A DNA stretch of 64,000 nucleotides from Terriglobia bacterium (GTDB lineage: Bacteria; Acidobacteriota; Terriglobia; Bryobacterales; Bryobacteraceae): contig JAIQFE010000004.1 of the NCBI GenBank assembly GCA_020073445.1, positions 152,523 to 216,522 on the forward strand, in the 5' to 3' direction. The stretch's first letter is position 1. Each line of letters opens with the position of its first letter. Of the stretch, positions 1-64,000 are shown piece by piece. The notes below the pieces were generated by a model. It made no database searches, was not told the DNA's origin, and worked only from the letters and a program-made list of their open reading frames with translations. A program made the position numbers and the translations under genes.

Positions 1-2
1 AA

Positions 3-863
3 ATCCCCGGCCAGCCGAAGCCTCCTGTACCCACGTTCGCTCTAATTAACAACGTACTCCCCGGCTACTTCGAGACCCTGCGCATCCCGCTGGTCCGCGG
101 CAGATACTTCGCGACCCGGGACCGGCCTGGATCGGAGCCCGTGACGCTGATCGACGACACGTTGGCCCGCCAATTCTTCAACGGTCTCGATCCGGTCGGT
201 CAGCGGATAAAAATGCCTTGGGGCTCCTTCACCATTGCCGGTGTCGTCGGCGGCATTAAGAGCAACGCGCTCGACCTGGAGAATCGCCCGACCATCTACT
301 TCAGCGCGCAACAGACGCCTGGTAGCGGCACGACGCTGGTGGTCCGCAGCCAGCTTCCCGAGAACACGATCACGGAGAGCATCCAGCGCATCGTGACGCG
401 GATCGATCCGGATGAGCCGGTCTACGACGCCATCCCGCTACAGACATTCGTCGACCGCTCGGTCAAAGCCAGGCGCTTCGTCGCTTCGCTGATGAGCGTC
501 TTCGCGAGTGCGGGCATCGCACTCGCCGCACTCGGCCTCTTCGGCTTGCTCGCGTATATGGTGGCCCTGCGGCGTCGCGAGATCGGAATCCGCATCGCGG
601 TCGGCGCGAGCAGCCGGGGCATCGCCCTGCTGATATGCCGGGGCGGAATGCCTCTCGTGCTGGCCGGGACCGTACTCGGCGCGATGGCGGCGGGCGGCGC
701 GCATCGCCTGATCGCCAGCCAGTTGTACGGTACCAAGTTCGAGGACACCTGGACCTGGATAGCCGTGCTCGGGATCGTGGCTGTCACCGGCCTCCTGGCT
801 TGCGCTGGGCCTGCCTGGCGCGCGGCCCGAGTGGATCCCACCAAAGCATTGAGAGCCGAATAG
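3..863 (+). CDS. ABC transporter permease, MacB/FtsX type (5' end outside window)
   Basis: The frame is open from the left edge to a TAG at 861-863, so only about the last 286 residues are present. The first part is the end of a MacB-like periplasmic core (YFETLRIPLVRGRYF at about residues 23-37, then a beta-rich stretch). The rest is an FtsX domain with three hydrophobic segments: one near LMSVFASAGIALAALGLFG, one near the RGGMPLV region and one near WIAVLGIVAVTGLLACAGPAW, ending with the usual RAARVDPTKALRAE tail. Such proteins are inner-membrane permeases that work with an ATPase in macrolide, lipoprotein or peptide export. Acidobacteria have many orphan copies without a neighbouring ATPase. 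The substrate cannot be read from the sequence. Confidence 0.9.
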   Translation: MPGQPKPPVPTFALINNVLPGYFETLRIPLVRGRYFATRDRPGSEPVTLIDDTLARQFFNGLDPVGQRIKMPWGSFTIAGVVGGIKSNALDLENRPTIYFSAQQTPGSGTTLVVRSQLPENTITESIQRIVTRIDPDEPVYDAIPLQTFVDRSVKARRFVASLMSVFASAGIALAALGLFGLLAYMVALRRREIGIRIAVGASSRGIALLICRGGMPLVLAGTVLGAMAAGGAHRLIASQLYGTKFEDTWTWIAVLGIVAVTGLLACAGPAWRAARVDPTKALRAE

Positions 864-879
864 CACCGCGCCGGGTGGC

Positions 880-908
880 TTGACACTGTGCGCCCGCTGG
901 CGTACCGT
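880..908 (+). promoter_or_regulatory. candidate sigma70-type promoter for the DUF6152 gene
   Basis: A perfect TTGACA -35 hexamer (880-885) is followed after 17 bases by TACCGT (903-908), a weak -10. It lies between the permease stop and the gene starting at 978. The position and spacing support it; the weak -10 keeps confidence moderate. Confidence 0.4.
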
Positions 909-977
909 AAGTCGATACGTTTGAATGCGTTGCGCTTACTAAAACAAAGCTGCGCAAATTCCAAGTTGGAGACGATT

Positions 978-1385
978 ATGAGATTCAAGCTCGCTGCCTT
1001 CCTCACCGGCGCAGGTCTTCTGGCCGGCACACTTCCCGCTCTCGCTCACCACTCCTTCGCCGCGGAGTACGATGCCAACAAACCCATCAAGATCTCCGGA
1101 GTCGTCACCAAAATGGAGTGGATGAATCCCCACGCGCGCTTCTACGTCGACGTGAAGGAAGCCGACGGCAAGGTCACCAACTGGAACTTCGAGCTGGGCG
1201 CGATACCCGTGCTGCTCAAGCAGGGCTGGCGCAAGGATTCGCTGAAGCAGGGCGACCAGATTACGGTCGAAGGGTCGCTCGCCAAGGACGGTTCGAAATC
1301 CGCCAACGCCCGCAGCGTAGTGCTGTCCGATGGCCGCCGCGTGTTCGCCGGATCGTCGGGCGGCAACGGCCCCGCCAATCAATAA
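978..1385 (+). CDS. DUF6152 family secreted protein
   Basis: A 135-residue protein with an N-terminal signal peptide (hydrophobic stretch, cleavage expected after LPALA) followed by a HHSFAAEYD motif and a conserved GVVTKMEWMNPHARFYVDV block, which identify DUF6152. The function of the family is unknown; I place it in the periplasm from the signal peptide. The ATG at 978 is chosen over the upstream in-frame codon at 888 because GGAG lies at 968-971 and the signal peptide begins there. The next gene starts 25 bases after the stop, so the two are probably cotranscribed. Confidence 0.85.
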   Translation: MRFKLAAFLTGAGLLAGTLPALAHHSFAAEYDANKPIKISGVVTKMEWMNPHARFYVDVKEADGKVTNWNFELGAIPVLLKQGWRKDSLKQGDQITVEGSLAKDGSKSANARSVVLSDGRRVFAGSSGGNGPANQ

Positions 1386-1410
1386 CCAACTGCGCCACGG
1401 GAGACTCCAA

Positions 1411-2886
1411 GTGCGGAAGAAACTCACTATATTTGTCGCCACGGTTTGTGTAGGATGGGCCGCGGCTACCCTTGCGAGTCTGACTGTGGCTCTCGCTCAA
1501 GATAAAGGCGGGGCTCCGCTGCCTGGGGCCCCTCAAGCCAAGGGAAAAGGACCCGGACGCGCAGCGAAGAAAGGTCCAGCCGGACCGCTGCCGCGCTTGT
1601 CAGACGGCAAGCCCGATATCACCGGCGTCTGGAACGGATTCGGCGGAAGCGGCAACGACGCGCCCAACATGCAGCCCTGGGCGGCCAAGATCGTTGCCCA
1701 GCATCGGGCGGCGGACGGCGCCGAGGATTTCGAGGCTCGCTGCCTTCCCGGTGGCCCGCCTCGCGCGGCTCCGTATCACACGTCTTTCTTCGCCACGCCC
1801 AAGCTGGTGCTGATGCTGTTTGAAGGCAACACCCACATGTATCGCCAGTTCTTCGTGGATGGCAGCAGCCACCCCAAGGATCTGAAGCCGACCTTCTACG
1901 GCGACTCGCGCGCCCACTGGGACGGCGACACGCTGGTGGTCGACACGGTCAGTTTCTTTGAGAAATCCTGGTACGATTTCGCGGGTACCCCGCACACCAA
2001 GGACATGCATCTGACCGAGACGTTCCATCGCCTCGACTACGGCAACATGGAGATGAAGGTGACCATCGAGGATCCGGGCGCGCTGAACGGGCCGTGGGTC
2101 ATCAATCGCACCACGACGCTCGAAACCGACTTCGACATGACGGAGTACGTCTGCAACGAGAACAATCAGGATCCCGGGCATCTCGACGCGACTTTGGGTT
2201 CCGCTGGCGGCGCGCAGAGCAAGCGCCTGGTGAACGGTGTTCCGCCGGTTCAAGCGAAGAAAGCGCCCAGCCCGCCCGCGGGTCCGACTCCGCGTAATTC
2301 CGACACGGGTACCGTGGATCTCTCCGCCGTGTGGGTTCCCACCAGCACCAACCTGCCCAGCGATCCTTCTTATCAGCCTGCGTTCAAGAAGATTTACGAC
2401 GAGCGGAAGGCCAACAAGGGCAAGGACGATCCCGAAAAGTTCTGCCTGCCCAACGGGGCGGTGCGCGTCAATCCCCTGCCGTATAAGATCGTGCAGGGTC
2501 CCAAGATGATCGCGCTGCTATGGGAAGGAAACACGCACAGCTATCGCCGATTCTTCCTGGACGGCCGCAAGCCCAACCTCGATGTCGAGCCAGAGAGCTG
2601 GACCGGCCTCTCGAACGGTAAATGGGACGGAGACACGCTGGTGGTCGATACCGTCGGCTTCAACGATAAGAGCTGGCTCGATTCGACCGGCAAGCCGCAT
2701 AGCGACGCGATGCATCTGGTCGAGCGCTACAAGCGGCCCGATCTGGGTCATCTCAACGTCGAGCTGACCATCGACGACGCGAAGGCTTTCACCAAGCCGT
2801 ACTCGTTCACGAGATCGTTCACGCTGGCTCCAGGGTGGGAGTTGCAGGAGTACGTCTGCCAGGCAATTCTCGACGGCGTGTACTGA
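1411..2886 (+). CDS. secreted protein with two copies of an uncharacterised domain
   Basis: About 491 residues. It begins at a GTG preceded by GGGAG (1399-1403) and has a signal peptide (VGWAAATLASLTVALA). The body is two homologous copies of one domain. Each has a SDGKPDITGVW-like or TGTVDLSAVW-like opening, a cysteine-containing CLPxG segment, a L(M/L)xEGNTHxYRxFF motif, a WDGDTLVVDTV motif, a KSWxDxxGxPHxxxMHLxExxxR motif and an EYVC end. The separate minus-strand protein at 2900-3775 has one copy of the same domain. I do not know a biochemical function. The repeated GDTLVV and MHL blocks suggest a beta-rich extracytoplasmic fold. Similar genes are common in acidobacteria, from general knowledge. 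Confidence 0.75.
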   Translation: MRKKLTIFVATVCVGWAAATLASLTVALAQDKGGAPLPGAPQAKGKGPGRAAKKGPAGPLPRLSDGKPDITGVWNGFGGSGNDAPNMQPWAAKIVAQHRAADGAEDFEARCLPGGPPRAAPYHTSFFATPKLVLMLFEGNTHMYRQFFVDGSSHPKDLKPTFYGDSRAHWDGDTLVVDTVSFFEKSWYDFAGTPHTKDMHLTETFHRLDYGNMEMKVTIEDPGALNGPWVINRTTTLETDFDMTEYVCNENNQDPGHLDATLGSAGGAQSKRLVNGVPPVQAKKAPSPPAGPTPRNSDTGTVDLSAVWVPTSTNLPSDPSYQPAFKKIYDERKANKGKDDPEKFCLPNGAVRVNPLPYKIVQGPKMIALLWEGNTHSYRRFFLDGRKPNLDVEPESWTGLSNGKWDGDTLVVDTVGFNDKSWLDSTGKPHSDAMHLVERYKRPDLGHLNVELTIDDAKAFTKPYSFTRSFTLAPGWELQEYVCQAILDGVY

Positions 2887-2893
2887 CGGCACG

Positions 2894-2915
2894 TCCGCAT
2901 CAACGTAAATGCGGA
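2894..2915. terminator. candidate bidirectional terminator hairpin between convergent genes
   Basis: TCCGCAT (2894-2900) and ATGCGGA (2909-2915) form a perfect 7-bp stem with an 8-base loop exactly where the plus-strand gene (stop at 2886) and the minus-strand gene (stop at 2900) converge. A short T-rich stretch follows on the plus strand. It is weak as a classical terminator, but the position fits. Confidence 0.4.
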
Positions 2916-3775
2916 TCGTCCTTGCTGTTTTCCTGACAGATAAACTCGATCAAGTCCGTATCCAGCATCAGGCGCTGATAAACAGTGACGGTCCAAGGCT
3001 TGGTGTACGCCTTCGGATCGTCGATAGTGACTTCGATTTCCAGATGCCCGAAATCGGGGCGGCGGAAGCGCTCGATGATTTTGCCGGACTCGGTCAGCGG
3101 GCTGCCTTCGACATCCAGCCAACCTAGATCGCGGAACTTTACCGATTCCACCACCAGCGTGTCGCCTTCCCATTTACCGGTCGAGTAACCGAACCACCAC
3201 GGCTCGGCATCCGTGGGCAAAGGACGCCCATCGGTGAAGATCTGCCGCAAGCCCGCGTTCGCTTCATAGATGATGACGATCACACCCGGCGCCTGGACCA
3301 TCTTTCGGGGCTGGCCGTGCGTATGAAGCTGCATTACTCCGAGCGGTAAGCAGTGCGCGTCGGGATTATCGATGCTGTTCGAGGCCGCGCGCTGGCGATG
3401 CAGTTCGGCCGCCCAGGGCTGGAACGGAAGGCCGTCTTTGAACGAGGCTCCCAGGTTCCAGAACTGGCTGGTTCGCACCGACAGGGGAATGATATCGTTC
3501 GCACCCGCAGTCCCGGGCTCGGGCTTGGCTGGCGCGGGCGTCCCCGGCGGCCGCTGATACTGCCAGACTCCGGAGAGATCCGGATGCCCGTCCGCGGCGC
3601 GAGGCGTAGGTCCGGAAAGATTCGGCTTGCCGTCGGCGCTCTTGGGGACTCCCGGAGTCGGGTAATCCGGCCATTGTGCGAACAGTGTTGCCGGCGTCAG
3701 AGCAAGCAGGAGACAAAGAAGATGAGGTCTACGCGGCAAGTATTCCAAAATACTCCGGGATGACGCTGCTGTCAA
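2900..3775 (-). CDS. secreted protein with a single copy of the same uncharacterised domain
   Basis: A 291-residue protein with a signal peptide (LCLLLALTPATLFA) and one copy of the domain duplicated in the gene at 1411-2886. Shared motifs are HPDLSGVWQ, CLPLG, YEANAGLRQIF, WEGDTLVVESV, LGWLDVEGSPLTE and a terminal FICQE. Its start overlaps the stop of the upstream gene (3772-4452) by four bases (ATGA), so the two are translationally coupled. The function is unknown; the signal peptide suggests the periplasm or outside the cell. Confidence 0.75.
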   Translation of the reverse strand: MTAASSRSILEYLPRRPHLLCLLLALTPATLFAQWPDYPTPGVPKSADGKPNLSGPTPRAADGHPDLSGVWQYQRPPGTPAPAKPEPGTAGANDIIPLSVRTSQFWNLGASFKDGLPFQPWAAELHRQRAASNSIDNPDAHCLPLGVMQLHTHGQPRKMVQAPGVIVIIYEANAGLRQIFTDGRPLPTDAEPWWFGYSTGKWEGDTLVVESVKFRDLGWLDVEGSPLTESGKIIERFRRPDFGHLEIEVTIDDPKAYTKPWTVTVYQRLMLDTDLIEFICQENSKDDPHLR

Positions 3776-4452
3776 AGGTCCGGGCCGAAGTGCCCCAAAT
3801 CTTGGACGGAATAGTCGCCCGGTATGACGAACAGTGCCGGGTCGGGTTCTGTGCGTTCCAAGCGCTGAATCCGGACCGTCTCCGCAATATCGGGACCGGA
3901 CGAGCTCATGAATCCGATCAAGCCGAGCTCACGGGACATCCAGTGTTCCTGAATGCCCACCAGAGACGACTCGCCTTCCATGGTTGTCGTAAAACGATGG
4001 CCCTCGAATTCGGCCCCTGCGATTGTTTGCGATCCCAGACTCTCGCTATTGAATTTCTTTTCGCCCGCCAGTGCGACGAGAGGGCCGCCCAGAAAAATGA
4101 ATCTTGGCTGGGCGCCGGGTAGCTCAGGCTTGGGAATCGTTACGCGATGGGCGATCTTCGACTCGGTGTCAAGCAAGGCCATAAACCCTTTTTGGTGGTC
4201 GAAAATCTGGATCAGCGAGGAAGGTCCGTCGGGATAATCGATGTCTCTCTCGATTCTCATCCTTCCGGCGGAATCACGATACGTCTTGACGGCTGTGACT
4301 TCCCTCTTGGATGCCCCGTCGGGGAGCGTGGTGGTGTACTCATCGATACTCTCCAAGACGAGCGGAACGTCGGCGATCGGAAGCGCCAGATTCGAAAACG
4401 TCCGAGCAGGATGTTTAGGAGTTTCAGGTTCTTTTGCGGACGCACCGGCCAT
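3772..4452 (-). CDS. hypothetical protein coupled to the domain protein downstream
   Basis: A 226-residue protein that I do not recognise. It contains ESIDEYTTTLPDG, a RIERD motif and QIFDHQKGFMALLD, and ends in VIPGDYSVQD, which recalls outer-membrane or periplasmic beta proteins of acidobacteria that sense or carry lipophilic ligands; that link is only an impression. No signal peptide is seen from this ATG. A stop lies just upstream in frame, and a short hydrophobic leader (an ATG near 4471) is open in another frame, so a missed or shifted start is possible. It is coupled by a 4-base overlap to the gene at 2900-3775. Confidence 0.6.
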   Translation of the reverse strand: MAGASAKEPETPKHPARTFSNLALPIADVPLVLESIDEYTTTLPDGASKREVTAVKTYRDSAGRMRIERDIDYPDGPSSLIQIFDHQKGFMALLDTESKIAHRVTIPKPELPGAQPRFIFLGGPLVALAGEKKFNSESLGSQTIAGAEFEGHRFTTTMEGESSLVGIQEHWMSRELGLIGFMSSSGPDIAETVRIQRLERTEPDPALFVIPGDYSVQDLGHFGPDL

Positions 4453-4508
4453 AGAGCAGACCTGTAGCCATTATCGTTCGGAAACTCTACTCGCGACGAG
4501 TCGCTTTC

Positions 4509-5267
4509 CTACGGCAGCAAGTACCCGCTGTTCGCCAGAATTGTGCGGCCTTCAGCACCCAGCAGAAACTGCCGGAATTGTTTCGCTGCTCCTTGATGTT
4601 CGGAGGCAGCGACAATTCCCATCGCCTGCTCGATTGGCTTGTAAAGGTGGGGATCGAGCTTCAAGACCGTTCCTTTTTCGTGCAGCACCAGCGAATAGGC
4701 AGTGAAGGCGGCGTTCGCACTTCCCGATGCCGCGAATTGCTTGGCCATACTAATGCTGGTTCCATAAACCAGCTTCGGCTGCACGCGATCCCAAAGACCC
4801 GCGCCCTTCAGCACTTCAACGGTCGCCGCCCCATAAGGCGCCAGATCCGGCTGTGCGATCGCGACGAACCGGATCTGCGGCCCGGCCAGGTCCCTCAGTT
4901 CATGAACGCCGCTTTGCTCGCCGTCGGGCATCCACAAGGCAAGTTGCCCGAGTGCGTAGACTGCACGGCTGTCGGCTGTGAGCTTCTTGCGCGCCACCAG
5001 AGAATCGACATGCTCGGTGTCGGCCGCGGCGAAGACATCGAACGGAGCTCCGTTCTCGATCTGCGTGGCCAACTGCGCAGTCGAGCCGTAACTGAAGATC
5101 ACGTCCACGCCGGTCTTCGCCTGGAACGCGCGTCCCACCCCGCTGAAGACATCGATCAGATTCGCGGCGGCGGCCACCGTCAACTTCGCATCCGCGGATC
5201 TGGGCGCGCTGCACGAGCCGAGCAGCGCTACGGCGCAGAAGACCCACCCTGTGTATCGGACGCGCAT
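4509..5267 (-). CDS. modA: molybdate ABC transporter substrate-binding lipoprotein ModA
   Basis: A 252-residue protein of the ModA family, which captures molybdate or tungstate in the periplasm for the ModBC transporter. It has a lipoprotein signal ending LLGSC (Cys19), then LTVAAAANLIDVF, a GVDVIFSYGSTAQLATQI block with the oxyanion-binding Ser/Thr, and GAPFDVFAAADTEHVDSL, the family hallmark. The later AIAQPDLAPYG and AFTAYSLV motifs also fit. No modB or modC gene is in the window. It is divergent from the TonB receptor at 5332, and the molybdate-regulator-like gene at 8592 follows that, so the three probably form one functional unit. Confidence 0.93.
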   Translation of the reverse strand: MRVRYTGWVFCAVALLGSCSAPRSADAKLTVAAAANLIDVFSGVGRAFQAKTGVDVIFSYGSTAQLATQIENGAPFDVFAAADTEHVDSLVARKKLTADSRAVYALGQLALWMPDGEQSGVHELRDLAGPQIRFVAIAQPDLAPYGAATVEVLKGAGLWDRVQPKLVYGTSISMAKQFAASGSANAAFTAYSLVLHEKGTVLKLDPHLYKPIEQAMGIVAASEHQGAAKQFRQFLLGAEGRTILANSGYLLP

Positions 5268-5331
5268 GGGACTGTTGCCTTAATTGTATTCCGTCTTGTG
5301 GACACTACAGATGTCGTGGTGTTGTGTTAAC

Positions 5332-8300
5332 ATGACATGGTCGTTCTTGAACACCATCGTGATCGTCCTACTTGCCAGCTTGTTCGTGGTGTCCACGCTC
5401 TGTTTGGGGCAGGCAGGCCGGGCCGAGCTGTTTGGCACGATTCAGGACCCCTCCGGCCTCGCAGTGCCCAAGGCCAAAGTCGAGGCCGAGGACCAGGCGA
5501 CGATGATCCACTATGGTGTGAGCTCGGATGACCGCGGCGAATATCACATCCTGGGATTGCCCGCCGGCCGATACACGTTGACAGTCGAGCAGCCGGGCTT
5601 TCGCACGTATCATCAGTCCGGGATTACTCTGCGGCTGGGCGATCGGACCAGCTTGGACGTGAAGCTGAGCCTGGGCGAATCCTCGCAGACCATCGAGGTC
5701 ACCGCGGCGGCTCCCCTGCTCCAAACCGACGGCGGCGATGTGAGCCTGAACGTCGACCAGCAGAAGATCACCACGCTGCCTCTGGATGGACGCAACTTCA
5801 TCCCTCTGGTGACGCTGTCTCCCGGCGTAGCACTTCCCAACGGCCAGTTCCTTCCGCGGATCAACGGCAGCCGGCCGCGCACCAGCGAGTATCTCTACGA
5901 TGGCATCAGCGTGCTGCAACCGGAGCCGGGGCAGGTGGTCTACTATCCGATCGTCGACGGAATGGAAGAATTCAAGCTCAACGTCAACGCCTACTCTCCC
6001 GAGTACGGCCGGTCCAACGGCGGCACCATCATGGTGATCGGCAAATCCGGAAGCAACCAGTTTCACGGCGACCTCTTCGAGTTCTTCCGCAATGAGGCAC
6101 TGAACGCCCGCAACCTGTTCGCGCAACCAGGCCCGAAGCCCGAGTTCCGCCGCAACCAATATGGGTTGGCCATCGGCGGACCGGTTCAAACGAACAAGAC
6201 ATTCTTCTTCGTGGATTGGCAGGGGACACGGCAGCGGACCGGCATCACGCGACTCAGCGTAGTTCCCACGCTCGCGCAGCGGCAGGGGATCTTTACTCAG
6301 GCGATCTTCGATCCGGCCAGTTCACCGCGCACGCAGTTTGTGAACAACACGATTCCGAGCACACGTTTCGACGCGCTGGGGATCCAGGTTCTTCAGCACT
6401 ATCCGTTGCCAAATCTCACCGGAGCGAACAACTTCGCCCTTACCGGCACGGAGCCCGACAACCAGGATCAAGCCGACTTCCGCATGGACCGTTACTTCGG
6501 CGAAAAACACCGGGTCTTCGGACGCTACACCTTGCTTCGCGACGACGATACTCCGGTCGCTCCTTTGCCGGATGGCAGTGGAAGTCTGACTTCCGGAGCG
6601 ATCGGGCATGCACGCACACGGGGTGACGCCTTCGTCGGCGACTATAACTGGACGCTCTCTCCCATGGCGCTGAACCAGTTCCGCGTGGGCTATTCCCGTC
6701 GCGATCTCAATCAAACCTCGCTTCAAGACGCTGGGATCATCGTGCCTGGTCTGCCGGCCAATTCCTTCGGATCGGTGCTGCCGATCTTCACCGTGGCGGG
6801 ATTCCAGCAAATCGGTCCGACCGCGGCGGCGAACTCCAAATTCACGACCTCCATCACGGAATTCCTGGATACGTTTACGCTGGTTCGCGGCCGCCACACG
6901 CTAAAACTCGGAACCGATCTCCGGCGCGAAGCTCTGGACGTTCTGAATCCACCGAATCCCACCGGATCGTTCGGCTTCAGCACCACAGGCACCAATAGCG
7001 CCTCGGTTACGGGAAGCGGGAATGCGTTGGCGTCGCTTCTTCTGGGCCAAGTGAACGCGTTCACTATCGATATCCAGAAGAACGTGATCCAGCCGCGCGC
7101 GCACATCGCCGAATTCTTCATCGGCGACGACTGGAAGGTTTCGCAGCGCCTCATCCTGAACCTAGGCACCCGCTACACCCTGAACTTCCCTTCCACGGAG
7201 AGGAACGATCAAGGGGCCGTCTTTAACCTGAAGACTCAGGTTCTGGACTTCCCTCACACCGCTCGTGAATTGCATTGGGGCGACTTCGGCCCTCGCGCGG
7301 GGCTGGCGTATCGAATCCGCGATAACTGGGTGATTCGCGCCGGTTACGGCATGATTTTCTTTGAGCAGTCCGGCATCACCACTCCTTTCACCATCCCGCA
7401 ATTTCCGTTCATTCAAACTGCGGGACAGCAATCGCAGGACAACGTGAACGCCGCCTTCCTGCTGTCCAACGGACCCACGGTTCAAGTGACGCCGCCGAAT
7501 CCCAACTCGGGCTTGGGACAAGGTGTCTTTGGTGTAGATCGCACCAACGGTTCGGGCTATTCGCAGCAGTGGAACTTCACGGTTCAACGGACGTTCGGGA
7601 AAGACTGGAACGTGGAAGTTTCCTACCTGGGCTCGAAGAATACGAGGCTGGGCATACCGGATGCGAATATCAATCAGCTTCCTGCACAGTACTTATCCAT
7701 GGGTCAGGCGCTGCTGACGCCTAAGGTTGCGAATCCGTACTTCGGTCAGATTCCCGCCTCCTCGTCGCTGGGAGCTTCGACGCTCGCGCCGCAACTGCTG
7801 CTGCGGCCTTATCCCCGTTTTACCAACGTCGCTCTGTTCCGCGACAACGTGGGCAACTCCACCTATGAAGCGGCGGCCGCGAAACTCGAAAAGCGATTGT
7901 CGCGCGGGCTTACCATTACTGCGTCGTACACCTTCTCCAAGCTGATCGACGACGCCTCCAGCGTCTTCGCGCAAACTATCTTTACCGGCCCGGTCCTCAA
8001 CAATAGCGGCCCGGCGGACGCCCTTAATCGCCACCTCGAAAAGGATCTCTCCAGTGGCGATATTCCTCGGGTCTTCTCGCTGGGGTGGGTCTATGACATC
8101 CCGCGTCTCTGGAAGATTTCCGGATGGCAGCTCGCGGGCCTGGTCCGCGTCCAGGCCGGCGACATGGTGGCAATCAGCCAGGCCACTAACAACAACTCGA
8201 GCCTCGGATACGCGGTGCAAAGGCCCAATCGAGCCGCCGATCCCAACCAGTTCGCGGGCCGGACCGTAGCCAGATACTTCAACACGGCGGCTTTCACGGC

Positions 8301-8559
8301 CGCGCCGCAGTTCGTGATTGGGACCAGCTCACGCAACCCGATTCGCGGGCCGGGACTCCAGAATGCCGACGTGATGATCGGGAAAACCTTCCGCCTGACG
8401 GAGCGCCTCAGCCTCGAATTCCGTGCGGAAGCGTTCAACGTCTCCAATACACCTCCGTTGAATGACCCCAACGGAGTCTTCGGAAATCCGGCTTTCGGTT
8501 CCATCACCAGCGCGGGGAATCCTCGCGATTTCGAATTCGTCCTCAAGGTTCGCTTCTAG
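5332..8559 (+). CDS. Oar-like TonB-dependent receptor with carboxypeptidase-regulatory domain
   Basis: About 1,075 residues, typical of the large acidobacterial TonB-dependent receptors. From ATG 5332 there is a signal peptide (LNTIVIVLLASLFVVSTLCLG). A carboxypeptidase-regulatory-like beta sandwich follows (GTIQDPSGLAVPKAKVEAE to GFRTY, about residues 34-90), then a plug domain (LPLDGRNFIPLVTLSPG, PGEYG-like SPEYGRSNGG), a long beta barrel and a final aromatic residue (LKVRF). It would import a ligand across the outer membrane with TonB-ExbBD energy. Its position between divergent modA and a molybdate-type regulator suggests an oxyanion or metal chelate, but substrates of this class are rarely known. 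In-frame starts at 5284 (TTG) and 5311 (ATG) are also possible; none has a clear ribosome site. Confidence 0.88.
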   Translation: MTWSFLNTIVIVLLASLFVVSTLCLGQAGRAELFGTIQDPSGLAVPKAKVEAEDQATMIHYGVSSDDRGEYHILGLPAGRYTLTVEQPGFRTYHQSGITLRLGDRTSLDVKLSLGESSQTIEVTAAAPLLQTDGGDVSLNVDQQKITTLPLDGRNFIPLVTLSPGVALPNGQFLPRINGSRPRTSEYLYDGISVLQPEPGQVVYYPIVDGMEEFKLNVNAYSPEYGRSNGGTIMVIGKSGSNQFHGDLFEFFRNEALNARNLFAQPGPKPEFRRNQYGLAIGGPVQTNKTFFFVDWQGTRQRTGITRLSVVPTLAQRQGIFTQAIFDPASSPRTQFVNNTIPSTRFDALGIQVLQHYPLPNLTGANNFALTGTEPDNQDQADFRMDRYFGEKHRVFGRYTLLRDDDTPVAPLPDGSGSLTSGAIGHARTRGDAFVGDYNWTLSPMALNQFRVGYSRRDLNQTSLQDAGIIVPGLPANSFGSVLPIFTVAGFQQIGPTAAANSKFTTSITEFLDTFTLVRGRHTLKLGTDLRREALDVLNPPNPTGSFGFSTTGTNSASVTGSGNALASLLLGQVNAFTIDIQKNVIQPRAHIAEFFIGDDWKVSQRLILNLGTRYTLNFPSTERNDQGAVFNLKTQVLDFPHTARELHWGDFGPRAGLAYRIRDNWVIRAGYGMIFFEQSGITTPFTIPQFPFIQTAGQQSQDNVNAAFLLSNGPTVQVTPPNPNSGLGQGVFGVDRTNGSGYSQQWNFTVQRTFGKDWNVEVSYLGSKNTRLGIPDANINQLPAQYLSMGQALLTPKVANPYFGQIPASSSLGASTLAPQLLLRPYPRFTNVALFRDNVGNSTYEAAAAKLEKRLSRGLTITASYTFSKLIDDASSVFAQTIFTGPVLNNSGPADALNRHLEKDLSSGDIPRVFSLGWVYDIPRLWKISGWQLAGLVRVQAGDMVAISQATNNNSSLGYAVQRPNRAADPNQFAGRTVARYFNTAAFTAAPQFVIGTSSRNPIRGPGLQNADVMIGKTFRLTERLSLEFRAEAFNVSNTPPLNDPNGVFGNPAFGSITSAGNPRDFEFVLKVRF

Positions 8560-8572
8560 CCGCCTGACAAGC

Positions 8573-8588
8573 TGACATTACAATGTTA
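8573..8588. promoter_or_regulatory. candidate operator at the start of the XRE/PBP regulator gene
   Basis: TGACAT (8573-8578) and ATGTTA (8583-8588) form a nearly perfect inverted repeat around a 4-base centre, directly over the start of the regulator gene. A related TAACAT sequence overlaps the start of the TonB receptor gene (TGTTAACATGACA, about 5324-5336). Autoregulation and control of the receptor by the same protein is an inference. Confidence 0.3.
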
Positions 8589-8591
8589 GGT

Positions 8592-9716
8592 ATGGAGAAG
8601 ACCCGCGTTCAGAGCCGCCTGGCCGAAATCCGCAAAAGCCGCGGCGTGGGCGCGTCCGACCTGGCGCGCCGCGTCCGTGTGAGCCGCCAGACCATCTACG
8701 CGATCGAAGCCGGGACCTACGTGCCGAACACCGAAGTCGCCTTGAATCTCGCGCGGGAGCTGGAAGTAACCGTCGACGATCTTTTTCTGCTCCAGGAGAC
8801 GCTCTCCGCGCCGCCCGAGTCTCTGGCCGCCGAGGTCCTGAGCGCCGGTCCTTCGGTAAAAGGCCAGCCCGTGCGAGTCTGCCAGATCGGATCGCGCTGG
8901 GTCAGCGTGCCCGTCAGCGCGTCTCCGTATTACATGCCGGAGGCCGACGGCATCATCAAGCGCACGGGGAAAACGGCCGGCCGCGCGGACGTGGTGGTGT
9001 TCGCCAAGGAAGAAGCCTCGCAGAAACGGCTGGTGCTCGCGGGCTGCGACCCGGCCACCGGTCTTCTCACGCACATGGTGGAAAAGATCAGCGGCGTGGA
9101 GATCGTCTCCGCGGCCGCCTCCAGCAAGCTCGCCCTCACCTGGCTGAGCGAAGGGAAGGTTCACGTCGCCGGCTCGCATCTGGAAGACCCGAAAACCGGC
9201 GAGTTCAATCTGCCCTACATCCGTAAGCAGTTTCCGGAAGAGGATTTCCTCGTCGTCACCTTCGCGCGATGGGAGGAAGGATTCGTCGTCGCAACCGGGA
9301 ATCCAAAGCGTGTGCGCAAGATCGAAGACCTGGCGCGGAAGAATGTCCGGTTTGTGAATCGCGAGCCTGGCTCGGGTAGCCGCGGGCTGCTGGACCAGCT
9401 GATGGAGAAAGCCAAGATGGATGCCGAGAACGTCCAGGGATACGATCGGATCGCCCACGGCCACCTTGCGGCTGCCTACTGCGTGGTTTCGCGGGAAGCC
9501 GATGTTTGCCTGGCCACGCGCTCCGCCGCGCAGACCTTTGGACTCGATTTCGTTCCCCTGCACAGCGAGCGTTACGACCTGGTCATGCGCAAGCGTACGG
9601 CTGATCTGCCGGCAGTGAAGTCTTTCCTCGACGTGCTGCAGCGAGCTACTCTTCGGCGCAAGCTCGAAGTGCTGGCCGGCTACGACACTTCACAGACGGG
9701 GACGCTGGTCGCCTGA
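8592..9716 (+). CDS. XRE-family regulator fused to a periplasmic-binding-protein-like domain
   Basis: About 374 residues. The N-terminus is a helix-turn-helix (LAEIRKSRGVGASDLARRVRVSRQTIYAIEAGTY, about residues 7-40, within the usual XRE layout). The C-terminus (about residues 90-370) resembles the PBP-like domain found in molybdate-responsive regulators (LVLAGCDPATGLL, VNREPGSGSRGLLDQL, AHGHLAAAYCVVSREADVCLATRSAA, FVPLHSERYDLVMRK). Such proteins bind DNA and sense a small ligand, often molybdate or a cofactor precursor. With modA and a TonB receptor upstream, it is the likely regulator of this locus. An in-frame ATG at 8583 lies inside the inverted repeat; neither start has a good ribosome site, so the mRNA may be leaderless. 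Confidence 0.85.
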   Translation: MEKTRVQSRLAEIRKSRGVGASDLARRVRVSRQTIYAIEAGTYVPNTEVALNLARELEVTVDDLFLLQETLSAPPESLAAEVLSAGPSVKGQPVRVCQIGSRWVSVPVSASPYYMPEADGIIKRTGKTAGRADVVVFAKEEASQKRLVLAGCDPATGLLTHMVEKISGVEIVSAAASSKLALTWLSEGKVHVAGSHLEDPKTGEFNLPYIRKQFPEEDFLVVTFARWEEGFVVATGNPKRVRKIEDLARKNVRFVNREPGSGSRGLLDQLMEKAKMDAENVQGYDRIAHGHLAAAYCVVSREADVCLATRSAAQTFGLDFVPLHSERYDLVMRKRTADLPAVKSFLDVLQRATLRRKLEVLAGYDTSQTGTLVA

Positions 9717-10123
9717 GAGAATCCGGCTAGCCTCTGTCGGCAGCCATCGTCCGGACGACATTGGCGGGCGCGAAACTCGGTAGCCGAATCGTCATCCAAT
9801 TTTTATCGTGCGTTGGTGGAGCGCCTGCTATCTTGCATCAGACGGGCGCATATCGAGCGGCGGGTACACCCCACCCCCCAAGACCGCCGCTCACTCCCGT
9901 TCGCTGCATCGAAGAATCGCGAGTTGAGTGCGGGGCCTCTGTGCGTCATCGATTTCAATCCTTGGTTGTGTACCATCGGGGACAATCTTCAGCCCGCCGC
10001 CGAAATCGGCTCCGCGGCTTTTGGGTGCAACTGGCCTGGTTGTTCCTGCTTCTACTGTTGTTCTACTGCGCTATACTCGCGGGATTGAAGTTCCACGGTT
10101 CAACTTAAAAGAGGAGATCCACA
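9717..10123 (+). other. gene-free stretch before the VPEID-CTERM gene
   Basis: Four hundred bases with no convincing gene on either strand. Short open frames exist but look like noise. A TATACT -10-like hexamer at 10072-10077 lies about 47 bases before the start at 10124, and GAGGAG at 10111-10116 is its ribosome site. No clear -35 is visible. Confidence 0.5.
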
Positions 10124-10276
10124 GTGAAGCTATTAGGAGGCGTGTTGTTGTTGATCGGCATGGGAAGCGCTGCTTTTGCGAGCGCAGTTCCGGAGATCAA
10201 TCCTGCGTCGGCGGGCAGTGCACTCGCGTTAATTTCGGGCGCCGTGCTCGTGATGCGCGGACGGCGTAAGAAGTAG
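10124..10276 (+). CDS. VPEID-CTERM-type small sorted protein
   Basis: A 50-residue protein from a GTG start with a strong ribosome site (GAGGAG, 7 bases upstream). It has a short signal peptide (LLGGVLLLIGMGSAAFASA), then the motif VPEINPASAGSA, a hydrophobic helix (LALISGAVLVM) and a basic tail (RGRRKK). This is the layout of VPEID-CTERM proteins, a variant of PEP-CTERM sorting signals processed by an exosortase; almost nothing but the signal is present. Ile-Asn replaces the canonical Ile-Asp. No exosortase gene is in the window. The role of such tiny proteins is not established. It lies directly outside the prophage attL. Confidence 0.85.
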   Translation: MKLLGGVLLLIGMGSAAFASAVPEINPASAGSALALISGAVLVMRGRRKK

Positions 10277-10286
10277 TCTTTTTCTG

Positions 10287-10319
10287 ATCGCGGACGCGGC
10301 ACTCGGCTGCGTCCGTGAT
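10287..10319 (+). terminator. hairpin after the VPEID-CTERM gene
   Basis: A 14-base arm (10287-10300) pairs with 10306-10319 around a 5-base loop, with two non-Watson-Crick positions. It starts 11 bases after the stop and is followed by a modest T-rich run, so it is a probable terminator. Confidence 0.55.
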
Positions 10320-10365
10320 TTCTGCTCTCGCAGCCCGCCGGACTTCGATCTTCCCCCAAACAGTT

Positions 10366-10413
10366 TTTGGTAGGCGCGGCTGGACTCGAACCAGCGACCC
10401 TCAGCTTAGAAGG
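10366..10413 (-). repeat. attL core: displaced 3' part of tRNA-Arg
   Basis: This 48-bp sequence matches 60654-60701 except at two positions (10381 and 10392). Read on the minus strand it is the anticodon-loop-to-CCA part of a tRNA-Arg. The two differences are the two halves of one T-stem base pair, exchanged from A-U to U-A. It is a fragment, not a tRNA gene, because the 5' half is missing; phage sequence begins at 10414. Confidence 0.9.
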
Positions 10414-10515
10414 TTAGGTGTCGATTGAAAATAGGGACGATGGGGTTTTCCAAGGGCCTGTTCTAGGCCACCAAATTGACTGAGTTTTCAATCTGGGCTT
10501 TGGGACGGCGCTGGA

Positions 10516-10535
10516 TGGTGTTCAAAATGGTGTTC
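10516..10535 (+). repeat. paired TGGTGTTC direct repeats near attL
   Basis: TGGTGTTC occurs at 10516-10523 and again at 10528-10535, a 12-base pitch. An equivalent pair with the same pitch is at 13057-13076. They could be integrase arm-type sites or marks of a cargo boundary. The evidence is only the repetition. Confidence 0.3.
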
Positions 10536-10562
10536 GCCTCCCATGCAGACTGTGAGCATCAA

Positions 10563-11120
10563 TTAGGGGATACCCCACTCACGATATGCGGCATCGTCGT
10601 AAACACCGAGCCCAGCACCAAGTGGGATGTTGGTGTGCGAGAACTGATCGATTGCTGCGTAGATAGGGGCTTGCTTAAACGGGATATGGATTGCGCCAGC
10701 AGTTCCGCTTTTGATTCGGCTAGCCAGTGCCGGAGGCCAGCAACCGGAATAATTGCTCGCATTGCGGATGGCGGTACTAACGCCCGTGTAGGCGACAATG
10801 ATCGGGATCCCATAGCTATCGACGGCTTTCTCGATTTCAAACGGAACCCAATCCGTATCGAAACGCGTGGTGTCACCAACGATGAGGAGCATGTTCTTCG
10901 AGTTCCGCAATCGCTCCATGAGGCCGGCTCGCAGTGTGGATTTCTGGCTGCTGTCGCGGACGGCCGAGAACTTTTCATGCGTATTGATGATCTGGAATTC
11001 GTGATGCTTGTTCGCATTCCACGCGCACAATAGTTGGTAGTAATCAATGTCTGACTTGCCGCCGGGAAGATTGTTCCCATCGGCGTGAAATGCAACGTAG
11101 GTGCCGTTTCTGTAAGCCAT
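10563..11120 (-). CDS. thsB: Thoeris TIR-like protein ThsB
   Basis: A 185-residue single-domain protein of the TIR-like DUF1863 family. Visible motifs are TYVAFHADG (residues 7-15), KSDIDYYQLLCAW (22-34), a RDSSQ segment, LRERL-like MERLRNSKNMLLIVG, and WVPFEIEKAV (91-100) with the expected catalytic Glu95. In Thoeris defence the TIR protein detects phage and turns NAD+ into a signal nucleotide; type II systems are reported to make a histidine-ADP-ribose signal sensed by a macro-domain effector. The upstream gene is exactly such an effector: its TAA is followed directly by this ATG. The pair sits 150 bp inside attL, a usual place for phage cargo genes. Activity is inferred. Confidence 0.85.
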   Translation of the reverse strand: MAYRNGTYVAFHADGNNLPGGKSDIDYYQLLCAWNANKHHEFQIINTHEKFSAVRDSSQKSTLRAGLMERLRNSKNMLLIVGDTTRFDTDWVPFEIEKAVDSYGIPIIVAYTGVSTAIRNASNYSGCWPPALASRIKSGTAGAIHIPFKQAPIYAAIDQFSHTNIPLGAGLGVYDDAAYREWGIP

Positions 11121-12005
11121 TTATCTCTCCCAGTGCTGCTTGACTTCCCTGAGGTCAATATCTTCAAAACGATCTTGTCGGAGGACGATCCGGATCGTTT
11201 GGGTGATTTCGTTCGCCTTTGATTCTGTTATTGCTGACAAGATCAGGAGGTTGAGCAAATCCCGTGTTGGAAGATTGAGACCAGAAAGACCACTTCCGAC
11301 CAGCGGCAGGTTGAGTGGGTATCCGTTGCATTCGACGCGGGCTCTCTGCCACAGTCGATGGAGCGCCCTCCACATCAACTCGACATCGGAGTAAGCCTTG
11401 CAATTATCGTGGATCGCCTTGCAGAGAGCGAAGAGAATGTACCGCTCATCGTTCACGCCGATGAACGCTGTGGTTCCGATGGGGTAGCAACGAGTCTTGC
11501 CGCAGGGTTTATCGGTGACCTCTGTGCAGTCGTCCTTTTCCAGCTGAGCCGCGATCTGCGCGTCGATGGACTCCCGGTAGCCTGAAAAATGCTTCCGGAG
11601 GAATGCGCCATGTAGACTCTTATCGGAGACCGGCTTCCCAAGCTCGGTCTCGAAAAATTCAGTCACGCCGATGGCGCGAACGCCGTCCTGGGTAAAGATG
11701 TCCCCGAAGAGGATTTCTATTGTGACGTTCGAGTGCGCAATGCGAAACGATGCTTTAGATGGCTTCCAAACTCTCCAGAACGCCCATCCGACACTGATGG
11801 CAATGGCAGCGAATAGCGGCCATATGCCAGAAATGTCCACCTTTGGAAAAAACTGCGTGATGGTCTTGACGATGGTAAAGAGGGAGCTATAGCAGACGAA
11901 GATGTACTTCGCGGTCTTCGCCTTATGTTTCGCGACGCCGAACCAAAGATCCTTTAAAGACTGCACGGAGCCGTGTGATCTCCAAGCGTTTCCGCTCAAA
12001 CACAA
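11121..12005 (-). CDS. thsA: Thoeris effector ThsA, two-TM plus macro domain (type II)
   Basis: A 294-residue protein. Two transmembrane segments (about residues 33-52 and 59-79) precede a macro-like domain (about 92-290) with FGDIFTQDGVRAIGVTEFF, the SLHGAFL motif, CYPIGTTAFIGV, ILFALCKA, LPLVGSGLSGLNLP and IRIVLRQDRFEDIDL. These are the family features of the type II Thoeris ThsA macro effector, which is thought to bind the ADP-ribose-type signal and damage the membrane. The only clear start is a TTG at 12003-12005 with a weak ribosome site, so the real start could be a little downstream (a GTG near 11970). It is the first gene of the pair with thsB, with a small XRE gene upstream. Confidence 0.85.
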   Translation of the reverse strand: MCLSGNAWRSHGSVQSLKDLWFGVAKHKAKTAKYIFVCYSSLFTIVKTITQFFPKVDISGIWPLFAAIAISVGWAFWRVWKPSKASFRIAHSNVTIEILFGDIFTQDGVRAIGVTEFFETELGKPVSDKSLHGAFLRKHFSGYRESIDAQIAAQLEKDDCTEVTDKPCGKTRCYPIGTTAFIGVNDERYILFALCKAIHDNCKAYSDVELMWRALHRLWQRARVECNGYPLNLPLVGSGLSGLNLPTRDLLNLLILSAITESKANEITQTIRIVLRQDRFEDIDLREVKQHWER

Positions 12006-12026
12006 CTTTTCAGGGGATAATTAATT

Positions 12027-12206
12027 CTACTCCTTCGCAAGCAGTTTCATCAGGGCGACGGTTTGCGCGGACGGCTTGCGCTTACCCGTCTCCCAGCGCC
12101 AGACCGTGATGCGAGCGTAAGGGCCGGTGAAGCCGAGCCGCTGGGCAAATTCTTCGGGCGAGAGGCCGAGGTGTTTGCGGGCGGATCGGACTTGGGCTGG
12201 GTTCAT
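12027..12206 (-). CDS. small XRE-family transcriptional regulator
   Basis: A 59-residue helix-turn-helix protein, opening MNPAQVRSARKHLGLSPEEF and continuing AQRLGF, ITVWRWETGKRKPS and ALMKLLAKE. The layout is of short XRE or antitoxin-type HTH proteins. It is 21 bases upstream of thsA on the same strand, so it may control the Thoeris pair. That role is an inference from position. Confidence 0.8.
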   Translation of the reverse strand: MNPAQVRSARKHLGLSPEEFAQRLGFTGPYARITVWRWETGKRKPSAQTVALMKLLAKE

Positions 12207-12217
12207 TTGTGGGCCGG

Positions 12218-12526
12218 TCAGTTTGAGTGGAATTTCTTGTGAGCAACTAAGCCCAACGCCTCTAGGGTCGGTACGACTTTTGATTTAAAGCATCGGGGGC
12301 AGACGTCGAAGAATATCAAGTCGCCCCAGACATCATTGCCACCAATCGTTGTGTGTTCGTAGCGAATCCGAACGGCCTCATAGTCATTGTGGGTGCCCCA
12401 CTGCGGACCATAGACCGTACAGAATTCGGTCTCGGTGCGACAGATGTCGCACATGAAGATGCTTTTCTTGGCTGTCTCTTCCTGAACGATCCTTTCCTGC
12501 CTTACGGTGACTGTCTTAATGGTCAT
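12218..12526 (-). CDS. hypothetical zinc-ribbon-like phage protein
   Basis: A 102-residue protein with two Cys pairs, CDIC (residues 26-29) and CPRC near residue 77, which could hold one zinc ion. Between them is a beta-rich, acidic stretch. I do not recognise the family. It is one of four small genes on the minus strand between Thoeris and the restriction gene. Confidence 0.6.
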   Translation of the reverse strand: MTIKTVTVRQERIVQEETAKKSIFMCDICRTETEFCTVYGPQWGTHNDYEAVRIRYEHTTIGGNDVWGDLIFFDVCPRCFKSKVVPTLEALGLVAHKKFHSN

Positions 12527-12573
12527 CGGTTTCTTCCTCCCGCTTTAGGTCCCGGTTAAGATTAGTAACCCGC

Positions 12574-12801
12574 TCATCGTTTGGTGTTGGCGCGATGATG
12601 GATCACCTTAAGGGCGTATTCAAGGGCATCGGCCAGTTGCCAGATGATGCATCCCTTATCGGGACCGGGTGAAACAAGACGAGCTTCGGCGATTAGCTTC
12701 GCGCAATCGCAATCGCGCGGGGGCGCATCATAAGTCCCACAATCGCTGTCGTGAGGAGTGTTTCGGAGTACTTCTGCGGGGGATGGTGTGTGTGCTGTCA
12801 T
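12574..12801 (-). CDS. hypothetical small protein
   Basis: A 75-residue protein with a cysteine-rich N-terminal half (HDSDCGTYDAPPRDCDCAKLI) and a helical C-terminus (WQLADALEYALKVIHHRA). The Cys pattern resembles small phage proteins of unknown role. Its ATG overlaps the stop of the upstream 45-residue gene by four bases, which supports both. Confidence 0.6.
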   Translation of the reverse strand: MTAHTPSPAEVLRNTPHDSDCGTYDAPPRDCDCAKLIAEARLVSPGPDKGCIIWQLADALEYALKVIHHRANTKR

Positions 12802-12935
12802 GTTGGCCCCTCGCTCTCGCTGTGCATCTCGTGTTGCGCTTCAAGGCACGCCTCACAGAAGCGATGTTCGTATTCGATATACACATCGAGCGCGTCTTCG
12901 CAAATCCGACAGTAGACGATTGGTTCAAATCCCAT
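12798..12935 (-). CDS. 45-residue four-cysteine zinc-finger-like protein
   Basis: A short frame from ATG 12935 encoding a protein with CRIC (residues 9-12) and CEAC (27-30), a typical four-Cys zinc site, separated by an acidic aromatic stretch (DALDVYIEYEHRF). The stop overlaps the next start (ATGA), a hallmark of real phage operons. The function is unknown. Confidence 0.65.
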   Translation of the reverse strand: MGFEPIVYCRICEDALDVYIEYEHRFCEACLEAQHEMHSESEGPT

Positions 12936-13235
12936 AGGCGTTTCCCATCTGGTCGCTGTTGATTGGAGAGACGGTAGACTGTCGCGTAGCCGTCGGCAAC
13001 AGAAATCGGAGCAAGATTATTGCTTTCTATGGGTTACGAATTCGGTCCTTGACGCGTGGTGTTCACTTTGGTGTTCAGAGACACCAGCGCTGGAGCGGAA
13101 GCTTGCGGCTATTGAGAACACAGGACTTGCGGTTTCGAATTTTGGCAGGAAAGCGGATGGTGTGTAACGCGGTGTGCGGCGCTGCCGTCCCCGGACAAAA
13201 TCAGACTAAGACCCGCTAAGCGTACAATCATAGAG
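12936..13235. other. 300-bp gene-free stretch with a paired direct repeat
   Basis: No gene is visible. It separates the minus-strand small genes from the plus-strand restriction gene and should hold divergent promoters, though I see no strong hexamer pair. TGGTGTTC occurs at 13057-13064 and 13069-13076, the same 12-base-pitch pair as near attL. Confidence 0.4.
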
Positions 13236-13532
13236 GTGAAAGCCTCCTTCATCCCCGGTGATCTGCATCTGACAGAAACTCAAGATGGGTTTCATGTTGT
13301 CACGTTGCAGGGGCATGAAGTTCTTCGGACGCGCTCGCAAAAAGTAGCATCCGCTAAATTCAATGGGCTGCGCCGAGAGATGGAAGCCAAGTACCCAGTT
13401 GCGGAGATGACGCCCGAACAGAAGGCGGAAGTGTTTAGGAACGCAGTGCTTGATTCGATGGTGGGGCAGAACAGCCTGGGCGGTCGGAAGAAGAAAACCA
13501 GTGCTGGCGGGACGCGAACGTTCGGCGGCTAA
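13236..13532 (+). CDS. hypothetical protein upstream of the restriction endonuclease
   Basis: A 98-residue protein from a GTG start. It has a beta-rich start (ASFIPGDLHLTETQDGFHVVTLQGHEVLRTRS), a helical centre (MTPEQKAEVFRNAVLDSMVGQ) and a basic glycine-rich tail (GGRKKKTSAGG). I do not recognise it. It is 36 bp upstream of the endonuclease on the same strand, so it may be cotranscribed, but an operator-like palindrome lies between them. Confidence 0.55.
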   Translation: MKASFIPGDLHLTETQDGFHVVTLQGHEVLRTRSQKVASAKFNGLRREMEAKYPVAEMTPEQKAEVFRNAVLDSMVGQNSLGGRKKKTSAGGTRTFGG

Positions 13533-13539
13533 ATGCCGC

Positions 13540-13556
13540 GGTATCAATGTGATACC
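13540..13556. promoter_or_regulatory. candidate operator before the restriction gene
   Basis: GGTATCA (13540-13546) and TGATACC (13550-13556) form a perfect 7-bp inverted repeat with a 3-base centre, ending 12 bases before the GTG of the endonuclease gene. The compact dyad suggests a repressor or controller-protein site rather than a terminator. No controller gene is identified, although the 59-residue XRE protein at 12027 is a candidate. Confidence 0.45.
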
Positions 13557-13568
13557 ATGACGGGCTGA

Positions 13569-14024
13569 GTGCCTGAAACGGACGATCCGCACCATTTTGA
13601 TTTCGATCTTGACCGAGGAATTCGTCTCCAAGTGGTGGAGAAACTGGAGGGTAGCCCCTCTCTTCCATTGACGAGGATCGTTGGACCACAGGCTAGCGGG
13701 ATCTACGCGCTCTATTACAAGGGCGATCTCGTTTACATCGGCAAAGCTTCAAAGGGAACGACCAAAAGCAAACGAACCCTGCGCGCTCGTCTCGCGGAGC
13801 ATGCCACGAAGATCGGTGGACGGCAAAACATCAAGATGGAGGACATGAGTTGCCGCTACCTGACGCTGGCGAGTGAGTGGTGGGTGTTCGCGGCCGAATT
13901 CGCGCTCATCACGCACTATCGGCCTACTTGGAATGAGAGTGGCTTCGGCAGCAAGGTTCCGGGCAAAGGTCGGCCCGGGACGCACCGCGTCAGCCGGTGG
14001 AATGAACTATACCCGCCCCGTTAA
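13569..14024 (+). CDS. Eco29kI-family GIY-YIG restriction endonuclease
   Basis: A 151-residue single-domain nuclease. GIYALYY (44-50) and DLVYIGKA (53-60) are the GIY-YIG core. Arg74, His78, Glu110 and Asn122 match the Eco29kI catalytic set in order, with similar or equal spacing. EWWVFAAEFALI, WNESGFGSKVPG and GRPG follow as in the Eco29kI family. Such enzymes cut double-stranded DNA at short palindromes. The start is a GTG because no earlier ATG exists. The 3' end overlaps the methyltransferase gene by 18 bases in convergent orientation. The cognate Eco29kI methylase is a cytosine-C5 enzyme, which the neighbour is not. The target site cannot be read here. Confidence 0.88.
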   Translation: MPETDDPHHFDFDLDRGIRLQVVEKLEGSPSLPLTRIVGPQASGIYALYYKGDLVYIGKASKGTTKSKRTLRARLAEHATKIGGRQNIKMEDMSCRYLTLASEWWVFAAEFALITHYRPTWNESGFGSKVPGKGRPGTHRVSRWNELYPPR

Positions 14025-14699
14025 TGCGCGCTCGCAATCGTCGCTGTTACGGCAAACAATCCAGAAGCAATGCCGCTTGCGGGCATGATGGGCGTTTTGC
14101 CACTTTGTTGAAACCATCGGCCCATTCCTGATCTTAATGATGAGGTCGCATACGGTAAACCCGGCTTCTTCGGCCATGCGCATGAAATCGCAGTGCGGCC
14201 ATTTCGATTTGTGGTTGTTCACCATGTCGGTGATCTTGGCGAGCAGAAGACCATCCGGCTTCAATACGCGCTTGGCCTGTTTCAGGAATGGCGGATATAG
14301 ATAGCTGAGGTTCCAATCCTGATCCTTGCCGCACTCCACCGTTGCGCCGAAGTCTACATCAAAACGTTTTTTGCTCTTGTCGCGGCCCTGGGGACCAACA
14401 TGGGGTGGGTCGTACACGACAACCCCGAATTTCTTGGAGGGTACGCCCTTCATCTTGCGATTGTCCGCGACGATATCGGGATTGTGCTGCGGATCGATAT
14501 CCATCGATACGACTTTGCGCTTGGAGTCCTTCCAGAAGCGGCCGGCGTTAAACGTGGCATCAAGAATAGGCTCGGGTGGAATGTTGGCGTAGAAACCGAA
14601 CATCGCTTCAAGCAGCTCGCCGTCACTTCCCTCCCAAACACTGCTGATCGGCTCGTAAGTTGAGATGGGGACGATTGCGGCCTGTCGGGGGCTTGCCAT
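14007..14699 (-). CDS. DNA methyltransferase with DPPH motif
   Basis: A 230-residue class I S-adenosylmethionine methyltransferase. ILDATFNAGRFW (residues 45-56) is motif I, VVSMDIDP (63-70) the acidic motif II region, and VVVYDPPH (93-100) motif IV, the catalytic DPPY-like tetrapeptide of amino-methyltransferases (N6-adenine or N4-cytosine). LKPDGLLLAKITDM follows. A ribosome site (GAAGGGG) precedes the ATG. It is convergent with and overlaps the Eco29kI-like endonuclease, so it may protect DNA from it; alternatively it is a phage orphan methylase. ArdC lies 36 bp upstream on the same strand. Confidence 0.82.
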   Translation of the reverse strand: MASPRQAAIVPISTYEPISSVWEGSDGELLEAMFGFYANIPPEPILDATFNAGRFWKDSKRKVVSMDIDPQHNPDIVADNRKMKGVPSKKFGVVVYDPPHVGPQGRDKSKKRFDVDFGATVECGKDQDWNLSYLYPPFLKQAKRVLKPDGLLLAKITDMVNNHKSKWPHCDFMRMAEEAGFTVCDLIIKIRNGPMVSTKWQNAHHARKRHCFWIVCRNSDDCERALTGRV

Positions 14700-14735
14700 A
14701 CCCCTTCATTTTACGACTATTGCGTTGCTTCAGGA

Positions 14736-15719
14736 TCACGCTGCGGGCCGCTCTTGTGATTGCTGCGCCGTTGGTTCGCTAGGACGGACTGGCTGCGGCT
14801 CGACGGATGCGGCGAAGTCCGGATGAAATCCAAGCACCATGTCCACGATCCGCTGTGCGTCTGCTGCTGCATGAAAGATTGCTCGTTTGTCTTCTTTGAG
14901 CTTAGGCAGCCATGATGCGATATAACTGGCGTGCTGCGGTATGTCGGCGGGGATGCCAAGTTCTCCTGCGATGAACGCGCTGCTCAACTCGGCGCGCAAT
15001 TCCTCCATGGCGTAAGCGGCTGATCCGTACCGCGCCTTCATGCCCTCTTCGCGGTTCAATCGGGACTGGTGGCCCGTCCAGTGGCCAAGCTCATGCAAAG
15101 CTGTAGCCGCGAATTCCGGAGGGCCGCGGAAGGCGCTGTCGGGCGGGAGTTGGATGTGGTCGGTTGATGGCGAGTAGAAGGCGCGATCTCCTCCGATGCG
15201 AATGACCGCGCCGGTGTTTTGCAAAATCAGGTCGGCAGCTTCCGGTCGCCGCCACGGCGTTTCGTCGATGCCGGGCGGCTTGAATTCTGGAATACCTTCA
15301 ATCTGCGAGGCGTGGAAGACGGGATAATGACGAAGCATACGGACGGTCTTTTCGTCATCCTCTCCGGCGTCCTCTTTCGTGTCTTTGACGGTCAACTTCT
15401 TGGTGAAGAATATCGTAGTGGCCTTCGCGCCTTTCCTCACGTTCCAGCCCTTCTCCTTCGCTTGGAGGAACGAACACCAGCGCGGATCGCCTGTCTGGAA
15501 AGCCAGAAGCGAGATCCCGAGTATCAGAACGTTAATTCCGTGGTAGCGCGCTCCGGTCGTCGGGTTAATAGGCGCTTGTGGTCCACCGCATTTGCTCTCA
15601 TCCCAAGGTTTCACCCAAGGCTTTATACCAGCTTCAAGAGACGCAACGATCTGGTCGGCGAACTCCTGCATCGCATCGCGGCGTTCGGTCGCGGTAGACT
15701 TGGCGGATTTCCAACTCAT
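14736..15719 (-). CDS. ardC: ArdC-like antirestriction protein (ssDNA-binding and zincin domains)
   Basis: A 327-residue protein with the two ArdC domains. The N-terminal part (about 20-110) has GIKPWVKPWD, INPTTGARYHGINVLIL and KGWNVRKGAKATTIFF, as in the ArdC N-terminal ssDNA-binding domain. The C-terminal part has a zincin motif HELGH (209-213) followed by EELRAELSSAF with a probable third ligand. ArdC proteins protect incoming DNA from restriction and are typical of plasmids and conjugative elements. Its stop is 36 bp from the methyltransferase gene, and its start overlaps the stop of the upstream gene by four bases. Confidence 0.88.
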   Translation of the reverse strand: MSWKSAKSTATERRDAMQEFADQIVASLEAGIKPWVKPWDESKCGGPQAPINPTTGARYHGINVLILGISLLAFQTGDPRWCSFLQAKEKGWNVRKGAKATTIFFTKKLTVKDTKEDAGEDDEKTVRMLRHYPVFHASQIEGIPEFKPPGIDETPWRRPEAADLILQNTGAVIRIGGDRAFYSPSTDHIQLPPDSAFRGPPEFAATALHELGHWTGHQSRLNREEGMKARYGSAAYAMEELRAELSSAFIAGELGIPADIPQHASYIASWLPKLKEDKRAIFHAAADAQRIVDMVLGFHPDFAASVEPQPVRPSEPTAQQSQERPAA

Positions 15720-15910
15720 GGCTTTTCCTTGGATCGTTTCACGGCGATGCGCCGGTTGTGCCGATACATCACTCCGCGATGGCTCTTACGTCCCATGGGT
15801 CCGAGCGGTGGTTCGTCGCCAAACACAATGACTTCGCCGATTTCCCAGCGTCCGTTTGATGCGATCACGCGAAACTCTCCGCTCAGTCTATGAACTGCTA
15901 TTAGGCTCAA
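15716..15910 (-). CDS. hypothetical small basic protein
   Basis: A 64-residue protein with a short beta-rich part (FRVIASNGRWEIGEVIVFG) and a basic C-terminus (RHNRRIAVKRSKEKP). It is unrecognised. It is coupled by ATGA overlaps to both neighbours, which supports its being real. Confidence 0.6.
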   Translation of the reverse strand: MSLIAVHRLSGEFRVIASNGRWEIGEVIVFGDEPPLGPMGRKSHRGVMYRHNRRIAVKRSKEKP

Positions 15911-16164
15911 GCAGCTTGTGGACCCGATCCTCTGGCGCGGCGTTGCGGTGCTGGCCGATTGGCTTGCTTGCCGTTGCTGTTTGCAGCGCGGGGCTTATTG
16001 GGAACCATTAGGGCCTTCATCGGGCCTTCCGGCGTATCAAGTCTGACGCTGAAATTCTCTGAATTCGCGAGAGCCCAGCACGCGCCAAGCTCTTTCCAGC
16101 CTGAGTTCTCGTCGTCGCTCTCTTTTTGGATAATCCTGAATGCGGGGCGTTGTCCTTGGGGCAT
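15907..16164 (-). CDS. hypothetical small protein
   Basis: An 85-residue protein with an aromatic, mixed N-terminal half (WKELGACWALANSENFSVRL) and a basic, Gln/Ala/Pro-rich disordered tail (NRPAPQRRARGSG). It looks like a short phage or plasmid protein of a known conserved but uncharacterised type. It overlaps the next gene by four bases. Confidence 0.6.
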   Translation of the reverse strand: MPQGQRPAFRIIQKESDDENSGWKELGACWALANSENFSVRLDTPEGPMKALMVPNKPRAANSNGKQANRPAPQRRARGSGPQAA

Positions 16165-16185
16165 GATGTACTCCTTGGTTGGTGG

Positions 16186-16386
16186 TTACTTGATGGGTTC
16201 GCAACGAATGTGTACGCCGGTTTCATCCATAACGTGAAAGCATTGATCGGCGAAGTGAGCTGCTGGTTTCTTACGATAGAGATCCGGAACGATGGAAACT
16301 CCAAGGCCAAGAAGGAATCCGAAGACGACCAGGCCGAACCAGACTAAAGATGTGGGCACGAAGTCGGCCTTGCGTTTACGGCTCAT
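16186..16386 (-). CDS. small single-pass membrane protein
   Basis: 66 residues with one strong transmembrane segment (SLVWFGLVVFGFLLGLGVSIV, about 13-33) after a basic start, and a cysteine-containing C-terminal part that would be outside the cytoplasm. The function is unknown. Its start overlaps the stop of the upstream gene (ATGA). Confidence 0.6.
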   Translation of the reverse strand: MSRKRKADFVPTSLVWFGLVVFGFLLGLGVSIVPDLYRKKPAAHFADQCFHVMDETGVHIRCEPIK

Positions 16387-16751
16387 TTCTTTCCACCATC
16401 GCTGCGAGTTTGAGCGCGGGTAGAGGTGACCTGCGTTGCCATCTTTTCAAGCCCTTCCTTGACCGCCTTTAGAGTGTTGTCATTCGTTTCTGGCAAGTCG
16501 TCGAGTGCCGCCTGATGATCACGAACAGCACGTGTGAGGTCACCGAAGCCTTTACCGATCTCTACTAGGGCAAGCGCGATTGTTTCGAGATGGTTTGGCT
16601 GCGGCTCGGTGGGCTTGGACTTCCAGATGTATTTTGGCGTTAAGAGTACGAGTCCATAACTAGCTGCGGCTACTACCGCCGTGATTGCCATGTAAAAGAC
16701 GTAGCTTAACTGTTCTGCGCTGATCGTAAAAGTAAGGGGCTCGAAGTTCAT
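16383..16751 (-). CDS. small membrane protein with cytoplasmic helical tail
   Basis: 122 residues. A short N-terminal part precedes one transmembrane helix (MAITAVVAAASYGLVLLTPKYI), then a helical, coiled-coil-prone tail (ETIALALVEIGKGFGDLTRAV to EGLEKMATQV). It is unrecognised. It sits in a chain of overlapping minus-strand genes. Confidence 0.6.
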   Translation of the reverse strand: MNFEPLTFTISAEQLSYVFYMAITAVVAAASYGLVLLTPKYIWKSKPTEPQPNHLETIALALVEIGKGFGDLTRAVRDHQAALDDLPETNDNTLKAVKEGLEKMATQVTSTRAQTRSDGGKK

Positions 16752-16954
16752 GATCCCCTCCTGCGGATTTCTGCGTTGACGGCACGGAGAGAAAGCTTTG
16801 CTTGCTCGGCGTCCGCGATCTTCTGTTTGAACGCCATCTGTATGAGGCCAAGGTCATTGAATGCTAAGTTGGCAAGCGTGTGAGTTTGCCCGTCTAATTC
16901 GATTGACGAAGGCAGTTCAACCTTGCTGCGTGGCTTCTGTTCAGTCCCTGTCAT
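16748..16954 (-). CDS. hypothetical small protein
   Basis: 68 residues from the ATG at 16954, preceded by GGAG. An ELDGQTHTLANLAFNDLGLIQMAFKQKIADAE-type helical body ends in a basic tail (NAEIRRRGS). An in-frame start at 17050 exists but would overlap the Ref-type nuclease gene by 110 bases, so the shorter form is preferred. The function is unknown. Confidence 0.6.
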   Translation of the reverse strand: MTGTEQKPRSKVELPSSIELDGQTHTLANLAFNDLGLIQMAFKQKIADAEQAKLSLRAVNAEIRRRGS

Positions 16955-17270
16955 TTCGTTCTCCTGTTTGCTGCGTAAAAGGAAATCTGGTATCTCCGGC
17001 ATCTGCGAGCTGAGCTCGGGTTCGTTCAAGCAATTCAAGTTCTGTTCCATAGCGCGCTTCCCACGTTCTGCGTCCGATGGTGTGGATTCCGTCTTCTCCG
17101 CGGTGGTGAGGAAAGCAGAGAGGTATCGTTTCGAAGTGGCTGTTCCTGCGGCCCATTCCTTTCTGATGCAACAGATGATGAACCTCCGCTTCGCCCTGGC
17201 AGATGATGCACCCGAGGGACGCCACTCTTTCCATATGCTGTTTTGCTGCGGCGTTCGGGCGCTTTGCCAT
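16941..17270 (-). CDS. Ref-family recombination enhancement nuclease
   Basis: 109 residues, with an HNH-like layout: CIICQGEAEVHHLL (Cys21, Cys24, His pair), GRRNSHFETIPLC, HHRG, then GIHTIGRRTWEARYGTELELLE. This matches the RecA-dependent nuclease Ref of phage P1 and relatives, which cuts DNA at RecA-made displacement loops. It lies with an SSB-like protein and a RecA-like ATPase, completing a recombination module. The family call is strong; activity is inferred. Confidence 0.82.
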   Translation of the reverse strand: MAKRPNAAAKQHMERVASLGCIICQGEAEVHHLLHQKGMGRRNSHFETIPLCFPHHRGEDGIHTIGRRTWEARYGTELELLERTRAQLADAGDTRFPFTQQTGERNDRD

Positions 17271-17356
17271 ACTTCATTTCCATCAGGCGGTTGTAGATAG
17301 TGCGTGTCACGTCAGGCCTTCCTGTACCGAGGTTTTGCCAGAGCTGAAGGTCCAGA

Positions 17357-17818
17357 TCAGAATGGGATTGAGTCATCTGTCAAGTCCGCGCTATGTGGCT
17401 GTTGCATGGTCTGTGCGACTTTCTTTGGAAGTTCTTTGCGGTAGTCGGCGATCACATTTTTGGGCTCATACTGACCTGTTTCATCCTCGTCGATGCCCAG
17501 CTTTACGAAACCGCTACGCCCCTTCAGGTCGTCGGGCCGGAGGGTGCCGGCGCGGTACTGATCCAAAACACCGAAAGCTTCGGCGGCCGAGCGAAGTTGC
17601 CATGCGGCCTGACCGGAGGCAATGATGTAGCAGGTGATGCGCTTGAAAGCCCCGGATTGGTTGTAAACGTCAATCTGGGTTTTGAACATGACGTTGCCTT
17701 TTGCGCTTGTCTGCTCCACAACGCTGTCGGCTGCAGTAACAACCGTCGCGCCATACCAGCCCTTCGGCCATACGTTGCGCATTGCGTATTCTTTTTCGTC
17801 GATTGGCTGATAGGACAT
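17357..17818 (-). CDS. single-stranded-DNA-binding-like phage protein
   Basis: 153 residues from ATG 17818 (GGAG upstream; an earlier in-frame ATG at 17920 would overlap the upstream gene). The body is mixed alpha/beta (WYGATVVTAADSVVEQTSAKGN, FKTQIDVYNQSG, KRITCYIIA, GFVKLGIDEDETGQYEPKN). The end ADLTDDSIPF has the acidic, Phe-terminated tip of SSB proteins, the usual partner-docking tail. It resembles phage DUF669-type proteins next to Sak4-like recombinases. Its start lies 1 base after the upstream stop. Confidence 0.7.
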   Translation of the reverse strand: MSYQPIDEKEYAMRNVWPKGWYGATVVTAADSVVEQTSAKGNVMFKTQIDVYNQSGAFKRITCYIIASGQAAWQLRSAAEAFGVLDQYRAGTLRPDDLKGRSGFVKLGIDEDETGQYEPKNVIADYRKELPKKVAQTMQQPHSADLTDDSIPF

Positions 17819-17819
17819 T

Positions 17820-18758
17820 TTAGGCTCCGGGGCTGGTGGTTGGCTTGGGCAGGCGATCTTTAAGTGCGCCGATGATCTTCGTGGCCTGATCGATGTCAAA
17901 CTCCGCGATACTGGCGGCATTGGCCTTACTCATGCACTTTTCCATGAAGTCGTCGGGCACTTTTACGGACTGAAGCAGATTGTTGATCTCAGCTATCTGC
18001 TGCGGAGTTGCAAGACTGACAGTCCCGCTTTTTCGCTCGATGATGTCCTTGCCGTAGCGGTTCGCGAATTCGTTATACGACCATTCGAAGACATCGGCAT
18101 CTGGAAAGCCAAGCAAGCGTGTCTTGCGAACACGAGCCTGACGCAATGGACCGGCCTTGATGATGTTGAGGCAGAGATGAAGTTCGTATTCGAGCTTGTC
18201 CCAACCGTCAAAGGTCTGGCCGATTTCAGTACGGTCGCCGCGCGCATCCGTTCCCCATTGCGGCCGTTCGTGGCAGATAAGGATGACATTCATGTCCAAA
18301 CGGGTGAGCCAACTAATCAACCGTCGCGTCTGAGCGATGGCAGGCTTCTTGTCGGCTCCGAAGGCGTTGCGATCACCAAGACGCTCTGCTTCGCGGGACA
18401 CTTCGACGCTGAAAAGCTTAGTGAAACTGTCGATCACAACAGTTTTGAAGTTATGATCCTCGGTTGCGAGGGCCTGGATCTGTCCGATCACATCATCAAA
18501 GTTCAAGCTGCCCTGATCCGGTCCGAAATACATTCCCCCAGCCTTCTTCAGCTTGTCGGTGTAGTGATTGAGATCCGCACCGCCTTCGGTGTCGATATAG
18601 AACACTCCTGGAAAATCGAGCGCGGTCCAGGTCTTTCCGACGCCGGGTTTGCCATAGATCAAGACCTTTGGCTTGCTGGGTTCAGCCTCTTTCGGATCGA
18701 CGGCCTTGAGTTTCGACACTTTAGGCTTGGCCGGAATGACGGCAACTGCTGCGGACAT
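17820..18758 (-). CDS. Sak4-like phage recombination ATPase
   Basis: 312 residues from ATG 18758 with a GGAGAG ribosome site. Walker A is GKPGVGKT (36-43), followed by FYIDTEGGADLNHY, FKTVVIDSFTKLFS (Walker B region) and NVILICHERPQWGTDARG. This is the RecA-core AAA_24/Sak4 type of single-strand annealing-associated ATPase, usually beside an SSB. It probably drives phage DNA recombination with the SSB-like and Ref proteins downstream. The annealing function is known for the family only. Confidence 0.82.
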   Translation of the reverse strand: MSAAVAVIPAKPKVSKLKAVDPKEAEPSKPKVLIYGKPGVGKTWTALDFPGVFYIDTEGGADLNHYTDKLKKAGGMYFGPDQGSLNFDDVIGQIQALATEDHNFKTVVIDSFTKLFSVEVSREAERLGDRNAFGADKKPAIAQTRRLISWLTRLDMNVILICHERPQWGTDARGDRTEIGQTFDGWDKLEYELHLCLNIIKAGPLRQARVRKTRLLGFPDADVFEWSYNEFANRYGKDIIERKSGTVSLATPQQIAEINNLLQSVKVPDDFMEKCMSKANAASIAEFDIDQATKIIGALKDRLPKPTTSPGA

Positions 18759-18772
18759 ACTGCTCTCCGTTG

Positions 18773-18856
18773 TTAGTGGTGGAAGATGCCGAGGTCGTAC
18801 CCGGCAAAGGTAATGATAAGAACAAGGATGATGGCGATGACGAATTCCACTCTCAT
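18773..18856 (-). CDS. 27-residue membrane peptide
   Basis: A very small frame, nearly all one hydrophobic helix (VEFVIAIILVLIITFAGYDLG). Its ATG overlaps the stop of the upstream gene (ATGA) and it ends 14 bases before the Sak4 start, so it fits the operon. The role is unknown. Confidence 0.5.
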   Translation of the reverse strand: MRVEFVIAIILVLIITFAGYDLGIFHH

Positions 18857-19074
18857 TTGCAGCCCCGGATTGCTCGGCAGGAAACCTGATAGGCGGCAAG
18901 CTCAATCGCATCGTTCGTTTGATGAGGTGCTAGAAGGTATCCATGTTTCGCCGGTTGAAGAGTGAGATGTTCGATTCGCGGCTTTGGCGCATTGACCGCT
19001 TTCGAGTCCGTTGCCCAACCGATAAGGTAGCCGATGGCAACAGAGATAGTGAAGATTAGGATGATCGGTCTCAT
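18853..19074 (-). CDS. hypothetical small membrane-anchored protein
   Basis: 73 residues: an N-terminal hydrophobic segment (PIILIFTISVAIGYLIGWA) acting as an anchor or signal, then a short soluble part with two cysteines near the C-terminus (YQVSCRAIRGC). It overlaps both neighbouring genes by four bases. It is unrecognised. Confidence 0.6.
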   Translation of the reverse strand: MRPIILIFTISVAIGYLIGWATDSKAVNAPKPRIEHLTLQPAKHGYLLAPHQTNDAIELAAYQVSCRAIRGCK

Positions 19075-19310
19075 GTGGTTTCTCCTGTGAGGAAATCCCT
19101 GTCGAGATTTTCGACAGGAACAAGGCGTTGAAGTTGGAGCAAGGGAAGCGTCGCCTCAAACAGTGAGCCGGTCTTTCCTGCCAGGTGAGCGTCCATACCG
19201 GCATCAAACGCTTTCTGGTGACGCGCCAGAATGTCCAGATTCTCTGCGCTTGAAGCGTGATGGCGGGCTTCATCTTCGGCGCTGTTGAATTCGAGACCTG
19301 ATTTGAACAT
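19071..19310 (-). CDS. hypothetical protein, first gene of the minus-strand early operon
   Basis: 79 residues from ATG 19310, preceded by GGAGG. It has EFNSAEDEARHHASSAENLDIL and HQKAFDAGMDAHLAGKTGSLF, a helical acidic protein of unknown function. Being first after the divergent control region, it should be transcribed from the leftward early promoter. The operon runs to the methyltransferase gene at 14007. Confidence 0.6.
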   Translation of the reverse strand: MFKSGLEFNSAEDEARHHASSAENLDILARHQKAFDAGMDAHLAGKTGSLFEATLPLLQLQRLVPVENLDRDFLTGETT

Positions 19311-19330
19311 TGATACCTCCGTTGTTTCGA

Positions 19331-19447
19331 GAGGCAAGTTATAGGAAGCGGCCTAGACTGTCAATAGGAAACAGCCGATATCTCGCGCAACAATATTGCG
19401 TATTTTGTCCTTGACGTCATAGCCTGCCTCCTATATTCTCTTGCCTC
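19331..19447. promoter_or_regulatory. divergent control region with mirrored operator-like sites
   Basis: GAGGCAAG plus ATAGGA (19331-19346) is repeated in inverse orientation at 19429-19447, so both ends of the region carry related sites facing outward. A third dyad, CGCAA-5-TTGCG, is at 19386-19400. On the plus strand TTGACG (19411-19416), 17 bases, then TATTCT (19434-19439) gives a promoter whose start would fall at or next to the ATG at 19448. This is the lysis/lysogeny switch layout; the mapping is by inspection. Confidence 0.55.
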
Positions 19448-19654
19448 ATGTTCACCGAGGCTGACCTTCTGGCGCGTATAGATCGCTTTTTGACCCGGAA
19501 GGGCATGTCAGAGACCGCCTTCGGTACGAAGGCCCTAAAGGATCCCAATTTCGTGTTCGATCTTCGCGCTGGTAAGAGAAGTATTCAGCTCAAAACAGCG
19601 CAAAAGGTTAATGACTTCATGCGTACGTATCGCGCGGAGAGGGCTCGTGTCTGA
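19448..19654 (+). CDS. small repressor-like HTH protein
   Basis: 68 residues (LLARIDRFLTRKGMSETAFGTKALKDPNFVFDLRAGKRS, then a helix). The pattern is of a short lambda-like DNA-binding domain common as regulator in alphaproteobacterial phages. With a promoter ending about 9 bases before the ATG and no ribosome site, the transcript is probably leaderless, as for several phage repressors. It is first in the rightward operon and faces the leftward operon. Confidence 0.65.
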   Translation: MFTEADLLARIDRFLTRKGMSETAFGTKALKDPNFVFDLRAGKRSIQLKTAQKVNDFMRTYRAERARV

Positions 19655-19994
19655 TCTCTTCACCCAGGCAGAAGAATCGAGGGCCGCACGCGATGCCGGA
19701 CTGTTTCAAGTTCAATCAAACAACCTAGATTGGTTCGCTCTGGCAATGATCGAGCTGGAAGAGATTGCCAAGCATGGCAGTCGCCATTGGGCCAATATCG
19801 AAACCTTCACTGGTGAGACGATCCGGCTGATGCTGGCGCCCATGGTAGGTCAGCCCGGATCGCCCAACGCATGGGGATCTTTGATCATGCACGCGGTACG
19901 AAAGAAGCTGATCGAGCCAACCGGACAATACGTTTCGATGAAGCTTGAACGGTCGCACGCCCGTAAGACGCCTGTCTACCGGTGGGCGCGATGA
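19647..19994 (+). CDS. hypothetical phage protein
   Basis: 115 residues from a GTG that overlaps the previous stop by eight bases. Motifs include LDWFALAMIELEEIAKHGSRHW, GQPGSPNAWGSLIMHAVRKKLI and ARKTPVYRW. The last part resembles a winged helix found in phage proteins, but I cannot name a family. Confidence 0.6.
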   Translation: MSDLFTQAEESRAARDAGLFQVQSNNLDWFALAMIELEEIAKHGSRHWANIETFTGETIRLMLAPMVGQPGSPNAWGSLIMHAVRKKLIEPTGQYVSMKLERSHARKTPVYRWAR

Positions 19995-20239
19995 CGCTGG
20001 ACTGGAAAACGAATCAGCAGGTTCCGGAAGATCGTACGCTTGCCCTGATCGCTATGAACGGGAAGATAGTTGATATCTTCGTCTGGTTCGAAAAGCGGGC
20101 AGTGTTCATCACGCACAGCCTGTACGGAAAAGGCGATAGCGAAGCCATCGTAGAAAACAAGCTTCGCCTGGCTGAGATCGATGGATGGATAGGTATTGCA
20201 GAGCTTCCGCTTCCGGTTTGGATCGCGGGGCGCGCATGA
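19991..20239 (+). CDS. hypothetical phage protein
   Basis: 82 residues; the ATG overlaps the previous stop (ATGA). The body is beta-rich (LALIAMNGKIVDIFVWFEKRAVFITHSLYG) and ends ELPLPVWIAGRA. It is unrecognised. Confidence 0.55.
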   Translation: MTLDWKTNQQVPEDRTLALIAMNGKIVDIFVWFEKRAVFITHSLYGKGDSEAIVENKLRLAEIDGWIGIAELPLPVWIAGRA

Positions 20240-20538
20240 AAAGAAAAGACGGCCGCGATAGGGTTCCATGGACCAAATCCGAAGTCGACAAGCTTATATA
20301 TCTATGGCTAAAGGGATTAACTTACGCTGAAATAGCAAAGCACTTCGACCATCCGAGGAATTCAGTTGCCAGCAAGATCGGCCTGATCAGGCAGGGACGC
20401 ATCAAGAAAATGCGCTGCTTCAAGTTCCCTAAAAAGAAGACGCCCGTTCCAACATCAACGTCAGATCCAAAGCGCACCAGCAGAATGAACGCGGTTGACC
20501 GATTCGGCACGGTCCCGGTTGGGAACGGTTTCAGATGA
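20236..20538 (+). CDS. GcrA-like DNA-binding regulator
   Basis: 100 residues. The N-terminal VPWTKSEVDKLIYLWLKG-TYAEIAKHF, then NSVASKIGLIRQGRI, gives the GcrA helix-turn-helix, in which a W-T-E start and an EIA plus NAV/NSV recognition helix are typical. The tail is basic with no known domain. GcrA binds methylated DNA and sigma70 in alphaproteobacteria, and phages of that class often carry copies. Here it is the fourth gene of the regulatory operon and may activate late transcription; that is an inference. Confidence 0.72.
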   Translation: MKRKDGRDRVPWTKSEVDKLIYLWLKGLTYAEIAKHFDHPRNSVASKIGLIRQGRIKKMRCFKFPKKKTPVPTSTSDPKRTSRMNAVDRFGTVPVGNGFR

Positions 20539-20663
20539 CGATCATCATTCCTGCCGGCGTTGTTGCTTTGCTCGTCATCCTTGCGCTGTTCGGCCGTAAG
20601 GGAGTAGCGAACCTGATTGGATTCTGTGGGTTCGTGTATTTCGTGGATAAGTTCTTCGGCTAG
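20535..20663 (+). CDS. 42-residue membrane protein
   Basis: A short frame whose ATG overlaps the GcrA-like stop (ATGA). It encodes two hydrophobic stretches (IIIPAGVVALLVILALFG and ANLIGFCGFVYFV) with a small basic turn. The function is unknown. Confidence 0.55.
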   Translation: MTIIIPAGVVALLVILALFGRKGVANLIGFCGFVYFVDKFFG

Positions 20664-21283
20664 AAAGCCTCGCTTCGCTCGGCATCTCAATGCCCAACAA
20701 CTCTCTTCCGCTCGCCGCTTCGCTTCGCGTGCGCTGACGCGCTACGCTCGCGGCTCGCTGAGTTGGGATTTGAAAGAGGTGCGTTCTCTCCTCGCCGTCA
20801 CGCCTATCGCTGACGTTTGCGCTTGATCACGGGCATACCGTCGTGATAAAGATTTCGCGTTCGGTCTGTGGTAGCAGTCCCGAACAGGTTGCCTGGACTG
20901 GACAGGCGCGCTAAATGTAGCGCCGCTCCCCCCGAAAAGCAATAGATGATGTGCTACCCGCAGTAATGCAGAGCTCCTGCTTTTGAAGCTCTGATTCGGG
21001 GGCGTCCTTGCGTCGAAAGACGATTCCAAGCCCGTTAACCCTTGTGAGAGAGGAAACGATAACCACGCATAGCTAAAGCCCATTTCTCCAAGCAAAAACA
21101 TGCTATTACCGCATGTGGCGGGGCGGCTGGTCACCGATAACAGACGGCGTGGCTATACCTGATAAATCTCAACCCTCAGACCGTGTGCCCTCAGGCGGGG
21201 CGGGGCTACGGAAGCGGAACTGTTGCCTGAAGATCACTTTTGATGGATACTACCGGTCCACGTGAAACATTATGTGAAACATC
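20664..21283. other. 620-bp gene-free region before the terminase, rich in inverted and direct repeats
   Basis: No gene is visible on either strand. It has CCCAACAACTC...GAGTTGGG arms around 20693-20767, a bulged hairpin (GGCGCGCTA / TAGCGCC, 20905-20924), an 8-bp long-range stem (CCCCCGAA 20929-20936 with TTCGGGGG 20995-21002) enclosing a 7-bp hairpin (CAGAGCT / AGCTCTG), a GAAA-capped hairpin near 21011-21022, ACATGC-7-GCATGT (21098-21116), and GTGAAACAT twice (21262-21270, 21274-21282). It should hold the early-operon terminator, a late promoter and possibly the packaging site. Confidence 0.5.
20929..21002. other. candidate structured RNA or DNA element
   Basis: An 8-bp outer stem (20929-20936 with 20995-21002) encloses an arm AGCA/TGCT, a small GCA/TGC hairpin and a 7-bp hairpin CAGAGCT/AGCTCTG. 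The cloverleaf-like total length of 74 is suggestive, but no T-loop, anticodon arm or CCA end is recognisable, so I do not call a tRNA. Confidence 0.3.
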
Positions 21284-21721
21284 GTGTCTGATCAATCCCT
21301 TGTACCGATACTCTCGGAAAACCCAAATCAAGGCCCTGATGGCAAGTTCCTTCCGGGGAACAATGCCAATCCAACGGGCGAGAACGGTATGGCTGGTTGG
21401 CAACCGTATCGCGTGAGGATGCAGAAATGGTTGAACATGCCGGTGAGTGAGATACGGCGGATTGCGAGATCGCCATCAGAGGTTAAGAACCTTTCCGGGA
21501 TCGATGCGGCATGCCTGCGGCACATGGTTAATATGATTTCTGGCCTCGATACCCGCCATGAACGCGAAGCGTTGTTGGACCGTATGGAAGGCAAGCCGAA
21601 GAACACGACGGTGCTTCAAAACCCTGACGGTGGACCGCTGTCGCCAACAATGGCCATCCTGACCCCGGCTGACGGCGCGCGCGCTTATCAGGAAATGATC
21701 CAACGCACGAACGGCGAATGA
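21284..21721 (+). CDS. probable terminase small subunit
   Basis: 145 residues from a GTG. It opens with GPDGKFLPGNNANPTGENG, as in DUF5681-type packaging proteins. A helical part follows (RVRMQKWLNMPVSEIRRIARSP, AACLRHMVNMISGLDTRHEREALLDRMEGKPK). The stop overlaps the terL start (ATGA). The position immediately before the large subunit and the DNA-binding-like first half suggest it recognises the packaging site; two GTGAAACAT repeats end just before its start. Confidence 0.68.
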   Translation: MSDQSLVPILSENPNQGPDGKFLPGNNANPTGENGMAGWQPYRVRMQKWLNMPVSEIRRIARSPSEVKNLSGIDAACLRHMVNMISGLDTRHEREALLDRMEGKPKNTTVLQNPDGGPLSPTMAILTPADGARAYQEMIQRTNGE

Positions 21722-23337
21722 TCTGGCCGCCCGATTACACGGGCGAATTCAAGCGCCGGATCAAGATGCTGGAGGTTTTGGGCAAAGACCCCGTGCTGCG
21801 CGTCGGGGTCATGGCGTACTACCGCGACAACCCAAAGCAATGGATCAACGATTGGTGCATGACTTTCGATCCAAGGATCGCTCCGCCTGATCCCCGGTGG
21901 GTTCCGTTCATCCTTTTCCCAAGACAGGAACAGTTCATCGATTTCGTTGATGGCTGCTTCAAGGACAAGGAAAGTGGGCTGGCCGAAAAAGCCCGTGACA
22001 TGGGGGTGACGTGGGAGTGTGTCTGTTATTCGGTTCATGCGTGGCTGTTTTTTGCCGGTACAGCGATTGGCTGGGGAAGCCGGAAGGAAGAGTACGTCGA
22101 TGACAAAGACGATCCAAAGGCCATTTTTACGAAGGTACGTCAGCTTCTAGCAAACCTCCCTCTGTGGATGTTGCCACGGGGCTTCGACTTCCGGAAGCAC
22201 GCGACGTACATGAAGATCATTAACCCTGAGAATGGCTCTTCAATCACCGGGGAAGCTGGCGACAACATTGGGCGTGGTGGCCGTACCACTATCTATTTCA
22301 AGGACGAATCAGCCCATTACGAACGGCCGGAAAGCATTGAAGCTGCCCTTGGGGACAATACCGACGTTCAAATCGACATCTCCAGCGTTAACGGATCAGC
22401 AAATGTCTTCTACCGGCGCCGCATGGCTGGGGAGGTTTGGGAACCCGGCAAGGTTATGCCAAAGGGCGTCACTCGGGTCTTTGTGTTCGATTGGAGAGAT
22501 CACCCTGGCAAAACGCAGGAATGGTACGACCGGCGCCGGGACAGAGCTGATCGCGAAGGTTTGTTGCACCTCTTTGCCCAGGAAGTGGATCGGGATTACT
22601 CAGGATCTGTCGTCGGCGTGATTATCAAGCAGGAATGGGTGCGCGCTGCCATTGACGCCCACATCAAACTGGCGAAGCTGGGGGATTGGTTTGCTGGCGA
22701 ACGGATAGCAATGCAGGATATCGCTGATGGTGGCGGAGATAAAAACGCATACATTTCACGCAAGGGCGTTGTCATGCAGCGTGCCGATCATTGGGGCGGT
22801 GACGCAGGCGATGCGGCAAAAATAGCTGTCCCCTACGCAATCGAAGACGGGGTCCATGAGCTTTACTACGACAGCATTGGAGTCGGTGCCGGATTCAAGG
22901 CGGCGACGAATACGATGCAGGAGCAACCATCCTGGCCGCGTTCGTTACGGGTTATGCAGTGGAACGCTGCGGCTTCGCCGTTAGACCCAACTGATCACGT
23001 TATCCCCGGAGACGATCAGAGTCCAACCAACGAAGATCAGTACGGAAACCTGAAAGTACAGAGTTGGTTTCGGGTGCGAACGAGGTTCTGGAAAACGTAT
23101 CTTGCGGTCACACGCGGGCAAATCTTCGATCCCGCTGAGATGATTTCGCTGCCGTCAGATATGACCAATCTTCACCAGGTCTGCATGGAGCTTTCGCAGG
23201 CTGTGAAGAAAACCGGCACGAACGGAAAGACCATCGTTGACAAGAAACCGGACGGCTCTTTGAGCCCAAACCTTGCTGATGCAGCCATTGGGTGTTACTG
23301 TCCTACCCGCGAAACTTCCATCCTCGATGTCCTCTGA
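21718..23337 (+). CDS. terL: terminase large subunit
   Basis: 539 residues. The ATPase half has PRQEQFIDFVDG and a modified Walker A (KARDMGVTW, 91-99, without the usual Lys), with TIYFKDESAH as Walker B about residues 197-206. The nuclease half has IAMQDIADGGGDKNAYI with the acidic metal ligands, YYDSIGVGAG, and NLADAAIGCY near the end. It packages phage DNA into the prohead using ATP and cuts it. The modified Walker A is typical of a known TerL subgroup. The start overlaps the small-subunit stop by four bases. Confidence 0.92.
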   Translation: MIWPPDYTGEFKRRIKMLEVLGKDPVLRVGVMAYYRDNPKQWINDWCMTFDPRIAPPDPRWVPFILFPRQEQFIDFVDGCFKDKESGLAEKARDMGVTWECVCYSVHAWLFFAGTAIGWGSRKEEYVDDKDDPKAIFTKVRQLLANLPLWMLPRGFDFRKHATYMKIINPENGSSITGEAGDNIGRGGRTTIYFKDESAHYERPESIEAALGDNTDVQIDISSVNGSANVFYRRRMAGEVWEPGKVMPKGVTRVFVFDWRDHPGKTQEWYDRRRDRADREGLLHLFAQEVDRDYSGSVVGVIIKQEWVRAAIDAHIKLAKLGDWFAGERIAMQDIADGGGDKNAYISRKGVVMQRADHWGGDAGDAAKIAVPYAIEDGVHELYYDSIGVGAGFKAATNTMQEQPSWPRSLRVMQWNAAASPLDPTDHVIPGDDQSPTNEDQYGNLKVQSWFRVRTRFWKTYLAVTRGQIFDPAEMISLPSDMTNLHQVCMELSQAVKKTGTNGKTIVDKKPDGSLSPNLADAAIGCYCPTRETSILDVL

Positions 23338-23345
23338 GGTTCAGC

Positions 23346-24752
23346 ATGCCCGATGACCAAATCAGCGCACTTGTCGTGCATGAGCAGTTCGTAAACTCGC
23401 TCTCGGGGCTGTGCGAAATCCTGAAACAGAACAACGTGCTCGGATTCAGTGGTCCTGAGATCAGCCAGTCCGACACGATGTTTTACAACCTGCGCTGGTA
23501 TCTGATCTCGAACCTGCGGCAGCTCATCTCGCAAATGTACGTCGAGCATGGCGTGGTGCAGGTGTTGATCGATCAGCCGGTTGATGACGCTTTCCGGGCC
23601 GGGTTTGAGATCAAAACAGGCCAGCTCGATGCTGATGAAGTCGAACAGCTTCAGGCGGAAGCGAAGAAACACAAGCTTATCGACCGGCTTAAGCAATCGA
23701 TCAAATGGGGGCGGCTGTACGGCGGCGGCGGCGTGCTGATCCTCACCGATCAGGACCCGAAGACGCCACTCAATCTGAAGCGCATTACGAGCGACACGCC
23801 GCTGGAATTCCGCTCGGCGGACATGTGGGAGTTCTATTTCTACGATCAGAACGTTGCCGGCGATCTCGCCGTTGGAATGGCGCTGGGCGCCAACATGGGC
23901 GAGTTTTACGATTACTACGGCCACGAGGTTCATAACTCGCGCGTTGTTCGGTTCATTGGGAAAGAACCGCCGTCGTTCATTAAGCCCCGCCTCCGCGGCT
24001 GGGGTATGTCGGAATTGGAACGCCTCGTCCGCTCGCTCAATCAGTTCCTGAAGAATCAGGACGTGATCTTCGAATTGCTCGATGAGGCGAAGGTCGATGT
24101 TTACAAGATCAAGGGCTACAACTCCGCCCTGATGAATGCGACTGGAACGGCAAATGTCGCCAAGCGTATTCAGGCGGCGAATCAGATCAAGAATTTCAAC
24201 TCGGCCCTGACGATGGATATGGAAGACGACTATATCCAGAAGCAAATCAACTTCACGGGCCTGAATGACATGCTTCTGCAAATCCGTCAGGATCTCGCTG
24301 CTGATCTCCGCATGCCGATGACAAAGCTGTTCGGCATCAGTTCGGTGGGCTTCAACTCCGGCGAAGACGACATCGAAAACTACAACGCGATGATTGAAAG
24401 CGAAATTCGCAGCAAGTGCGAGTATGAGCTGGTAACCCTGCTTCAAGTGCTCTGTCAGAAGACGTTCGGCAAGACGATTCCAGACCTTTCCATCACGTTC
24501 AACCCACTCCGCATCCTGAACGCCAAGGAAGAGGAAGAGGTCAAGGACAGCCAATATAATCGTGTCATCTCAGCGTTTTCGGCAGGCTTGATAACGGCGC
24601 AAGAAGCAAAAGAGGGACTTAATAAGGATTCGCTCCTGCCGGTCGAGGTCGATGAGACAAGCGATGCGCTGCCGCCGATTGGCACCGAGGATGAATTCAG
24701 CGTCAAGCCCGCAACAGGGAAGGCTGGTAAGAAAACGCCTGATCAGGAATGA
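23346..24752 (+). CDS. portal protein (DUF1073 family)
   Basis: 468 residues from ATG 23346 (TGAGG upstream). Motifs are NLRWYLISNLRQLISQMYVEHGVVQVLIDQPVDDAFR, WGRLYGGGGVLI, RLRGWGMSELERL and LRMPMTKLFGISSVGFNSGEDD, typical of DUF1073 portals (the Pfam entry now carries an Acb1-like name, which says nothing about anti-CBASS activity). It forms the dodecameric DNA port of the capsid and docks the terminase. It directly follows terL. Confidence 0.9.
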   Translation: MPDDQISALVVHEQFVNSLSGLCEILKQNNVLGFSGPEISQSDTMFYNLRWYLISNLRQLISQMYVEHGVVQVLIDQPVDDAFRAGFEIKTGQLDADEVEQLQAEAKKHKLIDRLKQSIKWGRLYGGGGVLILTDQDPKTPLNLKRITSDTPLEFRSADMWEFYFYDQNVAGDLAVGMALGANMGEFYDYYGHEVHNSRVVRFIGKEPPSFIKPRLRGWGMSELERLVRSLNQFLKNQDVIFELLDEAKVDVYKIKGYNSALMNATGTANVAKRIQAANQIKNFNSALTMDMEDDYIQKQINFTGLNDMLLQIRQDLAADLRMPMTKLFGISSVGFNSGEDDIENYNAMIESEIRSKCEYELVTLLQVLCQKTFGKTIPDLSITFNPLRILNAKEEEEVKDSQYNRVISAFSAGLITAQEAKEGLNKDSLLPVEVDETSDALPPIGTEDEFSVKPATGKAGKKTPDQE

Positions 24753-24991
24753 CGGTATGGCGGCCGATAGCTGATACGCCGCCAAGCAACGTTGTATTGC
24801 TTGTTTATGAAGAAGTATGGGGCCGACCGACGCTCGGTGTGTTTAGGGATGAGCCGTATCACGGGCGGGGCAAGTCAGGTTGGCGAATCGCACAACATCC
24901 GGCGGATAGATGGTCGATCCTTCCCAAGCACTTTACCCCGTCTCATTGGATGCCGCTCCCCAGAGCCCCAACGAAAGATGGTGGCAAGTGA
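24749..24991 (+). CDS. DUF551-like small protein
   Basis: 80 residues opening TVWRPIADTPPSNVVLLVYEE, with GWRIAQHPADRW and PSHWMPLPRAP, the aromatic-proline pattern of DUF551 proteins found in phages. The role is unknown. It overlaps the portal stop (ATGA) and the next start (GTGA). Confidence 0.65.
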   Translation: MTVWRPIADTPPSNVVLLVYEEVWGRPTLGVFRDEPYHGRGKSGWRIAQHPADRWSILPKHFTPSHWMPLPRAPTKDGGK

Positions 24992-25929
24992 AGCAGCTCA
25001 AGACCTTGGTTCTGCGGGAAAAGTATTACGCAGGGATCGAATACGAGATCAATCGCATCCTGCTGGACCTGATCTATCGTCCCCTCGCGGCGCTCTTCGC
25101 CAAGCCTTCCGAAATCCTCAACGCAGGCTCCGTACTGCTGGAGGCTGTCGCCACCGGCCGAGTTTGGTATGAGGATGGTCTTTTCAGCGGGGAATTCAGT
25201 TCCCGAATCAGCTCGCAGCTTGAGTGCATCGGCGCCACGTACAACCCGGCTTCACGGACATTTTCGCTTCCATCTGATCGCGTGCCGACCGAGATCCGTA
25301 TCGCACAGGCCCAAGCTGATTCGCGGTACGACGCGTTGCGGCGCGCGATGGTTCAGGTGCTGGATGGCGTGGATATCGAAAGTCTCACGGATCGCTCCGG
25401 CATTCCCGCGCGCATGCGGCAGTCGGTCGATTGGATGGAGGGCGATTTCCAAAAGACGGTTGCCGCCATAACAATCGCGCCGAAGCTGACGGAGGATCAG
25501 CGCCGAATCATCTCCGGCGAATGGGGAAAGAACCTTGAGCTGTATATACAAGGGTGGGCAAAAGATAACATCCTGGAGCTGCGGCAGAAGGTGTCGACCA
25601 ATGCGTTCGCGGGTCGGCGCGCGGAAGAGCTGGTCAGCCTCATTACCGAAAACTACGGCGTTTCCAGGCGTAAGGCGAAGTTCCTTGCCCGGCAGGAAAC
25701 CTCACTCCTGATGTCGAAATTCCAACAAACCCGCTATCAGGACATCGGAATCAGGCGCTATCGCTGGTCCACGTCGCATGATGAGCGCGTCCGGCATGAT
25801 CACAAGGTTCTCGATGGGAAGGTCTTTAGCTGGGACGATCCGCCCATAACGGATCGCGAAACCGGCGCGCGGAATAACCCCGGCGAAGATTTCAACTGCC
25901 GGTGCATTGCGGTGGCGCTGGTCGAATAA
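24988..25929 (+). CDS. minor head protein, phage Mu gpF-like head morphogenesis
   Basis: 313 residues from GTG 24988, overlapping the previous stop. The C-terminal third is the gpF domain: FLARQETSLLMSKFQQTRYQDIGIRRYRWSTSHDERVRHDHKVLDGKVF..., ending with NNPGEDFNCRCIAVALVE. The N-terminal half is helical (LREKYYAGIEYEINRILLDLIYRPL). Such proteins sit inside the prohead near the portal and help assembly. It follows portal, as usual in this head cluster. Confidence 0.85.
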   Translation: MKQLKTLVLREKYYAGIEYEINRILLDLIYRPLAALFAKPSEILNAGSVLLEAVATGRVWYEDGLFSGEFSSRISSQLECIGATYNPASRTFSLPSDRVPTEIRIAQAQADSRYDALRRAMVQVLDGVDIESLTDRSGIPARMRQSVDWMEGDFQKTVAAITIAPKLTEDQRRIISGEWGKNLELYIQGWAKDNILELRQKVSTNAFAGRRAEELVSLITENYGVSRRKAKFLARQETSLLMSKFQQTRYQDIGIRRYRWSTSHDERVRHDHKVLDGKVFSWDDPPITDRETGARNNPGEDFNCRCIAVALVE

Positions 25930-25968
25930 ATATTGTTGCGCGCGGCGTTTTGTGGCATTCTTTCGCCC

Positions 25969-27027
25969 ATGGATGGCTCTCTCCCCAATCTGGAAAACGC
26001 GGTTTCAAAGAAGCCTGAGGTTTTCTTCGCCAAGCACATGCAGCCCGGCACCTGCGGTTACGACAGCGAAACCGTCTTGGTCGATACCGAGGCCATGAAG
26101 GCCATGATCAAGACCGGCGTCGGCATTCCGATCTACGTCCATCACCAGAACGTCGATTACTCAACGATGAAGGAAAAGGCCGTCGGGTATGTGACGGAGA
26201 GCTTTTATAACGAAGCCGATGGTTGGGCCTGGTTCAAATGTCTGATGGTCGATGATGAGGGTTTCAACGCGGTAGCGAAAGGCTGGCATGTCTCGAACGC
26301 TTACGTCCCGACTGAGTGGGGTCCGGCCGGCACGAAGAACAACGTTCCCTACGACCGCGAAGTGTTGAATGGAACCTTTACACATCTTGCAATTGTTCCC
26401 GATCCACGGTATGAAGATGCGGTAATCGTTTCTCCCTCCGACTTCTCCGCCTACCAAGACCTCAAAAAGCGCGAACTCCACAACAGCAAGACAGAACCCG
26501 CGAAAGGAACCCAGATGTTCAAGCTCTTCAAAAACAAGAAAGAGGAAGTCACCCAGATCGATGGGGACACCATTGTTGAGCTGGAGGGTGGCAAAGAAGT
26601 CACAGTAGCGGAAATGTTGAACGCCCTGACGTCAGCCAAAAAGGCTGATGACGAGAAAACCAATGCCAAGCCGGTCGATGGCGATGCGCTCGTTGAATGC
26701 AACGGCGAAAAGATCCCCGTGAAGGAACTCGTGAGCCGCTTCGAAAAACTCAACGCCAAATCCAAAAAGAACGAAGACGACAAAAAGGAAGAAGACGATT
26801 GCAAGATGAACGAGGATGATGAGGACAAAGAAAAGGACGAAAAGAAGAATAAGAAAAACGACGGTGAAGAGGACGAAGACGAAGAGGGTAAAGAGAAAAA
26901 GAATGACCGGAACCACTTCGAAGAACTTCGCAACGCGCACCTGATCGAAGCTGCGCCTTCAGTGATCATCGATACGCCAATGGCGCAAGTGAAACGCGGT
27001 CAAGAACGCTACGGTAAACAGGCTTAA
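25969..27027 (+). CDS. DUF2213 head maturation protease with scaffold-like charged tail
   Basis: 352 residues from ATG 25969. The N-terminal half (VFFAKHMQPGTCGYDSETVLVD, GIPIYVHHQNVDYS, KAVGYVTESFYNEADGWAWFKCLM, GWHVSNAYVPTEW, EVLNGTFTHLAIVPDPRYEDA) is a DUF2213 prohead protease. The C-terminal half holds two related segments (DGDTIVELEGGKEVTVAEML and VDGDALVECNGEKIPVKELV) and a very acidic-basic, probably coiled, scaffold-like stretch (KKNEDDKKEEDD onward). The protease probably cleaves scaffold and capsid during maturation. No ribosome site precedes the ATG. Confidence 0.82.
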   Translation: MDGSLPNLENAVSKKPEVFFAKHMQPGTCGYDSETVLVDTEAMKAMIKTGVGIPIYVHHQNVDYSTMKEKAVGYVTESFYNEADGWAWFKCLMVDDEGFNAVAKGWHVSNAYVPTEWGPAGTKNNVPYDREVLNGTFTHLAIVPDPRYEDAVIVSPSDFSAYQDLKKRELHNSKTEPAKGTQMFKLFKNKKEEVTQIDGDTIVELEGGKEVTVAEMLNALTSAKKADDEKTNAKPVDGDALVECNGEKIPVKELVSRFEKLNAKSKKNEDDKKEEDDCKMNEDDEDKEKDEKKNKKNDGEEDEDEEGKEKKNDRNHFEELRNAHLIEAAPSVIIDTPMAQVKRGQERYGKQA

Positions 27028-27042
27028 CCAGGGGAGTACGTC

Positions 27043-27870
27043 ATGGCGCTTAATCCAAATCAATTTTCCCAAACGACCGTTGCGGGGCAGCTCGACCTTG
27101 AGTTTGCCGGTAGCATCGTTTCTGCGAATGTCTCCCAAAACCAAGCTACCGCCTTGGTAGCCCAACAGGGCGTGAAGATCGAAAACAGCGCTGGTGGCAC
27201 GCCGAAGATGCTGGCGATGACCTCCAACACGGATACCCCTTGGGGCTTCGTCGTTCGGAACCTCAAGGATGCAAACTTCCCGACTAATGCGGCAATGGAA
27301 GTCGCTCGTGACAATGCCGTGATGTACATGACCGCAAGCGGCGCTATCGCGCGCGGTGCGCCGGTCGAGTACGATTACGTTGCAAACAAGGTTGGTCCGT
27401 CACTGGGTGTCAATCCCGTGATCGGTGAAGCCTATGACAAAGCCGCCGCCGATGGCGATCTCATTCGCGTATGGCTCCATCTGCCATCCAGCAATGATGC
27501 GGTATCGACGAAAGTCATCGATGTTACCGCCACTCTTGCTCAGATTAATGCCGGGCTCGTTCTCATTCCGGGTGCGGCTGGCAAGAAACTCAAAGTCACC
27601 AACTATATCGCCCGTGTCACCGGCGCTTTCGCGACTGGTACGAGCGTCGAGCTCGAATCGACAAACGCTTCCCCGGTCGCGGTCTCGACGATTGCGGAAG
27701 CTGGGCTCACCAACGGCGCTGTGCTCACTCCTGGCTCCGCCAATACCACTCTCGGAGCTGGTTTCGGTGCGGCGATGGGCACAGGCGATGGCCTGCAGGT
27801 CGTGAACAACGGCTCGGCTCAAACGGGCGGCACGTCCATCGAATTCACTATCACGTATCAGCAGTTCTAA
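27043..27870 (+). CDS. head structural (decoration or cement) protein
   Basis: 275 residues after a GGGGAG ribosome site. It is beta-rich and low in charge: GQLDLEFAGSIVSANVSQNQATALVAQQGVKIENSAGG, MTASGAIARGAPVEYDY and PVIGEAYDKAAADGDLIRVWL, the DUF2190-like repeat of capsid decoration proteins. The second half (DVTATLAQINAGLVLIPGAAGKKLKV onward) is a second beta domain. It precedes the major capsid gene, the usual place for a cement protein. Confidence 0.72.
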   Translation: MALNPNQFSQTTVAGQLDLEFAGSIVSANVSQNQATALVAQQGVKIENSAGGTPKMLAMTSNTDTPWGFVVRNLKDANFPTNAAMEVARDNAVMYMTASGAIARGAPVEYDYVANKVGPSLGVNPVIGEAYDKAAADGDLIRVWLHLPSSNDAVSTKVIDVTATLAQINAGLVLIPGAAGKKLKVTNYIARVTGAFATGTSVELESTNASPVAVSTIAEAGLTNGAVLTPGSANTTLGAGFGAAMGTGDGLQVVNNGSAQTGGTSIEFTITYQQF

Positions 27871-27889
27871 CGGGGAAGGAAACAGGAAG

Positions 27890-28945
27890 ATGAAAACCTC
27901 AGTCTTGGATCTCAAAGGCAATCCTATTGTCTTGACCCCACAGGAAGTTGCACGCTGCAACGCCCTGCAACGCAAATTCCGCGCTGAAGAGCTGCACAAC
28001 GCTCTGGGTTTTGAGATCAACATCACCACGCTGACGGCAATCTCGAAAAGCGTGGTTGAGCAGAAGTTTTTCACTATCCCCCCGGCCGAATACATGCCGG
28101 TCCGCGTTGGCGAGAATTCCTGGTCAACAGAGATCACGACCTATCGGGATTTCCAGCTCGGCGGTGATTTCGAATCGGGCATCATCAATACGGGCGCCAG
28201 CAATAGCCGCTTGGCTGAAGCGGATGCCGGCGTTGATTCGGTAACGAACCCCGTCATCAACTGGGCCAAGCAAATCGGCTGGTCCCTGTTCGATCTCAAA
28301 TTTGCCGCCAAGTCGGGCAACTGGGATCTGGTGACATCGAAAGAGCGCGCGCGCAAGCGTAACTGGGATCTCGGCATCCAAAAGATCGCCTTCCTCGGTT
28401 CCAGCGGCAATCCGAACGTCATGGGTCTCCTGACGCAATCCGGCGTGAACTCGAATACCAGTTTGATCACTGGATACATCAAGTCGATGAACGCTACCCA
28501 ATATTCGACGTTCGTTGCTGGGATCGTCGAGGCTTACCGTGCGAATTGTAACCGCACGGCGATGCCGACTCACTTCATCATCCCGGAAGCGGATTACAAC
28601 GGACTGGCGACACTGATCCCCGGCACTGTTGGCACCTATCCGGTTCCGATGCTGACCTATCTGCTCGAAGCCTTCAAGATGATCACGATGAATCCGAACT
28701 TTAAGATTCTGCCGTGCGCATATGCTGACGAGGCGAACAATGCGACCGTGACGGGCTTGAACAAGAACCGCTATACGCTGCTCAACTACGACGAAGACAG
28801 CTATCGCATGGACATCCCCGTGGACTACAGCAACACGCTACAGAACACGATCAACGGGTTCCAGTTCCAGAACGTCGGCTACGGTCAGTTCACCGGTGGT
28901 CTGGCTTATCGTCCGCTGGAAATGCTGTACTTCGATTTCACGTAA
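27890..28945 (+). CDS. major capsid protein (DUF2184 family, HK97 fold)
   Basis: 351 residues. The GFEINITTLTAISKSVVEQKFFTIPPAEYMPVRVGENSWSTEITTYRDFQLGGDFESGI region, then NWAKQIGWSLFDLKFAAKSGNWDL and GIQKIAFLGSSGNPNVMGLL, match DUF2184 major capsid proteins. It ends YRPLEMLYFDFT. It forms the icosahedral shell. It follows the decoration gene, with a small gene and the DUF4054 gene after it, the standard order of this family of Caudoviricetes. Confidence 0.88.
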   Translation: MKTSVLDLKGNPIVLTPQEVARCNALQRKFRAEELHNALGFEINITTLTAISKSVVEQKFFTIPPAEYMPVRVGENSWSTEITTYRDFQLGGDFESGIINTGASNSRLAEADAGVDSVTNPVINWAKQIGWSLFDLKFAAKSGNWDLVTSKERARKRNWDLGIQKIAFLGSSGNPNVMGLLTQSGVNSNTSLITGYIKSMNATQYSTFVAGIVEAYRANCNRTAMPTHFIIPEADYNGLATLIPGTVGTYPVPMLTYLLEAFKMITMNPNFKILPCAYADEANNATVTGLNKNRYTLLNYDEDSYRMDIPVDYSNTLQNTINGFQFQNVGYGQFTGGLAYRPLEMLYFDFT

Positions 28946-28955
28946 GGAGTGATCC

Positions 28956-29168
28956 ATGAAAGTGTTCAATCAGGGTAAGGCTGAAATCCGCTACGGCTTC
29001 GAAAAGGACGATGTTCTCGTCCCGAAGAGCGCCAAGGAAGTCAGCTCTGAAGTGGGTGAAAGGCTCATGCGGCTTTATCCCCAAACGCTGATCAACATGG
29101 AAAAGGTCACTGAAGCGAACCTGGGCGGCACGCCTGTATCTCAACCTGACGAGTCCGAAGCGGCCTGA
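28956..29168 (+). CDS. hypothetical phage structural-region protein
   Basis: 70 residues (MKVFNQGKAEIRYGF, FVPKSAKEVSSEVGERLMRLYP). It is probably a small capsid-region protein of the DUF type seen after DUF2184 capsids. A GGAG-type ribosome site precedes it. The function is unknown. Confidence 0.65.
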   Translation: MKVFNQGKAEIRYGFEKDDVLVPKSAKEVSSEVGERLMRLYPQTLINMEKVTEANLGGTPVSQPDESEAA

Positions 29169-29180
29169 AAATGAGGGCCT

Positions 29181-29756
29181 ATGGATCTGAACACCATCAC
29201 GGTTGCGGACTTCAAGGCTCAGTTCTATAGGGACTTTCCGTATCTTCCGGTCTACGATCCAGCCGCGCTCTACAATACCGGCGATATCGTTTATTACGCT
29301 CCGACCCTCCTGTTCTATCAATGCCAAGTCGATGGGGTGACCGGCGTCACGCCCGGTTCTGACGCTACGAAATGGATCAAGTACCTGACGACGCTGGACA
29401 ATTATGTTCAGGATCAGGACATCACCAACGCATTTACCGAAGCTCAAGTCCTGTTCAACCAAGCGCTGCTGGGTACTGATGCGACGATCCGGCTGGCCTA
29501 CCTTTACCTGACTGCGCATTTCCTCTGTAACGACATGCGAGCCGCGGCGGCCGGCATTTCGTCCTCCGGCTCGTTTCCGGTCCAGTCGCGCACGGTTGGC
29601 TCTGTCAGCGAGGCTTACCAGATCCCGGATGCCTATAAGAACAACCCGAATTACGCGTTTTACATCACCTCGGCTTACGGCATGAAGTACCTGCAAATGA
29701 TCCTGCCGAACCTGATTGGAAATATGCAGGCGGTGTTCGCGGATGCGAACCCATGA
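29181..29756 (+). CDS. DUF4054 head-tail connector-type protein
   Basis: 191 residues with TVADFKAQFYRDFPYLPVYDPAALY, IRLAYLYLTAHFLCNDMRAAAAG, TVGSVSEAYQIP and a FYITSAYGMKYLQ end, the DUF4054 pattern. These proteins belong to the neck region between portal and tail. The stop overlaps the next start (ATGA). The connector role is known for the family by genomic position rather than by detailed biochemistry. Confidence 0.8.
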   Translation: MDLNTITVADFKAQFYRDFPYLPVYDPAALYNTGDIVYYAPTLLFYQCQVDGVTGVTPGSDATKWIKYLTTLDNYVQDQDITNAFTEAQVLFNQALLGTDATIRLAYLYLTAHFLCNDMRAAAAGISSSGSFPVQSRTVGSVSEAYQIPDAYKNNPNYAFYITSAYGMKYLQMILPNLIGNMQAVFADANP

Positions 29757-30265
29757 AGCAGAGCAAGCTCAACATCAATCTGGACGGGCTAGAGGAGATT
29801 AAGCGTGAGGCAACGGGTTATCGGGCGCGGGTGGGCATTCTGGGCGGACACGCGGCGCGCACAGAAAACGGCATCAATAACGCGGAGCTGGGCGTCATCC
29901 AGATGTTCGGCTCCATGACGAAGAACATCCCGCCGCGTGACTTTTTGTTGTTCCCACTGGAGCACAAAAAGCGCGAACTGATTCGGTCACTCGGTACTGG
30001 CAGCATGAAAAACGCCTTTCAACGTGGTGATTACGAGCGGATGTTCGAACTGCTCGGGGTCAAGGCGGAAGAGATTATCCAGCAAGCCTTTGAAACCGGA
30101 GGTTTCGGCCGGTGGCCTGCCAATAAACCGTCAACCATTGCAAGCAAGGGCAGCTCGGCGCCCCTGATTGATACCGGCCAGCTGCGGCGCGCCATTACAA
30201 GCGATGTCGTTACGAAGAGTGGCATTCCCGCAACAGTCGTGCAGAAAAGCTATGCGGAGGCGTGA
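29753..30265 (+). CDS. virion morphogenesis or tail-completion protein
   Basis: 170 residues: NLDGLEEIKREATGYRARVGILGGHAA, NAELGVIQMFGS, NIPPRDFLLFPLEHK, and GFGRWPANKPSTIASKGSSAPLIDTGQLRRAITSDVV. The IDTGQLRRAIT segment is typical of phage virion morphogenesis / HK97 gp10-type proteins, which finish the head-tail joint. It is flanked by overlapping genes. Confidence 0.75.
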   Translation: MKQSKLNINLDGLEEIKREATGYRARVGILGGHAARTENGINNAELGVIQMFGSMTKNIPPRDFLLFPLEHKKRELIRSLGTGSMKNAFQRGDYERMFELLGVKAEEIIQQAFETGGFGRWPANKPSTIASKGSSAPLIDTGQLRRAITSDVVTKSGIPATVVQKSYAEA

Positions 30266-30627
30266 TGGCTTTGCCGCTGAACAAGATTTCTGGAATGCCC
30301 CGTGTGGGTGCAGCTTTTGCCGGGTGGCAAAACAAAATCGAATTGCTGAAGAGATCGCAAACCGTGGTCGATGGGCTGGTGCAATCTATCGATTCGCCTT
30401 TTTCATTCACGGGCGTTATGCAGCCTCTGTCGCCGAATCAGATCGAGCTGAAGCCGGAAGGCCAGCGCGCTTTCGAATGGCTCCAGATCCATTGCACGTC
30501 CGGGCCGCTGAACCTCGACCCGAACGACCGAATCTTCTTTAACGAAAAGCTCTACAAGATCATGGCGCAGAACGATTACAGTCTGAACGGCTATATCGAA
30601 TACCACGCTATCCAGGATTCGGCATGA
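30265..30627 (+). CDS. hypothetical tail-region protein
   Basis: 120 residues (AGWQNKIELLKRSQTVVDGLVQ, GVMQPLSPNQIELKPEGQRAFEWLQIHC, NDRIFFNEKLYKIMAQNDYSLNGYIEYHA). The shape and position are like the small phage tail-joining proteins that follow virion morphogenesis genes. The ATG at 30265 shares one base with the previous stop. Confidence 0.65.
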   Translation: MALPLNKISGMPRVGAAFAGWQNKIELLKRSQTVVDGLVQSIDSPFSFTGVMQPLSPNQIELKPEGQRAFEWLQIHCTSGPLNLDPNDRIFFNEKLYKIMAQNDYSLNGYIEYHAIQDSA

Positions 30628-31457
30628 ACAAGCTGGCTTCCCAGATCATTGTCGACATCCTCCAAAGGGCCATGAAGTTGCCGGCCAACAGCGTTTGGCT
30701 GCGCGATCAAAACCGGGTGATCCCTCAGGATCAGGCGCTTTACATCAGCGTCGGGCTGGTGAATTCATACGTCCTGTCGAATCAGACCTACATCCGGGAC
30801 GGCGCGCCGCTCAATACCTGGGACCAGCTCGGACAGCAATACGATACGCCGCCAGACGGATATGACGTGCCGGGCCGGGTTTGGGATGCGGGACAGGATT
30901 ACGACGCCCAGCAGGGCATGAATTATGACGGTAACCCGGTGGAGAACTTCGATCAGCCGGATCAGACCTTCGACGTGCCCGGCGAAACCTGGGATGCCAA
31001 ACAGAACGCCACGACGGAGGTCAACCGGCTTCAGGTTCGAGAAGATATCCAGATCGATATCTGGTCCAAGGGGAATCAGGCGATCTTCCGGAATTGGGAG
31101 GTTGTTGCGGCTCTGCAGGGGATCTATTCCCAGCAACAGCAGGAACTGATCAACTTCAAGATCATGCGTCTTCCGAGGGGGATGTTTAACACCTCGTCGG
31201 CCGAGGGGCCGTCTCAGCTCAATCGATACACCATTACAATTTCCTGCTTTGTGTGGTATGTGAAAGAAACTCTTCTCACCAGCGATGGGGGCGATTATTA
31301 TGACGACTTCCATCAGCGGGTGGACGACTACAAGACCATAGGAAGCCAGCCGCCCTACCAATACGACCAAGGTGACAATTTCGACCAGGGTCAGCCTTAC
31401 GACCAGAAGCCGCCGTTAATACAGTTTGAGATCAACCAGCAGGGGATTCAGCCATGA
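30624..31457 (+). CDS. tail-terminator-like protein with internal repeats
   Basis: 277 residues. The first and last thirds look like a gp17/neck-type tail terminator (ASQIIVDILQRAMKLPANSVW, EVNRLQVREDIQIDIWSKGNQAIFRNWEVVAALQGIYSQQQQELI). In the middle (about residues 65-125) an unusual Asp-rich stretch repeats aromatic-acidic units (YDVPGRVWDAGQDYD, FDVPGETWDA, FDQPDQTFD), echoed at the C-terminus (YDQGDNFDQGQPYDQ). These may be metal- or surface-binding repeats. The tail terminator call is from position just before the sheath. Confidence 0.6.
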   Translation: MNKLASQIIVDILQRAMKLPANSVWLRDQNRVIPQDQALYISVGLVNSYVLSNQTYIRDGAPLNTWDQLGQQYDTPPDGYDVPGRVWDAGQDYDAQQGMNYDGNPVENFDQPDQTFDVPGETWDAKQNATTEVNRLQVREDIQIDIWSKGNQAIFRNWEVVAALQGIYSQQQQELINFKIMRLPRGMFNTSSAEGPSQLNRYTITISCFVWYVKETLLTSDGGDYYDDFHQRVDDYKTIGSQPPYQYDQGDNFDQGQPYDQKPPLIQFEINQQGIQP

Positions 31458-32929
31458 CCACAAACGTCCTTCCGGTCAGCAATGTAATCAACGTCACGAT
31501 TACCACGACCCCCTCCGGTTTGACCGAGAAGAACGTTAACAGCTTGGCACTTTTCACACAGGACCAGCCCCTCAACCTTGAGCAATTCGGCATCTATATC
31601 AGTGCCGCGCAGGTCGCCTCGAACTATGGGACCAATAGCAAAACGGCCCAGATGGCGAATGCCGTTTTCTCACAGGTGCCGAACGTCCTTAGCGGTAACG
31701 GCCGTCTGGTAATTGTGCCGATGCTGGGCGCGGTATCCGCGACGCATGGCAATGTTCAAACCCCTAATATCTCTGCGAATCTTTCCTCCATCATCGCGGT
31801 TACGAATGGCAACTTGCGCGTTACAATCGACGGCGTTGTCACCAATGTCGGCAATCTGAACTTCACGAATTGTGTTACTTGGTCGGATGTCGCGGCGGTG
31901 CTGCAGGCAGGCATTCAGGACGCGCTGGTAACAGCACTGACGAACGGATTGCAGTTCACCAGCAAGAAGGTAGGAACCTCTTCGACCGTTGCTCTGGGCA
32001 CGTATGCCGGGGGCGGCACGGATCTGAGCGGCGCCGGTTACCTCAACGCGGCCGGGGAGACAGCCACGGCTGGCGCCAACAGCTCTGGCGAAACGGTTCT
32101 CCAATGCCTTGCGCGCACGAGCGGCCTTGTTGGATATGTGCCGATCATGTCGACGCTTGACCTTGAAGACGCGGCGATTGTCGCCGTTGCAACGGGAATT
32201 CAGGCTCAAGACAATATGTTCTTCCAGCACTGCGCCTCAACGCAGGACATTCTCGGCGTTTGCACAACGATTGCTCAATCCGCGGACACCAAGACGCGCA
32301 TGCTGCTCTATACCCCGAGCCTGCATGATGCGAACCTCTTCAAGGCTGCCTATGCCGGGCGCGCTTGCAGCGTGGATTTTACCGGCAGCAACACCAGCCA
32401 AACCATGAACCTGAAGCAACTGGCGACGATCACGCCGGACACGGGGATTTCGGAAACCTTCTACATCGAAGCACAAACAGCCGGATGCGATCTCTATGTC
32501 AGCTATGACGGCGTTCCCTCCGTGGTGTCGAATGGCGGCAACGATTTCTTCGACAATCCATATTCGGACCTGGCCCTGAAGTTCTATCTCGAAACGGCGG
32601 GCTTCAACTATCTTCGCCAAACCAACACCAAGGTGCCGCAGACGGAACCGGGCATGAACGGGCTGAAAGACGCCTATCGGAAGATCTGCAACCAATTCGT
32701 CATCAATGGCGAAATAGCGCCGGGCGCATGGAACAGCTCCGAGACCTTCGGCGATCCGGCACTGTTCAACAAGAACATCATGAACACCGGCTTCTACATT
32801 TACAGCCAGCCGGTCGCCCAACAGAATTCAGTGGACCGCGAAGCCCGTAAGGCTCCGTTGGTCCAGATCGCAATCAAGCGCGCTGGCGCAATTCATTCGG
32901 GCAACGTCATTGTGCTCGTGAACTCGTAA
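31454..32929 (+). CDS. tail sheath protein (DUF3383)
   Basis: 491 residues. The N-terminal VINVTITTTPSGLTEKNVNSLALFTQDQP, SNYGTNSKTAQMANAVFSQ, the IMSTLDLEDAAI region, ACSVDFTGSNTSQTMNLKQLATI, and a C-terminal GAIHSGNVIVLVNS match DUF3383 contractile-tail sheath subunits. It wraps the tail tube and contracts on infection. Its presence, with a tube gene next, assigns the phage to the myovirus morphotype. Confidence 0.87.
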   Translation: MTTNVLPVSNVINVTITTTPSGLTEKNVNSLALFTQDQPLNLEQFGIYISAAQVASNYGTNSKTAQMANAVFSQVPNVLSGNGRLVIVPMLGAVSATHGNVQTPNISANLSSIIAVTNGNLRVTIDGVVTNVGNLNFTNCVTWSDVAAVLQAGIQDALVTALTNGLQFTSKKVGTSSTVALGTYAGGGTDLSGAGYLNAAGETATAGANSSGETVLQCLARTSGLVGYVPIMSTLDLEDAAIVAVATGIQAQDNMFFQHCASTQDILGVCTTIAQSADTKTRMLLYTPSLHDANLFKAAYAGRACSVDFTGSNTSQTMNLKQLATITPDTGISETFYIEAQTAGCDLYVSYDGVPSVVSNGGNDFFDNPYSDLALKFYLETAGFNYLRQTNTKVPQTEPGMNGLKDAYRKICNQFVINGEIAPGAWNSSETFGDPALFNKNIMNTGFYIYSQPVAQQNSVDREARKAPLVQIAIKRAGAIHSGNVIVLVNS

Positions 32930-32939
32930 GGGGGATTGA

Positions 32940-33395
32940 ATGACGACCTACACCGTAACTTCAAACGATACCCTCGTCCTGAACGGGAACGTGTTTAACG
33001 ATCTGGCAACAGATGACGTGACCACAATCACTTTCCCGAACGATCTGGTCAACATGAAGACCGGCAAGAACGGCAATACGATCATGGCCCAGAATCAGCA
33101 GGGCTTTAACGCCAATCTCGCTCTTCGGGTCATGCGCGGAAGCACGGATGATCAGGTCCTGGAAAGCATCCTCGCTGCCTCGTTGAATGATTTCCCGTCC
33201 ACGGCACTTCTCGCGGGCTCTTTTGTAAAGCGCCTCGGTGACGGCCAAGGCAACGTCATTAATGACGTTTACACGCTGGCCGGTGGCGTCATCTCAAAGA
33301 TGGTCGAGGGCAAGGAAAACGTCGGTGGGGACGTTATGCAAGCTGAAGCGGTTTACAACATCAAGTTCGCCAACGCTGTCCGGGTAATCCAGTAA
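32940..33395 (+). CDS. tail tube protein (DUF3277)
   Basis: 151 residues: TYTVTSNDTLVLNGNVFNDLATDDVTTITFPNDLVNMKTGKNGNTIMAQNQQGFNANLALRVMRGSTDD with NDVYTLAGGVISKM near the end, typical of DUF3277 tube proteins. It forms the inner tube through which DNA passes. Its stop shares one base with the chaperone start. Confidence 0.87.
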   Translation: MTTYTVTSNDTLVLNGNVFNDLATDDVTTITFPNDLVNMKTGKNGNTIMAQNQQGFNANLALRVMRGSTDDQVLESILAASLNDFPSTALLAGSFVKRLGDGQGNVINDVYTLAGGVISKMVEGKENVGGDVMQAEAVYNIKFANAVRVIQ

Positions 33396-33796
33396 TGAAT
33401 CAATTCACCGGACCATCGGGCGCCAATATCATCATCCAAGCTGCGCCTTGGCCGGATGCCAAGAAACTGAAGATGGCCGTGGAGCGCGAAGCGGCTGGCG
33501 CGGGGATTAATCTACTGGACCTCAAAAGCGATGCTTCTGGCATCGTGAGCGCAATTCTCCGGGTTGATGGCGCGGACGCGGTGGATGCAGCTCTATGGCC
33601 CTGTCTGGCGCGCTGCCTGCGCGGCGGTCAGAAGATCACAGAGCAGACCTTCGATGATCCCGAGGCCAGGAAAGATTATTACGAGATCGTGATCGAGTGC
33701 ATGAAGGTCAACTTCGGCCCTTTAGTGGAGAGCCTGGCTTCAAAGTTGCCGTTTCTTCAGGCCAAGCCAAGCGAAACTACCCCAACGTCACCATAG
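33395..33796 (+). CDS. tail assembly chaperone, short form (gpG-like)
   Basis: 133 residues (PSGANIIIQAAPWPDAKKLKMAVEREA, LDLKSDASGIVSAILRVDGADAVDAALWPCLARCLRGG, EQTFDDPEARKDYYEIVIECMKVNFGPL). It is followed by an overlapping second frame, as for the lambda gpG/gpGT pair. The short form ends normally at 33796; the long form arises by slippage at 33718-33724. The gene lies between tube and tape measure, its standard place. Tail chaperones coat the tape measure during assembly. Confidence 0.8.
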   Translation: MNQFTGPSGANIIIQAAPWPDAKKLKMAVEREAAGAGINLLDLKSDASGIVSAILRVDGADAVDAALWPCLARCLRGGQKITEQTFDDPEARKDYYEIVIECMKVNFGPLVESLASKLPFLQAKPSETTPTSP

Positions 33797-33975
33797 ACAA
33801 TGAGGATCTGTTCCTCGCGGTTCGTCTCGCCAAAGCCGGATACTGCGGCGGGGACGTGGCGCAAGTCCTCCTCATGCCCGTCGATCTGTTTTGCGCGGTC
33901 GTGGATTACGAAGCCTTTGAAGCAGCGTATGAAAGAGAGTACATTGCGCTGAACAGAGACGGGGATTCGCAATGA
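33395..33975 (+). CDS. tail assembly chaperone, -1 frameshift product (gpGT-like)
   Basis: The joined product (33395-33724 then 33724-33975) is about 193 residues. After Asn-Phe-Gly-Pro-Leu it continues SGEPGFKVAVSSGQAKRNYP, then the C-terminal module NEDLFLAVRLAKAGYCGGDVAQVLLMPVDLFCAVVDYEAFEAAYEREYIA. That module has the usual gpT helical acidic character and has no good start of its own, which favours the frameshift over an independent gene. The product ends by overlapping the tape-measure ATG. Confidence 0.72.
33718..33724 (+). promoter_or_regulatory. programmed -1 ribosomal slippery site CCCTTTA
   Basis: The heptamer C CCT TTA is in the zero frame of the chaperone gene (codons Pro-Leu), exactly the X XXY YYZ pattern for a -1 slip. 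It is 72 bases before the zero-frame stop, and the -1 frame is open from here to 33975. I did not find a strong downstream hairpin by eye. Confidence 0.7.
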
Positions 33976-35138
33976 ATATCGGCGAGCTTTTTGTCAGCCT
34001 CGGCTTCGATGTCGATGAACAGAAGCTAAAGGACTTCGACGAAGGCGTCCGGTCGCTCGAAAAACACATGCTCAGCCTGACCGCTGTCGCAACAGGCTCG
34101 GTGATCGGGCTCGATGTCTTCCTGACGCGAGTTGCCGACCGGGCCACTGCGATGAAGCAGTTTGGCGATCAGACCGGATATTCTACGCAGGCCCTGCAGG
34201 AATGGGCGCTGGTCATCAATCGAACCAATCCTCTGATCAACGTCGAACAGGCGCAGGAAAAGTACAAGGCGTTCACCGAATACATCAAGAACATCAATTG
34301 GGGCGCTGGTGGGGGGAATATCCTTTCGCAGCTCGGGGTGGACTACATCCCCGGCGCGGACCCGGCCCAGTATCTTGAAAAGCTCAGTCAGCGTTTGCCG
34401 GACTTCATCGCCCGGTACGGTCGTGCGCGCGCCGGGATGCTGCTGGATCAGATCGGCCTCGGCGCGGGAGCAATAGACGCTCTTCTTACGACGGCACAAC
34501 AGCGCAAGAATATGACCGCTGGTCTCGTCATTGATGATCGCGAGCTATCGCATCTCGACCAGGTCAATCGTAAGCTGGCGGAACTAACACAGCGCTGGGA
34601 AAAGTTTGAAGCGGATCTGATGGACCGCTGGGCCGATCCGCTGATTGAAGGAATGGACAAGATAGAACGCGGCATGGAGAAATGGCTTCCGAAGATCAAT
34701 GATGTCGCACAAGCCATCGGCGGATGGAAGCTGATCGGTGAAACTGTACTTGGCTTTTATGCCGGACGCTGGCTCATTGGAATGTTGATGGCTATTGGGC
34801 AGGTTACCCTCGCGGCGGAGTCACTGACCGCGGCTCTCGTTCCTGCGTTGGGCGTTGCGGCAGGGACGCTCGGCGTCGGCGCGGGTGTTGGGTATCTCGG
34901 CGCAAACTATCTGGACAAGAAAACTGGATGGGCGCAGAAGTTCGCAGACTGGGCATACCCAGTGCGGGATTATCATGCCGGGCAGCGCGGAAACAGCACC
35001 AACAGCCTGACGCAGCACATTCACAGTACGGCCGATCCTGGCGCGGTTGGCCGGGAAGCCGCGCGCATGTGGGACGAGTGGTTTCAGAAGCAGCTTAACA
35101 ATACGGATGCCGGCATAAATCTGGGAGTGCCCTACTGA
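33972..35138 (+). CDS. short tail tape measure protein
   Basis: 388 residues. The N-terminal GELFVSLGFDVDEQKLKDFDEGVRSLEKHMLSL, then a mostly helical body with several hydrophobic stretches (LIGMLMAIGQVTLAAESLTAALVPALGVAAGTLGVGAGVGYLG) near residues 260-310, is as in tape measures. Its small size implies a short tail, about 60 nm by the usual scaling. It follows the frameshifted chaperone, which normally coats it. Confidence 0.75.
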   Translation: MNIGELFVSLGFDVDEQKLKDFDEGVRSLEKHMLSLTAVATGSVIGLDVFLTRVADRATAMKQFGDQTGYSTQALQEWALVINRTNPLINVEQAQEKYKAFTEYIKNINWGAGGGNILSQLGVDYIPGADPAQYLEKLSQRLPDFIARYGRARAGMLLDQIGLGAGAIDALLTTAQQRKNMTAGLVIDDRELSHLDQVNRKLAELTQRWEKFEADLMDRWADPLIEGMDKIERGMEKWLPKINDVAQAIGGWKLIGETVLGFYAGRWLIGMLMAIGQVTLAAESLTAALVPALGVAAGTLGVGAGVGYLGANYLDKKTGWAQKFADWAYPVRDYHAGQRGNSTNSLTQHIHSTADPGAVGREAARMWDEWFQKQLNNTDAGINLGVPY

Positions 35139-36052
35139 TGGCTGATCAGCTCGATGCCCTCATCGCAGAGTTTCAGAACTACGTCGTTTCTCCGTTGAAT
35201 GCCTTCGGCCTGGGCGGCTTCGTGTTCGACGTGGCGGGAGAAAGTATCGCTCATCTGTCAGCGGACATCACGGATCACTATACCGAAGATAACCGCGCGC
35301 TTCAGGATCACATTGCAATCAAGCCCAAACGCATCACCCTGAAAGGATATGTAGGCGAGCTGGTCTATTACGGTGACGGCACGAACGGACCTACGATCCT
35401 GCAACAGGCCGTTCAAAAGCTCACCGTCCTGTCGCAGTTTCTTCCGACTCTTAGCTCGTCGGCAACTCAGATACAGGAATCTATTGAGACGCCCACGAAT
35501 TCAAGCGTCACGCTTCCTGATGCAGCAAACATTTACGGGCTTGTGCAAAATCTGATCGGCGCGGCTGGAAGCCAGAAGAACCAACAGCGCGCCTATACCT
35601 ATTTCAAATCTCTGATGAACCAAGGCATTCTGATGAGCGTACAAACGCCATGGGAGTTCATGAGCAATATGGCGATTGAAAGCATCACAGCAATCCAACC
35701 GGAAGGATCGATCTACATCACCGATTTCTCGATCACCTTGAAAGAGATCAGGATCGCCAAGGTTGTCTCCAGCGCATACGCGCCCCCCTCATCTGGAGGG
35801 GATACCAGCATTCCAAATCTGACGCCTGATCCCGTCATCCCGGTGGAAAGGCTGTCCTTGGATGATTCGATGAGGTTCCAAGGCGCATCGGCGGCTCAAG
35901 CCGCTCCGGAAGTGCCGCTTGGAAATGTTCCCGGCGTTCCTCTGCCGTCTCCCTCTCTGCCCGGCGCGCAAAGCTTCATGATCGATGCCTCTAGCCTGTT
36001 GCAAAATCCTAGCCTCGCCAAGCAGTTCAAATACCAAGCCGGTCCGCCCTGA
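35138..36052 (+). CDS. Dit-like baseplate or distal tail protein
   Basis: 304 residues: FDVAGESIAHLSADITDHYTEDNRALQDHIAIKPKRITLKGYVGELVYYG, AYTYFKSLMNQGILMSVQTPWEFMSNMAIESITAIQPEGSIYITDFSITLKEIRIA, then a Pro-rich tail. The beta core resembles Dit-like proteins of myoviruses that join the tube to the hub. The C-terminus is disordered. It overlaps both neighbours by one base. Confidence 0.7.
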   Translation: MADQLDALIAEFQNYVVSPLNAFGLGGFVFDVAGESIAHLSADITDHYTEDNRALQDHIAIKPKRITLKGYVGELVYYGDGTNGPTILQQAVQKLTVLSQFLPTLSSSATQIQESIETPTNSSVTLPDAANIYGLVQNLIGAAGSQKNQQRAYTYFKSLMNQGILMSVQTPWEFMSNMAIESITAIQPEGSIYITDFSITLKEIRIAKVVSSAYAPPSSGGDTSIPNLTPDPVIPVERLSLDDSMRFQGASAAQAAPEVPLGNVPGVPLPSPSLPGAQSFMIDASSLLQNPSLAKQFKYQAGPP

Positions 36053-36390
36053 TGTTGTACGTCAACAAAATCACTTCTGATCCTTCGCAACAGCTTACGC
36101 TGACGGGTATACCGACGCTTCAAATCGGCATGACGCTTCGTTTCATGCCGCGCATCCAGCGTTGGATTATGGGCGTGACGTACAACTCTTTCGAGGCTGA
36201 AGGGATTGCGGTCGTCACCTCGCTCAACCTGCTTCGTCAATTCAAGGACAACATTCCGTTCGGGATTAGTTGCGTCACGACGAATGGGCTTGACCCCTAT
36301 CGTATCGATGATTTTGTGAACCAGGTGGCAAATCTTTACCTGATGGATGCGACCGATGTCGCCGAAGTCGAAAAGGATTGGTTTACATGA
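36052..36390 (+). CDS. baseplate protein, DUF6983-like
   Basis: 112 residues, beta-rich: QLTLTGIPTLQIGMTLRFMPRIQRWIMGVTYNSFEAEGIAVVTSLNLLRQF, ending NQVANLYLMDATDVAEVEKD. It resembles the small baseplate proteins (DUF6983) found between Dit-like and hub genes. It overlaps the next start (ATGA). A structural role is inferred. Confidence 0.65.
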   Translation: MLYVNKITSDPSQQLTLTGIPTLQIGMTLRFMPRIQRWIMGVTYNSFEAEGIAVVTSLNLLRQFKDNIPFGISCVTTNGLDPYRIDDFVNQVANLYLMDATDVAEVEKDWFT

Positions 36391-37295
36391 ATGTCAAATT
36401 CGGCCGCAACTATCGCTTGACGATTGATCCGAAAGACGGCGGTCCGCAGATCATCATCACGCTTCCTTTTACCACTGCGTTCTGGGTCCAGAGAAACAAC
36501 AACTCCGACCTCAACCGGCTCGATATCGATATCTACAATCTTTCCGAGGAACACCGGAACCGCATCTTCCAGGACCGCTTCAACAATGGGGCGGTTGTAT
36601 TGAACGGCGATCAGGTCGGACCGCGCACCATTGTGTTCGAGGCCGGATATGGAACGCTCTACCGGATTTTCGAGGGCGATATTTTCAGGGCGAGTTCCGC
36701 CCGGCAAGGGACCGACATCATCACGCGGATCGAGGCGCGCGACGGTCATTATGATGTTTCGGCAACGCAAGTGTTCCAAACTTCACAATCGGGGCAGACT
36801 CTTGGAGACATCCTGAAAACTCTGATCGGTCAGTTTCCAAATCTGAAGCTTGGGGCGGTGGGAAATTATTCCGACAGTCTGAGTCGGCCCGTTGTCCTGA
36901 ATGGAAACGTCTATGACCTGCTAAAGCAGTACAGCGAAAACAAGGTCTATATCGATAGCGGAAAAGTCTACGTGCTTCGCGATGCGGAGGCGATTGAGGG
37001 AGAGATTGCGACGATCAACGACGCAACCGGAATTCTGGAAACGCCGCGGAGGGATGACGGGTTCCTGAGCATAACGACTCTTCTTGAAGCCGGGATAAAC
37101 ATGATGCAGCAAGTCAAGATCGAATCGACCGTCCAGAAGGTCTATAACGGGCAGTACGCAGTCATCGGCATTTTACATCAAGGGATGATTTCGGCGGCCG
37201 CAAGCGGACATTGCCGTTCGACTTTCAACCTGCTGGCGCCGAACCTATTTCAACAAGGAAACCAACCCGCCTTCGTCCAGGTGCCGTCGCAATGA
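36387..37295 (+). CDS. baseplate hub protein (gp27-like)
   Basis: 302 residues from ATG 36387, overlapping the previous stop. FGRNYRLTIDPKDGGPQIIITLPFTTAFWVQRNNNSDLNRLDIDIYNLSEEHRNRIFQ, then IVFEAGYGTLYRIFEGDIFRASSARQGTD, is typical of baseplate hub proteins of this phage group. GLD-type motifs follow (GDILKTLIGQFPNLKLGAVG, YDLLKQYSENKVYIDSGKVYVL). It should be the trimeric platform that holds the spike encoded next. Confidence 0.72.
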   Translation: MNVKFGRNYRLTIDPKDGGPQIIITLPFTTAFWVQRNNNSDLNRLDIDIYNLSEEHRNRIFQDRFNNGAVVLNGDQVGPRTIVFEAGYGTLYRIFEGDIFRASSARQGTDIITRIEARDGHYDVSATQVFQTSQSGQTLGDILKTLIGQFPNLKLGAVGNYSDSLSRPVVLNGNVYDLLKQYSENKVYIDSGKVYVLRDAEAIEGEIATINDATGILETPRRDDGFLSITTLLEAGINMMQQVKIESTVQKVYNGQYAVIGILHQGMISAAASGHCRSTFNLLAPNLFQQGNQPAFVQVPSQ

Positions 37296-37978
37296 TCGTC
37301 CAGCCAACCCTTAAGCAAACCGTTCCTCCGTCGCTGGAGGCGATTCTTCAATCCCATAAGCGCGAGGTCTTGAAGGCGGTGAACTGCGCGCGCGTCGGGG
37401 TGATAAAAGCTTTCGACCCCACAAAACAGACGGCGACTGTGATGATTGCGCAACAGCAGGTCACTAGCATTTCCCCGGAAGGGGTGAGGACCATACAGGA
37501 ATATCCGCTCCTGCTCGTGGTCCCGGTGGTTTTCCCGGCCGGCGGCGGCTTTACCCTCACTTTCCCAATAGCAGAGGGCGATGAATGCCTCGTGATCTTT
37601 AACGACCGGGAGATCGACAATTGGCTGACCACAGGTCCCGGTTCGACCCCGACAACGAGCCGGGTTCATGATCTCAGCGATGGCATGGCATTGGTGGGCC
37701 TAAGATCAAATCCGCGCGCGCTGGCGGGTGTGTCGACCACGACTGTCCAACTTCGAAGCGACGACTTTACCGGCGTTACCGGAACGGGGGAGGTTGTCGA
37801 GGTTGGCTCTGGAAAGATCCGGCTGATTGCGGACGAGGTCGTTGTCCTGGCGCGGCACAAATTGAATTTGAACGCGGACGGTTGCGGAATACAATACCTC
37901 CCGAATGCTGTTAACACTTTCACCGATGGGGTAACCGGGTCCCATTCAGCCCCGACGCCTCCGGAGATTGCGGAATGA
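37292..37978 (+). CDS. membrane-puncturing spike, gp138 family
   Basis: 228 residues from ATG 37292. RVGVIKAFDPTKQTATVMIAQQQVTSI, then FPAGGGFTLTFPIAEGDECLVIFNDREIDNWL, is the gp138-type OB-fold. A beta-rich C-terminus with a histidine-containing end (GVTGSHSAP) follows. The spike sits at the tip of the baseplate and pierces the outer membrane. It is coupled to the hub by overlap. Confidence 0.8.
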   Translation: MIVQPTLKQTVPPSLEAILQSHKREVLKAVNCARVGVIKAFDPTKQTATVMIAQQQVTSISPEGVRTIQEYPLLLVVPVVFPAGGGFTLTFPIAEGDECLVIFNDREIDNWLTTGPGSTPTTSRVHDLSDGMALVGLRSNPRALAGVSTTTVQLRSDDFTGVTGTGEVVEVGSGKIRLIADEVVVLARHKLNLNADGCGIQYLPNAVNTFTDGVTGSHSAPTPPEIAE

Positions 37979-38337
37979 TCTTTCGAAACCTCGATGCTGC
38001 TGGCGATTGGTCATTCGGACAGGGCCTTGCCAATTACGTGGACAAGAATGCCGCCATAGGTCTGAATATTCGCACGCGGATCTATAGTTGGCTGGGAGAC
38101 TGCTTTTTCGATCAACAGGCCGGGATTGACTGGTGGAACCGGCTGGGCTCGAAAAATCAGAAGGTGCTGCTCGATGCCGATCTTCGGCGCATCATCCTGC
38201 AAAGCGAAGGCGTGACGGGGCTCGTTTCTTTTGATAGTGTGCTGACAGTTCGGGCCTACACCGCGCATTTTTCGGTCAATACGATCTATAGCCAAGCCTA
38301 CGTGGATAGCGTGAAACAGGAGCTGCCAAATGCCTGA
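37975..38337 (+). CDS. baseplate wedge protein, gp25/gpW-like
   Basis: 120 residues: DWSFGQGLANYVDKNAAIGLNIRTRIYSWLGDCFFDQQAGIDWWNRLG, then LLDADLRRIILQSEGVTGLVSFDSVL. The order after the spike and before baseplate J is standard for the wedge component. The sequence is diverged from Pfam gp25, so the call is mainly positional plus the ADLRRIILQSEGV segment. Confidence 0.7.
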   Translation: MIFRNLDAAGDWSFGQGLANYVDKNAAIGLNIRTRIYSWLGDCFFDQQAGIDWWNRLGSKNQKVLLDADLRRIILQSEGVTGLVSFDSVLTVRAYTAHFSVNTIYSQAYVDSVKQELPNA

Positions 38338-39526
38338 TAAGCTCGACGCCTCCGGTCTCACGGTCAAAACGGCGGCTGAAATCACTTCAGACCTGACGAC
38401 GGGACTGAAGGGGGTTTATGGAGAAGATATTAACGTCGATCAAAACAGCCCTGACGGGCAGGTTGTAGGCATCCTCACGCAAGAAAATGTCGATCTACGC
38501 GAGCTGATCGCAAATGTTAATGCCGGGTTTGACCCAGATCAGGCGCAAGGCGTCGTGCTGGATCAAAGGGTTGCGATCAACGGTATCCAGAGGCAGGGCG
38601 GGACGTATACGAACCAACCCATTGATATCACCGTCAACGCGACAGTGAACCTTCAGGGGCTAGACGCAGACTTCGATAACCCGAACGGCACGGGATACAC
38701 GGTCCAAGATGGAGCTGGAAATCAGTTCATCCTGACCGATTCGGTCACACTGACGGCTGGCACGACCACCAAGAATTTCCGCGCCAAGAAGATCGGCGCC
38801 GTGAATGTTCCCATCAATACCATCACGAACCCGGTGACTATCATTCCTGGCGTTGTCTCGGTGATCAACAGCAGCGCGGCCATTACCGTGGGGCAGGATC
38901 AGGAAACCGATTCGCAGCTCCGGACGCGGCGCGCGCAGAGCGTCTCGAAAGCGGCCAGTGGATACCTGAACGGCCTTTTGGGTGTCGTTCTGGAGCTGCC
39001 GGGCGTAACCGAGGCGGCTCTTTACGAGAACGACGGCGATACGGTGGATTCAAATGGGATTCCGGCCCATGGGATCTGGTTGATCGTTTCCGGTGGAGCA
39101 AACAGCGATATCGCGAACGCCATTTACAACAAGAAAAGTTACGGGGCGAATATGAACGGCGCGGTTTCGGTAAGCATTCTTACCGCCAGCGGTCTTGAAT
39201 TCACTGCGAAATTCGACCGGCCAACCGCAACGAACCTCTACATCCGGTTCAACCTGAAGCGGACGATTCCTGGGACCGTCTTCGATACGGCCGCGATTGC
39301 GAAATACATTGCGACGAACCTGGTCTACGGGATTGGTGCCTTCGCAGAAACGTCTCTGGTGACTGATTTGGCTCAAGCCGGCATCGCTTCGCAGGGCGGC
39401 GGCGGCGTTCCTCTCGATGTCCAGATCAGCCCGGATGGTGCAAGCTGGACCGATTTTCTGGCTGCGCCAACGCTCAATTCCGAATGGACGCTTGACCCAG
39501 CCCGAATCAGCATCACGGTGGTCTGA
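38330..39526 (+). CDS. baseplate J-like protein
   Basis: 398 residues: TAAEITSDLTTGLKGVYGEDINVDQNSPDGQVVGILTQENVDLRELI, with DGAGNQFILTDSVTL, QDQETDSQLRTRRAQSVSKAASGYLNGLLGVVLELPGVTEAALYEND and HGIWLIVSGGANSDIANAIYNKKSYG. The QETDSQLRTRR motif is the classic baseplate J signature. It forms the wedge that triggers sheath contraction. Confidence 0.9.
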   Translation: MPDKLDASGLTVKTAAEITSDLTTGLKGVYGEDINVDQNSPDGQVVGILTQENVDLRELIANVNAGFDPDQAQGVVLDQRVAINGIQRQGGTYTNQPIDITVNATVNLQGLDADFDNPNGTGYTVQDGAGNQFILTDSVTLTAGTTTKNFRAKKIGAVNVPINTITNPVTIIPGVVSVINSSAAITVGQDQETDSQLRTRRAQSVSKAASGYLNGLLGVVLELPGVTEAALYENDGDTVDSNGIPAHGIWLIVSGGANSDIANAIYNKKSYGANMNGAVSVSILTASGLEFTAKFDRPTATNLYIRFNLKRTIPGTVFDTAAIAKYIATNLVYGIGAFAETSLVTDLAQAGIASQGGGGVPLDVQISPDGASWTDFLAAPTLNSEWTLDPARISITVV

Positions 39527-40281
39527 TGTCAACGGTCGCACAGATTGTCGATTACTACGTCGGCCTTCTCATCATCCAATATCACAACAAACCCAAAGCA
39601 ATGGCGACCATCTCGCTGTTGGTTAACGAGTTCCTTTGCAATGCGATTCTGCTCGACATCCTGAACGGTTACGACATCGAAACCGCCGTGGGCGTACAGC
39701 TCGATGTGATCGGGAAGTATGTCGGCGTAGACCGGTTCTTCAAAGATGTGGATCTGATCGATTTATTCGCGATCCCTGCCTATCTCGATTCGCCCACTTC
39801 GCCTCCGCAGTATGGGTTTGAAACTTATGCGACTTTTGCCACGGACAACGATCTTAACGGTACGCTCACTTACGAAAAGATCATCAGCTCCAACAATCTC
39901 TTGATTGACGAGTTCTACCGGCAAATCATCAAGCTCAAGATCCTTCAGAACACCATCAATCACAGCGATGCCGCTATTGATGCGGCGATGTTCGCCTTTT
40001 TCGGCGGTGATGTCCGGCCGGAAGAGATGTTCAACATGCACATGGCCTACTTCGTCACGGCGAATGAAACGTCGCTAATTCGGGCGGTCCTTGCCAAGAA
40101 TCTTCTGCTGAAGCCGATGGCCGTGGGCGCCGTGGTCGTGAAGGATGTTGAGGGCCTGATGTTCGGATTTGCCGACTATGCCGGGTTCGAAAGCCCCTAT
40201 GCTTATGGCTTCTCAACCTACGCCAATTATGCTAGCTTGCCGGGGCAAGTCCTCTCCTACTCTCAGATCAGCGCGATTTAA
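39526..40281 (+). CDS. DUF2612 baseplate protein (gpI-like)
   Basis: 251 residues with AQIVDYYVGLLIIQYHNKPKAMATISLLVNEFLC, NGYDIETAVGVQLDVIGKYVGVDR, and FRQIIKLKILQNTINHSDAAIDAAMFAFFGG, the DUF2612 pattern. It ends with AYGFSTYANYASLPGQVLSYS. It occupies the gpI place after baseplate J, linking wedge and fibres. Confidence 0.8.
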   Translation: MSTVAQIVDYYVGLLIIQYHNKPKAMATISLLVNEFLCNAILLDILNGYDIETAVGVQLDVIGKYVGVDRFFKDVDLIDLFAIPAYLDSPTSPPQYGFETYATFATDNDLNGTLTYEKIISSNNLLIDEFYRQIIKLKILQNTINHSDAAIDAAMFAFFGGDVRPEEMFNMHMAYFVTANETSLIRAVLAKNLLLKPMAVGAVVVKDVEGLMFGFADYAGFESPYAYGFSTYANYASLPGQVLSYSQISAI

Positions 40282-41516
40282 TGGCACGGCTCACCCGGAA
40301 AACCCTTAAACAGTTTGCAGGATCGGCTGGTGCCGTGGCGCTCGGCGTGGGTGAATTCGGCTCCGCGCAGGCTGGAAGCCCGGCTTTCAGCACCGACCCC
40401 ACGGTTATCCAGAGCTTGGCCGCATGGCTTGGCGGCTGGACCAATGCGACCCTCGGCGCAAGCAAGTTCCCATGCCTTGAAGATATGAACGCGGTGGACT
40501 TCGTTCACAGCTACATGCTGGCCTATCAATTCCAGGAAGGTATTTCTGAATACGATTCGGGCACGACTTACTATGTCGACAGCATCGTCAAGGTTCCGGG
40601 AACGGTCAAACTATACGCATCCCTTACGAATGCGAATCAGGGTAATGCTCTTCCGACGCCTCCGGCGAGCAACGCAAACTGGCAGTATCTTTGCGACCTC
40701 GCGAACATCACGCCTGCCGCTGGTGGGCGCACACTTCTGACTGGAAACACGACGTTTTACATTTCGGCAAGTGGCAATGACGGCAACACGGGTTTGACAG
40801 TTGGCAGTCCCTGGCTAACCCGTCAACACGCTTGGGACACGGTCAAGAACACGTATGACTTGGCCGGATTCAACGTCACCTTTCAGCTTGCGGACGGAAC
40901 CTATACGGACAATTTCGCACCTCAAGGACTGATGGTTGGCCAGTTTTCGCCGGGTCAGGTTGCCTTCAACGGCAACGCGGGCACGCCATCCAATGTACTT
41001 ATCAATGTGAGCGGCGGGGCCGCATGGTCAGCGGTCAGTGCGATGTATCAGGTCCAGAGCAGCAAGTTCCAGAATTCTGGCGGAAATGGAATCTTCTCGC
41101 AGATCAATAGCATTATCAGCATGGGCGCTGGCATGATCGTTGGAGCATGTTCGGGTTCCAAGATTCGTGCGACGACAGGATCGCAGGTCAAAGTCAACAA
41201 CAGCTACACCGACATCGGCAATGCGCAACAGCATTATGAAACGGATACGGCAGGATCAATCATAGATGTTACCGGTGGCATAACCATCACAGAAAGCGGA
41301 ACTCCCGTCTATTCAATTGCGTTTGCTGTGGCCACGGAACTCGCTGAGATCATTTTCCGAAACACCCCAACCAGCGTCCCGACGTTTTCAGGGTCAGCGA
41401 CAGGTGCTTATTATTTGGCCAGCCTCAACGGCGTAATCCAGACTCAGGGCAGTGGTGGTACGTATCTGCCGGGCAATAGTGCTGGATCAACGGCAACCGG
41501 AGGGCAGTATTCGTGA
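40281..41516 (+). CDS. tail fibre or receptor-binding protein, beta-helix-like
   Basis: 411 residues. The N-terminus (ARLTRKTLKQFAGSAGAVALGVGEFGSAQAGSPAFSTDPTVIQSLAAWLGGWTNATLGAS) attaches to the baseplate. The rest is Gly, Asn, Ser and Thr rich with beta-helix-like repeats (TLLTGNTTFYISASGNDGNTGL, NGIFSQINSIISMGAGMIVGACSGSKIRATTGSQVKVNNS). It should bind the host surface. An ATGA-like overlap with the next gene supports the order. Confidence 0.75.
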   Translation: MARLTRKTLKQFAGSAGAVALGVGEFGSAQAGSPAFSTDPTVIQSLAAWLGGWTNATLGASKFPCLEDMNAVDFVHSYMLAYQFQEGISEYDSGTTYYVDSIVKVPGTVKLYASLTNANQGNALPTPPASNANWQYLCDLANITPAAGGRTLLTGNTTFYISASGNDGNTGLTVGSPWLTRQHAWDTVKNTYDLAGFNVTFQLADGTYTDNFAPQGLMVGQFSPGQVAFNGNAGTPSNVLINVSGGAAWSAVSAMYQVQSSKFQNSGGNGIFSQINSIISMGAGMIVGACSGSKIRATTGSQVKVNNSYTDIGNAQQHYETDTAGSIIDVTGGITITESGTPVYSIAFAVATELAEIIFRNTPTSVPTFSGSATGAYYLASLNGVIQTQGSGGTYLPGNSAGSTATGGQYS

Positions 41517-41890
41517 GCTTCATCGTTAACAACTGGTATTGGTCGATCTCTGGCAACGCCTCACAAGTGTGGTCGAGTGCAGCCAATGGACTAGTTTCTG
41601 TGACGGACGCGACTTATGAAGCGTGGCTGGCATCAGGAAACAACCCTACACCAATTGGGAGTGTCGTTAAGGCTATGGCTGTCGTGATCGAGCAAAAGGG
41701 TCTTCTCGATGATTCCGACGTCACAATGCATCGGATTGCGGAAGCGGTTGCCCTCAGCCTGAATAGCTGGACCGGTTCCGATGTGGTTGCCTTCGTGGAT
41801 TACCGGCGCGCGCTTCGGGCTATCGTCTCTGGTTCCGACACCACTTCAACATCGATTCCCGCTCGTCCTTCCTACCCCACTGGCACTTGA
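41513..41890 (+). CDS. hypothetical tail fibre-associated protein
   Basis: 125 residues opening FIVNNWYWSISGNASQVWSSAANGLVSVTDATYEAWLASG and holding a helix near MHRIAEAVALSLNSW. It resembles phage proteins between fibre genes, with tail-fibre-assembly-like first lines (the WYW and TYEAWLASG pattern also occurs in such proteins). The exact role is unknown. Confidence 0.65.
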   Translation: MSFIVNNWYWSISGNASQVWSSAANGLVSVTDATYEAWLASGNNPTPIGSVVKAMAVVIEQKGLLDDSDVTMHRIAEAVALSLNSWTGSDVVAFVDYRRALRAIVSGSDTTSTSIPARPSYPTGT

Positions 41891-41897
41891 GGTTTCC

Positions 41898-44800
41898 ATG
41901 ATTCGCAATAGCTCCCCCGGCTTGTTCTTCGCGGCTCTGTTTGCATGGATCTGGATCTTCACCTGCTCCGCGCACGCGACTTCAACGATCAATCCGAACA
42001 ATCCTGCCCAGAATTCTGCTCTTTCGTCCGCGATCCTGCGCGCGAATTTCCTTGCCGCGTACAACGACGTCAACGCTCTTCAAGCCCTGACGGTTCCGTA
42101 CAATGCGACGACGTTTGGCCTTGTTCCTCCCTATGCCTCAAATCCGAGCAACTATGTCCTGAGCGTTGGTGGGTGGGTTGCGCCGAGCGGCGGTGGCGGG
42201 GGCATTACTGCACTGACTGGCGACGGAACCGCCTCGGGTTCGGGTTCGGTCGCTTTCACGCTTGCAACGGTAAACAGCACGTTCGGAACGTATGGTGATT
42301 CAAGTCACGTTGCGACATACACCTCCAATGGCAAGGGGCTGATGACGGCATCCGGATCGGTGGCGATCACGCCTGCCGCGATTGGTGCGGCCCCCACCGC
42401 GTCTCCGACGTTCACCGGCACAGTCACACTCCCGGCAGGGCAGGTGGTCAACGGTGTGACCCTAGCCACGGGAGGATCGACAAGCTTATTTCTCAATCAG
42501 GCCGGGGGCTATACGGCTCCGGGAGGTGGTGGCGGAAGCGTGAGCGTAACAGCGGTGGATGCTACACACATTGTCGTCAATCCATCTCCCGGCACAGGTA
42601 CATTTACCCTCGACGTTGGATCTGCCATTGCGACCTCCGCAAAGAATCTCGGATTCTTTGCGGCTACGTCCTCAGCTCAGCTCGCAGGAGTTCTCTCTGA
42701 TGAAACCGGAACCGGTCTCGCCGTTTTTAATAACGGCCCGACTTTGATCGCCCCGGCCTTGGGAACTCCCGCCTCTGGCATTTTGACGAACGAGACCGGC
42801 TTGCCGATCAGCACCGGGGTAAGCGGCCTCGGCACTGGGGTTGCAACAGCTCTCGGCGTAAATACCGGATCGGCTGGTGCCGTAGTAGTAAATGGAGGAG
42901 CTTTGGGAACTCCATCGAGCGGAACGGCAACCAATCTGACGGGGCTTCCACTTTCAACAGGCGTTTCCGGCCTCGGCACGGGAGTTGCGGGTTTGCTTGC
43001 TGGATCTTCTTCTGGCACCGGTGGTCCGGCGGGAACTGGAAGCCCCATTTTTACCGGAACTGTCAATGGCGCTGCAGCAATTTGGAGCGGTGTCGATACG
43101 GCTTTGACTTTTTCGGCAACAGGAACCGGCGCTGATACTTTGCCGGTTGGCACAAGCGCCCAAAGGCCAGGGTCCCCGTCAAATGGGATGCTGCGTTACA
43201 ACTCAGACATCGTGGCACTAGAAACATTTTTCAACAGTGCTTGGAATACGATTCGCACAGGCCTAATCAGTCTCAATTCGACCTCATCGGTTTCGGGTCG
43301 CCTTGTAGTGGCGTCGGGTGGGCCGAATGTCACCCAACGGTATCCGACTAACAATGACGATTGGCTTTCTGGCTATTTCGGCGATACCTCTGTCGACCAT
43401 CTCTATTTAACCAATACTCCCGCGACGTGTTCCGGTACGCCAACCTTCACGATTGCTGCTCCTTCTGCCAGTGGCGGAACGACGGCGACAGGCCACTTCT
43501 TTATGAACGGAACCACCGTCGTCGCGGCCATCATCGACATTCCAGGCAAGGGATATACGAACATAAACCCTGCCGTAACAGTAACGAATAACGGCTGCAC
43601 GCCTGCCCCAACGGTGACTGCTTACACAACGCCAAACGGTCAGATGTGGCTCACACCTGATAAAAAGATCTATCAAGCTCACCAAGCAGACACTGCCTTG
43701 GCTACGTGGTCATATTTCCCGGTTCTAAATCTGCCGGGCGATCTCGCAGGCGGCAATCCAGCAAGCGCCGCGGCGGTTGTTGCTGGCGGCAGCGGATATA
43801 CCACAGGCCAGACAATCACAATTGCCAATGGGACTGTTTTAACCATCACCGCATCGAGCGGAGCCGTCACAGCCGCAACCGTAACGACCAAAGGTACATG
43901 GACATGTCAAAACAACACGACGTGGCCACAGATCTCATCTTCGGGCGGCGGGACTGGCGCAACCTTCACGGTAACCGTAGACGTTCCTCAATTTCTTGGT
44001 GGCAACGCTGTCCTGAGTCAGTGTTACTCCCAAACTGGGAACTGGGCTGACTTTATCAACGAGACAACCGGCGTCACGAAGACCATTGGGTTTGTGAATG
44101 GTAAGGCGGATGTGGATACGCTTCAGGCATTCTGTCCGCCTGTAACTGCGGGCGCCTATACGACAAACTGCAAATGGACAAAGCTGTATGACCAATCGGG
44201 TCGCGGCAACGATGCTGCCCAAGCAACCGATGGTAGCCGTCCGATAGTCGATTACTTTTGGCAAACGAATGGCGTGCCAAATATGCGCGGCGGGTTTCTG
44301 ACTATCGCGGCGGGCGCAGCTTACAACACGCAAAACATGTCTGCCTACGCAGTTAATACGAACGATGTGTGCGGCACTTACTTCAGCAACGGTGGTTCGG
44401 CTCCTGCGATCCAATGCTCCAATGGAAATTTCCTGTGGAACACAAATGGCTCAGCAACGAACAACGTTATGGCAACAAGTTACAACCCGGCACTCATTGG
44501 TGAGTGGGTGGCGGCATTCTCAAGTTGCACGCTCTCCCAAAATGATTTTGAGCTCAATACCGGTAGCGGGACGTGTGCCTTTTCACAGAACAATACAGGA
44601 GGGACAATCGGCGGGTCGAGCAGTTCCGGCCTCAACGGCGCAATGAATGTCGTGTGGGACTACGCTATAACGGAAACGCAGCTCGCGTCATTCCGTGCGA
44701 GCGTTTACAAAACCTTTAACATCTTCCCTCAAATAAGGGACCTGTATTTAGCTGATGGTGATAGCCGCACCTCTGGAACGAACTCGACCGATAACGTGAA

Positions 44801-45302
44801 TTATCCCGCACAGCTTGTTCCAGCGTTAAGTGCGCCGGCACGGGTCGTGAATACTGGAGTGAGCGGCAACAAAATGTCGGACATCTTGGCTAGATTTTAT
44901 ACGCTAAGCGGTACTAACGGTGTGCTCGCTGCGGCTATACAGCCGCATGGCCCGAACTTCTGGGTAAGTCTTTGGGATGGAACAAACGAGACGGGAACGG
45001 CGGCATCTATCTATGCCAGCATGACAACCTACGTGAACCAGGTCCACGCGTTGGGCGGCAAAGTTGCAATTGGCACAGAAGGAAGTGCATGTCCTGGGTC
45101 GTGCAGCAATACAGCGTTGAATACATTGATTAACGCTAACACTGCTGGTGCGGACGCGATTGTACCTCTTGCCAGCGATCCGATCTATAGCGCGAACAGC
45201 TATACATCGCAGACTTGCTTCTCAACGGTTCATCCGTCGACATTCTGCTATGGATTCATTTCGCAGGATGAAGCAAACAAGATAAACACCTTACTCCAAT
45301 AA
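41898..45302 (+). CDS. large tail fibre with signal-like N-terminus and SGNH-hydrolase-like C-terminal domain
   Basis: 1,134 residues from ATG 41898 (TGAGG upstream). A hydrophobic start (GLFFAALFAWIWIFTCSAHA) resembles a signal peptide, odd for a virion protein. Gly/Ser/Thr-rich fibre repeats follow (GTASGSGSVAF, GAAPTASPTFTGTVTL, LGTPASGILTNETGLPISTGVSGLGTGVATAL and a second copy). A LamG-like lectin region (TKLYDQSGRGNDAAQATDGSRP) is next. The C-terminus has SGNH hydrolase blocks: ADGDSRTSG, NTGVSGNKMSD, SLWDGTNETG and STVHPS, so it may deacylate or cut surface polysaccharide. The usual Asp before the block-V His is absent. It is the largest structural gene of the phage. Confidence 0.75.
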   Translation: MIRNSSPGLFFAALFAWIWIFTCSAHATSTINPNNPAQNSALSSAILRANFLAAYNDVNALQALTVPYNATTFGLVPPYASNPSNYVLSVGGWVAPSGGGGGITALTGDGTASGSGSVAFTLATVNSTFGTYGDSSHVATYTSNGKGLMTASGSVAITPAAIGAAPTASPTFTGTVTLPAGQVVNGVTLATGGSTSLFLNQAGGYTAPGGGGGSVSVTAVDATHIVVNPSPGTGTFTLDVGSAIATSAKNLGFFAATSSAQLAGVLSDETGTGLAVFNNGPTLIAPALGTPASGILTNETGLPISTGVSGLGTGVATALGVNTGSAGAVVVNGGALGTPSSGTATNLTGLPLSTGVSGLGTGVAGLLAGSSSGTGGPAGTGSPIFTGTVNGAAAIWSGVDTALTFSATGTGADTLPVGTSAQRPGSPSNGMLRYNSDIVALETFFNSAWNTIRTGLISLNSTSSVSGRLVVASGGPNVTQRYPTNNDDWLSGYFGDTSVDHLYLTNTPATCSGTPTFTIAAPSASGGTTATGHFFMNGTTVVAAIIDIPGKGYTNINPAVTVTNNGCTPAPTVTAYTTPNGQMWLTPDKKIYQAHQADTALATWSYFPVLNLPGDLAGGNPASAAAVVAGGSGYTTGQTITIANGTVLTITASSGAVTAATVTTKGTWTCQNNTTWPQISSSGGGTGATFTVTVDVPQFLGGNAVLSQCYSQTGNWADFINETTGVTKTIGFVNGKADVDTLQAFCPPVTAGAYTTNCKWTKLYDQSGRGNDAAQATDGSRPIVDYFWQTNGVPNMRGGFLTIAAGAAYNTQNMSAYAVNTNDVCGTYFSNGGSAPAIQCSNGNFLWNTNGSATNNVMATSYNPALIGEWVAAFSSCTLSQNDFELNTGSGTCAFSQNNTGGTIGGSSSSGLNGAMNVVWDYAITETQLASFRASVYKTFNIFPQIRDLYLADGDSRTSGTNSTDNVNYPAQLVPALSAPARVVNTGVSGNKMSDILARFYTLSGTNGVLAAAIQPHGPNFWVSLWDGTNETGTAASIYASMTTYVNQVHALGGKVAIGTEGSACPGSCSNTALNTLINANTAGADAIVPLASDPIYSANSYTSQTCFSTVHPSTFCYGFISQDEANKINTLLQ

Positions 45303-45341
45303 CCACCAAACGATGGGCAACTTAAGAGCTATGGTGCCGTG

Positions 45342-45722
45342 ATGCTAGAAAACGTCGATACCGGCAATATCCTTTCGTGGGCTGTCGGACTTATTTTTAG
45401 TGCCGGGGTATTGGTGGCGGCCTTTCTGAACCGGAAGATCGATGGTGTGGACATCAAAGCCGACAGCATGGTGAAGGCCCATGACGCGCATGTGCTGCTG
45501 GTCGAGCAAACCTATGCGAAAGCCCCGGCCATGAAGGAAGGTTTTGAGGTCGCCGCAAAGACGGCGGAAAAGGTCGCTGCGGCGCTTGAGGTCAAACTCG
45601 ATAAGACACAAACGGCCGTTCAAGACATAGCGCTGGAACAGGCAAGGCAGGGCGAAAACATTAAGAGTATGGGTGCCAGCATTGCAGGTATCGCCCTCTC
45701 TATCGAAAAGAAATCGTCCTGA
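45342..45722 (+). CDS. lysis-region membrane protein with coiled coil
   Basis: 126 residues from ATG 45342 (a GTG lies three bases earlier). One transmembrane helix (ILSWAVGLIFSAGVLVAAFL) is followed by a long helical part (AAKTAEKVAAALEVKLDKTQTAVQDIALEQARQGENI). The topology resembles phage proteins near holins. It may be part of the lysis set. Confidence 0.6.
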   Translation: MLENVDTGNILSWAVGLIFSAGVLVAAFLNRKIDGVDIKADSMVKAHDAHVLLVEQTYAKAPAMKEGFEVAAKTAEKVAAALEVKLDKTQTAVQDIALEQARQGENIKSMGASIAGIALSIEKKSS

Positions 45723-45733
45723 TTGAGGTTCCA

Positions 45734-46021
45734 ATGATAGACAGGTCCAAAGCCCTTGCCATCTTCCTTCTATCGATGCTGGTTGTCGGCGGGTTCATCT
45801 TCGACGTTTACATGGTCCTGAGCGGCAAGCTGGACACGACGGATGCCATCAAAATGACCCTGATCGGCAATGTCATGGGCCAGCTTCAGGGCATGGCATC
45901 GCTGGTTTTGGCCTACTATTTCGGCAACACAAAAAGCTCTTCCGATAAGGACACGGCTATGGTAAACATGGCTGCGGTAACAGCCGGTACGGCCTCTCCT
46001 CTCTCTCAAGCAAAGGAATAG
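45734..46021 (+). CDS. holin-like membrane protein
   Basis: 95 residues. Two hydrophobic segments (ALAIFLLSMLVVGGFIFDVYMVL and MGQLQGMASLVLAYYFG) joined by a short polar part (SGKLDTTDAIKM), with a polar tail, match small class II-type holins that permeabilise the inner membrane for the endolysin. No family is named with certainty. Confidence 0.65.
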   Translation: MIDRSKALAIFLLSMLVVGGFIFDVYMVLSGKLDTTDAIKMTLIGNVMGQLQGMASLVLAYYFGNTKSSSDKDTAMVNMAAVTAGTASPLSQAKE

Positions 46022-46026
46022 CAACC

Positions 46027-46419
46027 ATGAGCGTCGCCAACCTTTTGAAAGACATCTTCACGGGAAACTTCAGCAGCGCTGCAGCGCGAGTAAAGGATTG
46101 GTGGGAAGGCGTGTCTCCGTCGGTTCAGGCGTTCCTCACAAAGGTTGAAACTGACGAAGGCAAAATCCTGACCAATCTTGCGGAAACCGCGGTCGAGGAT
46201 ATCCTCTCCGGCGGCTTAACGACAACCTCGTTTGTCGCTGCCGCGAAAGACATTGGCAGCAAACTTGTGGCTCAGAACATTGCCATGGGCCAACAGGATA
46301 TCTTCGCTGCCTTGAATATCGCCGTGGGTGCGAAGACAAGTCCGGTCGAGGTCCCTTCTATGCCACCTGTATCTACCGAAGCTCCTCCGGCTTCGCCCGA
46401 ACCAGCTCCGGTTGCGTAA
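46027..46419 (+). CDS. hypothetical lysis-region protein
   Basis: 130 residues. It is helical (ANLLKDIFTGNFSSAAARVKDWWEGVSPSVQAFLTKVETDEGKIL, DILSGGLTTTSFVAAAKDIGSKLVAQNIAMGQQDIF) with a Pro/Ala-rich disordered tail. It resembles small phage proteins found after holin genes, of unknown role. Confidence 0.6.
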   Translation: MSVANLLKDIFTGNFSSAAARVKDWWEGVSPSVQAFLTKVETDEGKILTNLAETAVEDILSGGLTTTSFVAAAKDIGSKLVAQNIAMGQQDIFAALNIAVGAKTSPVEVPSMPPVSTEAPPASPEPAPVA

Positions 46420-46629
46420 GTGTTCGGCATACCGGTTTGGGGTATCCAGCTCATCATCGCGTTTTTTAAAGCAACGGGCGCGATTGGATGGGCTGGGGCT
46501 CTTTCCGCGAAGCTGATCGTCGCTACTGAAGTCAAACTCTCAAAGCTCAAAACCTATCACGCGGTCTCGGATTTCCCCAATCCTCCGCCAGTCGTAAATC
46601 CAAACCGTAACTTCAATCAAGGTGGCTAA
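46420..46629 (+). CDS. hypothetical small membrane-associated protein
   Basis: 69 residues from a GTG directly after the previous stop. It has one hydrophobic helix (PVWGIQLIIAFFKATGAIGWAGALSAKLIV) and a Pro/Asn tail. It lies in the lysis gene string and could aid membrane disruption. It is unrecognised. Confidence 0.55.
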   Translation: MFGIPVWGIQLIIAFFKATGAIGWAGALSAKLIVATEVKLSKLKTYHAVSDFPNPPPVVNPNRNFNQGG

Positions 46630-46643
46630 CCATGGAGGCTGCT

Positions 46644-46877
46644 ATGGCGAAAAGTGTGGACTGGTGGGAACGAATTCTGATGCTCATAATCCTGGGACTC
46701 ATCGTCGGGATCAGCGCGCTATGGGCAGAGAATCGCGATATGGAAATCGAGAAAGCCAAGACACCTCCTCGCTGCATGGTGGACAGTCCAAACGGTATTG
46801 ATGTCTGCAACACGGCTCCAGAAATGATGCCGCTGTTCGAGCCTGAAACCCACGATTACGTCCCTCCCCCGCCATGA
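46644..46877 (+). CDS. small membrane protein, spanin-like in layout
   Basis: 77 residues from ATG 46644, which has GGAGG five bases upstream; an ATG at 46632 adds four residues. There is one N-terminal transmembrane helix (ILMLIILGLIVGISALWA), a charged stretch, two cysteines and a Pro-rich end (YVPPPP). The layout is like an inner-membrane spanin or a Rz-type helper, but it is too short to be sure. Confidence 0.55.
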   Translation: MAKSVDWWERILMLIILGLIVGISALWAENRDMEIEKAKTPPRCMVDSPNGIDVCNTAPEMMPLFEPETHDYVPPPP

Positions 46878-46981
46878 CGATAGCTTTCAAACGCGCTGGT
46901 GCGCAGATGATTATCAAACGGCCCCCGAAACGGCCACCTGTCGTTGTGAAGCCGCGCCCGAGGGAATACCGGCGTGGCTGA
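46874..46981 (+). CDS. 35-residue basic peptide
   Basis: A tiny frame whose ATG overlaps the previous stop (ATGA) and whose end overlaps the endolysin start. It is basic and Pro-rich (IIKRPPKRPPVVVKPRPREYRR). The coupling supports it being translated; the role is unknown. Confidence 0.45.
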   Translation: MTIAFKRAGAQMIIKRPPKRPPVVVKPRPREYRRG

Positions 46982-47381
46982 TACGAACCTATCTGATCTC
47001 GACCCGCTACTTCAAACGGTGTACCCGAAATGGGTCGATGGATGCGCAGAGGAATTTGAGCAGCAGGATCTGAATGGCAGCGTCCGAATCATCCAGGGGT
47101 GGAGATCACCGAGCTATCAAGATCACCTCGAATCAACGGGCGTTAGCAAACTGGGCTCCAGCCAGTCGCTGCATTGCTGCACGATAGCGGGGAAGCCAGC
47201 CAGCAGGGCATTTGATTTCGGTGTCTTTGCAGAAGACGGCTCTTATGTGACTGATGGTAACGACCCTCGATATGCTGCCGCCGGGGCAGTAGCAGAGAGT
47301 TTGGGGCTGGTGTGGGGAGGAAGGTTTGTTCATCCTGGGGCCGATCCGGATCATATCCAGCTTCCCGATTCTGAGCAATAA
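46974..47381 (+). CDS. endolysin, M15-family peptidase
   Basis: 135 residues from a GTG overlapping the previous gene. Motifs are VRIIQGWRSPSYQDHL, SLHCCTIAGKPASRAFDFGVF (His and Asp zinc ligands) and LVWGGRF..DPDHIQLP (last His), the VanY/M15 layout seen in T5-type endolysins. It should cleave the L-Ala-D-Glu or D-Ala bond of peptidoglycan after the holin opens the membrane. It ends the structural and lysis operon. Confidence 0.85.
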   Translation: MADTNLSDLDPLLQTVYPKWVDGCAEEFEQQDLNGSVRIIQGWRSPSYQDHLESTGVSKLGSSQSLHCCTIAGKPASRAFDFGVFAEDGSYVTDGNDPRYAAAGAVAESLGLVWGGRFVHPGADPDHIQLPDSEQ

Positions 47382-47382
47382 A

Positions 47383-47574
47383 TTAAGGTCCAAATAGTCC
47401 CGGAAAAGTGTAGCGAATCGCGTCCATAGACCAGCCATGCATCAGAAGAAGCCGAATGATGCCCCAATCCAATGGCTCTTTGGGCATCGGCTTGAGCGCG
47501 TTGTTCGTTAACGATTGACTTGCCTTCTGCCACGCCAGAACCCTTCGTGGAAGGGGTGTCCGCTTCCGAGCCAT
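47383..47574 (-). CDS. hypothetical small basic protein
   Basis: 63 residues from ATG 47574: RKRTPLPRRVLAWQKASQSLTNNALKPMPKEPLDWGIIRLLLMHGWSMDAIRYTF. It is convergent with the endolysin gene and downstream of the relaxase. The basic N-terminus suggests DNA or RNA contact. It is unrecognised. Confidence 0.5.
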   Translation of the reverse strand: MARKRTPLPRRVLAWQKASQSLTNNALKPMPKEPLDWGIIRLLLMHGWSMDAIRYTFPGLFGP

Positions 47575-47672
47575 AGTGTGACCGCCGACGCGAAAAACGC
47601 ATTGCAGACCCCATGCTCGGGGAATGGGCCTAAGCGGTCGTCGCCTATGGGATGGCCGCTCCCGTAGACTGT

Positions 47673-49178
47673 TTATCGTTCCCGGCCCTGTCCTCCCCAC
47701 CTTCTCTCGTTCTCGGCGATCCGGGCCGCTTCCTCGCGCGCCCTATCCGCCTCTTTCCCGGCAAATTCCTTCTGTTTGTCCGCCTGTCTGCCCTCCGCTT
47801 TTTGTTTGGGATCCAGGATGGGCACGAGGATATTCAGCGCGCCTCCAATCATGTCGAGGGTGGCGCCGACCTGCCGCTCTGCGACGCGGCTCAACCGTCC
47901 GGGAATGTCTCGTTCCTTACGGACCGAGGACGGCTTACGGTGATCGTGACCTCGCGACTGTCGCTGCTGGCTGCGCTCCTTAGCGATGATCTCAGGCCGC
48001 ATTTCCATGAACTCGACGGTTTTGGTGAGCGTGGGAACACTGGTCTGGTCGAGAGGCTTCATGTACTCGTTGATAGTTTTGAAAGTCTTCGCTCCCGTGG
48101 TCTCCGGCGTGAGCCGGAAGATCCGCGAACCCTCATCCACGAAGACGTATTCCCCCTCGTAGAGCTTGGGCGAATAACGCCCGGCTTCCTTCGCCGTGGC
48201 ATGGTCTTTGATGCTCTGCGCGGCCTCGTCCTTGCTGACCCTGGCCAGCAAGTACCCCTGATCCCGAAGCGCCTTTCGAAACTCGGCCGGATCAGCTTTC
48301 TTCCCCCACTCATCCCTGATCAATTGCTTGCCATGCTGCCATGGGTTTTCACGCACGCGCGGCTTCGTGCGTGCATCGTTGCGCTCCTGGGTCTCCTCAT
48401 TGATGGCCCTGACGCGCGTCTGAACTCCGTCTCTTTCCATGGCAGTGACTTTAGGTCCTTCATGACGCTGAGGCTCGCGATCAAGCTTGGTTGCCCAGTC
48501 GAAATCCCCTCGCTGAATGGCCTCCTCGCGCTGCCGGTCAAGGGTCATATGCCCAACTCTCCAGCGGTCGGCCTCAGTCTGCAGTTCAGGCTGATTCTGC
48601 TCCCGCGCGGCACGTTCCAGAGCTCTCGCGCCATGATGCGCCCACTTCTCCCGCAGACGCTCAACATCGGCTGGGGTTAGGGTGGGCAACTTGTTGTTTT
48701 CGAACCCGTCTGCTGCTATGGGACGGAGGGACCATAGCATGTGGCAGTGATAATTTCTTTCGTCGCTTTGCTCCGAAGGAGCATGAAAAGCGACGTTAAC
48801 TGCGCGTCCGGTTCCCCTCGTTAAATGTTCCCGGATGAAGTCCGTTACCCACCTCTTGTTCTGCTCCAGAGTCAGCTCATGGGGCAGATTCCCGATGGCG
48901 TCTTGGCACTCCAGCGCATCCCACCGTTTCTCCGCCTTGGACGCTTCGTTCCAGAACCGTTCAGGGTCATTTACCCATGCCGGCGCGTTGCGCTTGGGGT
49001 CCACAAACATCGTTGCCCAGAGCAGCTCTTCATCGTGTTTCTTACTGTAGTCTGCGGTGATTTTTCCGGTTCGCTCGTCGCGATACTTCTCGCGGTTGAT
49101 ATAGGCTGCCTTGGAGACACACCCCGAAGAATTCTTCCTTCCACTTGGCCAGTGAATTTCGAAACGAAACTGGGCCAT
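47673..49178 (-). CDS. MobA/MobL-family relaxase
   Basis: 501 residues. The N-terminal relaxase domain has SKAAYINREKYRDERTGKITADYS (probable catalytic Tyr26), ALECQDAIGNLPHELTLEQN, VNVAFHAPS (His132) and RNYHCHML (His144, His146), the metal site of the MOBQ class. The C-terminal half is helical and charged. Such enzymes nick an origin of transfer and lead the DNA to a recipient. It is unusual inside a prophage. A coupling protein is encoded 7 kb away. An AlpA-like gene lies 11 bp upstream. Confidence 0.85.
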   Translation of the reverse strand: MAQFRFEIHWPSGRKNSSGCVSKAAYINREKYRDERTGKITADYSKKHDEELLWATMFVDPKRNAPAWVNDPERFWNEASKAEKRWDALECQDAIGNLPHELTLEQNKRWVTDFIREHLTRGTGRAVNVAFHAPSEQSDERNYHCHMLWSLRPIAADGFENNKLPTLTPADVERLREKWAHHGARALERAAREQNQPELQTEADRWRVGHMTLDRQREEAIQRGDFDWATKLDREPQRHEGPKVTAMERDGVQTRVRAINEETQERNDARTKPRVRENPWQHGKQLIRDEWGKKADPAEFRKALRDQGYLLARVSKDEAAQSIKDHATAKEAGRYSPKLYEGEYVFVDEGSRIFRLTPETTGAKTFKTINEYMKPLDQTSVPTLTKTVEFMEMRPEIIAKERSQQRQSRGHDHRKPSSVRKERDIPGRLSRVAERQVGATLDMIGGALNILVPILDPKQKAEGRQADKQKEFAGKEADRAREEAARIAENERRWGGQGRER

Positions 49179-49188
49179 CTACTACCTC

Positions 49189-49446
49189 CTATGATCTAGA
49201 ACGTCCCCATAAGGCCCGGACGCAGGACACGGCCACCTTATGTTGCTTTTCCTGTTCGCTGAGAAGCTCAGGTCGCTGAGCCTCGTAGGATTCTATGTCG
49301 CGAAGTCGCCAGAGATTGCCTCGGTTTCGTGGCCGTTTCACCACAGGTTGCGGAAATTCAGGATCACGCTTGCGCAGCTTCCGGACACCCTCACGCGTGT
49401 AAACCCAGCGCTCCAAGATGTCGGGTAGGGTGATGCGTTCTTCCAT
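49189..49446 (-). CDS. AlpA-like small HTH regulator
   Basis: 85 residues from ATG 49446: EERITLPDILERWVYTREGVRKLRKRDPEFPQPVVKRPRNRGNLWRLRDIESYE. The helix-turn plus winged FPQPV and LWRLRDIESY pattern is that of AlpA/excisionase-type regulators. An earlier in-frame start at 49542 would be longer but has no support. It ends 11 bp before the relaxase and may regulate it. Confidence 0.65.
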   Translation of the reverse strand: MEERITLPDILERWVYTREGVRKLRKRDPEFPQPVVKRPRNRGNLWRLRDIESYEAQRPELLSEQEKQHKVAVSCVRALWGRSRS

Positions 49447-49568
49447 CGGATCGTCCTGAATTAACCATGCCGGATGGCAGGAGGATTGACACTGCAGAAA
49501 CAATGGCTTACAAGATTCGACCGTGTTGGCCTCTGCCAACACATTAACTGCGCTTTTACCTCCGCACT

Positions 49569-50156
49569 ATGTTTGTGGAAGACCTTGATCTTGTTCATAG
49601 AAACGATATCGAATTCGATGTCTTCGATTACCACTGCCTTGATTTGCTGGGTGAACGGTTCGGTGCTTTCACAGTTGTTCACCAGACCATAGACACCACT
49701 GGAGCGGCCTACAGCCTCCGTTGCTCTTGCGGCGTATCGCTCCTCCAGTCAATAGAAAACCTCCATGAACAACGGCTTTGGCGATGCGAGTTTTGCGAAA
49801 GGAATGCCGAATTCGCACTCCAGAAGGCGCTTAGAAGGAGCCTGAAAAAGCTTCGAGTGGGAAGGGTTCGGATACTGGGCATACTGCGCGGTGCGATACA
49901 GCGATGCCACAATCCCGACTGCGATGCCTACGGAAACTATGGCGCTCGGGGAATAGAAGTTTGCGAAGAATGGCGTCAGGACCCGTATAGCTTTTACCTC
50001 TGGTCCTTGGGAAATGGATACGAGGATCACCTCACGCTGGACAGAAGAGATAATTATTCCGGTTACGAACCGACCAACTGCCGGTGGATTACGAATGCTG
50101 AGAACCAAAGGAATAGACGTGTTCATCAAGACCGCCGCGGAGGTACGCCTGCTTAG
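49569..50156 (+). CDS. HNH-type homing-endonuclease-like protein
   Basis: 195 residues. CSCGVSLLQSIENLHEQRLWRCEFC gives four zinc cysteines. The second half (RILGILRGAIQRCHNPDCDAYGNYGARGIEVCEEWRQDPYSFYLWSLGNGYEDHLTLDRRDNYSGYEPTNCRWITNAENQRNRRV) is the AP2/HNH-like pattern of phage freestanding homing endonucleases (NPxCxxYxxYGxRGI, LDRRDNxxGYEPxNCRW). It interrupts two minus-strand operons. It may be a selfish gene between relaxase and small-gene clusters. Confidence 0.7.
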   Translation: MFVEDLDLVHRNDIEFDVFDYHCLDLLGERFGAFTVVHQTIDTTGAAYSLRCSCGVSLLQSIENLHEQRLWRCEFCERNAEFALQKALRRSLKKLRVGRVRILGILRGAIQRCHNPDCDAYGNYGARGIEVCEEWRQDPYSFYLWSLGNGYEDHLTLDRRDNYSGYEPTNCRWITNAENQRNRRVHQDRRGGTPA

Positions 50157-50211
50157 ATGACTCCGGGACCTCCGCCGAAGTTGCAGCCGTGGGCAAAACC
50201 CTCGCTGGCAT

Positions 50212-50490
50212 TCACGGATGCGGCGCCAGCGCTTTTAGTCGGACTGGCCTGATTGGTACGGGGTCGGCTTCGAACACGCTGGGCGGTCCCTGTAAGCAGA
50301 AAGTCCGGCCGTCTATGGTGACTTTCTCGCCATGAAGGAATCCATTTCGGTCGTCAGGTTCTCCTCCGCTGAAGTGCTTCGGATCAACCAAACGGTACGC
50401 CTCAAGCTCGGCAGCGCCGGTGCTGTCTATCGCGATTGTTGTGAAAGCGAAAAGACTATTGCCCCATTCGAATGGCGGACCTAAGAGCAT
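50212..50490 (-). CDS. hypothetical small protein, end of the small-gene operon
   Basis: 92 residues from ATG 50490, overlapping the upstream gene by ten bases (earlier in-frame starts up to 50592 exist). FEWGNSLFAFTTIAIDSTGAAELEAYRLVDPKHF is followed by KVTIDGRTFCLQGPPSVFE. It is beta-rich and unrecognised. Confidence 0.5.
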   Translation of the reverse strand: MLLGPPFEWGNSLFAFTTIAIDSTGAAELEAYRLVDPKHFSGGEPDDRNGFLHGEKVTIDGRTFCLQGPPSVFEADPVPIRPVRLKALAPHP

Positions 50491-50660
50491 TCCAGCAACG
50501 CCTCCCGCATTCGCTCCAGGGCTCTCCTGACGCCCTTCCAATCCCTGAAGCCAATGGCTATCTCCAGCTCTGGAATCGCCTCCCTGAGGCACTGGCGAAG
50601 GGTGATGGCTGCTACAACGTCCTTGACGATCAGGGCTCGGCGTTCGGGTGTTTCGGTCAT
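50481..50660 (-). CDS. hypothetical small helical protein
   Basis: 59 residues from ATG 50660, overlapping the upstream stop (ATGA). ERRALIVKDVVAAITLRQCLREAIPELEIAIGFRDWKGVRRALERMREALL is all helical with regular hydrophobic spacing. It is unrecognised. Confidence 0.55.
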   Translation of the reverse strand: MTETPERRALIVKDVVAAITLRQCLREAIPELEIAIGFRDWKGVRRALERMREALLECS

Positions 50661-50983
50661 GGCAGTAAGTCGAAAAGCGTCGGCTCGGTTGGCTCTGCGT
50701 TTTGGGCAGAAAGGCTCTTCAATATTCGTGCCGCCAGCGTTTCCAAATGGTCTGAATAGTACACAGCACAGTACTCCCGTGACGCCCCAATCATGGCGCA
50801 GGTCTCGTCCCAGCGTTTGCCGTTCCAAACGAAAAACTCATGATTGCCGCCATCGCGTTCGAAAGCTTGCCGAGGAGTTTCCGCGCCGGTCTCAAGCGCG
50901 TAAGCCAGATAGTATGGGTTCCACTCTTCTCCGGCAAGTTCTTCCAGCCTTTGGCCGGGTGATTTATGAGGGCTCTTGCTCAT
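50657..50983 (-). CDS. hypothetical small protein
   Basis: 108 residues: SPGQRLEELAGEEWNPYYLAYALETGAETPRQAFERDGGNHEFFVWNGKRWDE, then YYSDHLETLAARILKSL, ending TLFDLLP. It is common in phages as a conserved gene of unknown function. It overlaps both neighbours by four bases. Confidence 0.6.
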   Translation of the reverse strand: MSKSPHKSPGQRLEELAGEEWNPYYLAYALETGAETPRQAFERDGGNHEFFVWNGKRWDETCAMIGASREYCAVYYSDHLETLAARILKSLSAQNAEPTEPTLFDLLP

Positions 50984-51150
50984 CTGACCACCAGCGACAG
51001 CAGAAAAGCTCCCACAACACCACCGCAGAAACCGACCGCAATGCCCATGGCAAAGCCGTGCTCCCAGATGTAACTGAATATTTGAAAAGCGTCCTCAGCG
51101 TTATCGATCATCGCGTCGAGTTCTTTCTCGTTTGGCATTAGGACTTTCAT
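50980..51150 (-). CDS. 56-residue membrane protein
   Basis: Found by its ribosome site (AAGGAG) and start at 51150. It has an acidic helix (NEKELDAMIDNAEDAFQIFSYIWEHG) and one transmembrane helix (AMGIAVGFCGGVVGAFLLSLVV). The stop overlaps the next start. The role is unknown. Confidence 0.55.
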   Translation of the reverse strand: MKVLMPNEKELDAMIDNAEDAFQIFSYIWEHGFAMGIAVGFCGGVVGAFLLSLVVR

Positions 51151-51169
51151 TCGGTGCTCCTTGGTTAAT

Positions 51170-51194
51170 GCGGTTCAAGCTCGTCTTGAACCGC
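51170..51194. repeat. perfect 10-bp inverted repeat in a 210-bp gene-free gap
   Basis: GCGGTTCAAG (51170-51179) and CTTGAACCGC (51185-51194) with a 5-base centre lie in the only sizeable gap (51151-51360) of an otherwise gapless minus-strand gene run. A GCTGC-GGTA-GCAGC hairpin (51344-51357) lies at the other end. There is no T-run, so it could be an operator or a transfer origin arm rather than a terminator. Confidence 0.45.
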
Positions 51195-51360
51195 TGCCAA
51201 GCGGCGAGCGCGGGAGGCAAGCGGAAAGGGACTTCTCGGGAGACCGTCAAAAGCAACGGCGTCTTCGCGTCAGCGAAACGGCGTCTGTCTTTTTACGGCG
51301 GAAGGCCCCTTGTAGCGCGCCAGGGCGGCAGCCCTTAGCAACTGCTGCGGTAGCAGCGCG

Positions 51361-51687
51361 TCAGGCTTCCTCGACACTCTCGACGTAACTTTCATCAGCA
51401 TTGCCAGAAGAGGAATAGGACCAATCGAGATTGTCGTGGTCCATTTGGTTGGCGAGAGCTTCGGCCTCCTCTTGCGAGTATGCCTCGATGATCTCTGTGG
51501 CCCTCTCTTCAGTCGTTGCCGTGCGGTAAAACCTGACCTTGTATTCTTTCTTTTCGGTTCCGGCAGGGAGGCCAAAAGTCGGCTCGAACTTCCTCAGAAT
51601 GTTGGATGCGGTTGGAACACCAGACTCCATCGCTTTGCGGAATTCATCAGGTGGAACCCTGCCAAACGACGGATGCTTGTCGCTCAT
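51361..51687 (-). CDS. hypothetical protein
   Basis: 108 residues: GRVPPDEFRKAMESGVPTASNILRKFEP, then EYKVRFYRTATTEERATEIIEAYSQEEAEALANQMDHDNLDWSY with an acidic tail. The middle resembles beta-alpha units of phage proteins related to plasmid DUF domains. It overlaps the upstream stop by four bases. Confidence 0.55.
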   Translation of the reverse strand: MSDKHPSFGRVPPDEFRKAMESGVPTASNILRKFEPTFGLPAGTEKKEYKVRFYRTATTEERATEIIEAYSQEEAEALANQMDHDNLDWSYSSSGNADESYVESVEEA

Positions 51688-52037
51688 GGCTGCTTTTTCT
51701 CCGCGAAATCAATCGACGGATTGAACCAATCGTCTTTGATGATGTGGCCGATAGCGTGAACTTTGCTCCAACTCGACTTCGCTCGAATTGTGCGGCCTGC
51801 TAGCAATTTCCATTCATCCACTCCTGCGATTTCCATTACGCGAAAGATGAAATGCCCGGCGTACCCAAGGTTGGGTTTATGGTGCAGCCAAGAGCGCGGC
51901 AGATAAAGCGCATAGCCGCCGAAACCCTGACCAGATCCTCCGTAGTCGAGTGTGATGTATGAGGTGAGGAGGCCGCGTTCAGAAGTGGTGAGCGATGCAC
52001 TTTCGATCACAGCGTTCTTAATCTCGACTTCGTCCAT
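51684..52037 (-). CDS. hypothetical phage protein
   Basis: 117 residues. IKNAVIESASLTTSERGLLTSYITLDYGGSGQGFGGYALYLPRSWLHH and FIFRVMEIAGVDEWKLLAGRTIRAKSSWSKVHAIGHIIKDDWFNP are recognisable as a conserved phage family of unknown function (the GGSGQGFGGYALY block is widespread). Its start is 14 bp after the upstream gene. Confidence 0.65.
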   Translation of the reverse strand: MDEVEIKNAVIESASLTTSERGLLTSYITLDYGGSGQGFGGYALYLPRSWLHHKPNLGYAGHFIFRVMEIAGVDEWKLLAGRTIRAKSSWSKVHAIGHIIKDDWFNPSIDFAEKKQP

Positions 52038-52051
52038 CTCGCTCTCCGTGG

Positions 52052-52582
52052 TTAGGGTCCAAATAAACTGAGCTGCTCGACTTCGGGCTGTGCCGCTGGC
52101 CGATCCGGAATACCTAAACGCTTCTCCAGTAGCGCGATCATCCGCTCCGCCTTGCGCTTATTGGATTCGGTCTCGACGGGCCAATCGCGGATGCGCTGGT
52201 ATTCAGTGATCAGGCGCACAACTCCGGCATCAATCGCCTCCTGTTTGTCCATGTAGGCGACCCGGTTCCATAGAGAGGGGCCACTCATTCCACCGGAAGT
52301 CGCGCTGTGATAATCGACCCCTACGGCGTGCCAACCTTTGCGCGACGTCGCTATGCGAACTGTCGCGTGCCATTGCCGTTCCTTGCCCAGCCTGAACTCT
52401 ACGGTTTCATCGTCATTGAACGCGCCGTTCTCGTTACAGTCGCCGCCGCCCCAGAGTTGAAGAAGCGCCCGGTGCGCTCCTTCGGAGCGATGGGAATCGG
52501 GATAACGCCGCTGGATCTGTCGGATGATGCGCGACAGGTCGATGGCGCTCCCTCTCTCACCAATTTCGACCGGGTCGCCCAT
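52052..52582 (-). CDS. hypothetical protein with C-terminal beta-clamp-binding motif
   Basis: 176 residues from ATG 52582. AIDLSRIIRQIQRRYPDSHRSEGAHRALLQLWGGGD is followed by RLGKERQWHATVRIATSRKGWHAVGVDYHS and a helical region. The last residues EVEQLSLFGP contain QLSLF, which matches the bacterial sliding-clamp-binding consensus. It may attach to the replication clamp. The motif is short, so this could be chance. Confidence 0.6.
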   Translation of the reverse strand: MGDPVEIGERGSAIDLSRIIRQIQRRYPDSHRSEGAHRALLQLWGGGDCNENGAFNDDETVEFRLGKERQWHATVRIATSRKGWHAVGVDYHSATSGGMSGPSLWNRVAYMDKQEAIDAGVVRLITEYQRIRDWPVETESNKRKAERMIALLEKRLGIPDRPAAQPEVEQLSLFGP

Positions 52583-52589
52583 CCGCCCC

Positions 52590-52754
52590 TCACTGCGGTG
52601 GGTAGGTTGGATTAACGGCATCCTGCAATTCGGTGACCCCCCAGATTGCCAAGACCACGACAAGGGCCAACAGGAAGCCGATGACAAACAGCTCTTTCAA
52701 GCTAAGTTCCGCAGGTGTTGGGCTGTGGGAGTTTAATCGGAAAAGCCAGTTCAT
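52590..52754 (-). CDS. 54-residue membrane protein
   Basis: The ATG at 52754 overlaps the stop of the upstream gene (ATGA). It has one transmembrane helix (LFVIGFLLALVVVLAIWGV) after SPTPAELSLKE and a short polar tail. The role is unknown. Confidence 0.6.
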   Translation of the reverse strand: MNWLFRLNSHSPTPAELSLKELFVIGFLLALVVVLAIWGVTELQDAVNPTYPPQ

Positions 52755-53089
52755 GCATCACCTCGGGCCTTGGCGATTGCTATGCGGGCGGCTTTGATCG
52801 TTTCATCGTCTTCCGAAATGTACAATTTCAGTTCAGCAGAGCTAGTCATATCCGCGACCAGATTTTCCAAGGCTTCCAGCAACTCCGCATGGCTGTTGAC
52901 GGCGCGGACGATCAGGGCGGCGTTGGCCTCGCAGACTGCGTCCGGCTGCTTTTCTGAAGGACCACCGGCAGCAAGTCCGAAGACCAATTCGCCGTTGGCT
53001 CCGGTAATCTGGCTGAATCCCATTGAGGGCGGCTCGATGAGCCACGGCGTTGGCGTATGCACGGGAGGGCTTTTGTTTTGGTCGGTCAT
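52751..53089 (-). CDS. hypothetical phage protein (HTPTPW family)
   Basis: 112 residues. HTPTPWLIEP, SQITGANGELVFGLAAG, AVCEANAALIVRAVNSHAELLEALENLVADM and a helical C-terminus form the small conserved phage protein seen in many siphoviruses and myoviruses. Its role is unknown. It overlaps both neighbours by four bases. Confidence 0.72.
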   Translation of the reverse strand: MTDQNKSPPVHTPTPWLIEPPSMGFSQITGANGELVFGLAAGGPSEKQPDAVCEANAALIVRAVNSHAELLEALENLVADMTSSAELKLYISEDDETIKAARIAIAKARGDA

Positions 53090-53334
53090 GGCAACCTCCG
53101 ATTACATGAAGGGCAAACCTTAGGTTCTCGGCAGTTCTCCCATATAATCACGTCGGGACCGTTGCCCTTCCTCGGACGATAGCCGCAATCGGTGATGCAA
53201 TCGCACGGCTTCGTTTCGTCATAGCTTGCCAAGCCACAATTCACGCATCTGAATAGTGTCGGGTCGTCTTCCAGCATCCTGTCACTCTCAATCTTTCGCA
53301 TCGTTTCATCATTGCTGTGCGCTAGTTTGCTCAT
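53086..53334 (-). CDS. small zinc-binding protein
   Basis: 82 residues with eight cysteines: CVNCGLASYDETKPCDCITDC, and CREPKVCPSCNRRL at the end. The arrangement suggests a zinc ribbon or two. Such genes are common in phage early regions; the role is unknown. Confidence 0.6.
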   Translation of the reverse strand: MSKLAHSNDETMRKIESDRMLEDDPTLFRCVNCGLASYDETKPCDCITDCGYRPRKGNGPDVIIWENCREPKVCPSCNRRLP

Positions 53335-53504
53335 GAGTCCTCCAATTCGGGGTCAAGCTTGCCATCTTCGGTCAGGTGTTTCTCGGCGCAAGTCCCGCAG
53401 ACAAACTCGTAAACTTTGGTGGAATTGACCTTGGGAACGTCCCATGCTCCATCCCCGTCAGTATCGGCAAAGTCTCCGCAATAGCTGCATGGTAAGTAGC
53501 TCAT
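53331..53504 (-). CDS. small zinc-binding protein
   Basis: 57 residues from ATG 53504. CSYCGDFADTDGDG then FVCGTCAEKHL gives a four-Cys zinc site. It overlaps the upstream stop (ATGA). Longer in-frame starts exist but lie inside the upstream gene. Confidence 0.6.
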   Translation of the reverse strand: MSYLPCSYCGDFADTDGDGAWDVPKVNSTKVYEFVCGTCAEKHLTEDGKLDPELEDS

Positions 53505-53734
53505 ACTGCCTCGCTGGGTTTCGATGGCTGCGGATGCCAGAGTGTCGGCGGCGCATCCTTTGTAAATCCTGACCATCGATCCTGCTCTGGAAGGTAGCGA
53601 GAAAGTGTTGGTTCCATGCCGGGCTTCCAGACAAAAACCCACTGAGGAACATGCGCTTCCCGCGTGCTGTCCTTGCCAGACTTGATCGTCTTGGTCATGC
53701 CCTTCGGGGCTGTTCCGATTTCCTGCCAGCTCAT
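53501..53734 (-). CDS. hypothetical DUF551-like small protein
   Basis: 77 residues: SWQEIGTAPKGMTK, then EAHVPQWVFVWKPGMEPTLSRYLPEQDRWSGFTKDAPPTLWHPQPSKP. The W..I..AP and TLWHPQP pattern resembles DUF551-type phage proteins, as does the gene at 24749. The function is unknown. Confidence 0.6.
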   Translation of the reverse strand: MSWQEIGTAPKGMTKTIKSGKDSTREAHVPQWVFVWKPGMEPTLSRYLPEQDRWSGFTKDAPPTLWHPQPSKPSEAV

Positions 53735-53889
53735 GCTCCAACTCCGTATTGGCTATTGTCTTGGACGTACTGCTCCCGGTATGCGCTGAGAATGTCGAGT
53801 GCATCGGCAACTTCCGTGGCCTTGGTGTCTTGAAAAACAATCGTCAGGACTTCCATCGCCAAGTCGAGTTTCTTGAGTACGTCGCTCAT
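53731..53889 (-). CDS. 52-residue helical protein
   Basis: It starts at ATG 53889, coupled to the upstream stop. The sequence is nearly all helix (DVLKKLDLAMEVLTIVFQD, EVADALDILSAYREQYVQ). It is unrecognised. Confidence 0.55.
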   Translation of the reverse strand: MSDVLKKLDLAMEVLTIVFQDTKATEVADALDILSAYREQYVQDNSQYGVGA

Positions 53890-54068
53890 ATCGTTTCTCT
53901 CCGTTTCTGAATATCCGCCAGCTCTGCATCGGCTAGGGACTGGATTTCTAGGAAGGCTCTCGCAAACGTGCTTGCAGCGTATTGATCTTCTATAGCCATG
54001 CGCGCCCATGCCGCACTGCACCACGCCTTGGCGGCGATGTTCATCAAGGTTTGCTCGGTGGTGGTCAT
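53886..54068 (-). CDS. 60-residue helical protein
   Basis: TTTEQTLMNIAAKAWCSAAWARMAIEDQYAASTFARAFLEIQSLADAELADIQKRRE is a Trp- and Ala-rich helical peptide. It is coupled to both neighbours by ATGA overlaps. It is unrecognised. Confidence 0.55.
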   Translation of the reverse strand: MTTTEQTLMNIAAKAWCSAAWARMAIEDQYAASTFARAFLEIQSLADAELADIQKRRETI

Positions 54069-54415
54069 GGCGCGTTCTCCAATCCCATTGCGATCTTGTC
54101 CAAATCTTCTGAGACGCGCCGCACACGCTTCGCAACGTCTTTGATCTTGACCGGGCAGTCCTCAAGGCGGCGGAGATTGATGGAATTGCATAGGGCACAA
54201 ATGCCAACCGGGCCGTGCGGTGGCGCAGTCAAAATGATCTCGACCGCATCTTTCAATAGACCGGGCACACGCCGCGCCGCATCTTCCATGCTGACGCAAT
54301 AAACGATGCAGCCATTGCAGACTTCTTGCTCGCATTTCCCATCGGCATGACGGACCGAAAGCCTAACCGAATTCGCTACCGTGTGATTGTGTTCTTTAGT
54401 TCCGGTCGCCATCAT
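54065..54415 (-). CDS. hypothetical zinc-binding protein
   Basis: 116 residues (a second ATG at 54412). CEQEVCNGCIVYC and CALCNSINL give several cysteines; the rest is helical (AKRVRRVSEDLDKIAMGL). It overlaps the upstream gene by about 20 bases. The function is unknown. Confidence 0.55.
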   Translation of the reverse strand: MMATGTKEHNHTVANSVRLSVRHADGKCEQEVCNGCIVYCVSMEDAARRVPGLLKDAVEIILTAPPHGPVGICALCNSINLRRLEDCPVKIKDVAKRVRRVSEDLDKIAMGLENAP

Positions 54416-54602
54416 CGCTCCTCATCTTTTCGTAAAGCGCATCGGCTGCGCGTTCATCTTCCTCGGCTGTCAGCTCGACGCCCTTCGGTTCGTACACTTC
54501 GACGGTTTCAAGCTCGCCATCTTCAAACTTTCCTGTGACGATAATCTCGATATCGCCGTGATCGCTCTCGCGGTAGATTTTAGCTTCGTATTCGCGGGAC
54601 AT
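54396..54602 (-). CDS. hypothetical small protein
   Basis: 68 residues with a GGAG ribosome site: SREYEAKIYRESDHGDIEIIVTGKFEDGELETVEVYEPKGVELTAEEDERAADALYEKM. It has an acidic beta-alpha layout and resembles small phage proteins of unknown role. It lies just after the pentapeptide gene. Confidence 0.6.
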   Translation of the reverse strand: MSREYEAKIYRESDHGDIEIIVTGKFEDGELETVEVYEPKGVELTAEEDERAADALYEKMRSDDGDRN

Positions 54603-54611
54603 TGGAGGCTC

Positions 54612-55565
54612 CTATGCTGCTTTGCGGATGTGGTCGCGCATCATTATGGCTTCGTCCAGCCATTCGAGTGCGATTTTGGCGGCTTGGTTCGTTTCTGGCG
54701 TGTCGCCCGGCTTGATTTGCATGAACCATTGCTCGCGGGGACTGCTGGCATCCGCCACATAGCAGATGCCATTTATCTGGATATCGCTGCCATCATAATC
54801 GTCTTCAAGATCGTCCTTGTAGTACGCTTTTGCCAGAGTCCCTGCCAAGCAAGCACAGTCGCCGGAGTAGGTTGAACCATCAATCTTCCCGGCGACGATT
54901 GTTGACCGCAGGGCTTCCAGTTCATTAGGCAGCTTCAAAACTTCGGCGATGAAGTCTTGCTTGAATTGCGCGAGATTCGCGCCACGGAGGTACGCGTCAC
55001 TGAGGTCCGCGCCACTGAGGTCCGCGTCACTGAGGTCCGCGCCACTGAGGTCCGCGTCACTGAGGTTCGCGCCACTGAGGTCCGCGCCACTGAGGTCCGC
55101 GCCACGGAGGTACGCGCCACTGAGGTCCGCGTCACTGAGGTCCGCGCCACTGAGGTTCGCGTCACTGAGGTTCGCGCCACGGAGGTACGCGTCACTGAGG
55201 TTCGCGTCACTGAGGTTCGCGCCACGGAGGTACGCGTCACTGAGGTTCGCGTCACTGAGGTTCGCGTCACTGAGGTCCGCGCCACTGAGGTCCGCGTCAC
55301 TGAGGTCCGCGCCACGGAGGTTCGCGCCACTGAGGTCCGCGCCACGGAGGTACGCGCCACTGAGGTCCGCGTCACTGAGGTCCGCGCCACGGAGGTTCGC
55401 GTCACTGAGGTTCGCGCCACTGAGGTACGCGCCACTGAGGTCCGCGCCATTCTTTACCGCCAACTCCAACGCGAGTTTGCACTGAAGGATTTCCTCGGTA
55501 CCGTCCGGGATTTCTTGGGTGTAGATGACCTCGGCGGTGAAGCGGGATTTGAATTCGAATCTCAT
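54612..55565 (-). CDS. pentapeptide-repeat protein
   Basis: 317 residues from ATG 55565 (GGAGG upstream). The N-terminal part ([36 protein letters not shown]) is a small domain. Then 32 consecutive pentapeptides of the A(D/N/Y)L(S/R)(D/G) type run from ADLSG to ANLAQ. The C-terminal part ([30 protein letters not shown]..., [10 protein letters not shown]) is a separate domain found in phage proteins. Pentapeptide repeats fold as right-handed beta helices that can mimic DNA, for example against gyrase or restriction enzymes. It is first in the minus-strand small-gene operon; its function is an open inference. Confidence 0.82.
54975..55450. repeat. tandem array of about 32 near-identical 15-bp units
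   Basis: The unit is roughly cactgaggtycgcgc on the plus strand, with changes limited to a few positions that switch Asp/Asn/Tyr, Ser/Arg and Asp/Gly in the pentapeptides. The high DNA identity keeps long frames open on both strands, which are artefacts. The array encodes the pentapeptide region of the gene at 54612. Confidence 0.9.
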
Positions 55566-55673
55566 GGGTGCCTCCGTTGTTTCAGTCCAAGCACCATAGC
55601 CGCTAGGCATGGGCGTGTCAACACCTGATTTGATGCTGACGCAAAAGAAATATCTTGCATACCCGGTAGGTCC

Positions 55674-55874
55674 GTGGCAGACTACCGCGCTATGAATGAG
55701 GAACTCAGAAAGTACATGCGCGAAAACGGCTCGAAGGGCGGGAAAGCCCGTGCCGAAAACCTTGACGCTGCCGAGCTAACCCGCATCGGACGCAAGGGCG
55801 CACAGGCCATGTGGAAGAAACGCCGCGCAAAACCTGTCAAGAGCAAAGTTGCCAAAAATGCAAAGACAGCATAG
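55674..55874 (+). CDS. small basic KGG-like protein
   Basis: 66 residues from a GTG preceded by GGTAGG, or 60 from ATG 55692. [47 protein letters not shown] is a basic, SKGGKA-containing protein of a type common near transfer genes. It is first in the plus-strand operon to the coupling protein. CGGTAG...CTACCG arms flank its GTG start and might regulate it. Confidence 0.6.
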
Positions 55875-56044
55875 CTTCGCACGGGGTCCGCTCGAAATCC
55901 AGCAGTCCCAATCAGTTACCCTTACCGCTAAACTCACCCCTGCATTGATGGAAGTTCTCTTCTTGAATTGAGGAAAGTTCTTCTTTACCAATAGGGTTGC
56001 GAAATCCTGCCTTACTATAGCTGTGCGTAGCACAGGAGGAAATG

Positions 56045-56365
56045 ATGGAAGAGAAGAAACCGAAAGCAACCCTAGGGGCCATGCTCCACAAAATCTGGAA
56101 TGAGGTTGCTCGTGCCGAGCAGAAATGGCGTGCCGAACAAACCCGGCGTGACCGCGAAATCAACCGCCTATGGGGTGTCATGCAGGCTGCGTTCGGTGGT
56201 GCGCTCTACAAGCTGCTGATGGATCATCCAAGCCTCACAGATGATGACAAGAAATTCATCACAGCGATGAAGAACGTCGGCGTTGAAAAGAAGTTCGAAA
56301 AGAAAGCGCCGGAGAAGCTGTCCCCGTCCGAAATCCAAAGGAAAGCGACGGCCTCGAATGTATGA
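56045..56365 (+). CDS. hypothetical protein before the coupling protein
   Basis: 106 residues from the second ATG (56045), which has GGAGG at the right distance; another ATG is at 56042. It is helical and basic (KATLGAMLHKIWNEVARAEQKWRAEQTRRDREINRLWGVMQAAFGG), and its stop overlaps the virD4-like start (ATGA). It may be an accessory of the coupling protein. Confidence 0.65.
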   Translation: MEEKKPKATLGAMLHKIWNEVARAEQKWRAEQTRRDREINRLWGVMQAAFGGALYKLLMDHPSLTDDDKKFITAMKNVGVEKKFEKKAPEKLSPSEIQRKATASNV

Positions 56366-57978
56366 TCTTCGACGCCGTCTGCAAAGGGTTATACTGGCTA
56401 ATCCTGGGTGTCTTTGGGGCGATCCTTCTGGGGTTCGTCGGTGTGATCAGTTTCTTCGCTGGCCCATTTGGAATTGCAATATGGGGCTTCGTCGGATTCT
56501 GTATCAAGCTTTACATCGAGGGTAATAAAGAAACAGAGCGTTGGCAGAAAAAGCAACGTGAACAAGCCAACACTTTCAATCCTGTTCCCATTCATCTATC
56601 GGCCCACTTCGCAACCGATGCAGAGTTAGAGGCCGCTGGATGTTTCAGGGGTGGAATTCCTCTCGGCTATTCGCAGGAATCAGGCCGCGAAATATCCACT
56701 CCTCAAGCAGTTCACCGGAGCACGTTTGGATCGACTGGCTCCGGAAAAAGCACGACCGCAATCATCAATGAAATCCTCACGGCTGGCGACGAAGTAAGCC
56801 TTATAATCCCCGACAGCACCGGGGAGATAACGGCCACAACGGCTGACTATCGGGCGCAAGTTAGCAACACGGTCATCGTCAATCCGCAAGGCGTCTTCCT
56901 CGACGAATTGGGTGATCTGCCGCAGGGAGGGTTCAATATCCTGTCCCCTAAGTGGATTGATCCCAATGATGAATATAACTTCGCTATCCGCGCTCAGAAG
57001 GCAGCCAATGCAATCGTGCGTCGTGATCCGAATTTACGTGATCCCTATTGGGCCGATACGTGTCGCCAGTTGACAACAAACGCCATTATGACGGAGTGCC
57101 AGTACTCGCCAAATCCAAGTATTGTGAATGTCGCCAACGTCATGCTTCGGGATATCACCGGCTACGCCAGAGACATGATGAACACGGGCGATCCTTGGCT
57201 TGTAAAACTCTGGGGCCGATGGGGCAGACCGGGCGCGGAAGAAATCAAATCCCTGAATGAAGTACAGGAGAATGCTCGTACAGAGTTCTGGCCTTATACG
57301 ATGATCCCTCCGGTCGCTGAATGCCTCTCGAAAGACGATATAGATTTTCGGGAAGCCGTTTATAGACCGATGACGATTTACATCGTCGGCAAGATGGAAA
57401 CGGTGAAAGAAACGGGACGCTTATTACGTCTCGCTACAGCGCACGCGACAGCGCAAATTATGAGCGTGGCCGGTCAAGGACGACTGAGAGCAAAACTGAT
57501 TATAGATGAGCTATTTCAGATTGGGCAGATTGACGATCTGGACTCAAACCTAGCTGCAAATCGCAAGTATGGGCTTGATCTGTTTTTGTGTCTCAACGAC
57601 CACCAACAGTTGAAAGACCTGTTCCCGCAGACGTTTGACTCCGTAATCAATTCCTGTGGTATCCGGCAATGGATCAATGCGCCTGACCCAACCACTAGCG
57701 AGTATCTGAGTTCGCTCTGTGGAGAGCGGGAAGTTATTACTATCAGCCGAACAGTGAACGATAACCAAGGCAAGCTTGGTGTTGGTGACGGCAAGCAAGT
57801 TTCTACACGTCGGCTGATATTACCACATGAGGTCCGAAGCCTTGGGCCACGGGAACAAATTCTCTGGGTTCCCGGCGTGCTGAATCCTGTTCGCTGCAAC
57901 CGAAAAGCGTATTTCGACATTCCAGAGTTATGCCAAAGAGCAAAACCAAATCCATTCTATTCACGAAAGAGAGCCTAA
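56362..57978 (+). CDS. VirD4/TraG-type coupling protein (T4CP)
   Basis: 538 residues. Two N-terminal transmembrane helices (LYWLILGVFGAILLGFVGVIS, AIWGFVGFCIKLYI) are followed by a P-loop ATPase with Walker A GSTGSGKST (123-131), IIPDSTGEIT, and Walker B KLIIDELFQIGQ (Asp382-Glu383), then GLDLFLCLNDHQQLK and LPHEVRSLGPREQILW. This is a coupling ATPase that brings a relaxase-bound strand to a conjugation channel. It fits the MobA/MobL relaxase at 47673. No VirB-type channel genes are in the window. It starts with a 4-base overlap. Confidence 0.87.
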   Translation: MIFDAVCKGLYWLILGVFGAILLGFVGVISFFAGPFGIAIWGFVGFCIKLYIEGNKETERWQKKQREQANTFNPVPIHLSAHFATDAELEAAGCFRGGIPLGYSQESGREISTPQAVHRSTFGSTGSGKSTTAIINEILTAGDEVSLIIPDSTGEITATTADYRAQVSNTVIVNPQGVFLDELGDLPQGGFNILSPKWIDPNDEYNFAIRAQKAANAIVRRDPNLRDPYWADTCRQLTTNAIMTECQYSPNPSIVNVANVMLRDITGYARDMMNTGDPWLVKLWGRWGRPGAEEIKSLNEVQENARTEFWPYTMIPPVAECLSKDDIDFREAVYRPMTIYIVGKMETVKETGRLLRLATAHATAQIMSVAGQGRLRAKLIIDELFQIGQIDDLDSNLAANRKYGLDLFLCLNDHQQLKDLFPQTFDSVINSCGIRQWINAPDPTTSEYLSSLCGEREVITISRTVNDNQGKLGVGDGKQVSTRRLILPHEVRSLGPREQILWVPGVLNPVRCNRKAYFDIPELCQRAKPNPFYSRKRA

Positions 57979-57985
57979 TGCCTTT

Positions 57986-58159
57986 ATGAACCAAGAAGAA
58001 GAACCGAAGAAAGTTGACACGAAACCTCGTGACTACCCTCCGCAGATCAGCAACGAGCCTGATCGAGCCGCCGATCCACAGAAGGGGTGGTCAGGAGACT
58101 CCCAAAGCGGTGCAACATGGAGTGGGAGAAATTGGGGTGCGGGGAGAAGAGATAGATGA
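57986..58159 (+). CDS. 57-residue acidic-basic peptide
   Basis: It starts 8 bases after the T4CP stop: MNQEEEPKKVDTKPRDYPPQ, then NEPDRAADPQKGWSGDSQSGATWSGRNWGAGRRDR. It has disordered composition with many Trp and Gly. The stop overlaps the next start. The role is unknown. Confidence 0.55.
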   Translation: MNQEEEPKKVDTKPRDYPPQISNEPDRAADPQKGWSGDSQSGATWSGRNWGAGRRDR

Positions 58160-58251
58160 CGAATTATTTTGCCAAAGGCTGGTCGGTTGATGACGCGCTT
58201 GGGCTTCCTGTGGGTGCTGGCCGCAATCAAGGTGGAGGACGTGACCGATGA
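58156..58251 (+). CDS. 31-residue peptide
   Basis: ATGA overlaps at both ends suggest a translated tiny gene: TNYFAKGWSVDDALGLPVGAG with a Gly/Arg tail. It is short, so confidence is limited. Confidence 0.4.
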   Translation: MTNYFAKGWSVDDALGLPVGAGRNQGGGRDR

Positions 58252-58826
58252 ACCTTCTAAAACCAAAACAAGAACTGGCAAAACTCTTGAAGATCACGAT
58301 GCGGTGTCCTTACTGCTTGCACGAAGCCAAGCTGAAGATCACCTCGTTTAACCGCACAGTGCAGTGCCCCTTCTGCGTCAATCAGTTCGTCGCTACCCCA
58401 TTCGGGGAAGAGAAAGACTTGCTTCGCATGAATGCCGCATGTACGCGAACGCTGAGAATTTACAGGCTCGTCTGGGAGCGGGTGAACGGTCTCTATACGG
58501 TAAAGGCTATATTGCCGAACACGGGAGGCAGCGGATCAGTTCAGAAGATCAAAGAAATTCCCACGGCAGAAATGCGATGGTCTAGCTTTCGGTGTCCTGA
58601 TTGCGGTGAGATCGGGTGCTTGGATCACTGCTCCCCTTGCGAAACATGGCTCTGCCGGGGTGGTGCCACTCGTTTGCCCAACGGCGTAATTAGAACGCGC
58701 TGTCCAAATGACGGGGTATGGGAGGGAACTCGGCCCGTTGTGTCAGTTCCTCTGTTCGATAGTTTGCCGGTGAATAACTCTCCTGCGCTCGCGCTTCCAG
58801 CGCCGACTGGAGGGGTTCGAAGATGA
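58248..58826 (+). CDS. multi-cysteine zinc-binding protein with TerY-C-like end
   Basis: 192 residues. CPYC (about residue 20) and CPFC (about 40) form one zinc knuckle. The C-terminal part has CPDCGEIGC, DHCSPCETWLCRGG and TRCPNDG, with TRLPNGVIRTRCP, as in the metal-binding TerY-C domain. The first half is helical and beta. Such modules are seen near conjugation and toxin-type genes. The function is unknown. Confidence 0.6.
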   Translation: MNLLKPKQELAKLLKITMRCPYCLHEAKLKITSFNRTVQCPFCVNQFVATPFGEEKDLLRMNAACTRTLRIYRLVWERVNGLYTVKAILPNTGGSGSVQKIKEIPTAEMRWSSFRCPDCGEIGCLDHCSPCETWLCRGGATRLPNGVIRTRCPNDGVWEGTRPVVSVPLFDSLPVNNSPALALPAPTGGVRR

Positions 58827-58963
58827 GATACATCAAAACATGGCAAGACTTTACAGAATGGATCGTGCATTTAGCAACGCATCGCAAATGGACTGACGGC
58901 TGCGAATGGTGTTGGATAAGGCGCTGTTTGAACGGGTATCCCGGACATGGCATGGGCAGATGA
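58823..58963 (+). CDS. 46-residue peptide
   Basis: The ATG overlaps the previous stop and the stop overlaps the next start. RYIKTWQDFTEWIVHLATHRKWTDGCEWCWIRRCLNGYPGHGMGR has three Cys in the middle. It is unrecognised. Confidence 0.5.
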   Translation: MRYIKTWQDFTEWIVHLATHRKWTDGCEWCWIRRCLNGYPGHGMGR

Positions 58964-59073
58964 AGCCTTTACCTCGTATAAGCATTCCGGAGGAAGCGAC
59001 CGCAGAAGTCATGGCCAGCGAAGCTGTTCAATTCAGCCTTGAGTTCGAGGGCGTTTCCGAGAAGATCGACTAG
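58960..59073 (+). CDS. 37-residue peptide
   Basis: ATGA start overlap with the previous gene; KPLPRISIPEEATAEVMASEAVQFSLEFEGVSEKID. It is acidic. Coupling supports translation; the role is unknown. Confidence 0.45.
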   Translation: MKPLPRISIPEEATAEVMASEAVQFSLEFEGVSEKID

Positions 59074-59086
59074 GAGGAAAAGGCTT

Positions 59087-59290
59087 ATGAATGATGAGCA
59101 TTGGGTGCCTTCAAGGCTGGAATTCCCAGAGGCGGATCACGGTCAGAGTTCGAACCCTCCACTGCTCAAGGGGCATGTTCAACAAATGTCGCCCGGAGAA
59201 ATCTTGGAGTACCACAGAAACAACGGATCGCTGAACGATACGATTCGGAACTACTGTGGGATTTTCCCGGATCGTGGAAGGGATAGATAG
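59087..59290 (+). CDS. hypothetical protein before the excisionase
   Basis: 67 residues from ATG 59087 with a GGAGG site: MNDEHWVPSRLEFPEADHGQSSNPPLLKGHVQQMSPGEILEYHRNNGSLNDTIRNYCGI. Its stop shares one base with the excisionase GTG. It is unrecognised. Confidence 0.6.
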   Translation: MNDEHWVPSRLEFPEADHGQSSNPPLLKGHVQQMSPGEILEYHRNNGSLNDTIRNYCGIFPDRGRDR

Positions 59291-59505
59291 TGTCCGAGTT
59301 GCTAACAGTCGCGGAGGTTGCAGCAGTGTTGCACTGCTCGAAGGCACACGTTTGTAACCTCGTGGGCGGCCGGGTGAGGGACTGCCGGCCGATCCCTGCC
59401 ATTCGTATGGGTCGGCGGATGTTGATCCGGAGGGAAGCACTTCAAGCGTGGATTGCGGCAAACGAAAATGATAGTCTGCCGTTCCCGGAACGAAAAAGGG
59501 CATAG
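59290..59505 (+). CDS. xis: excisionase (recombination directionality factor), MerR-type HTH
   Basis: 71 residues from a GTG: LLTVAEVAAVLHCSKAHVCNLVGGRV, then IPAIRMGRRMLIRREALQAWIA. This is the helix-turn-helix plus wing of small excisionases (HTH_17). Its place directly before the integrase supports an excisionase role; without it the integrase would mainly integrate. Confidence 0.82.
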   Translation: MSELLTVAEVAAVLHCSKAHVCNLVGGRVRDCRPIPAIRMGRRMLIRREALQAWIAANENDSLPFPERKRA

Positions 59506-59507
59506 GC

Positions 59508-60557
59508 ATGGCGGGTGGTGTTCGCAAACAACGTGGTCGTTGGTATGGCCTATGGCACGAAAACGGCATCAAAAAAAGCAAGGTCCTAGGCCTGTGCTCG
59601 GAGATGACGAAGACAGCCGCTCGGGATGCCGTGGCTGAAATCGTCAGAGATGTCCGGGCCAACGCCAACACCGCTCTGTTTGGACCTTTCGTCGAGGGGC
59701 CGTTCTACAACTTTTACGAGCGCAAGTGGAAAGGTTCGACGAAAAGTACGAATGAAAACCGCATGGATGTTCATCTTGTCAAGCGGTTCCGTGACTGCTC
59801 GCTAGAAACATTCCGGCGAGAGCAGTTACAAGACTTTCTGGATGAAAAGGCTAAAACGCTGTCGTACTCGATGGTCACTCATTTGCGCTGGGACTTGCGG
59901 CAGATATTTGCAATGGCACAAGCAGAAGGTCTCGTTCGACGCAATCCGGCACAGTTGCTATTCACGCCCAAGAAGGCGGCGGAGAAGGTTGCAATGGTCC
60001 TAACTGCGGCGCAAATCCAGAGGGTCATTGGATGCCTAGCTCCAAGGGAAGCCTTGATAACTGAGCTGGCGATCTTCGCGGGAATGCGGCCTGGGGAGAT
60101 TTTTGCGCTGCGTCGGGCGAACGTTGCTGACCAATGGGTAGAGGTGAGGGAGCGCGTGTATCAAGGGGTACTGGACAGCCCGAAGTCTGAACGCGGATTC
60201 AGGAAGGTAGCATTACCGGGAAGGGCATGTGAGCACCTGCATGAATGGTTGAAGGGGGTTGCCCCGCAGTCTCAAGCTTTTGTATTCGCATCCGAACGTG
60301 CAACCCCCTTATCAAAGAACAATATTTGGCGGCGCAACATGCTCCCGCATTTGAAGGAAGAAGGGTTGGCGTGGGCGAATTTCCAGGCGATGCGCAGGAC
60401 GTTCATCACGCTGGGCAAGATCGCTGGAGGGGACCCGAAGGTTTTGGCGGATCAGGCCGGACATGATATCGGCGTATCCGTAGCGGTCTACACGCAAAGC
60501 CCTATCGAGAGCAAACTGAAAGCTGTAAACGCGCTTGAAAAGCTCGTGTTGGGCTAA
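59508..60557 (+). CDS. int: tyrosine site-specific integrase
   Basis: 349 residues. The N-terminal arm-binding part (RGRWYGLWHENGIKKSKVLG) precedes a core-binding domain and the catalytic domain: AGMRPGEIFALR (Arg194), an LDSPKSERGFRKVAL lysine region, AMRRTFIT (Arg296), AGHDIGVS (His319) and the nucleophile VYTQ (Tyr328). The usual His of the HxxR box is Gln293, a common variation. It recombines attP with the tRNA-Arg attB next to it. Its 3' end is 100 bp from attR. Confidence 0.93.
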   Translation: MAGGVRKQRGRWYGLWHENGIKKSKVLGLCSEMTKTAARDAVAEIVRDVRANANTALFGPFVEGPFYNFYERKWKGSTKSTNENRMDVHLVKRFRDCSLETFRREQLQDFLDEKAKTLSYSMVTHLRWDLRQIFAMAQAEGLVRRNPAQLLFTPKKAAEKVAMVLTAAQIQRVIGCLAPREALITELAIFAGMRPGEIFALRRANVADQWVEVRERVYQGVLDSPKSERGFRKVALPGRACEHLHEWLKGVAPQSQAFVFASERATPLSKNNIWRRNMLPHLKEEGLAWANFQAMRRTFITLGKIAGGDPKVLADQAGHDIGVSVAVYTQSPIESKLKAVNALEKLVLG

Positions 60558-60653
60558 GGTGAGGTTCCATGGGGAGTTTGCGCGGCTGAATGAAGTTCTA
60601 CAGTGTGCAGATGGTGGGTAACAAGAATCGTCATCCCGCTAAAGCATTGAAAA

Positions 60654-60732
<79 letters not shown>

Positions 60733-61156
60733 GTATTGTTTTCAACGACATCCGACGCCAGTTCTTGCACGCCATAGACCGCAGCACACTATTCGACACT
60801 ACTGTAGCAATTTCCGTTGTTCGCGACCATCACCTTCACTACATGTTTGCGCAACATCGCCACCAACTATCGACACTTAACTGGCTTATCATCATCTACT
60901 TACAACGCATCACGTCAAAACCACCAGGCCGCTCGTCTCACTAGGTCGACAACGAGTATCAACGCACGTGGGTTGATAATCGTTCGCACAAGCAACGCGC
61001 GGATGACGCGCAACTCGAAGCCCGCCCAAACTGAGCGCCACCACGGTTTGTACGTATCGCCGACGATCCGGACGGAGGTGCCTAACTAATGGGATGGTCC
61101 GCCGCCTTCACGCCCGAGCAGTCTGGGCGAAGAAGATTGAATGAAGGAGACATTCC
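60733..61156 (+). other. 424-bp gene-free stretch before the IS110 transposase
   Basis: No convincing gene. It lies between the tRNA and the transposase start and should include the left end of the IS110 element; in the IS110 subgroup the bridge RNA is encoded here. AAGGAG (about 61144-61149) is the ribosome site. I see no clear terminal repeat. Confidence 0.4.
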
Positions 61157-62185
61157 ATGAACATACACACGATCGGCATTGACTTGGGCAAGACGAGTTT
61201 TCATCTGGTAGGTCTGAACGACCGAGGCGAGGTCGTCGTACGCAAGCACTTTTCACGTGTGCAGTTGCTTCGCTTCACCGCAAACCGGAGAGTCCACCGG
61301 ATTGGCATGGAAGCCTGCGGAGGCTCCCATTTCCTGGGTCGTGCGCTCCAACATCAGGGACACGAGGTTCGTCTGATTCCTGCCCAATACGTGAAGCCGT
61401 ATGTGAAGACCAACAAAAGCGATTACATTGATGCGGAGGCTATCGCCGAGGCTGTGAACCGCCCCACCATGCGCTTCGTACCGATCAAGAGCGATGACCA
61501 GTTGGATCTGCAATCGCTGCATCGAGTGCGTGAACGGTGGGTCATGCGACGTACTGCAGTCATCAACCAGATGCGGGGGTTGCTGCTGGAACGGGGGATC
61601 ACAGTGCGGAAGGGGCGGCGTCATATGGAAGCAGCGTTGCCTGGGATTCTGGAAGACGCTGAGACGAATCTATCAGGTGCATTGCGCTTCCTCCTGGCGC
61701 AACTTAAGTTGGAACTGGACCAGACGGCCCTACGCATTGCAGAAGCCGATGCATTGATTCAAAGGTCGGTTAAGGAAAATGAGGCGTGCCAACGACTGGT
61801 GGAGATCCCAGGCATCGGACCGGTAACTGCCACAGCAGTCATCGCAGCGATCGGCAACGGGGCAGCCTTTCGCAAGGGGCGCGAGTTCGCGGCCTGGATG
61901 GGGGTCGTCCCGCGAGAACACTCTACCGGCGGCAGGCAAACACTACTGGGCATCAGCAAACGGGGGAACGCATATCTGCGAAGGCTGTTTGTGCAAGGTG
62001 CCCGCGCTGTTTTACAGCAGAGGACCAGGCAGACTCCCGGTCTCAAGGCGTGGCTCGATGCGCTTACGGCCCGAGTTCACCGCAACGTGGCCTGCGTAGC
62101 GCTAGCCAATAAGCTGGCGAGGATGGCTTGGGCAGTATTGGCGAACGGAGAAGCCTATCGGCATCCCCAACTGGCCGCTGCTTGA
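61157..62185 (+). CDS. IS110-family transposase
   Basis: 342 residues. The N-terminal RuvC-like DEDD domain has GIDLGKTSFHL (Asp9), GMEACGG (Glu52) and SDYIDAEAIAEA (Asp89, Asp92). The C-terminal transposase_20 domain has LVEIPGIGPVTATAVIAAIGNG, FAAWMGVVPREHSTGG and SKRGNAYLRRLFVQGARAVL. It is full length. These recombinases lack inverted repeats of normal IS type and use a bridge RNA to pair target and donor. The element limits are not clear by eye. Confidence 0.92.
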   Translation: MNIHTIGIDLGKTSFHLVGLNDRGEVVVRKHFSRVQLLRFTANRRVHRIGMEACGGSHFLGRALQHQGHEVRLIPAQYVKPYVKTNKSDYIDAEAIAEAVNRPTMRFVPIKSDDQLDLQSLHRVRERWVMRRTAVINQMRGLLLERGITVRKGRRHMEAALPGILEDAETNLSGALRFLLAQLKLELDQTALRIAEADALIQRSVKENEACQRLVEIPGIGPVTATAVIAAIGNGAAFRKGREFAAWMGVVPREHSTGGRQTLLGISKRGNAYLRRLFVQGARAVLQQRTRQTPGLKAWLDALTARVHRNVACVALANKLARMAWAVLANGEAYRHPQLAAA

Positions 62186-62813
62186 TCTCGGTCACCACCA
62201 AGTACTTTTTCGTATCCTGCCAGGTTTGCTGGCGAACCAAGAGATGGCACAACGGTCAATCCGGCGCTCTCAAAACCCGCTCTGGGAAGAAGTCTTCCAA
62301 GACTGCCCAACTAAATGGGAAGAGAGCGTAGCGCATTCCATCCTGGCCAGGAGTCTTCTCACTCCACCAAAGGCCGTATACATTTGCGCAGACCAACTCC
62401 GCCCTTCTCTTTTCGCTTGCAATTAGGCGGCGGACCATACATTCCCAGAATCCGACTTCGGGCTCGCTTGACACTCGTCCGGGTCGGCAGGCTTCAAAGA
62501 AAGACCTGATCTGCGGCTCAACAGACCGGTCGATTTTAACTCAAGTCCGCGTCAGCGAGTGCAGTCTCATGCGAGTGCAGTCTTGGTCGCCGCGTTCTAC
62601 GGAGCGAAAAAGTATAACCCACGTCTCCGGAACGTTTTGTTACTATATCTCGGGACGGTCAACACTCAGCGGCAGTTCCAGATGCTGTCCTGTAAGGCCG
62701 CGCAGGGAAATGATTTGCCTAAAGTGCAGGAAGTTCTATAAGGCAGGAATCGGTGGAACGATGAAGCCGATTTCCGATTACGAGAACACCAGTCAAGTTG
62801 ACAGGGGGATGTC
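62186..62813 (+). other. 628-bp gene-free stretch after the transposase
   Basis: No convincing gene. It would hold the right end of the IS110 element and the promoter of the NTF2-like gene. A 13-bp direct repeat (GCGAGTGCAGTCT at 62555-62567 and 62571-62583) lies within it. AGGGGG just before 62814 is the ribosome site of the next gene. Confidence 0.4.
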
Positions 62814-63404
62814 ATGAAACTGAATTCCATACGTCAGGCGACCGTCCGGGCGGCCGCGTTGGGCCTGTTCTGTATCGCACTGGCAAGCGCACCGGCTGCG
62901 CGTGCGGAAGACAAGATGACTGCGCAGTCATTGATTGACCGCCAGCTGATCCAGGATCAGATCACCCGTTACTACTACAACTTCGGCAAAGTGGACCGGC
63001 AGAGCGAAGAGAGCTTTTATGCCGAGGACGGCGAGTTGATTCTCGGCACGAGGCACTACAAGGGCAAGGAAGGCATCAAGCAGGCATACAACCGTGCCCC
63101 CGCGGCGCCTCCAGCTGGCGCGGCCCCTGCGGCTGGAGCGGCGCCTGCTGTCGCCCCGGCGCCCCCGCGCGAGAGGACCGCTTTCAACGTGGCGATCGAG
63201 AATCCGCTAATCATCGTGCACGGCGACACGGCTACCTCGCAGGTCATTTTCACCGAGTATCGGCAGGAGAAGTTGGGCGATCCGATGAAGATGACGACTC
63301 AGGGAAAGGAGTACGCCACGTGGGTCAAGGTGAATGGCCAGTGGCTCTACAAGACCCGCCAGATCGCGAGCGGCAGTAACCCGCCGGAAGGCTGGAAGGA
63401 ATAA
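62814..63404 (+). CDS. secreted NTF2/SnoaL-like protein
   Basis: 196 residues with a signal peptide (AALGLFCIALASAPAARA). The body is an NTF2-like fold: LIDRQLIQDQITRYYYNFGKVDRQSEESFYAEDGELILGTRHYKGKEGIKQAY, then FNVAIENPLIIVHGDTATSQVIFTEYRQ and GKEYATWVKVNGQWLYKTRQI. An Ala/Pro/Gly linker (APAAGAAPA region, about 95-118) interrupts the domain. The role is unknown; SnoaL-like proteins include cyclases and binding proteins. Confidence 0.8.
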   Translation: MKLNSIRQATVRAAALGLFCIALASAPAARAEDKMTAQSLIDRQLIQDQITRYYYNFGKVDRQSEESFYAEDGELILGTRHYKGKEGIKQAYNRAPAAPPAGAAPAAGAAPAVAPAPPRERTAFNVAIENPLIIVHGDTATSQVIFTEYRQEKLGDPMKMTTQGKEYATWVKVNGQWLYKTRQIASGSNPPEGWKE

Positions 63405-63624
63405 GCACGCGGCGCGTTGGATGCTCTGGCGTCCGAACCGCTGTGCCCAGATCCAGAGGGGCTAGAGCCCATCAGCCGGAAATCTCGCAGGAGAAAGTAA
63501 CTAATATGGAAGTACCGTCGTCAGGTCTTCAGTTGTTGGATGGTATAAGCTCGGCCTTAGACAATCACTCGATTCGTTGTTTCGCAAACATGGGAATCGA
63601 TTTCTCAATCACGGAGGTTTAACG

Positions 63625-64000
63625 ATGCGAAAACGCTCTCTCTTGTTCCTTTCGTTGCTCGTTCCAGCCTTTTTAGTTCTCGGCGGATACACCGTCGTTA
63701 AGGCCCAGCAAAAAGCTTCTACGCCAGCCAGTGCAAAGCGCTGGTCCGATGCAGCCACCTGGCCTGACAAAAAGGTCCCGGGCAAAGACGCCGTTGTCAC
63801 CATTGAGAAGGACATGAACGTTGTCCTCGATGTCACGCCGCCGGCGCTGCGCAGTTTGACGATCAACGGCAAACTGAGCTTCGCGGACAACAAAGATCTG
63901 GAACTGACCACCGAGTGGGTCATGGTGCACGGCGAGTTGGAGATTGGCACGGAAGCCAAACCCCACACGCGCAAGGCGACAATTACCCTCACCGACAACG
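63625..64000 (+). CDS. G8-domain protein (3' end outside window)
   Basis: The first 125 residues from ATG 63625 with GGAGG upstream. A signal peptide (LLFLSLLVPAFLVLGGYTVVKA) is followed by a G8 domain: KRWSDAATWPDKKVPGKDAVVTIEKDMNVVLDVTPPALRSLTINGKLSFA, LELTTEWVMVHGELEIGTEAKPH. G8 domains have five repeated beta pairs and occur in proteins that act on surface polysaccharides, such as CEMIP-type hyaluronidases. Further domains are not visible. Confidence 0.85.
   Translation, partial: MRKRSLLFLSLLVPAFLVLGGYTVVKAQQKASTPASAKRWSDAATWPDKKVPGKDAVVTIEKDMNVVLDVTPPALRSLTINGKLSFADNKDLELTTEWVMVHGELEIGTEAKPHTRKATITLTDN

What the first reader, a model, noticed from the sequence alone, without database searches (positions are those of the whole stretch)
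47673..57978. Relaxase and VirD4-type coupling protein inside a complete contractile-tail prophage
A MobA/MobL relaxase (His132, His144, His146, Tyr26) and a T4CP (GSTGSGKST, Walker B Asp382-Glu383) lie within the attL-attR limits together with full head, tail and lysis modules. No mating-pair genes are seen. The element could move in two ways: as a virion or by mobilisation through a helper conjugation channel. ArdC, typical of conjugative elements, supports this. Prophages carrying both a relaxase and its own coupling ATPase are, to my knowledge, unusual.
Basis: partly seen in the sequence, partly recalled or inferred. Interest (0 to 1): 0.85.

Follow-up and report, generated by a model that had tools for sequence, protein, structure and literature searches.

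The report
Prophage carrying a conjugation kit
A dormant virus in a bacterial chromosome carries, beside its head and tail genes, a gene for a DNA-nicking relaxase, a gene for the pump that feeds DNA into mating channels, and a likely transfer origin, so it is predicted to be able to spread both as virus particles and by bacterial mating through another element's channel.

Summary
A 50.3-kb prophage lies in tRNA-Arg between 48-bp repeats (10366-10413, 60654-60701). It carries an uninterrupted MobA/MobL relaxase gene, an uninterrupted VirD4-type coupling-protein (T4CP) gene, and a contractile-tail morphogenesis block colinear with Bdellovibrio phage phi1422. Three additions. (2) The pair looks acquired: 0 of 20 structural relatives in IMG/VR carry either gene, including one 46.5-kb record with repeated ends and 18 shared genes (many others are fragments). 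(3) An unrelated second case: a 40-kb phage-plasmid with repeated ends (Rep3, P22-like coat) has relaxase, T4CP, ArdC and an oriT motif. The host genome holds a VirB-type channel cluster on another contig. Best reading: a temperate phage with an acquired mobilisation module that brings its own T4CP and would use a helper channel. Nicking, transfer and virion production are untested. Precedents: conjugative prophage Phi1207.3 (mechanism open) and IMEs with their own T4CP.

The parts
10366..10413 (.). attL, 48-bp copy of the tRNA-Arg 3' part
   Evidence: direct repeat with 60654-60701, 96%
10563..12005 (-). Thoeris pair carried by the prophage: ThsB TIR (10563-11120) and ThsA macro-domain (11121-12005)
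   Evidence: PF08937 E 8.7e-15, PF20016 E 4.5e-45
14736..15719 (-). ArdC-like anti-restriction gene
   Evidence: ArdcN E 2e-34, MPTase-PolyVal E 3.2e-48; phrog_7245
21284..41516 (+). contractile-tail morphogenesis block (TerL, portal, head, protease, major head protein, sheath, baseplate)
   Evidence: PHROGs; colinear with phi1422 and IMG/VR relatives
46974..47381 (+). endolysin
   Evidence: phrog_465 E 5.3e-8
47673..49178 (-). MobA/MobL (MOBQ-like) relaxase, 501 aa
   Evidence: PF03389 over cut-off; catalytic residues invariant; profile matches 4ht4 and 2ns6
49189..49542 (-). small DNA-binding (HTH-type) gene directly upstream of the relaxase; possible relaxosome accessory or regulator (inference); the true start may be internal
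   Evidence: phrog_4745 DNA binding protein, E 3.3e-5
49523..49557 (+). candidate oriT: 8-bp perfect inverted repeat, 4-nt loop, 2-nt spacer, MOBQ-like core
   Evidence: DNA hairpin z -4.57, 0 of 200 shuffles fold as well
56362..57978 (+). VirD4-type coupling protein (T4CP), 538 aa, likely N-terminal membrane anchor
59290..59505 (+). excisionase-like HTH gene
   Evidence: PF12728 E 2.6e-9, phrog_66 E 1.2e-4
59508..60557 (+). tyrosine integrase
   Evidence: PF00589 E 2.2e-11, phrog_1
60654..60701 (.). attR, inside tRNA-Arg(tct) 60656-60732(-)

Best explanation
This is a 50-kb contractile-tail prophage integrated in a tRNA-Arg gene that carries a MobA/MobL relaxase gene, a VirD4-type coupling-protein gene and a likely oriT, and it is predicted to move in two ways: as a virion, and by conjugation through another element's mating channel. 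Predicted course: integrase and the excisionase-like protein excise a circle at the att repeats; the relaxase, perhaps helped by the HTH protein encoded beside it, nicks the core next to the hairpin at 49523-49557 and stays attached through Tyr26; the element's own T4CP docks this complex on a helper VirB-type channel in place of the helper's T4CP; the strand enters the recipient, is recircularised and reintegrates; ArdC may blunt restriction on arrival. Shown: gene content, uninterrupted frames, catalytic residues, T4CP fold match, att repeats, motif statistics, a channel gene cluster elsewhere in the genome. Inferred: excision, nicking, docking, transfer, virion production.
Against: The pair is absent from 20 of 20 structural relatives, so it is not a conserved phage trait. 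Relaxase is under NCBIfam's MobQ cut-off (118 of 200 bits). Relaxase and T4CP are 7.2 kb apart. No repressor or replication gene recognised. The C60 cluster has its own T4CP and its compatibility is unknown. No transfer, nicking or induction data.
Confidence: 0.6

Rival explanations
1. An integrative mobilisable element (IME) that absorbed a phage block: the unit that spreads is the IME (integrase, relaxase, T4CP, oriT, Thoeris, ArdC) and the phage genes no longer yield infectious virions.
For: No replication, repressor or holin gene recognised; the published P1-related trend is loss of virion genes when relaxase or oriT is gained (PMC10879196, PMC12977533, passages).
Against: Morphogenesis frames are uninterrupted and colinear with phi1422 and G258. 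No second integrase was found with three recombinase queries; only the known one matched well.
Confidence: 0.16
2. Relaxase and T4CP are independent, recently inserted passengers on the way to decay, without function in the prophage.
For: Absent from 20 of 20 structural relatives; not in one operon; GC differs (relaxase 58.4%, T4CP 50.6%, structural block 54.9%).
Against: Both frames uninterrupted with catalytic residues kept; candidate oriT next to the relaxase; the same pair in an unrelated phage-plasmid.
Confidence: 0.12
3. The genes serve another purpose: the relaxase starts rolling-circle replication of the phage, and the T4CP interferes with a resident conjugative element by displacing its coupling protein.
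For: No replication initiator was recognised in the element (ORFs scanned). PMC5704250 (passages) proposes that a coupling protein brought by an IME replaces the helper's.
Against: The relaxase profile matches conjugative and mobilisation nickases and the site has the MOBQ oriT layout.
Confidence: 0.09

Closest known systems
Conjugative prophage Phi1207.3 of Streptococcus pyogenes (PMC4260502; abstract and passages)
   Same: Prophage with phage structural and lysis genes that moves by a process fitting the definition of conjugation
   Different: The words relaxase, coupling, mobili- and oriT do not occur in that text, and it leaves the mechanism open; this element has a relaxase, T4CP and candidate oriT but no transfer data
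IMEs and mobilisable plasmids with their own VirD4 protein (PMC5704250; passages)
   Same: Relaxase plus own coupling protein, no channel; predicted use of a helper channel
   Different: Those described there pair VirD4 with MobC relaxases; here the relaxase is MOBQ-like and the carrier has a phage morphogenesis block
P1-like phage-plasmids and derived plasmids with relaxase or oriT (PMC10879196, PMC12977533; passages)
   Same: Phage-derived elements with conjugation functions
   Different: [quoted passage not shown] here the morphogenesis block is uninterrupted and the element is chromosomal
IMGVR_UViG_2928031308_000001 (G277), 40-kb phage-plasmid
   Same: Virion genes, ArdC, MobA/MobL relaxase, T4CP, oriT motif upstream of the relaxase
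   Different: P22-like coat, Rep3 plasmid replication, serine recombinase; pair only distantly related (37% over 141 and 23% over 377 residues) and the two genes are adjacent and divergent
Bdellovibrio phage phi1422
   Same: 16 colinear morphogenesis genes; portal 50%, major head protein 53% identical
   Different: Not among the records with a relaxase or T4CP match

Membership tests
MobA/MobL (MOBQ-type) relaxase | Pfam MobA_MobL profile over its cut-off | tested here: met
   103.8 bits, cut-off 26.7
MobA/MobL (MOBQ-type) relaxase | Catalytic Tyr and three-His metal site | tested here: met
   Tyr26, His132, His144, His146, invariant in 6 sequences
MobA/MobL (MOBQ-type) relaxase | NCBIfam MobQ equivalog NF041496 cut-off | tested here: not met
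   118.3 bits against 200; hence 'MOBQ-like', not MobQ proper
MobA/MobL (MOBQ-type) relaxase | oriT with hairpin followed by TAAGTGCGC-type core | tested here: inconclusive
   One site, 3 mismatches, 8-bp stem; 14 of 1000 shuffles have one
VirD4/TrwB-type coupling protein | T4SS-DNA_transf and TrwB_AAD_bind profiles, Walker A and B | tested here: met
VirD4/TrwB-type coupling protein | TrwB-like fold | tested here: met
   [not shown]
Temperate contractile-tail phage | TerL, portal, major head protein, sheath, baseplate, endolysin in uninterrupted frames | tested here: met
Temperate contractile-tail phage | att repeats with integrase | tested here: met
Temperate contractile-tail phage | Recognisable repressor and replication genes | tested here: inconclusive
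   None recognised among the ORFs scanned
Temperate contractile-tail phage | Inducible infectious virions | not testable with these tools
   needs experiment
Integrative and mobilisable element (IME) | Integrase plus own relaxase, no channel genes | tested here: met
   no channel gene recognised among ORFs scanned
Integrative and mobilisable element (IME) | Mobilised by a helper | not testable with these tools
   candidate helper cluster only
ICE (self-conjugative element) | Own mating-channel genes | tested here: not met
   VirB4 profile PF03135 hits only contig C60 in the genome; none recognised in the element among ORFs scanned

The most novel reading that the evidence does not exclude
A dual-route class of temperate phages: unrelated phages (an integrating contractile-tail prophage and a P22-like phage-plasmid) have each adopted an oriT-relaxase-T4CP kit together with ArdC, so that one genome is both a virus and a self-equipped passenger on other elements' mating channels, free of receptor limits and of lysis.
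Probability: 0.35. Interest if true: 0.9.

Novelty: new variant of a known kind. Interest (0 to 1): 0.72.

Why it matters
Phages and conjugative elements are usually treated as separate routes, and the P1-related elements with oriT that are in print have lost virion genes. A prophage with both an uninterrupted virion block and a nick-and-deliver kit would let a phage genome enter cells that lack its receptor, without lysing the donor. It would also give a concrete, testable mechanism for 'conjugative prophages' such as Phi1207.3, whose mechanism was left open; the oriT candidate turns the question into a nicking assay on about 50 bases.

Tried and rejected
Only-T4CP claim: a PF02534 search of the genome suggested that the prophage T4CP is the only one; reading contig C60 showed a divergent T4CP there (TraG-D_C E 4e-8), so the claim was dropped. 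MOBQ core alone: 13 matches against 15 expected, no evidence by itself. A GTGCGCCCTT match at 55794-55806(-) lies in a small ORF with no inverted repeat found near it; dropped. Scans for close relatives of the window pair: viral-contig searches confirmed none, one search gave G277 and G278; genome contigs (T4CP; portal) confirmed none. Portal: no other hit in 257 genomes of the order at E 1e-40 nor in 396 of the phylum at E 1e-60. T4CP profile in the order: 9 of 257 genomes at E 1e-30, the window's own included; in the stretches fetched around 6 of the other 8 no structural gene of this prophage matched. G278 (82 kb, MobA relaxase, phage genes, no T4CP hit) reads as an IS-rich contig joining plasmid-type and phage genes and is not counted as a second case. 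Synechococcus phage Ssp-JY41 has a MobA-like gene, but its annotation names plasmid partition and replication genes and no virion gene. MT839752 matches both genes but is 4,050 bases long. Looser-stem background: 127 of 1000 shuffles; hits in 6 of 65 loci without a known MobA/MobL gene, of which L055 and L062 are one phage, L073 and L091 one record, and L094 is from G278, which does hold a relaxase.
Full report
OBSERVATION. The window is G000:C65:152523-216522 of a 6.58-Mb, 102-contig assembly. Two 48-bp repeats, 96% identical, start 50,288 bp apart at 10366 and 60654; the right one is inside a tRNA-Arg(tct) gene, beside a tyrosine integrase and an excisionase-like HTH gene. Between the repeats PHROGs find terminase large subunit, portal, head morphogenesis, protease, major head protein, tail sheath, baseplate hub and wedge and an endolysin. 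No mating-channel gene was recognised in the element among the ORFs scanned (not every small ORF was). No repressor, replication initiator or holin was recognised, so 'complete' is shown for morphogenesis and endolysin only.

CANDIDATE oriT. Upstream of the HTH-relaxase pair lies a perfect 8-bp inverted repeat with a 4-nt loop (49523-49542), 2 nt, and a 13-mer matching the MOBQ core at 10 positions (49545-49557). The core alone is not above chance (13 found, 15 expected). Core plus 8-bp hairpin occurs once in the window; 2 of 300 shuffles and 14 of 1000 have at least one; the limits were set after I had seen the site. With a 6-bp stem, 127 of 1000 shuffles have one. As DNA the stretch folds with z -4.57, 0 of 200 shuffles as stable. 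Positive control, 6-bp stem: a site in 6 of 17 MobA/MobL loci of the same order (51,825 bases; loci, some of them fragments of genes), and none in contig C60. In the 6 it lies 5' of the relaxase on the opposite strand; checked by open frames for 5, taken from the match strand for the sixth. The window's site obeys the same rule. In 65 loci without a known MobA/MobL gene (883,936 bases, partly overlapping) 6 loci gave a hit. Published consensus sequences (PMC3832669, PMC10333310; passages) keep the GCGC core found here. The dyad could instead be an operator for the HTH protein.

RELATED PHAGES. Of 50 genes compared with phi1422 (the repetitive pentapeptide gene, the 51st, left out), 17 match at E 1e-3: 16 colinear morphogenesis genes and Sak4. 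A scan of IMG/VR with a portal alignment gave 21 loci, one of them phi1422 itself (L062, left out). Of the other 20 records 0 had a MobA_MobL relaxase and 0 a T4CP. Many are short, so absence there is weak; but G258 (46,495 b) has a 90-bp terminal repeat, which I read as a complete circle, and shares 18 genes without the pair. So the pair was probably gained in this lineage. In 50,697 phage records tblastn found the relaxase in 6 and the T4CP in 5; only MT839752 (4 kb) has both. Other relaxase families were not searched in phages.

A SECOND, UNRELATED CASE. G277 (IMGVR_UViG_2928031308_000001, 40,229 b, 95-bp terminal repeat) encodes, by Pfam, a Rep3 initiator, P22-like coat, small terminase, a protein with a weak ParB-N match, serine recombinase, M15 peptidase (endolysin) and ArdC; by PHROGs, large terminase, scaffold, head-tail adaptor and DNA-ejection proteins. 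It has a MobA/MobL relaxase (E 3.6e-55) and a T4CP (E 2.8e-50), divergently transcribed. With the 6-bp stem (not with 8 bp) the oriT motif appears once, 19583-19613 on the minus strand, 22 bases before the relaxase frame at 19635. Its pair is distant from the window's (37% over 141, 23% over 377 residues), so the two cases look independent. A scan with its T4CP returned only itself.

HELPER CHANNEL. Contig C60 of the same genome holds TrbC/VirB2, VirB4, CagX/VirB9, TrbI/VirB10, TrbL/VirB6 and VirB8 genes, and VirB11-type, T4CP (TraG-D_C E 4e-8) and ArdC genes. In the genome no PF03432 or PF08751 relaxase was found, and MobA_MobL only in the prophage; other relaxase families were not searched. 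Whether the cluster works or is compatible is unknown.

LITERATURE. Phi1207.3 transfers by a process fitting the definition of conjugation, mechanism left open (PMC4260502, abstract and passages); [quoted passage not shown] Mobilisable plasmids and two IMEs with their own VirD4 carry MobC relaxases (PMC5704250, passages). [quoted passage not shown] two P1-related oriT-bearing elements lack virion proteins (PMC12977533, passages). Seven text searches (listings, often capped) showed me no described prophage with relaxase, own T4CP and virion block; I judged by titles, abstract starts and the cited passages, and most subscription papers are not held.

HOST. No call names the host. An ADOP-type permease fragment in the window suggests Acidobacteriota (recalled association, inference).

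VERDICT. The sequence supports a temperate phage with an acquired mobilisation module that includes its own coupling protein. Dual transfer is predicted, not shown.

Noticed in passing
window 10563-12005 (-): Thoeris defence pair (ThsB TIR, ThsA with macro domain) sits just inside attL of the prophage.
   Followed up: no
window 54612-55610 (-): Long pentapeptide-repeat protein in a 15-bp-period repeat array (31 register copies; PF00805 E 4.4e-80).
   Followed up: no
window 49569-50156 (+): HNH endonuclease gene between the candidate oriT and the rest of the leftward gene block (phrog_374 E 1.2e-36).
   Followed up: no
L080, L081, L092 (IMGVR_UViG_2928031308_000001): Phage-plasmid with Rep3, P22-like coat, relaxase, T4CP, ArdC and a 95-bp terminal repeat; its T4CP has a hydrophobic stretch near the C-terminus instead of the N-terminus by eye.
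   Followed up: partly
G000 contig C60 7574-23099 (L047, L048, L054): VirB-type channel cluster with a divergent T4CP and an ArdC gene 40% identical to the prophage's; no relaxase of three families found in the genome apart from the prophage's.
   Followed up: partly
P0009 (window relaxase) against P0010: Relaxase mosaic: C-terminal half 89.4% identical, N-terminal nicking half 36.2%.
   Followed up: partly
window 61157-62185 (+): ORF that looks like an IS110-type transposase just outside attR (by eye; no family search made).
   Followed up: no
L004, L082, L093-L096 (IMGVR_UViG_2718218029_000001): 82-kb low-GC contig joining a MobA relaxase, many insertion sequences and phage structural genes.
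   Followed up: partly
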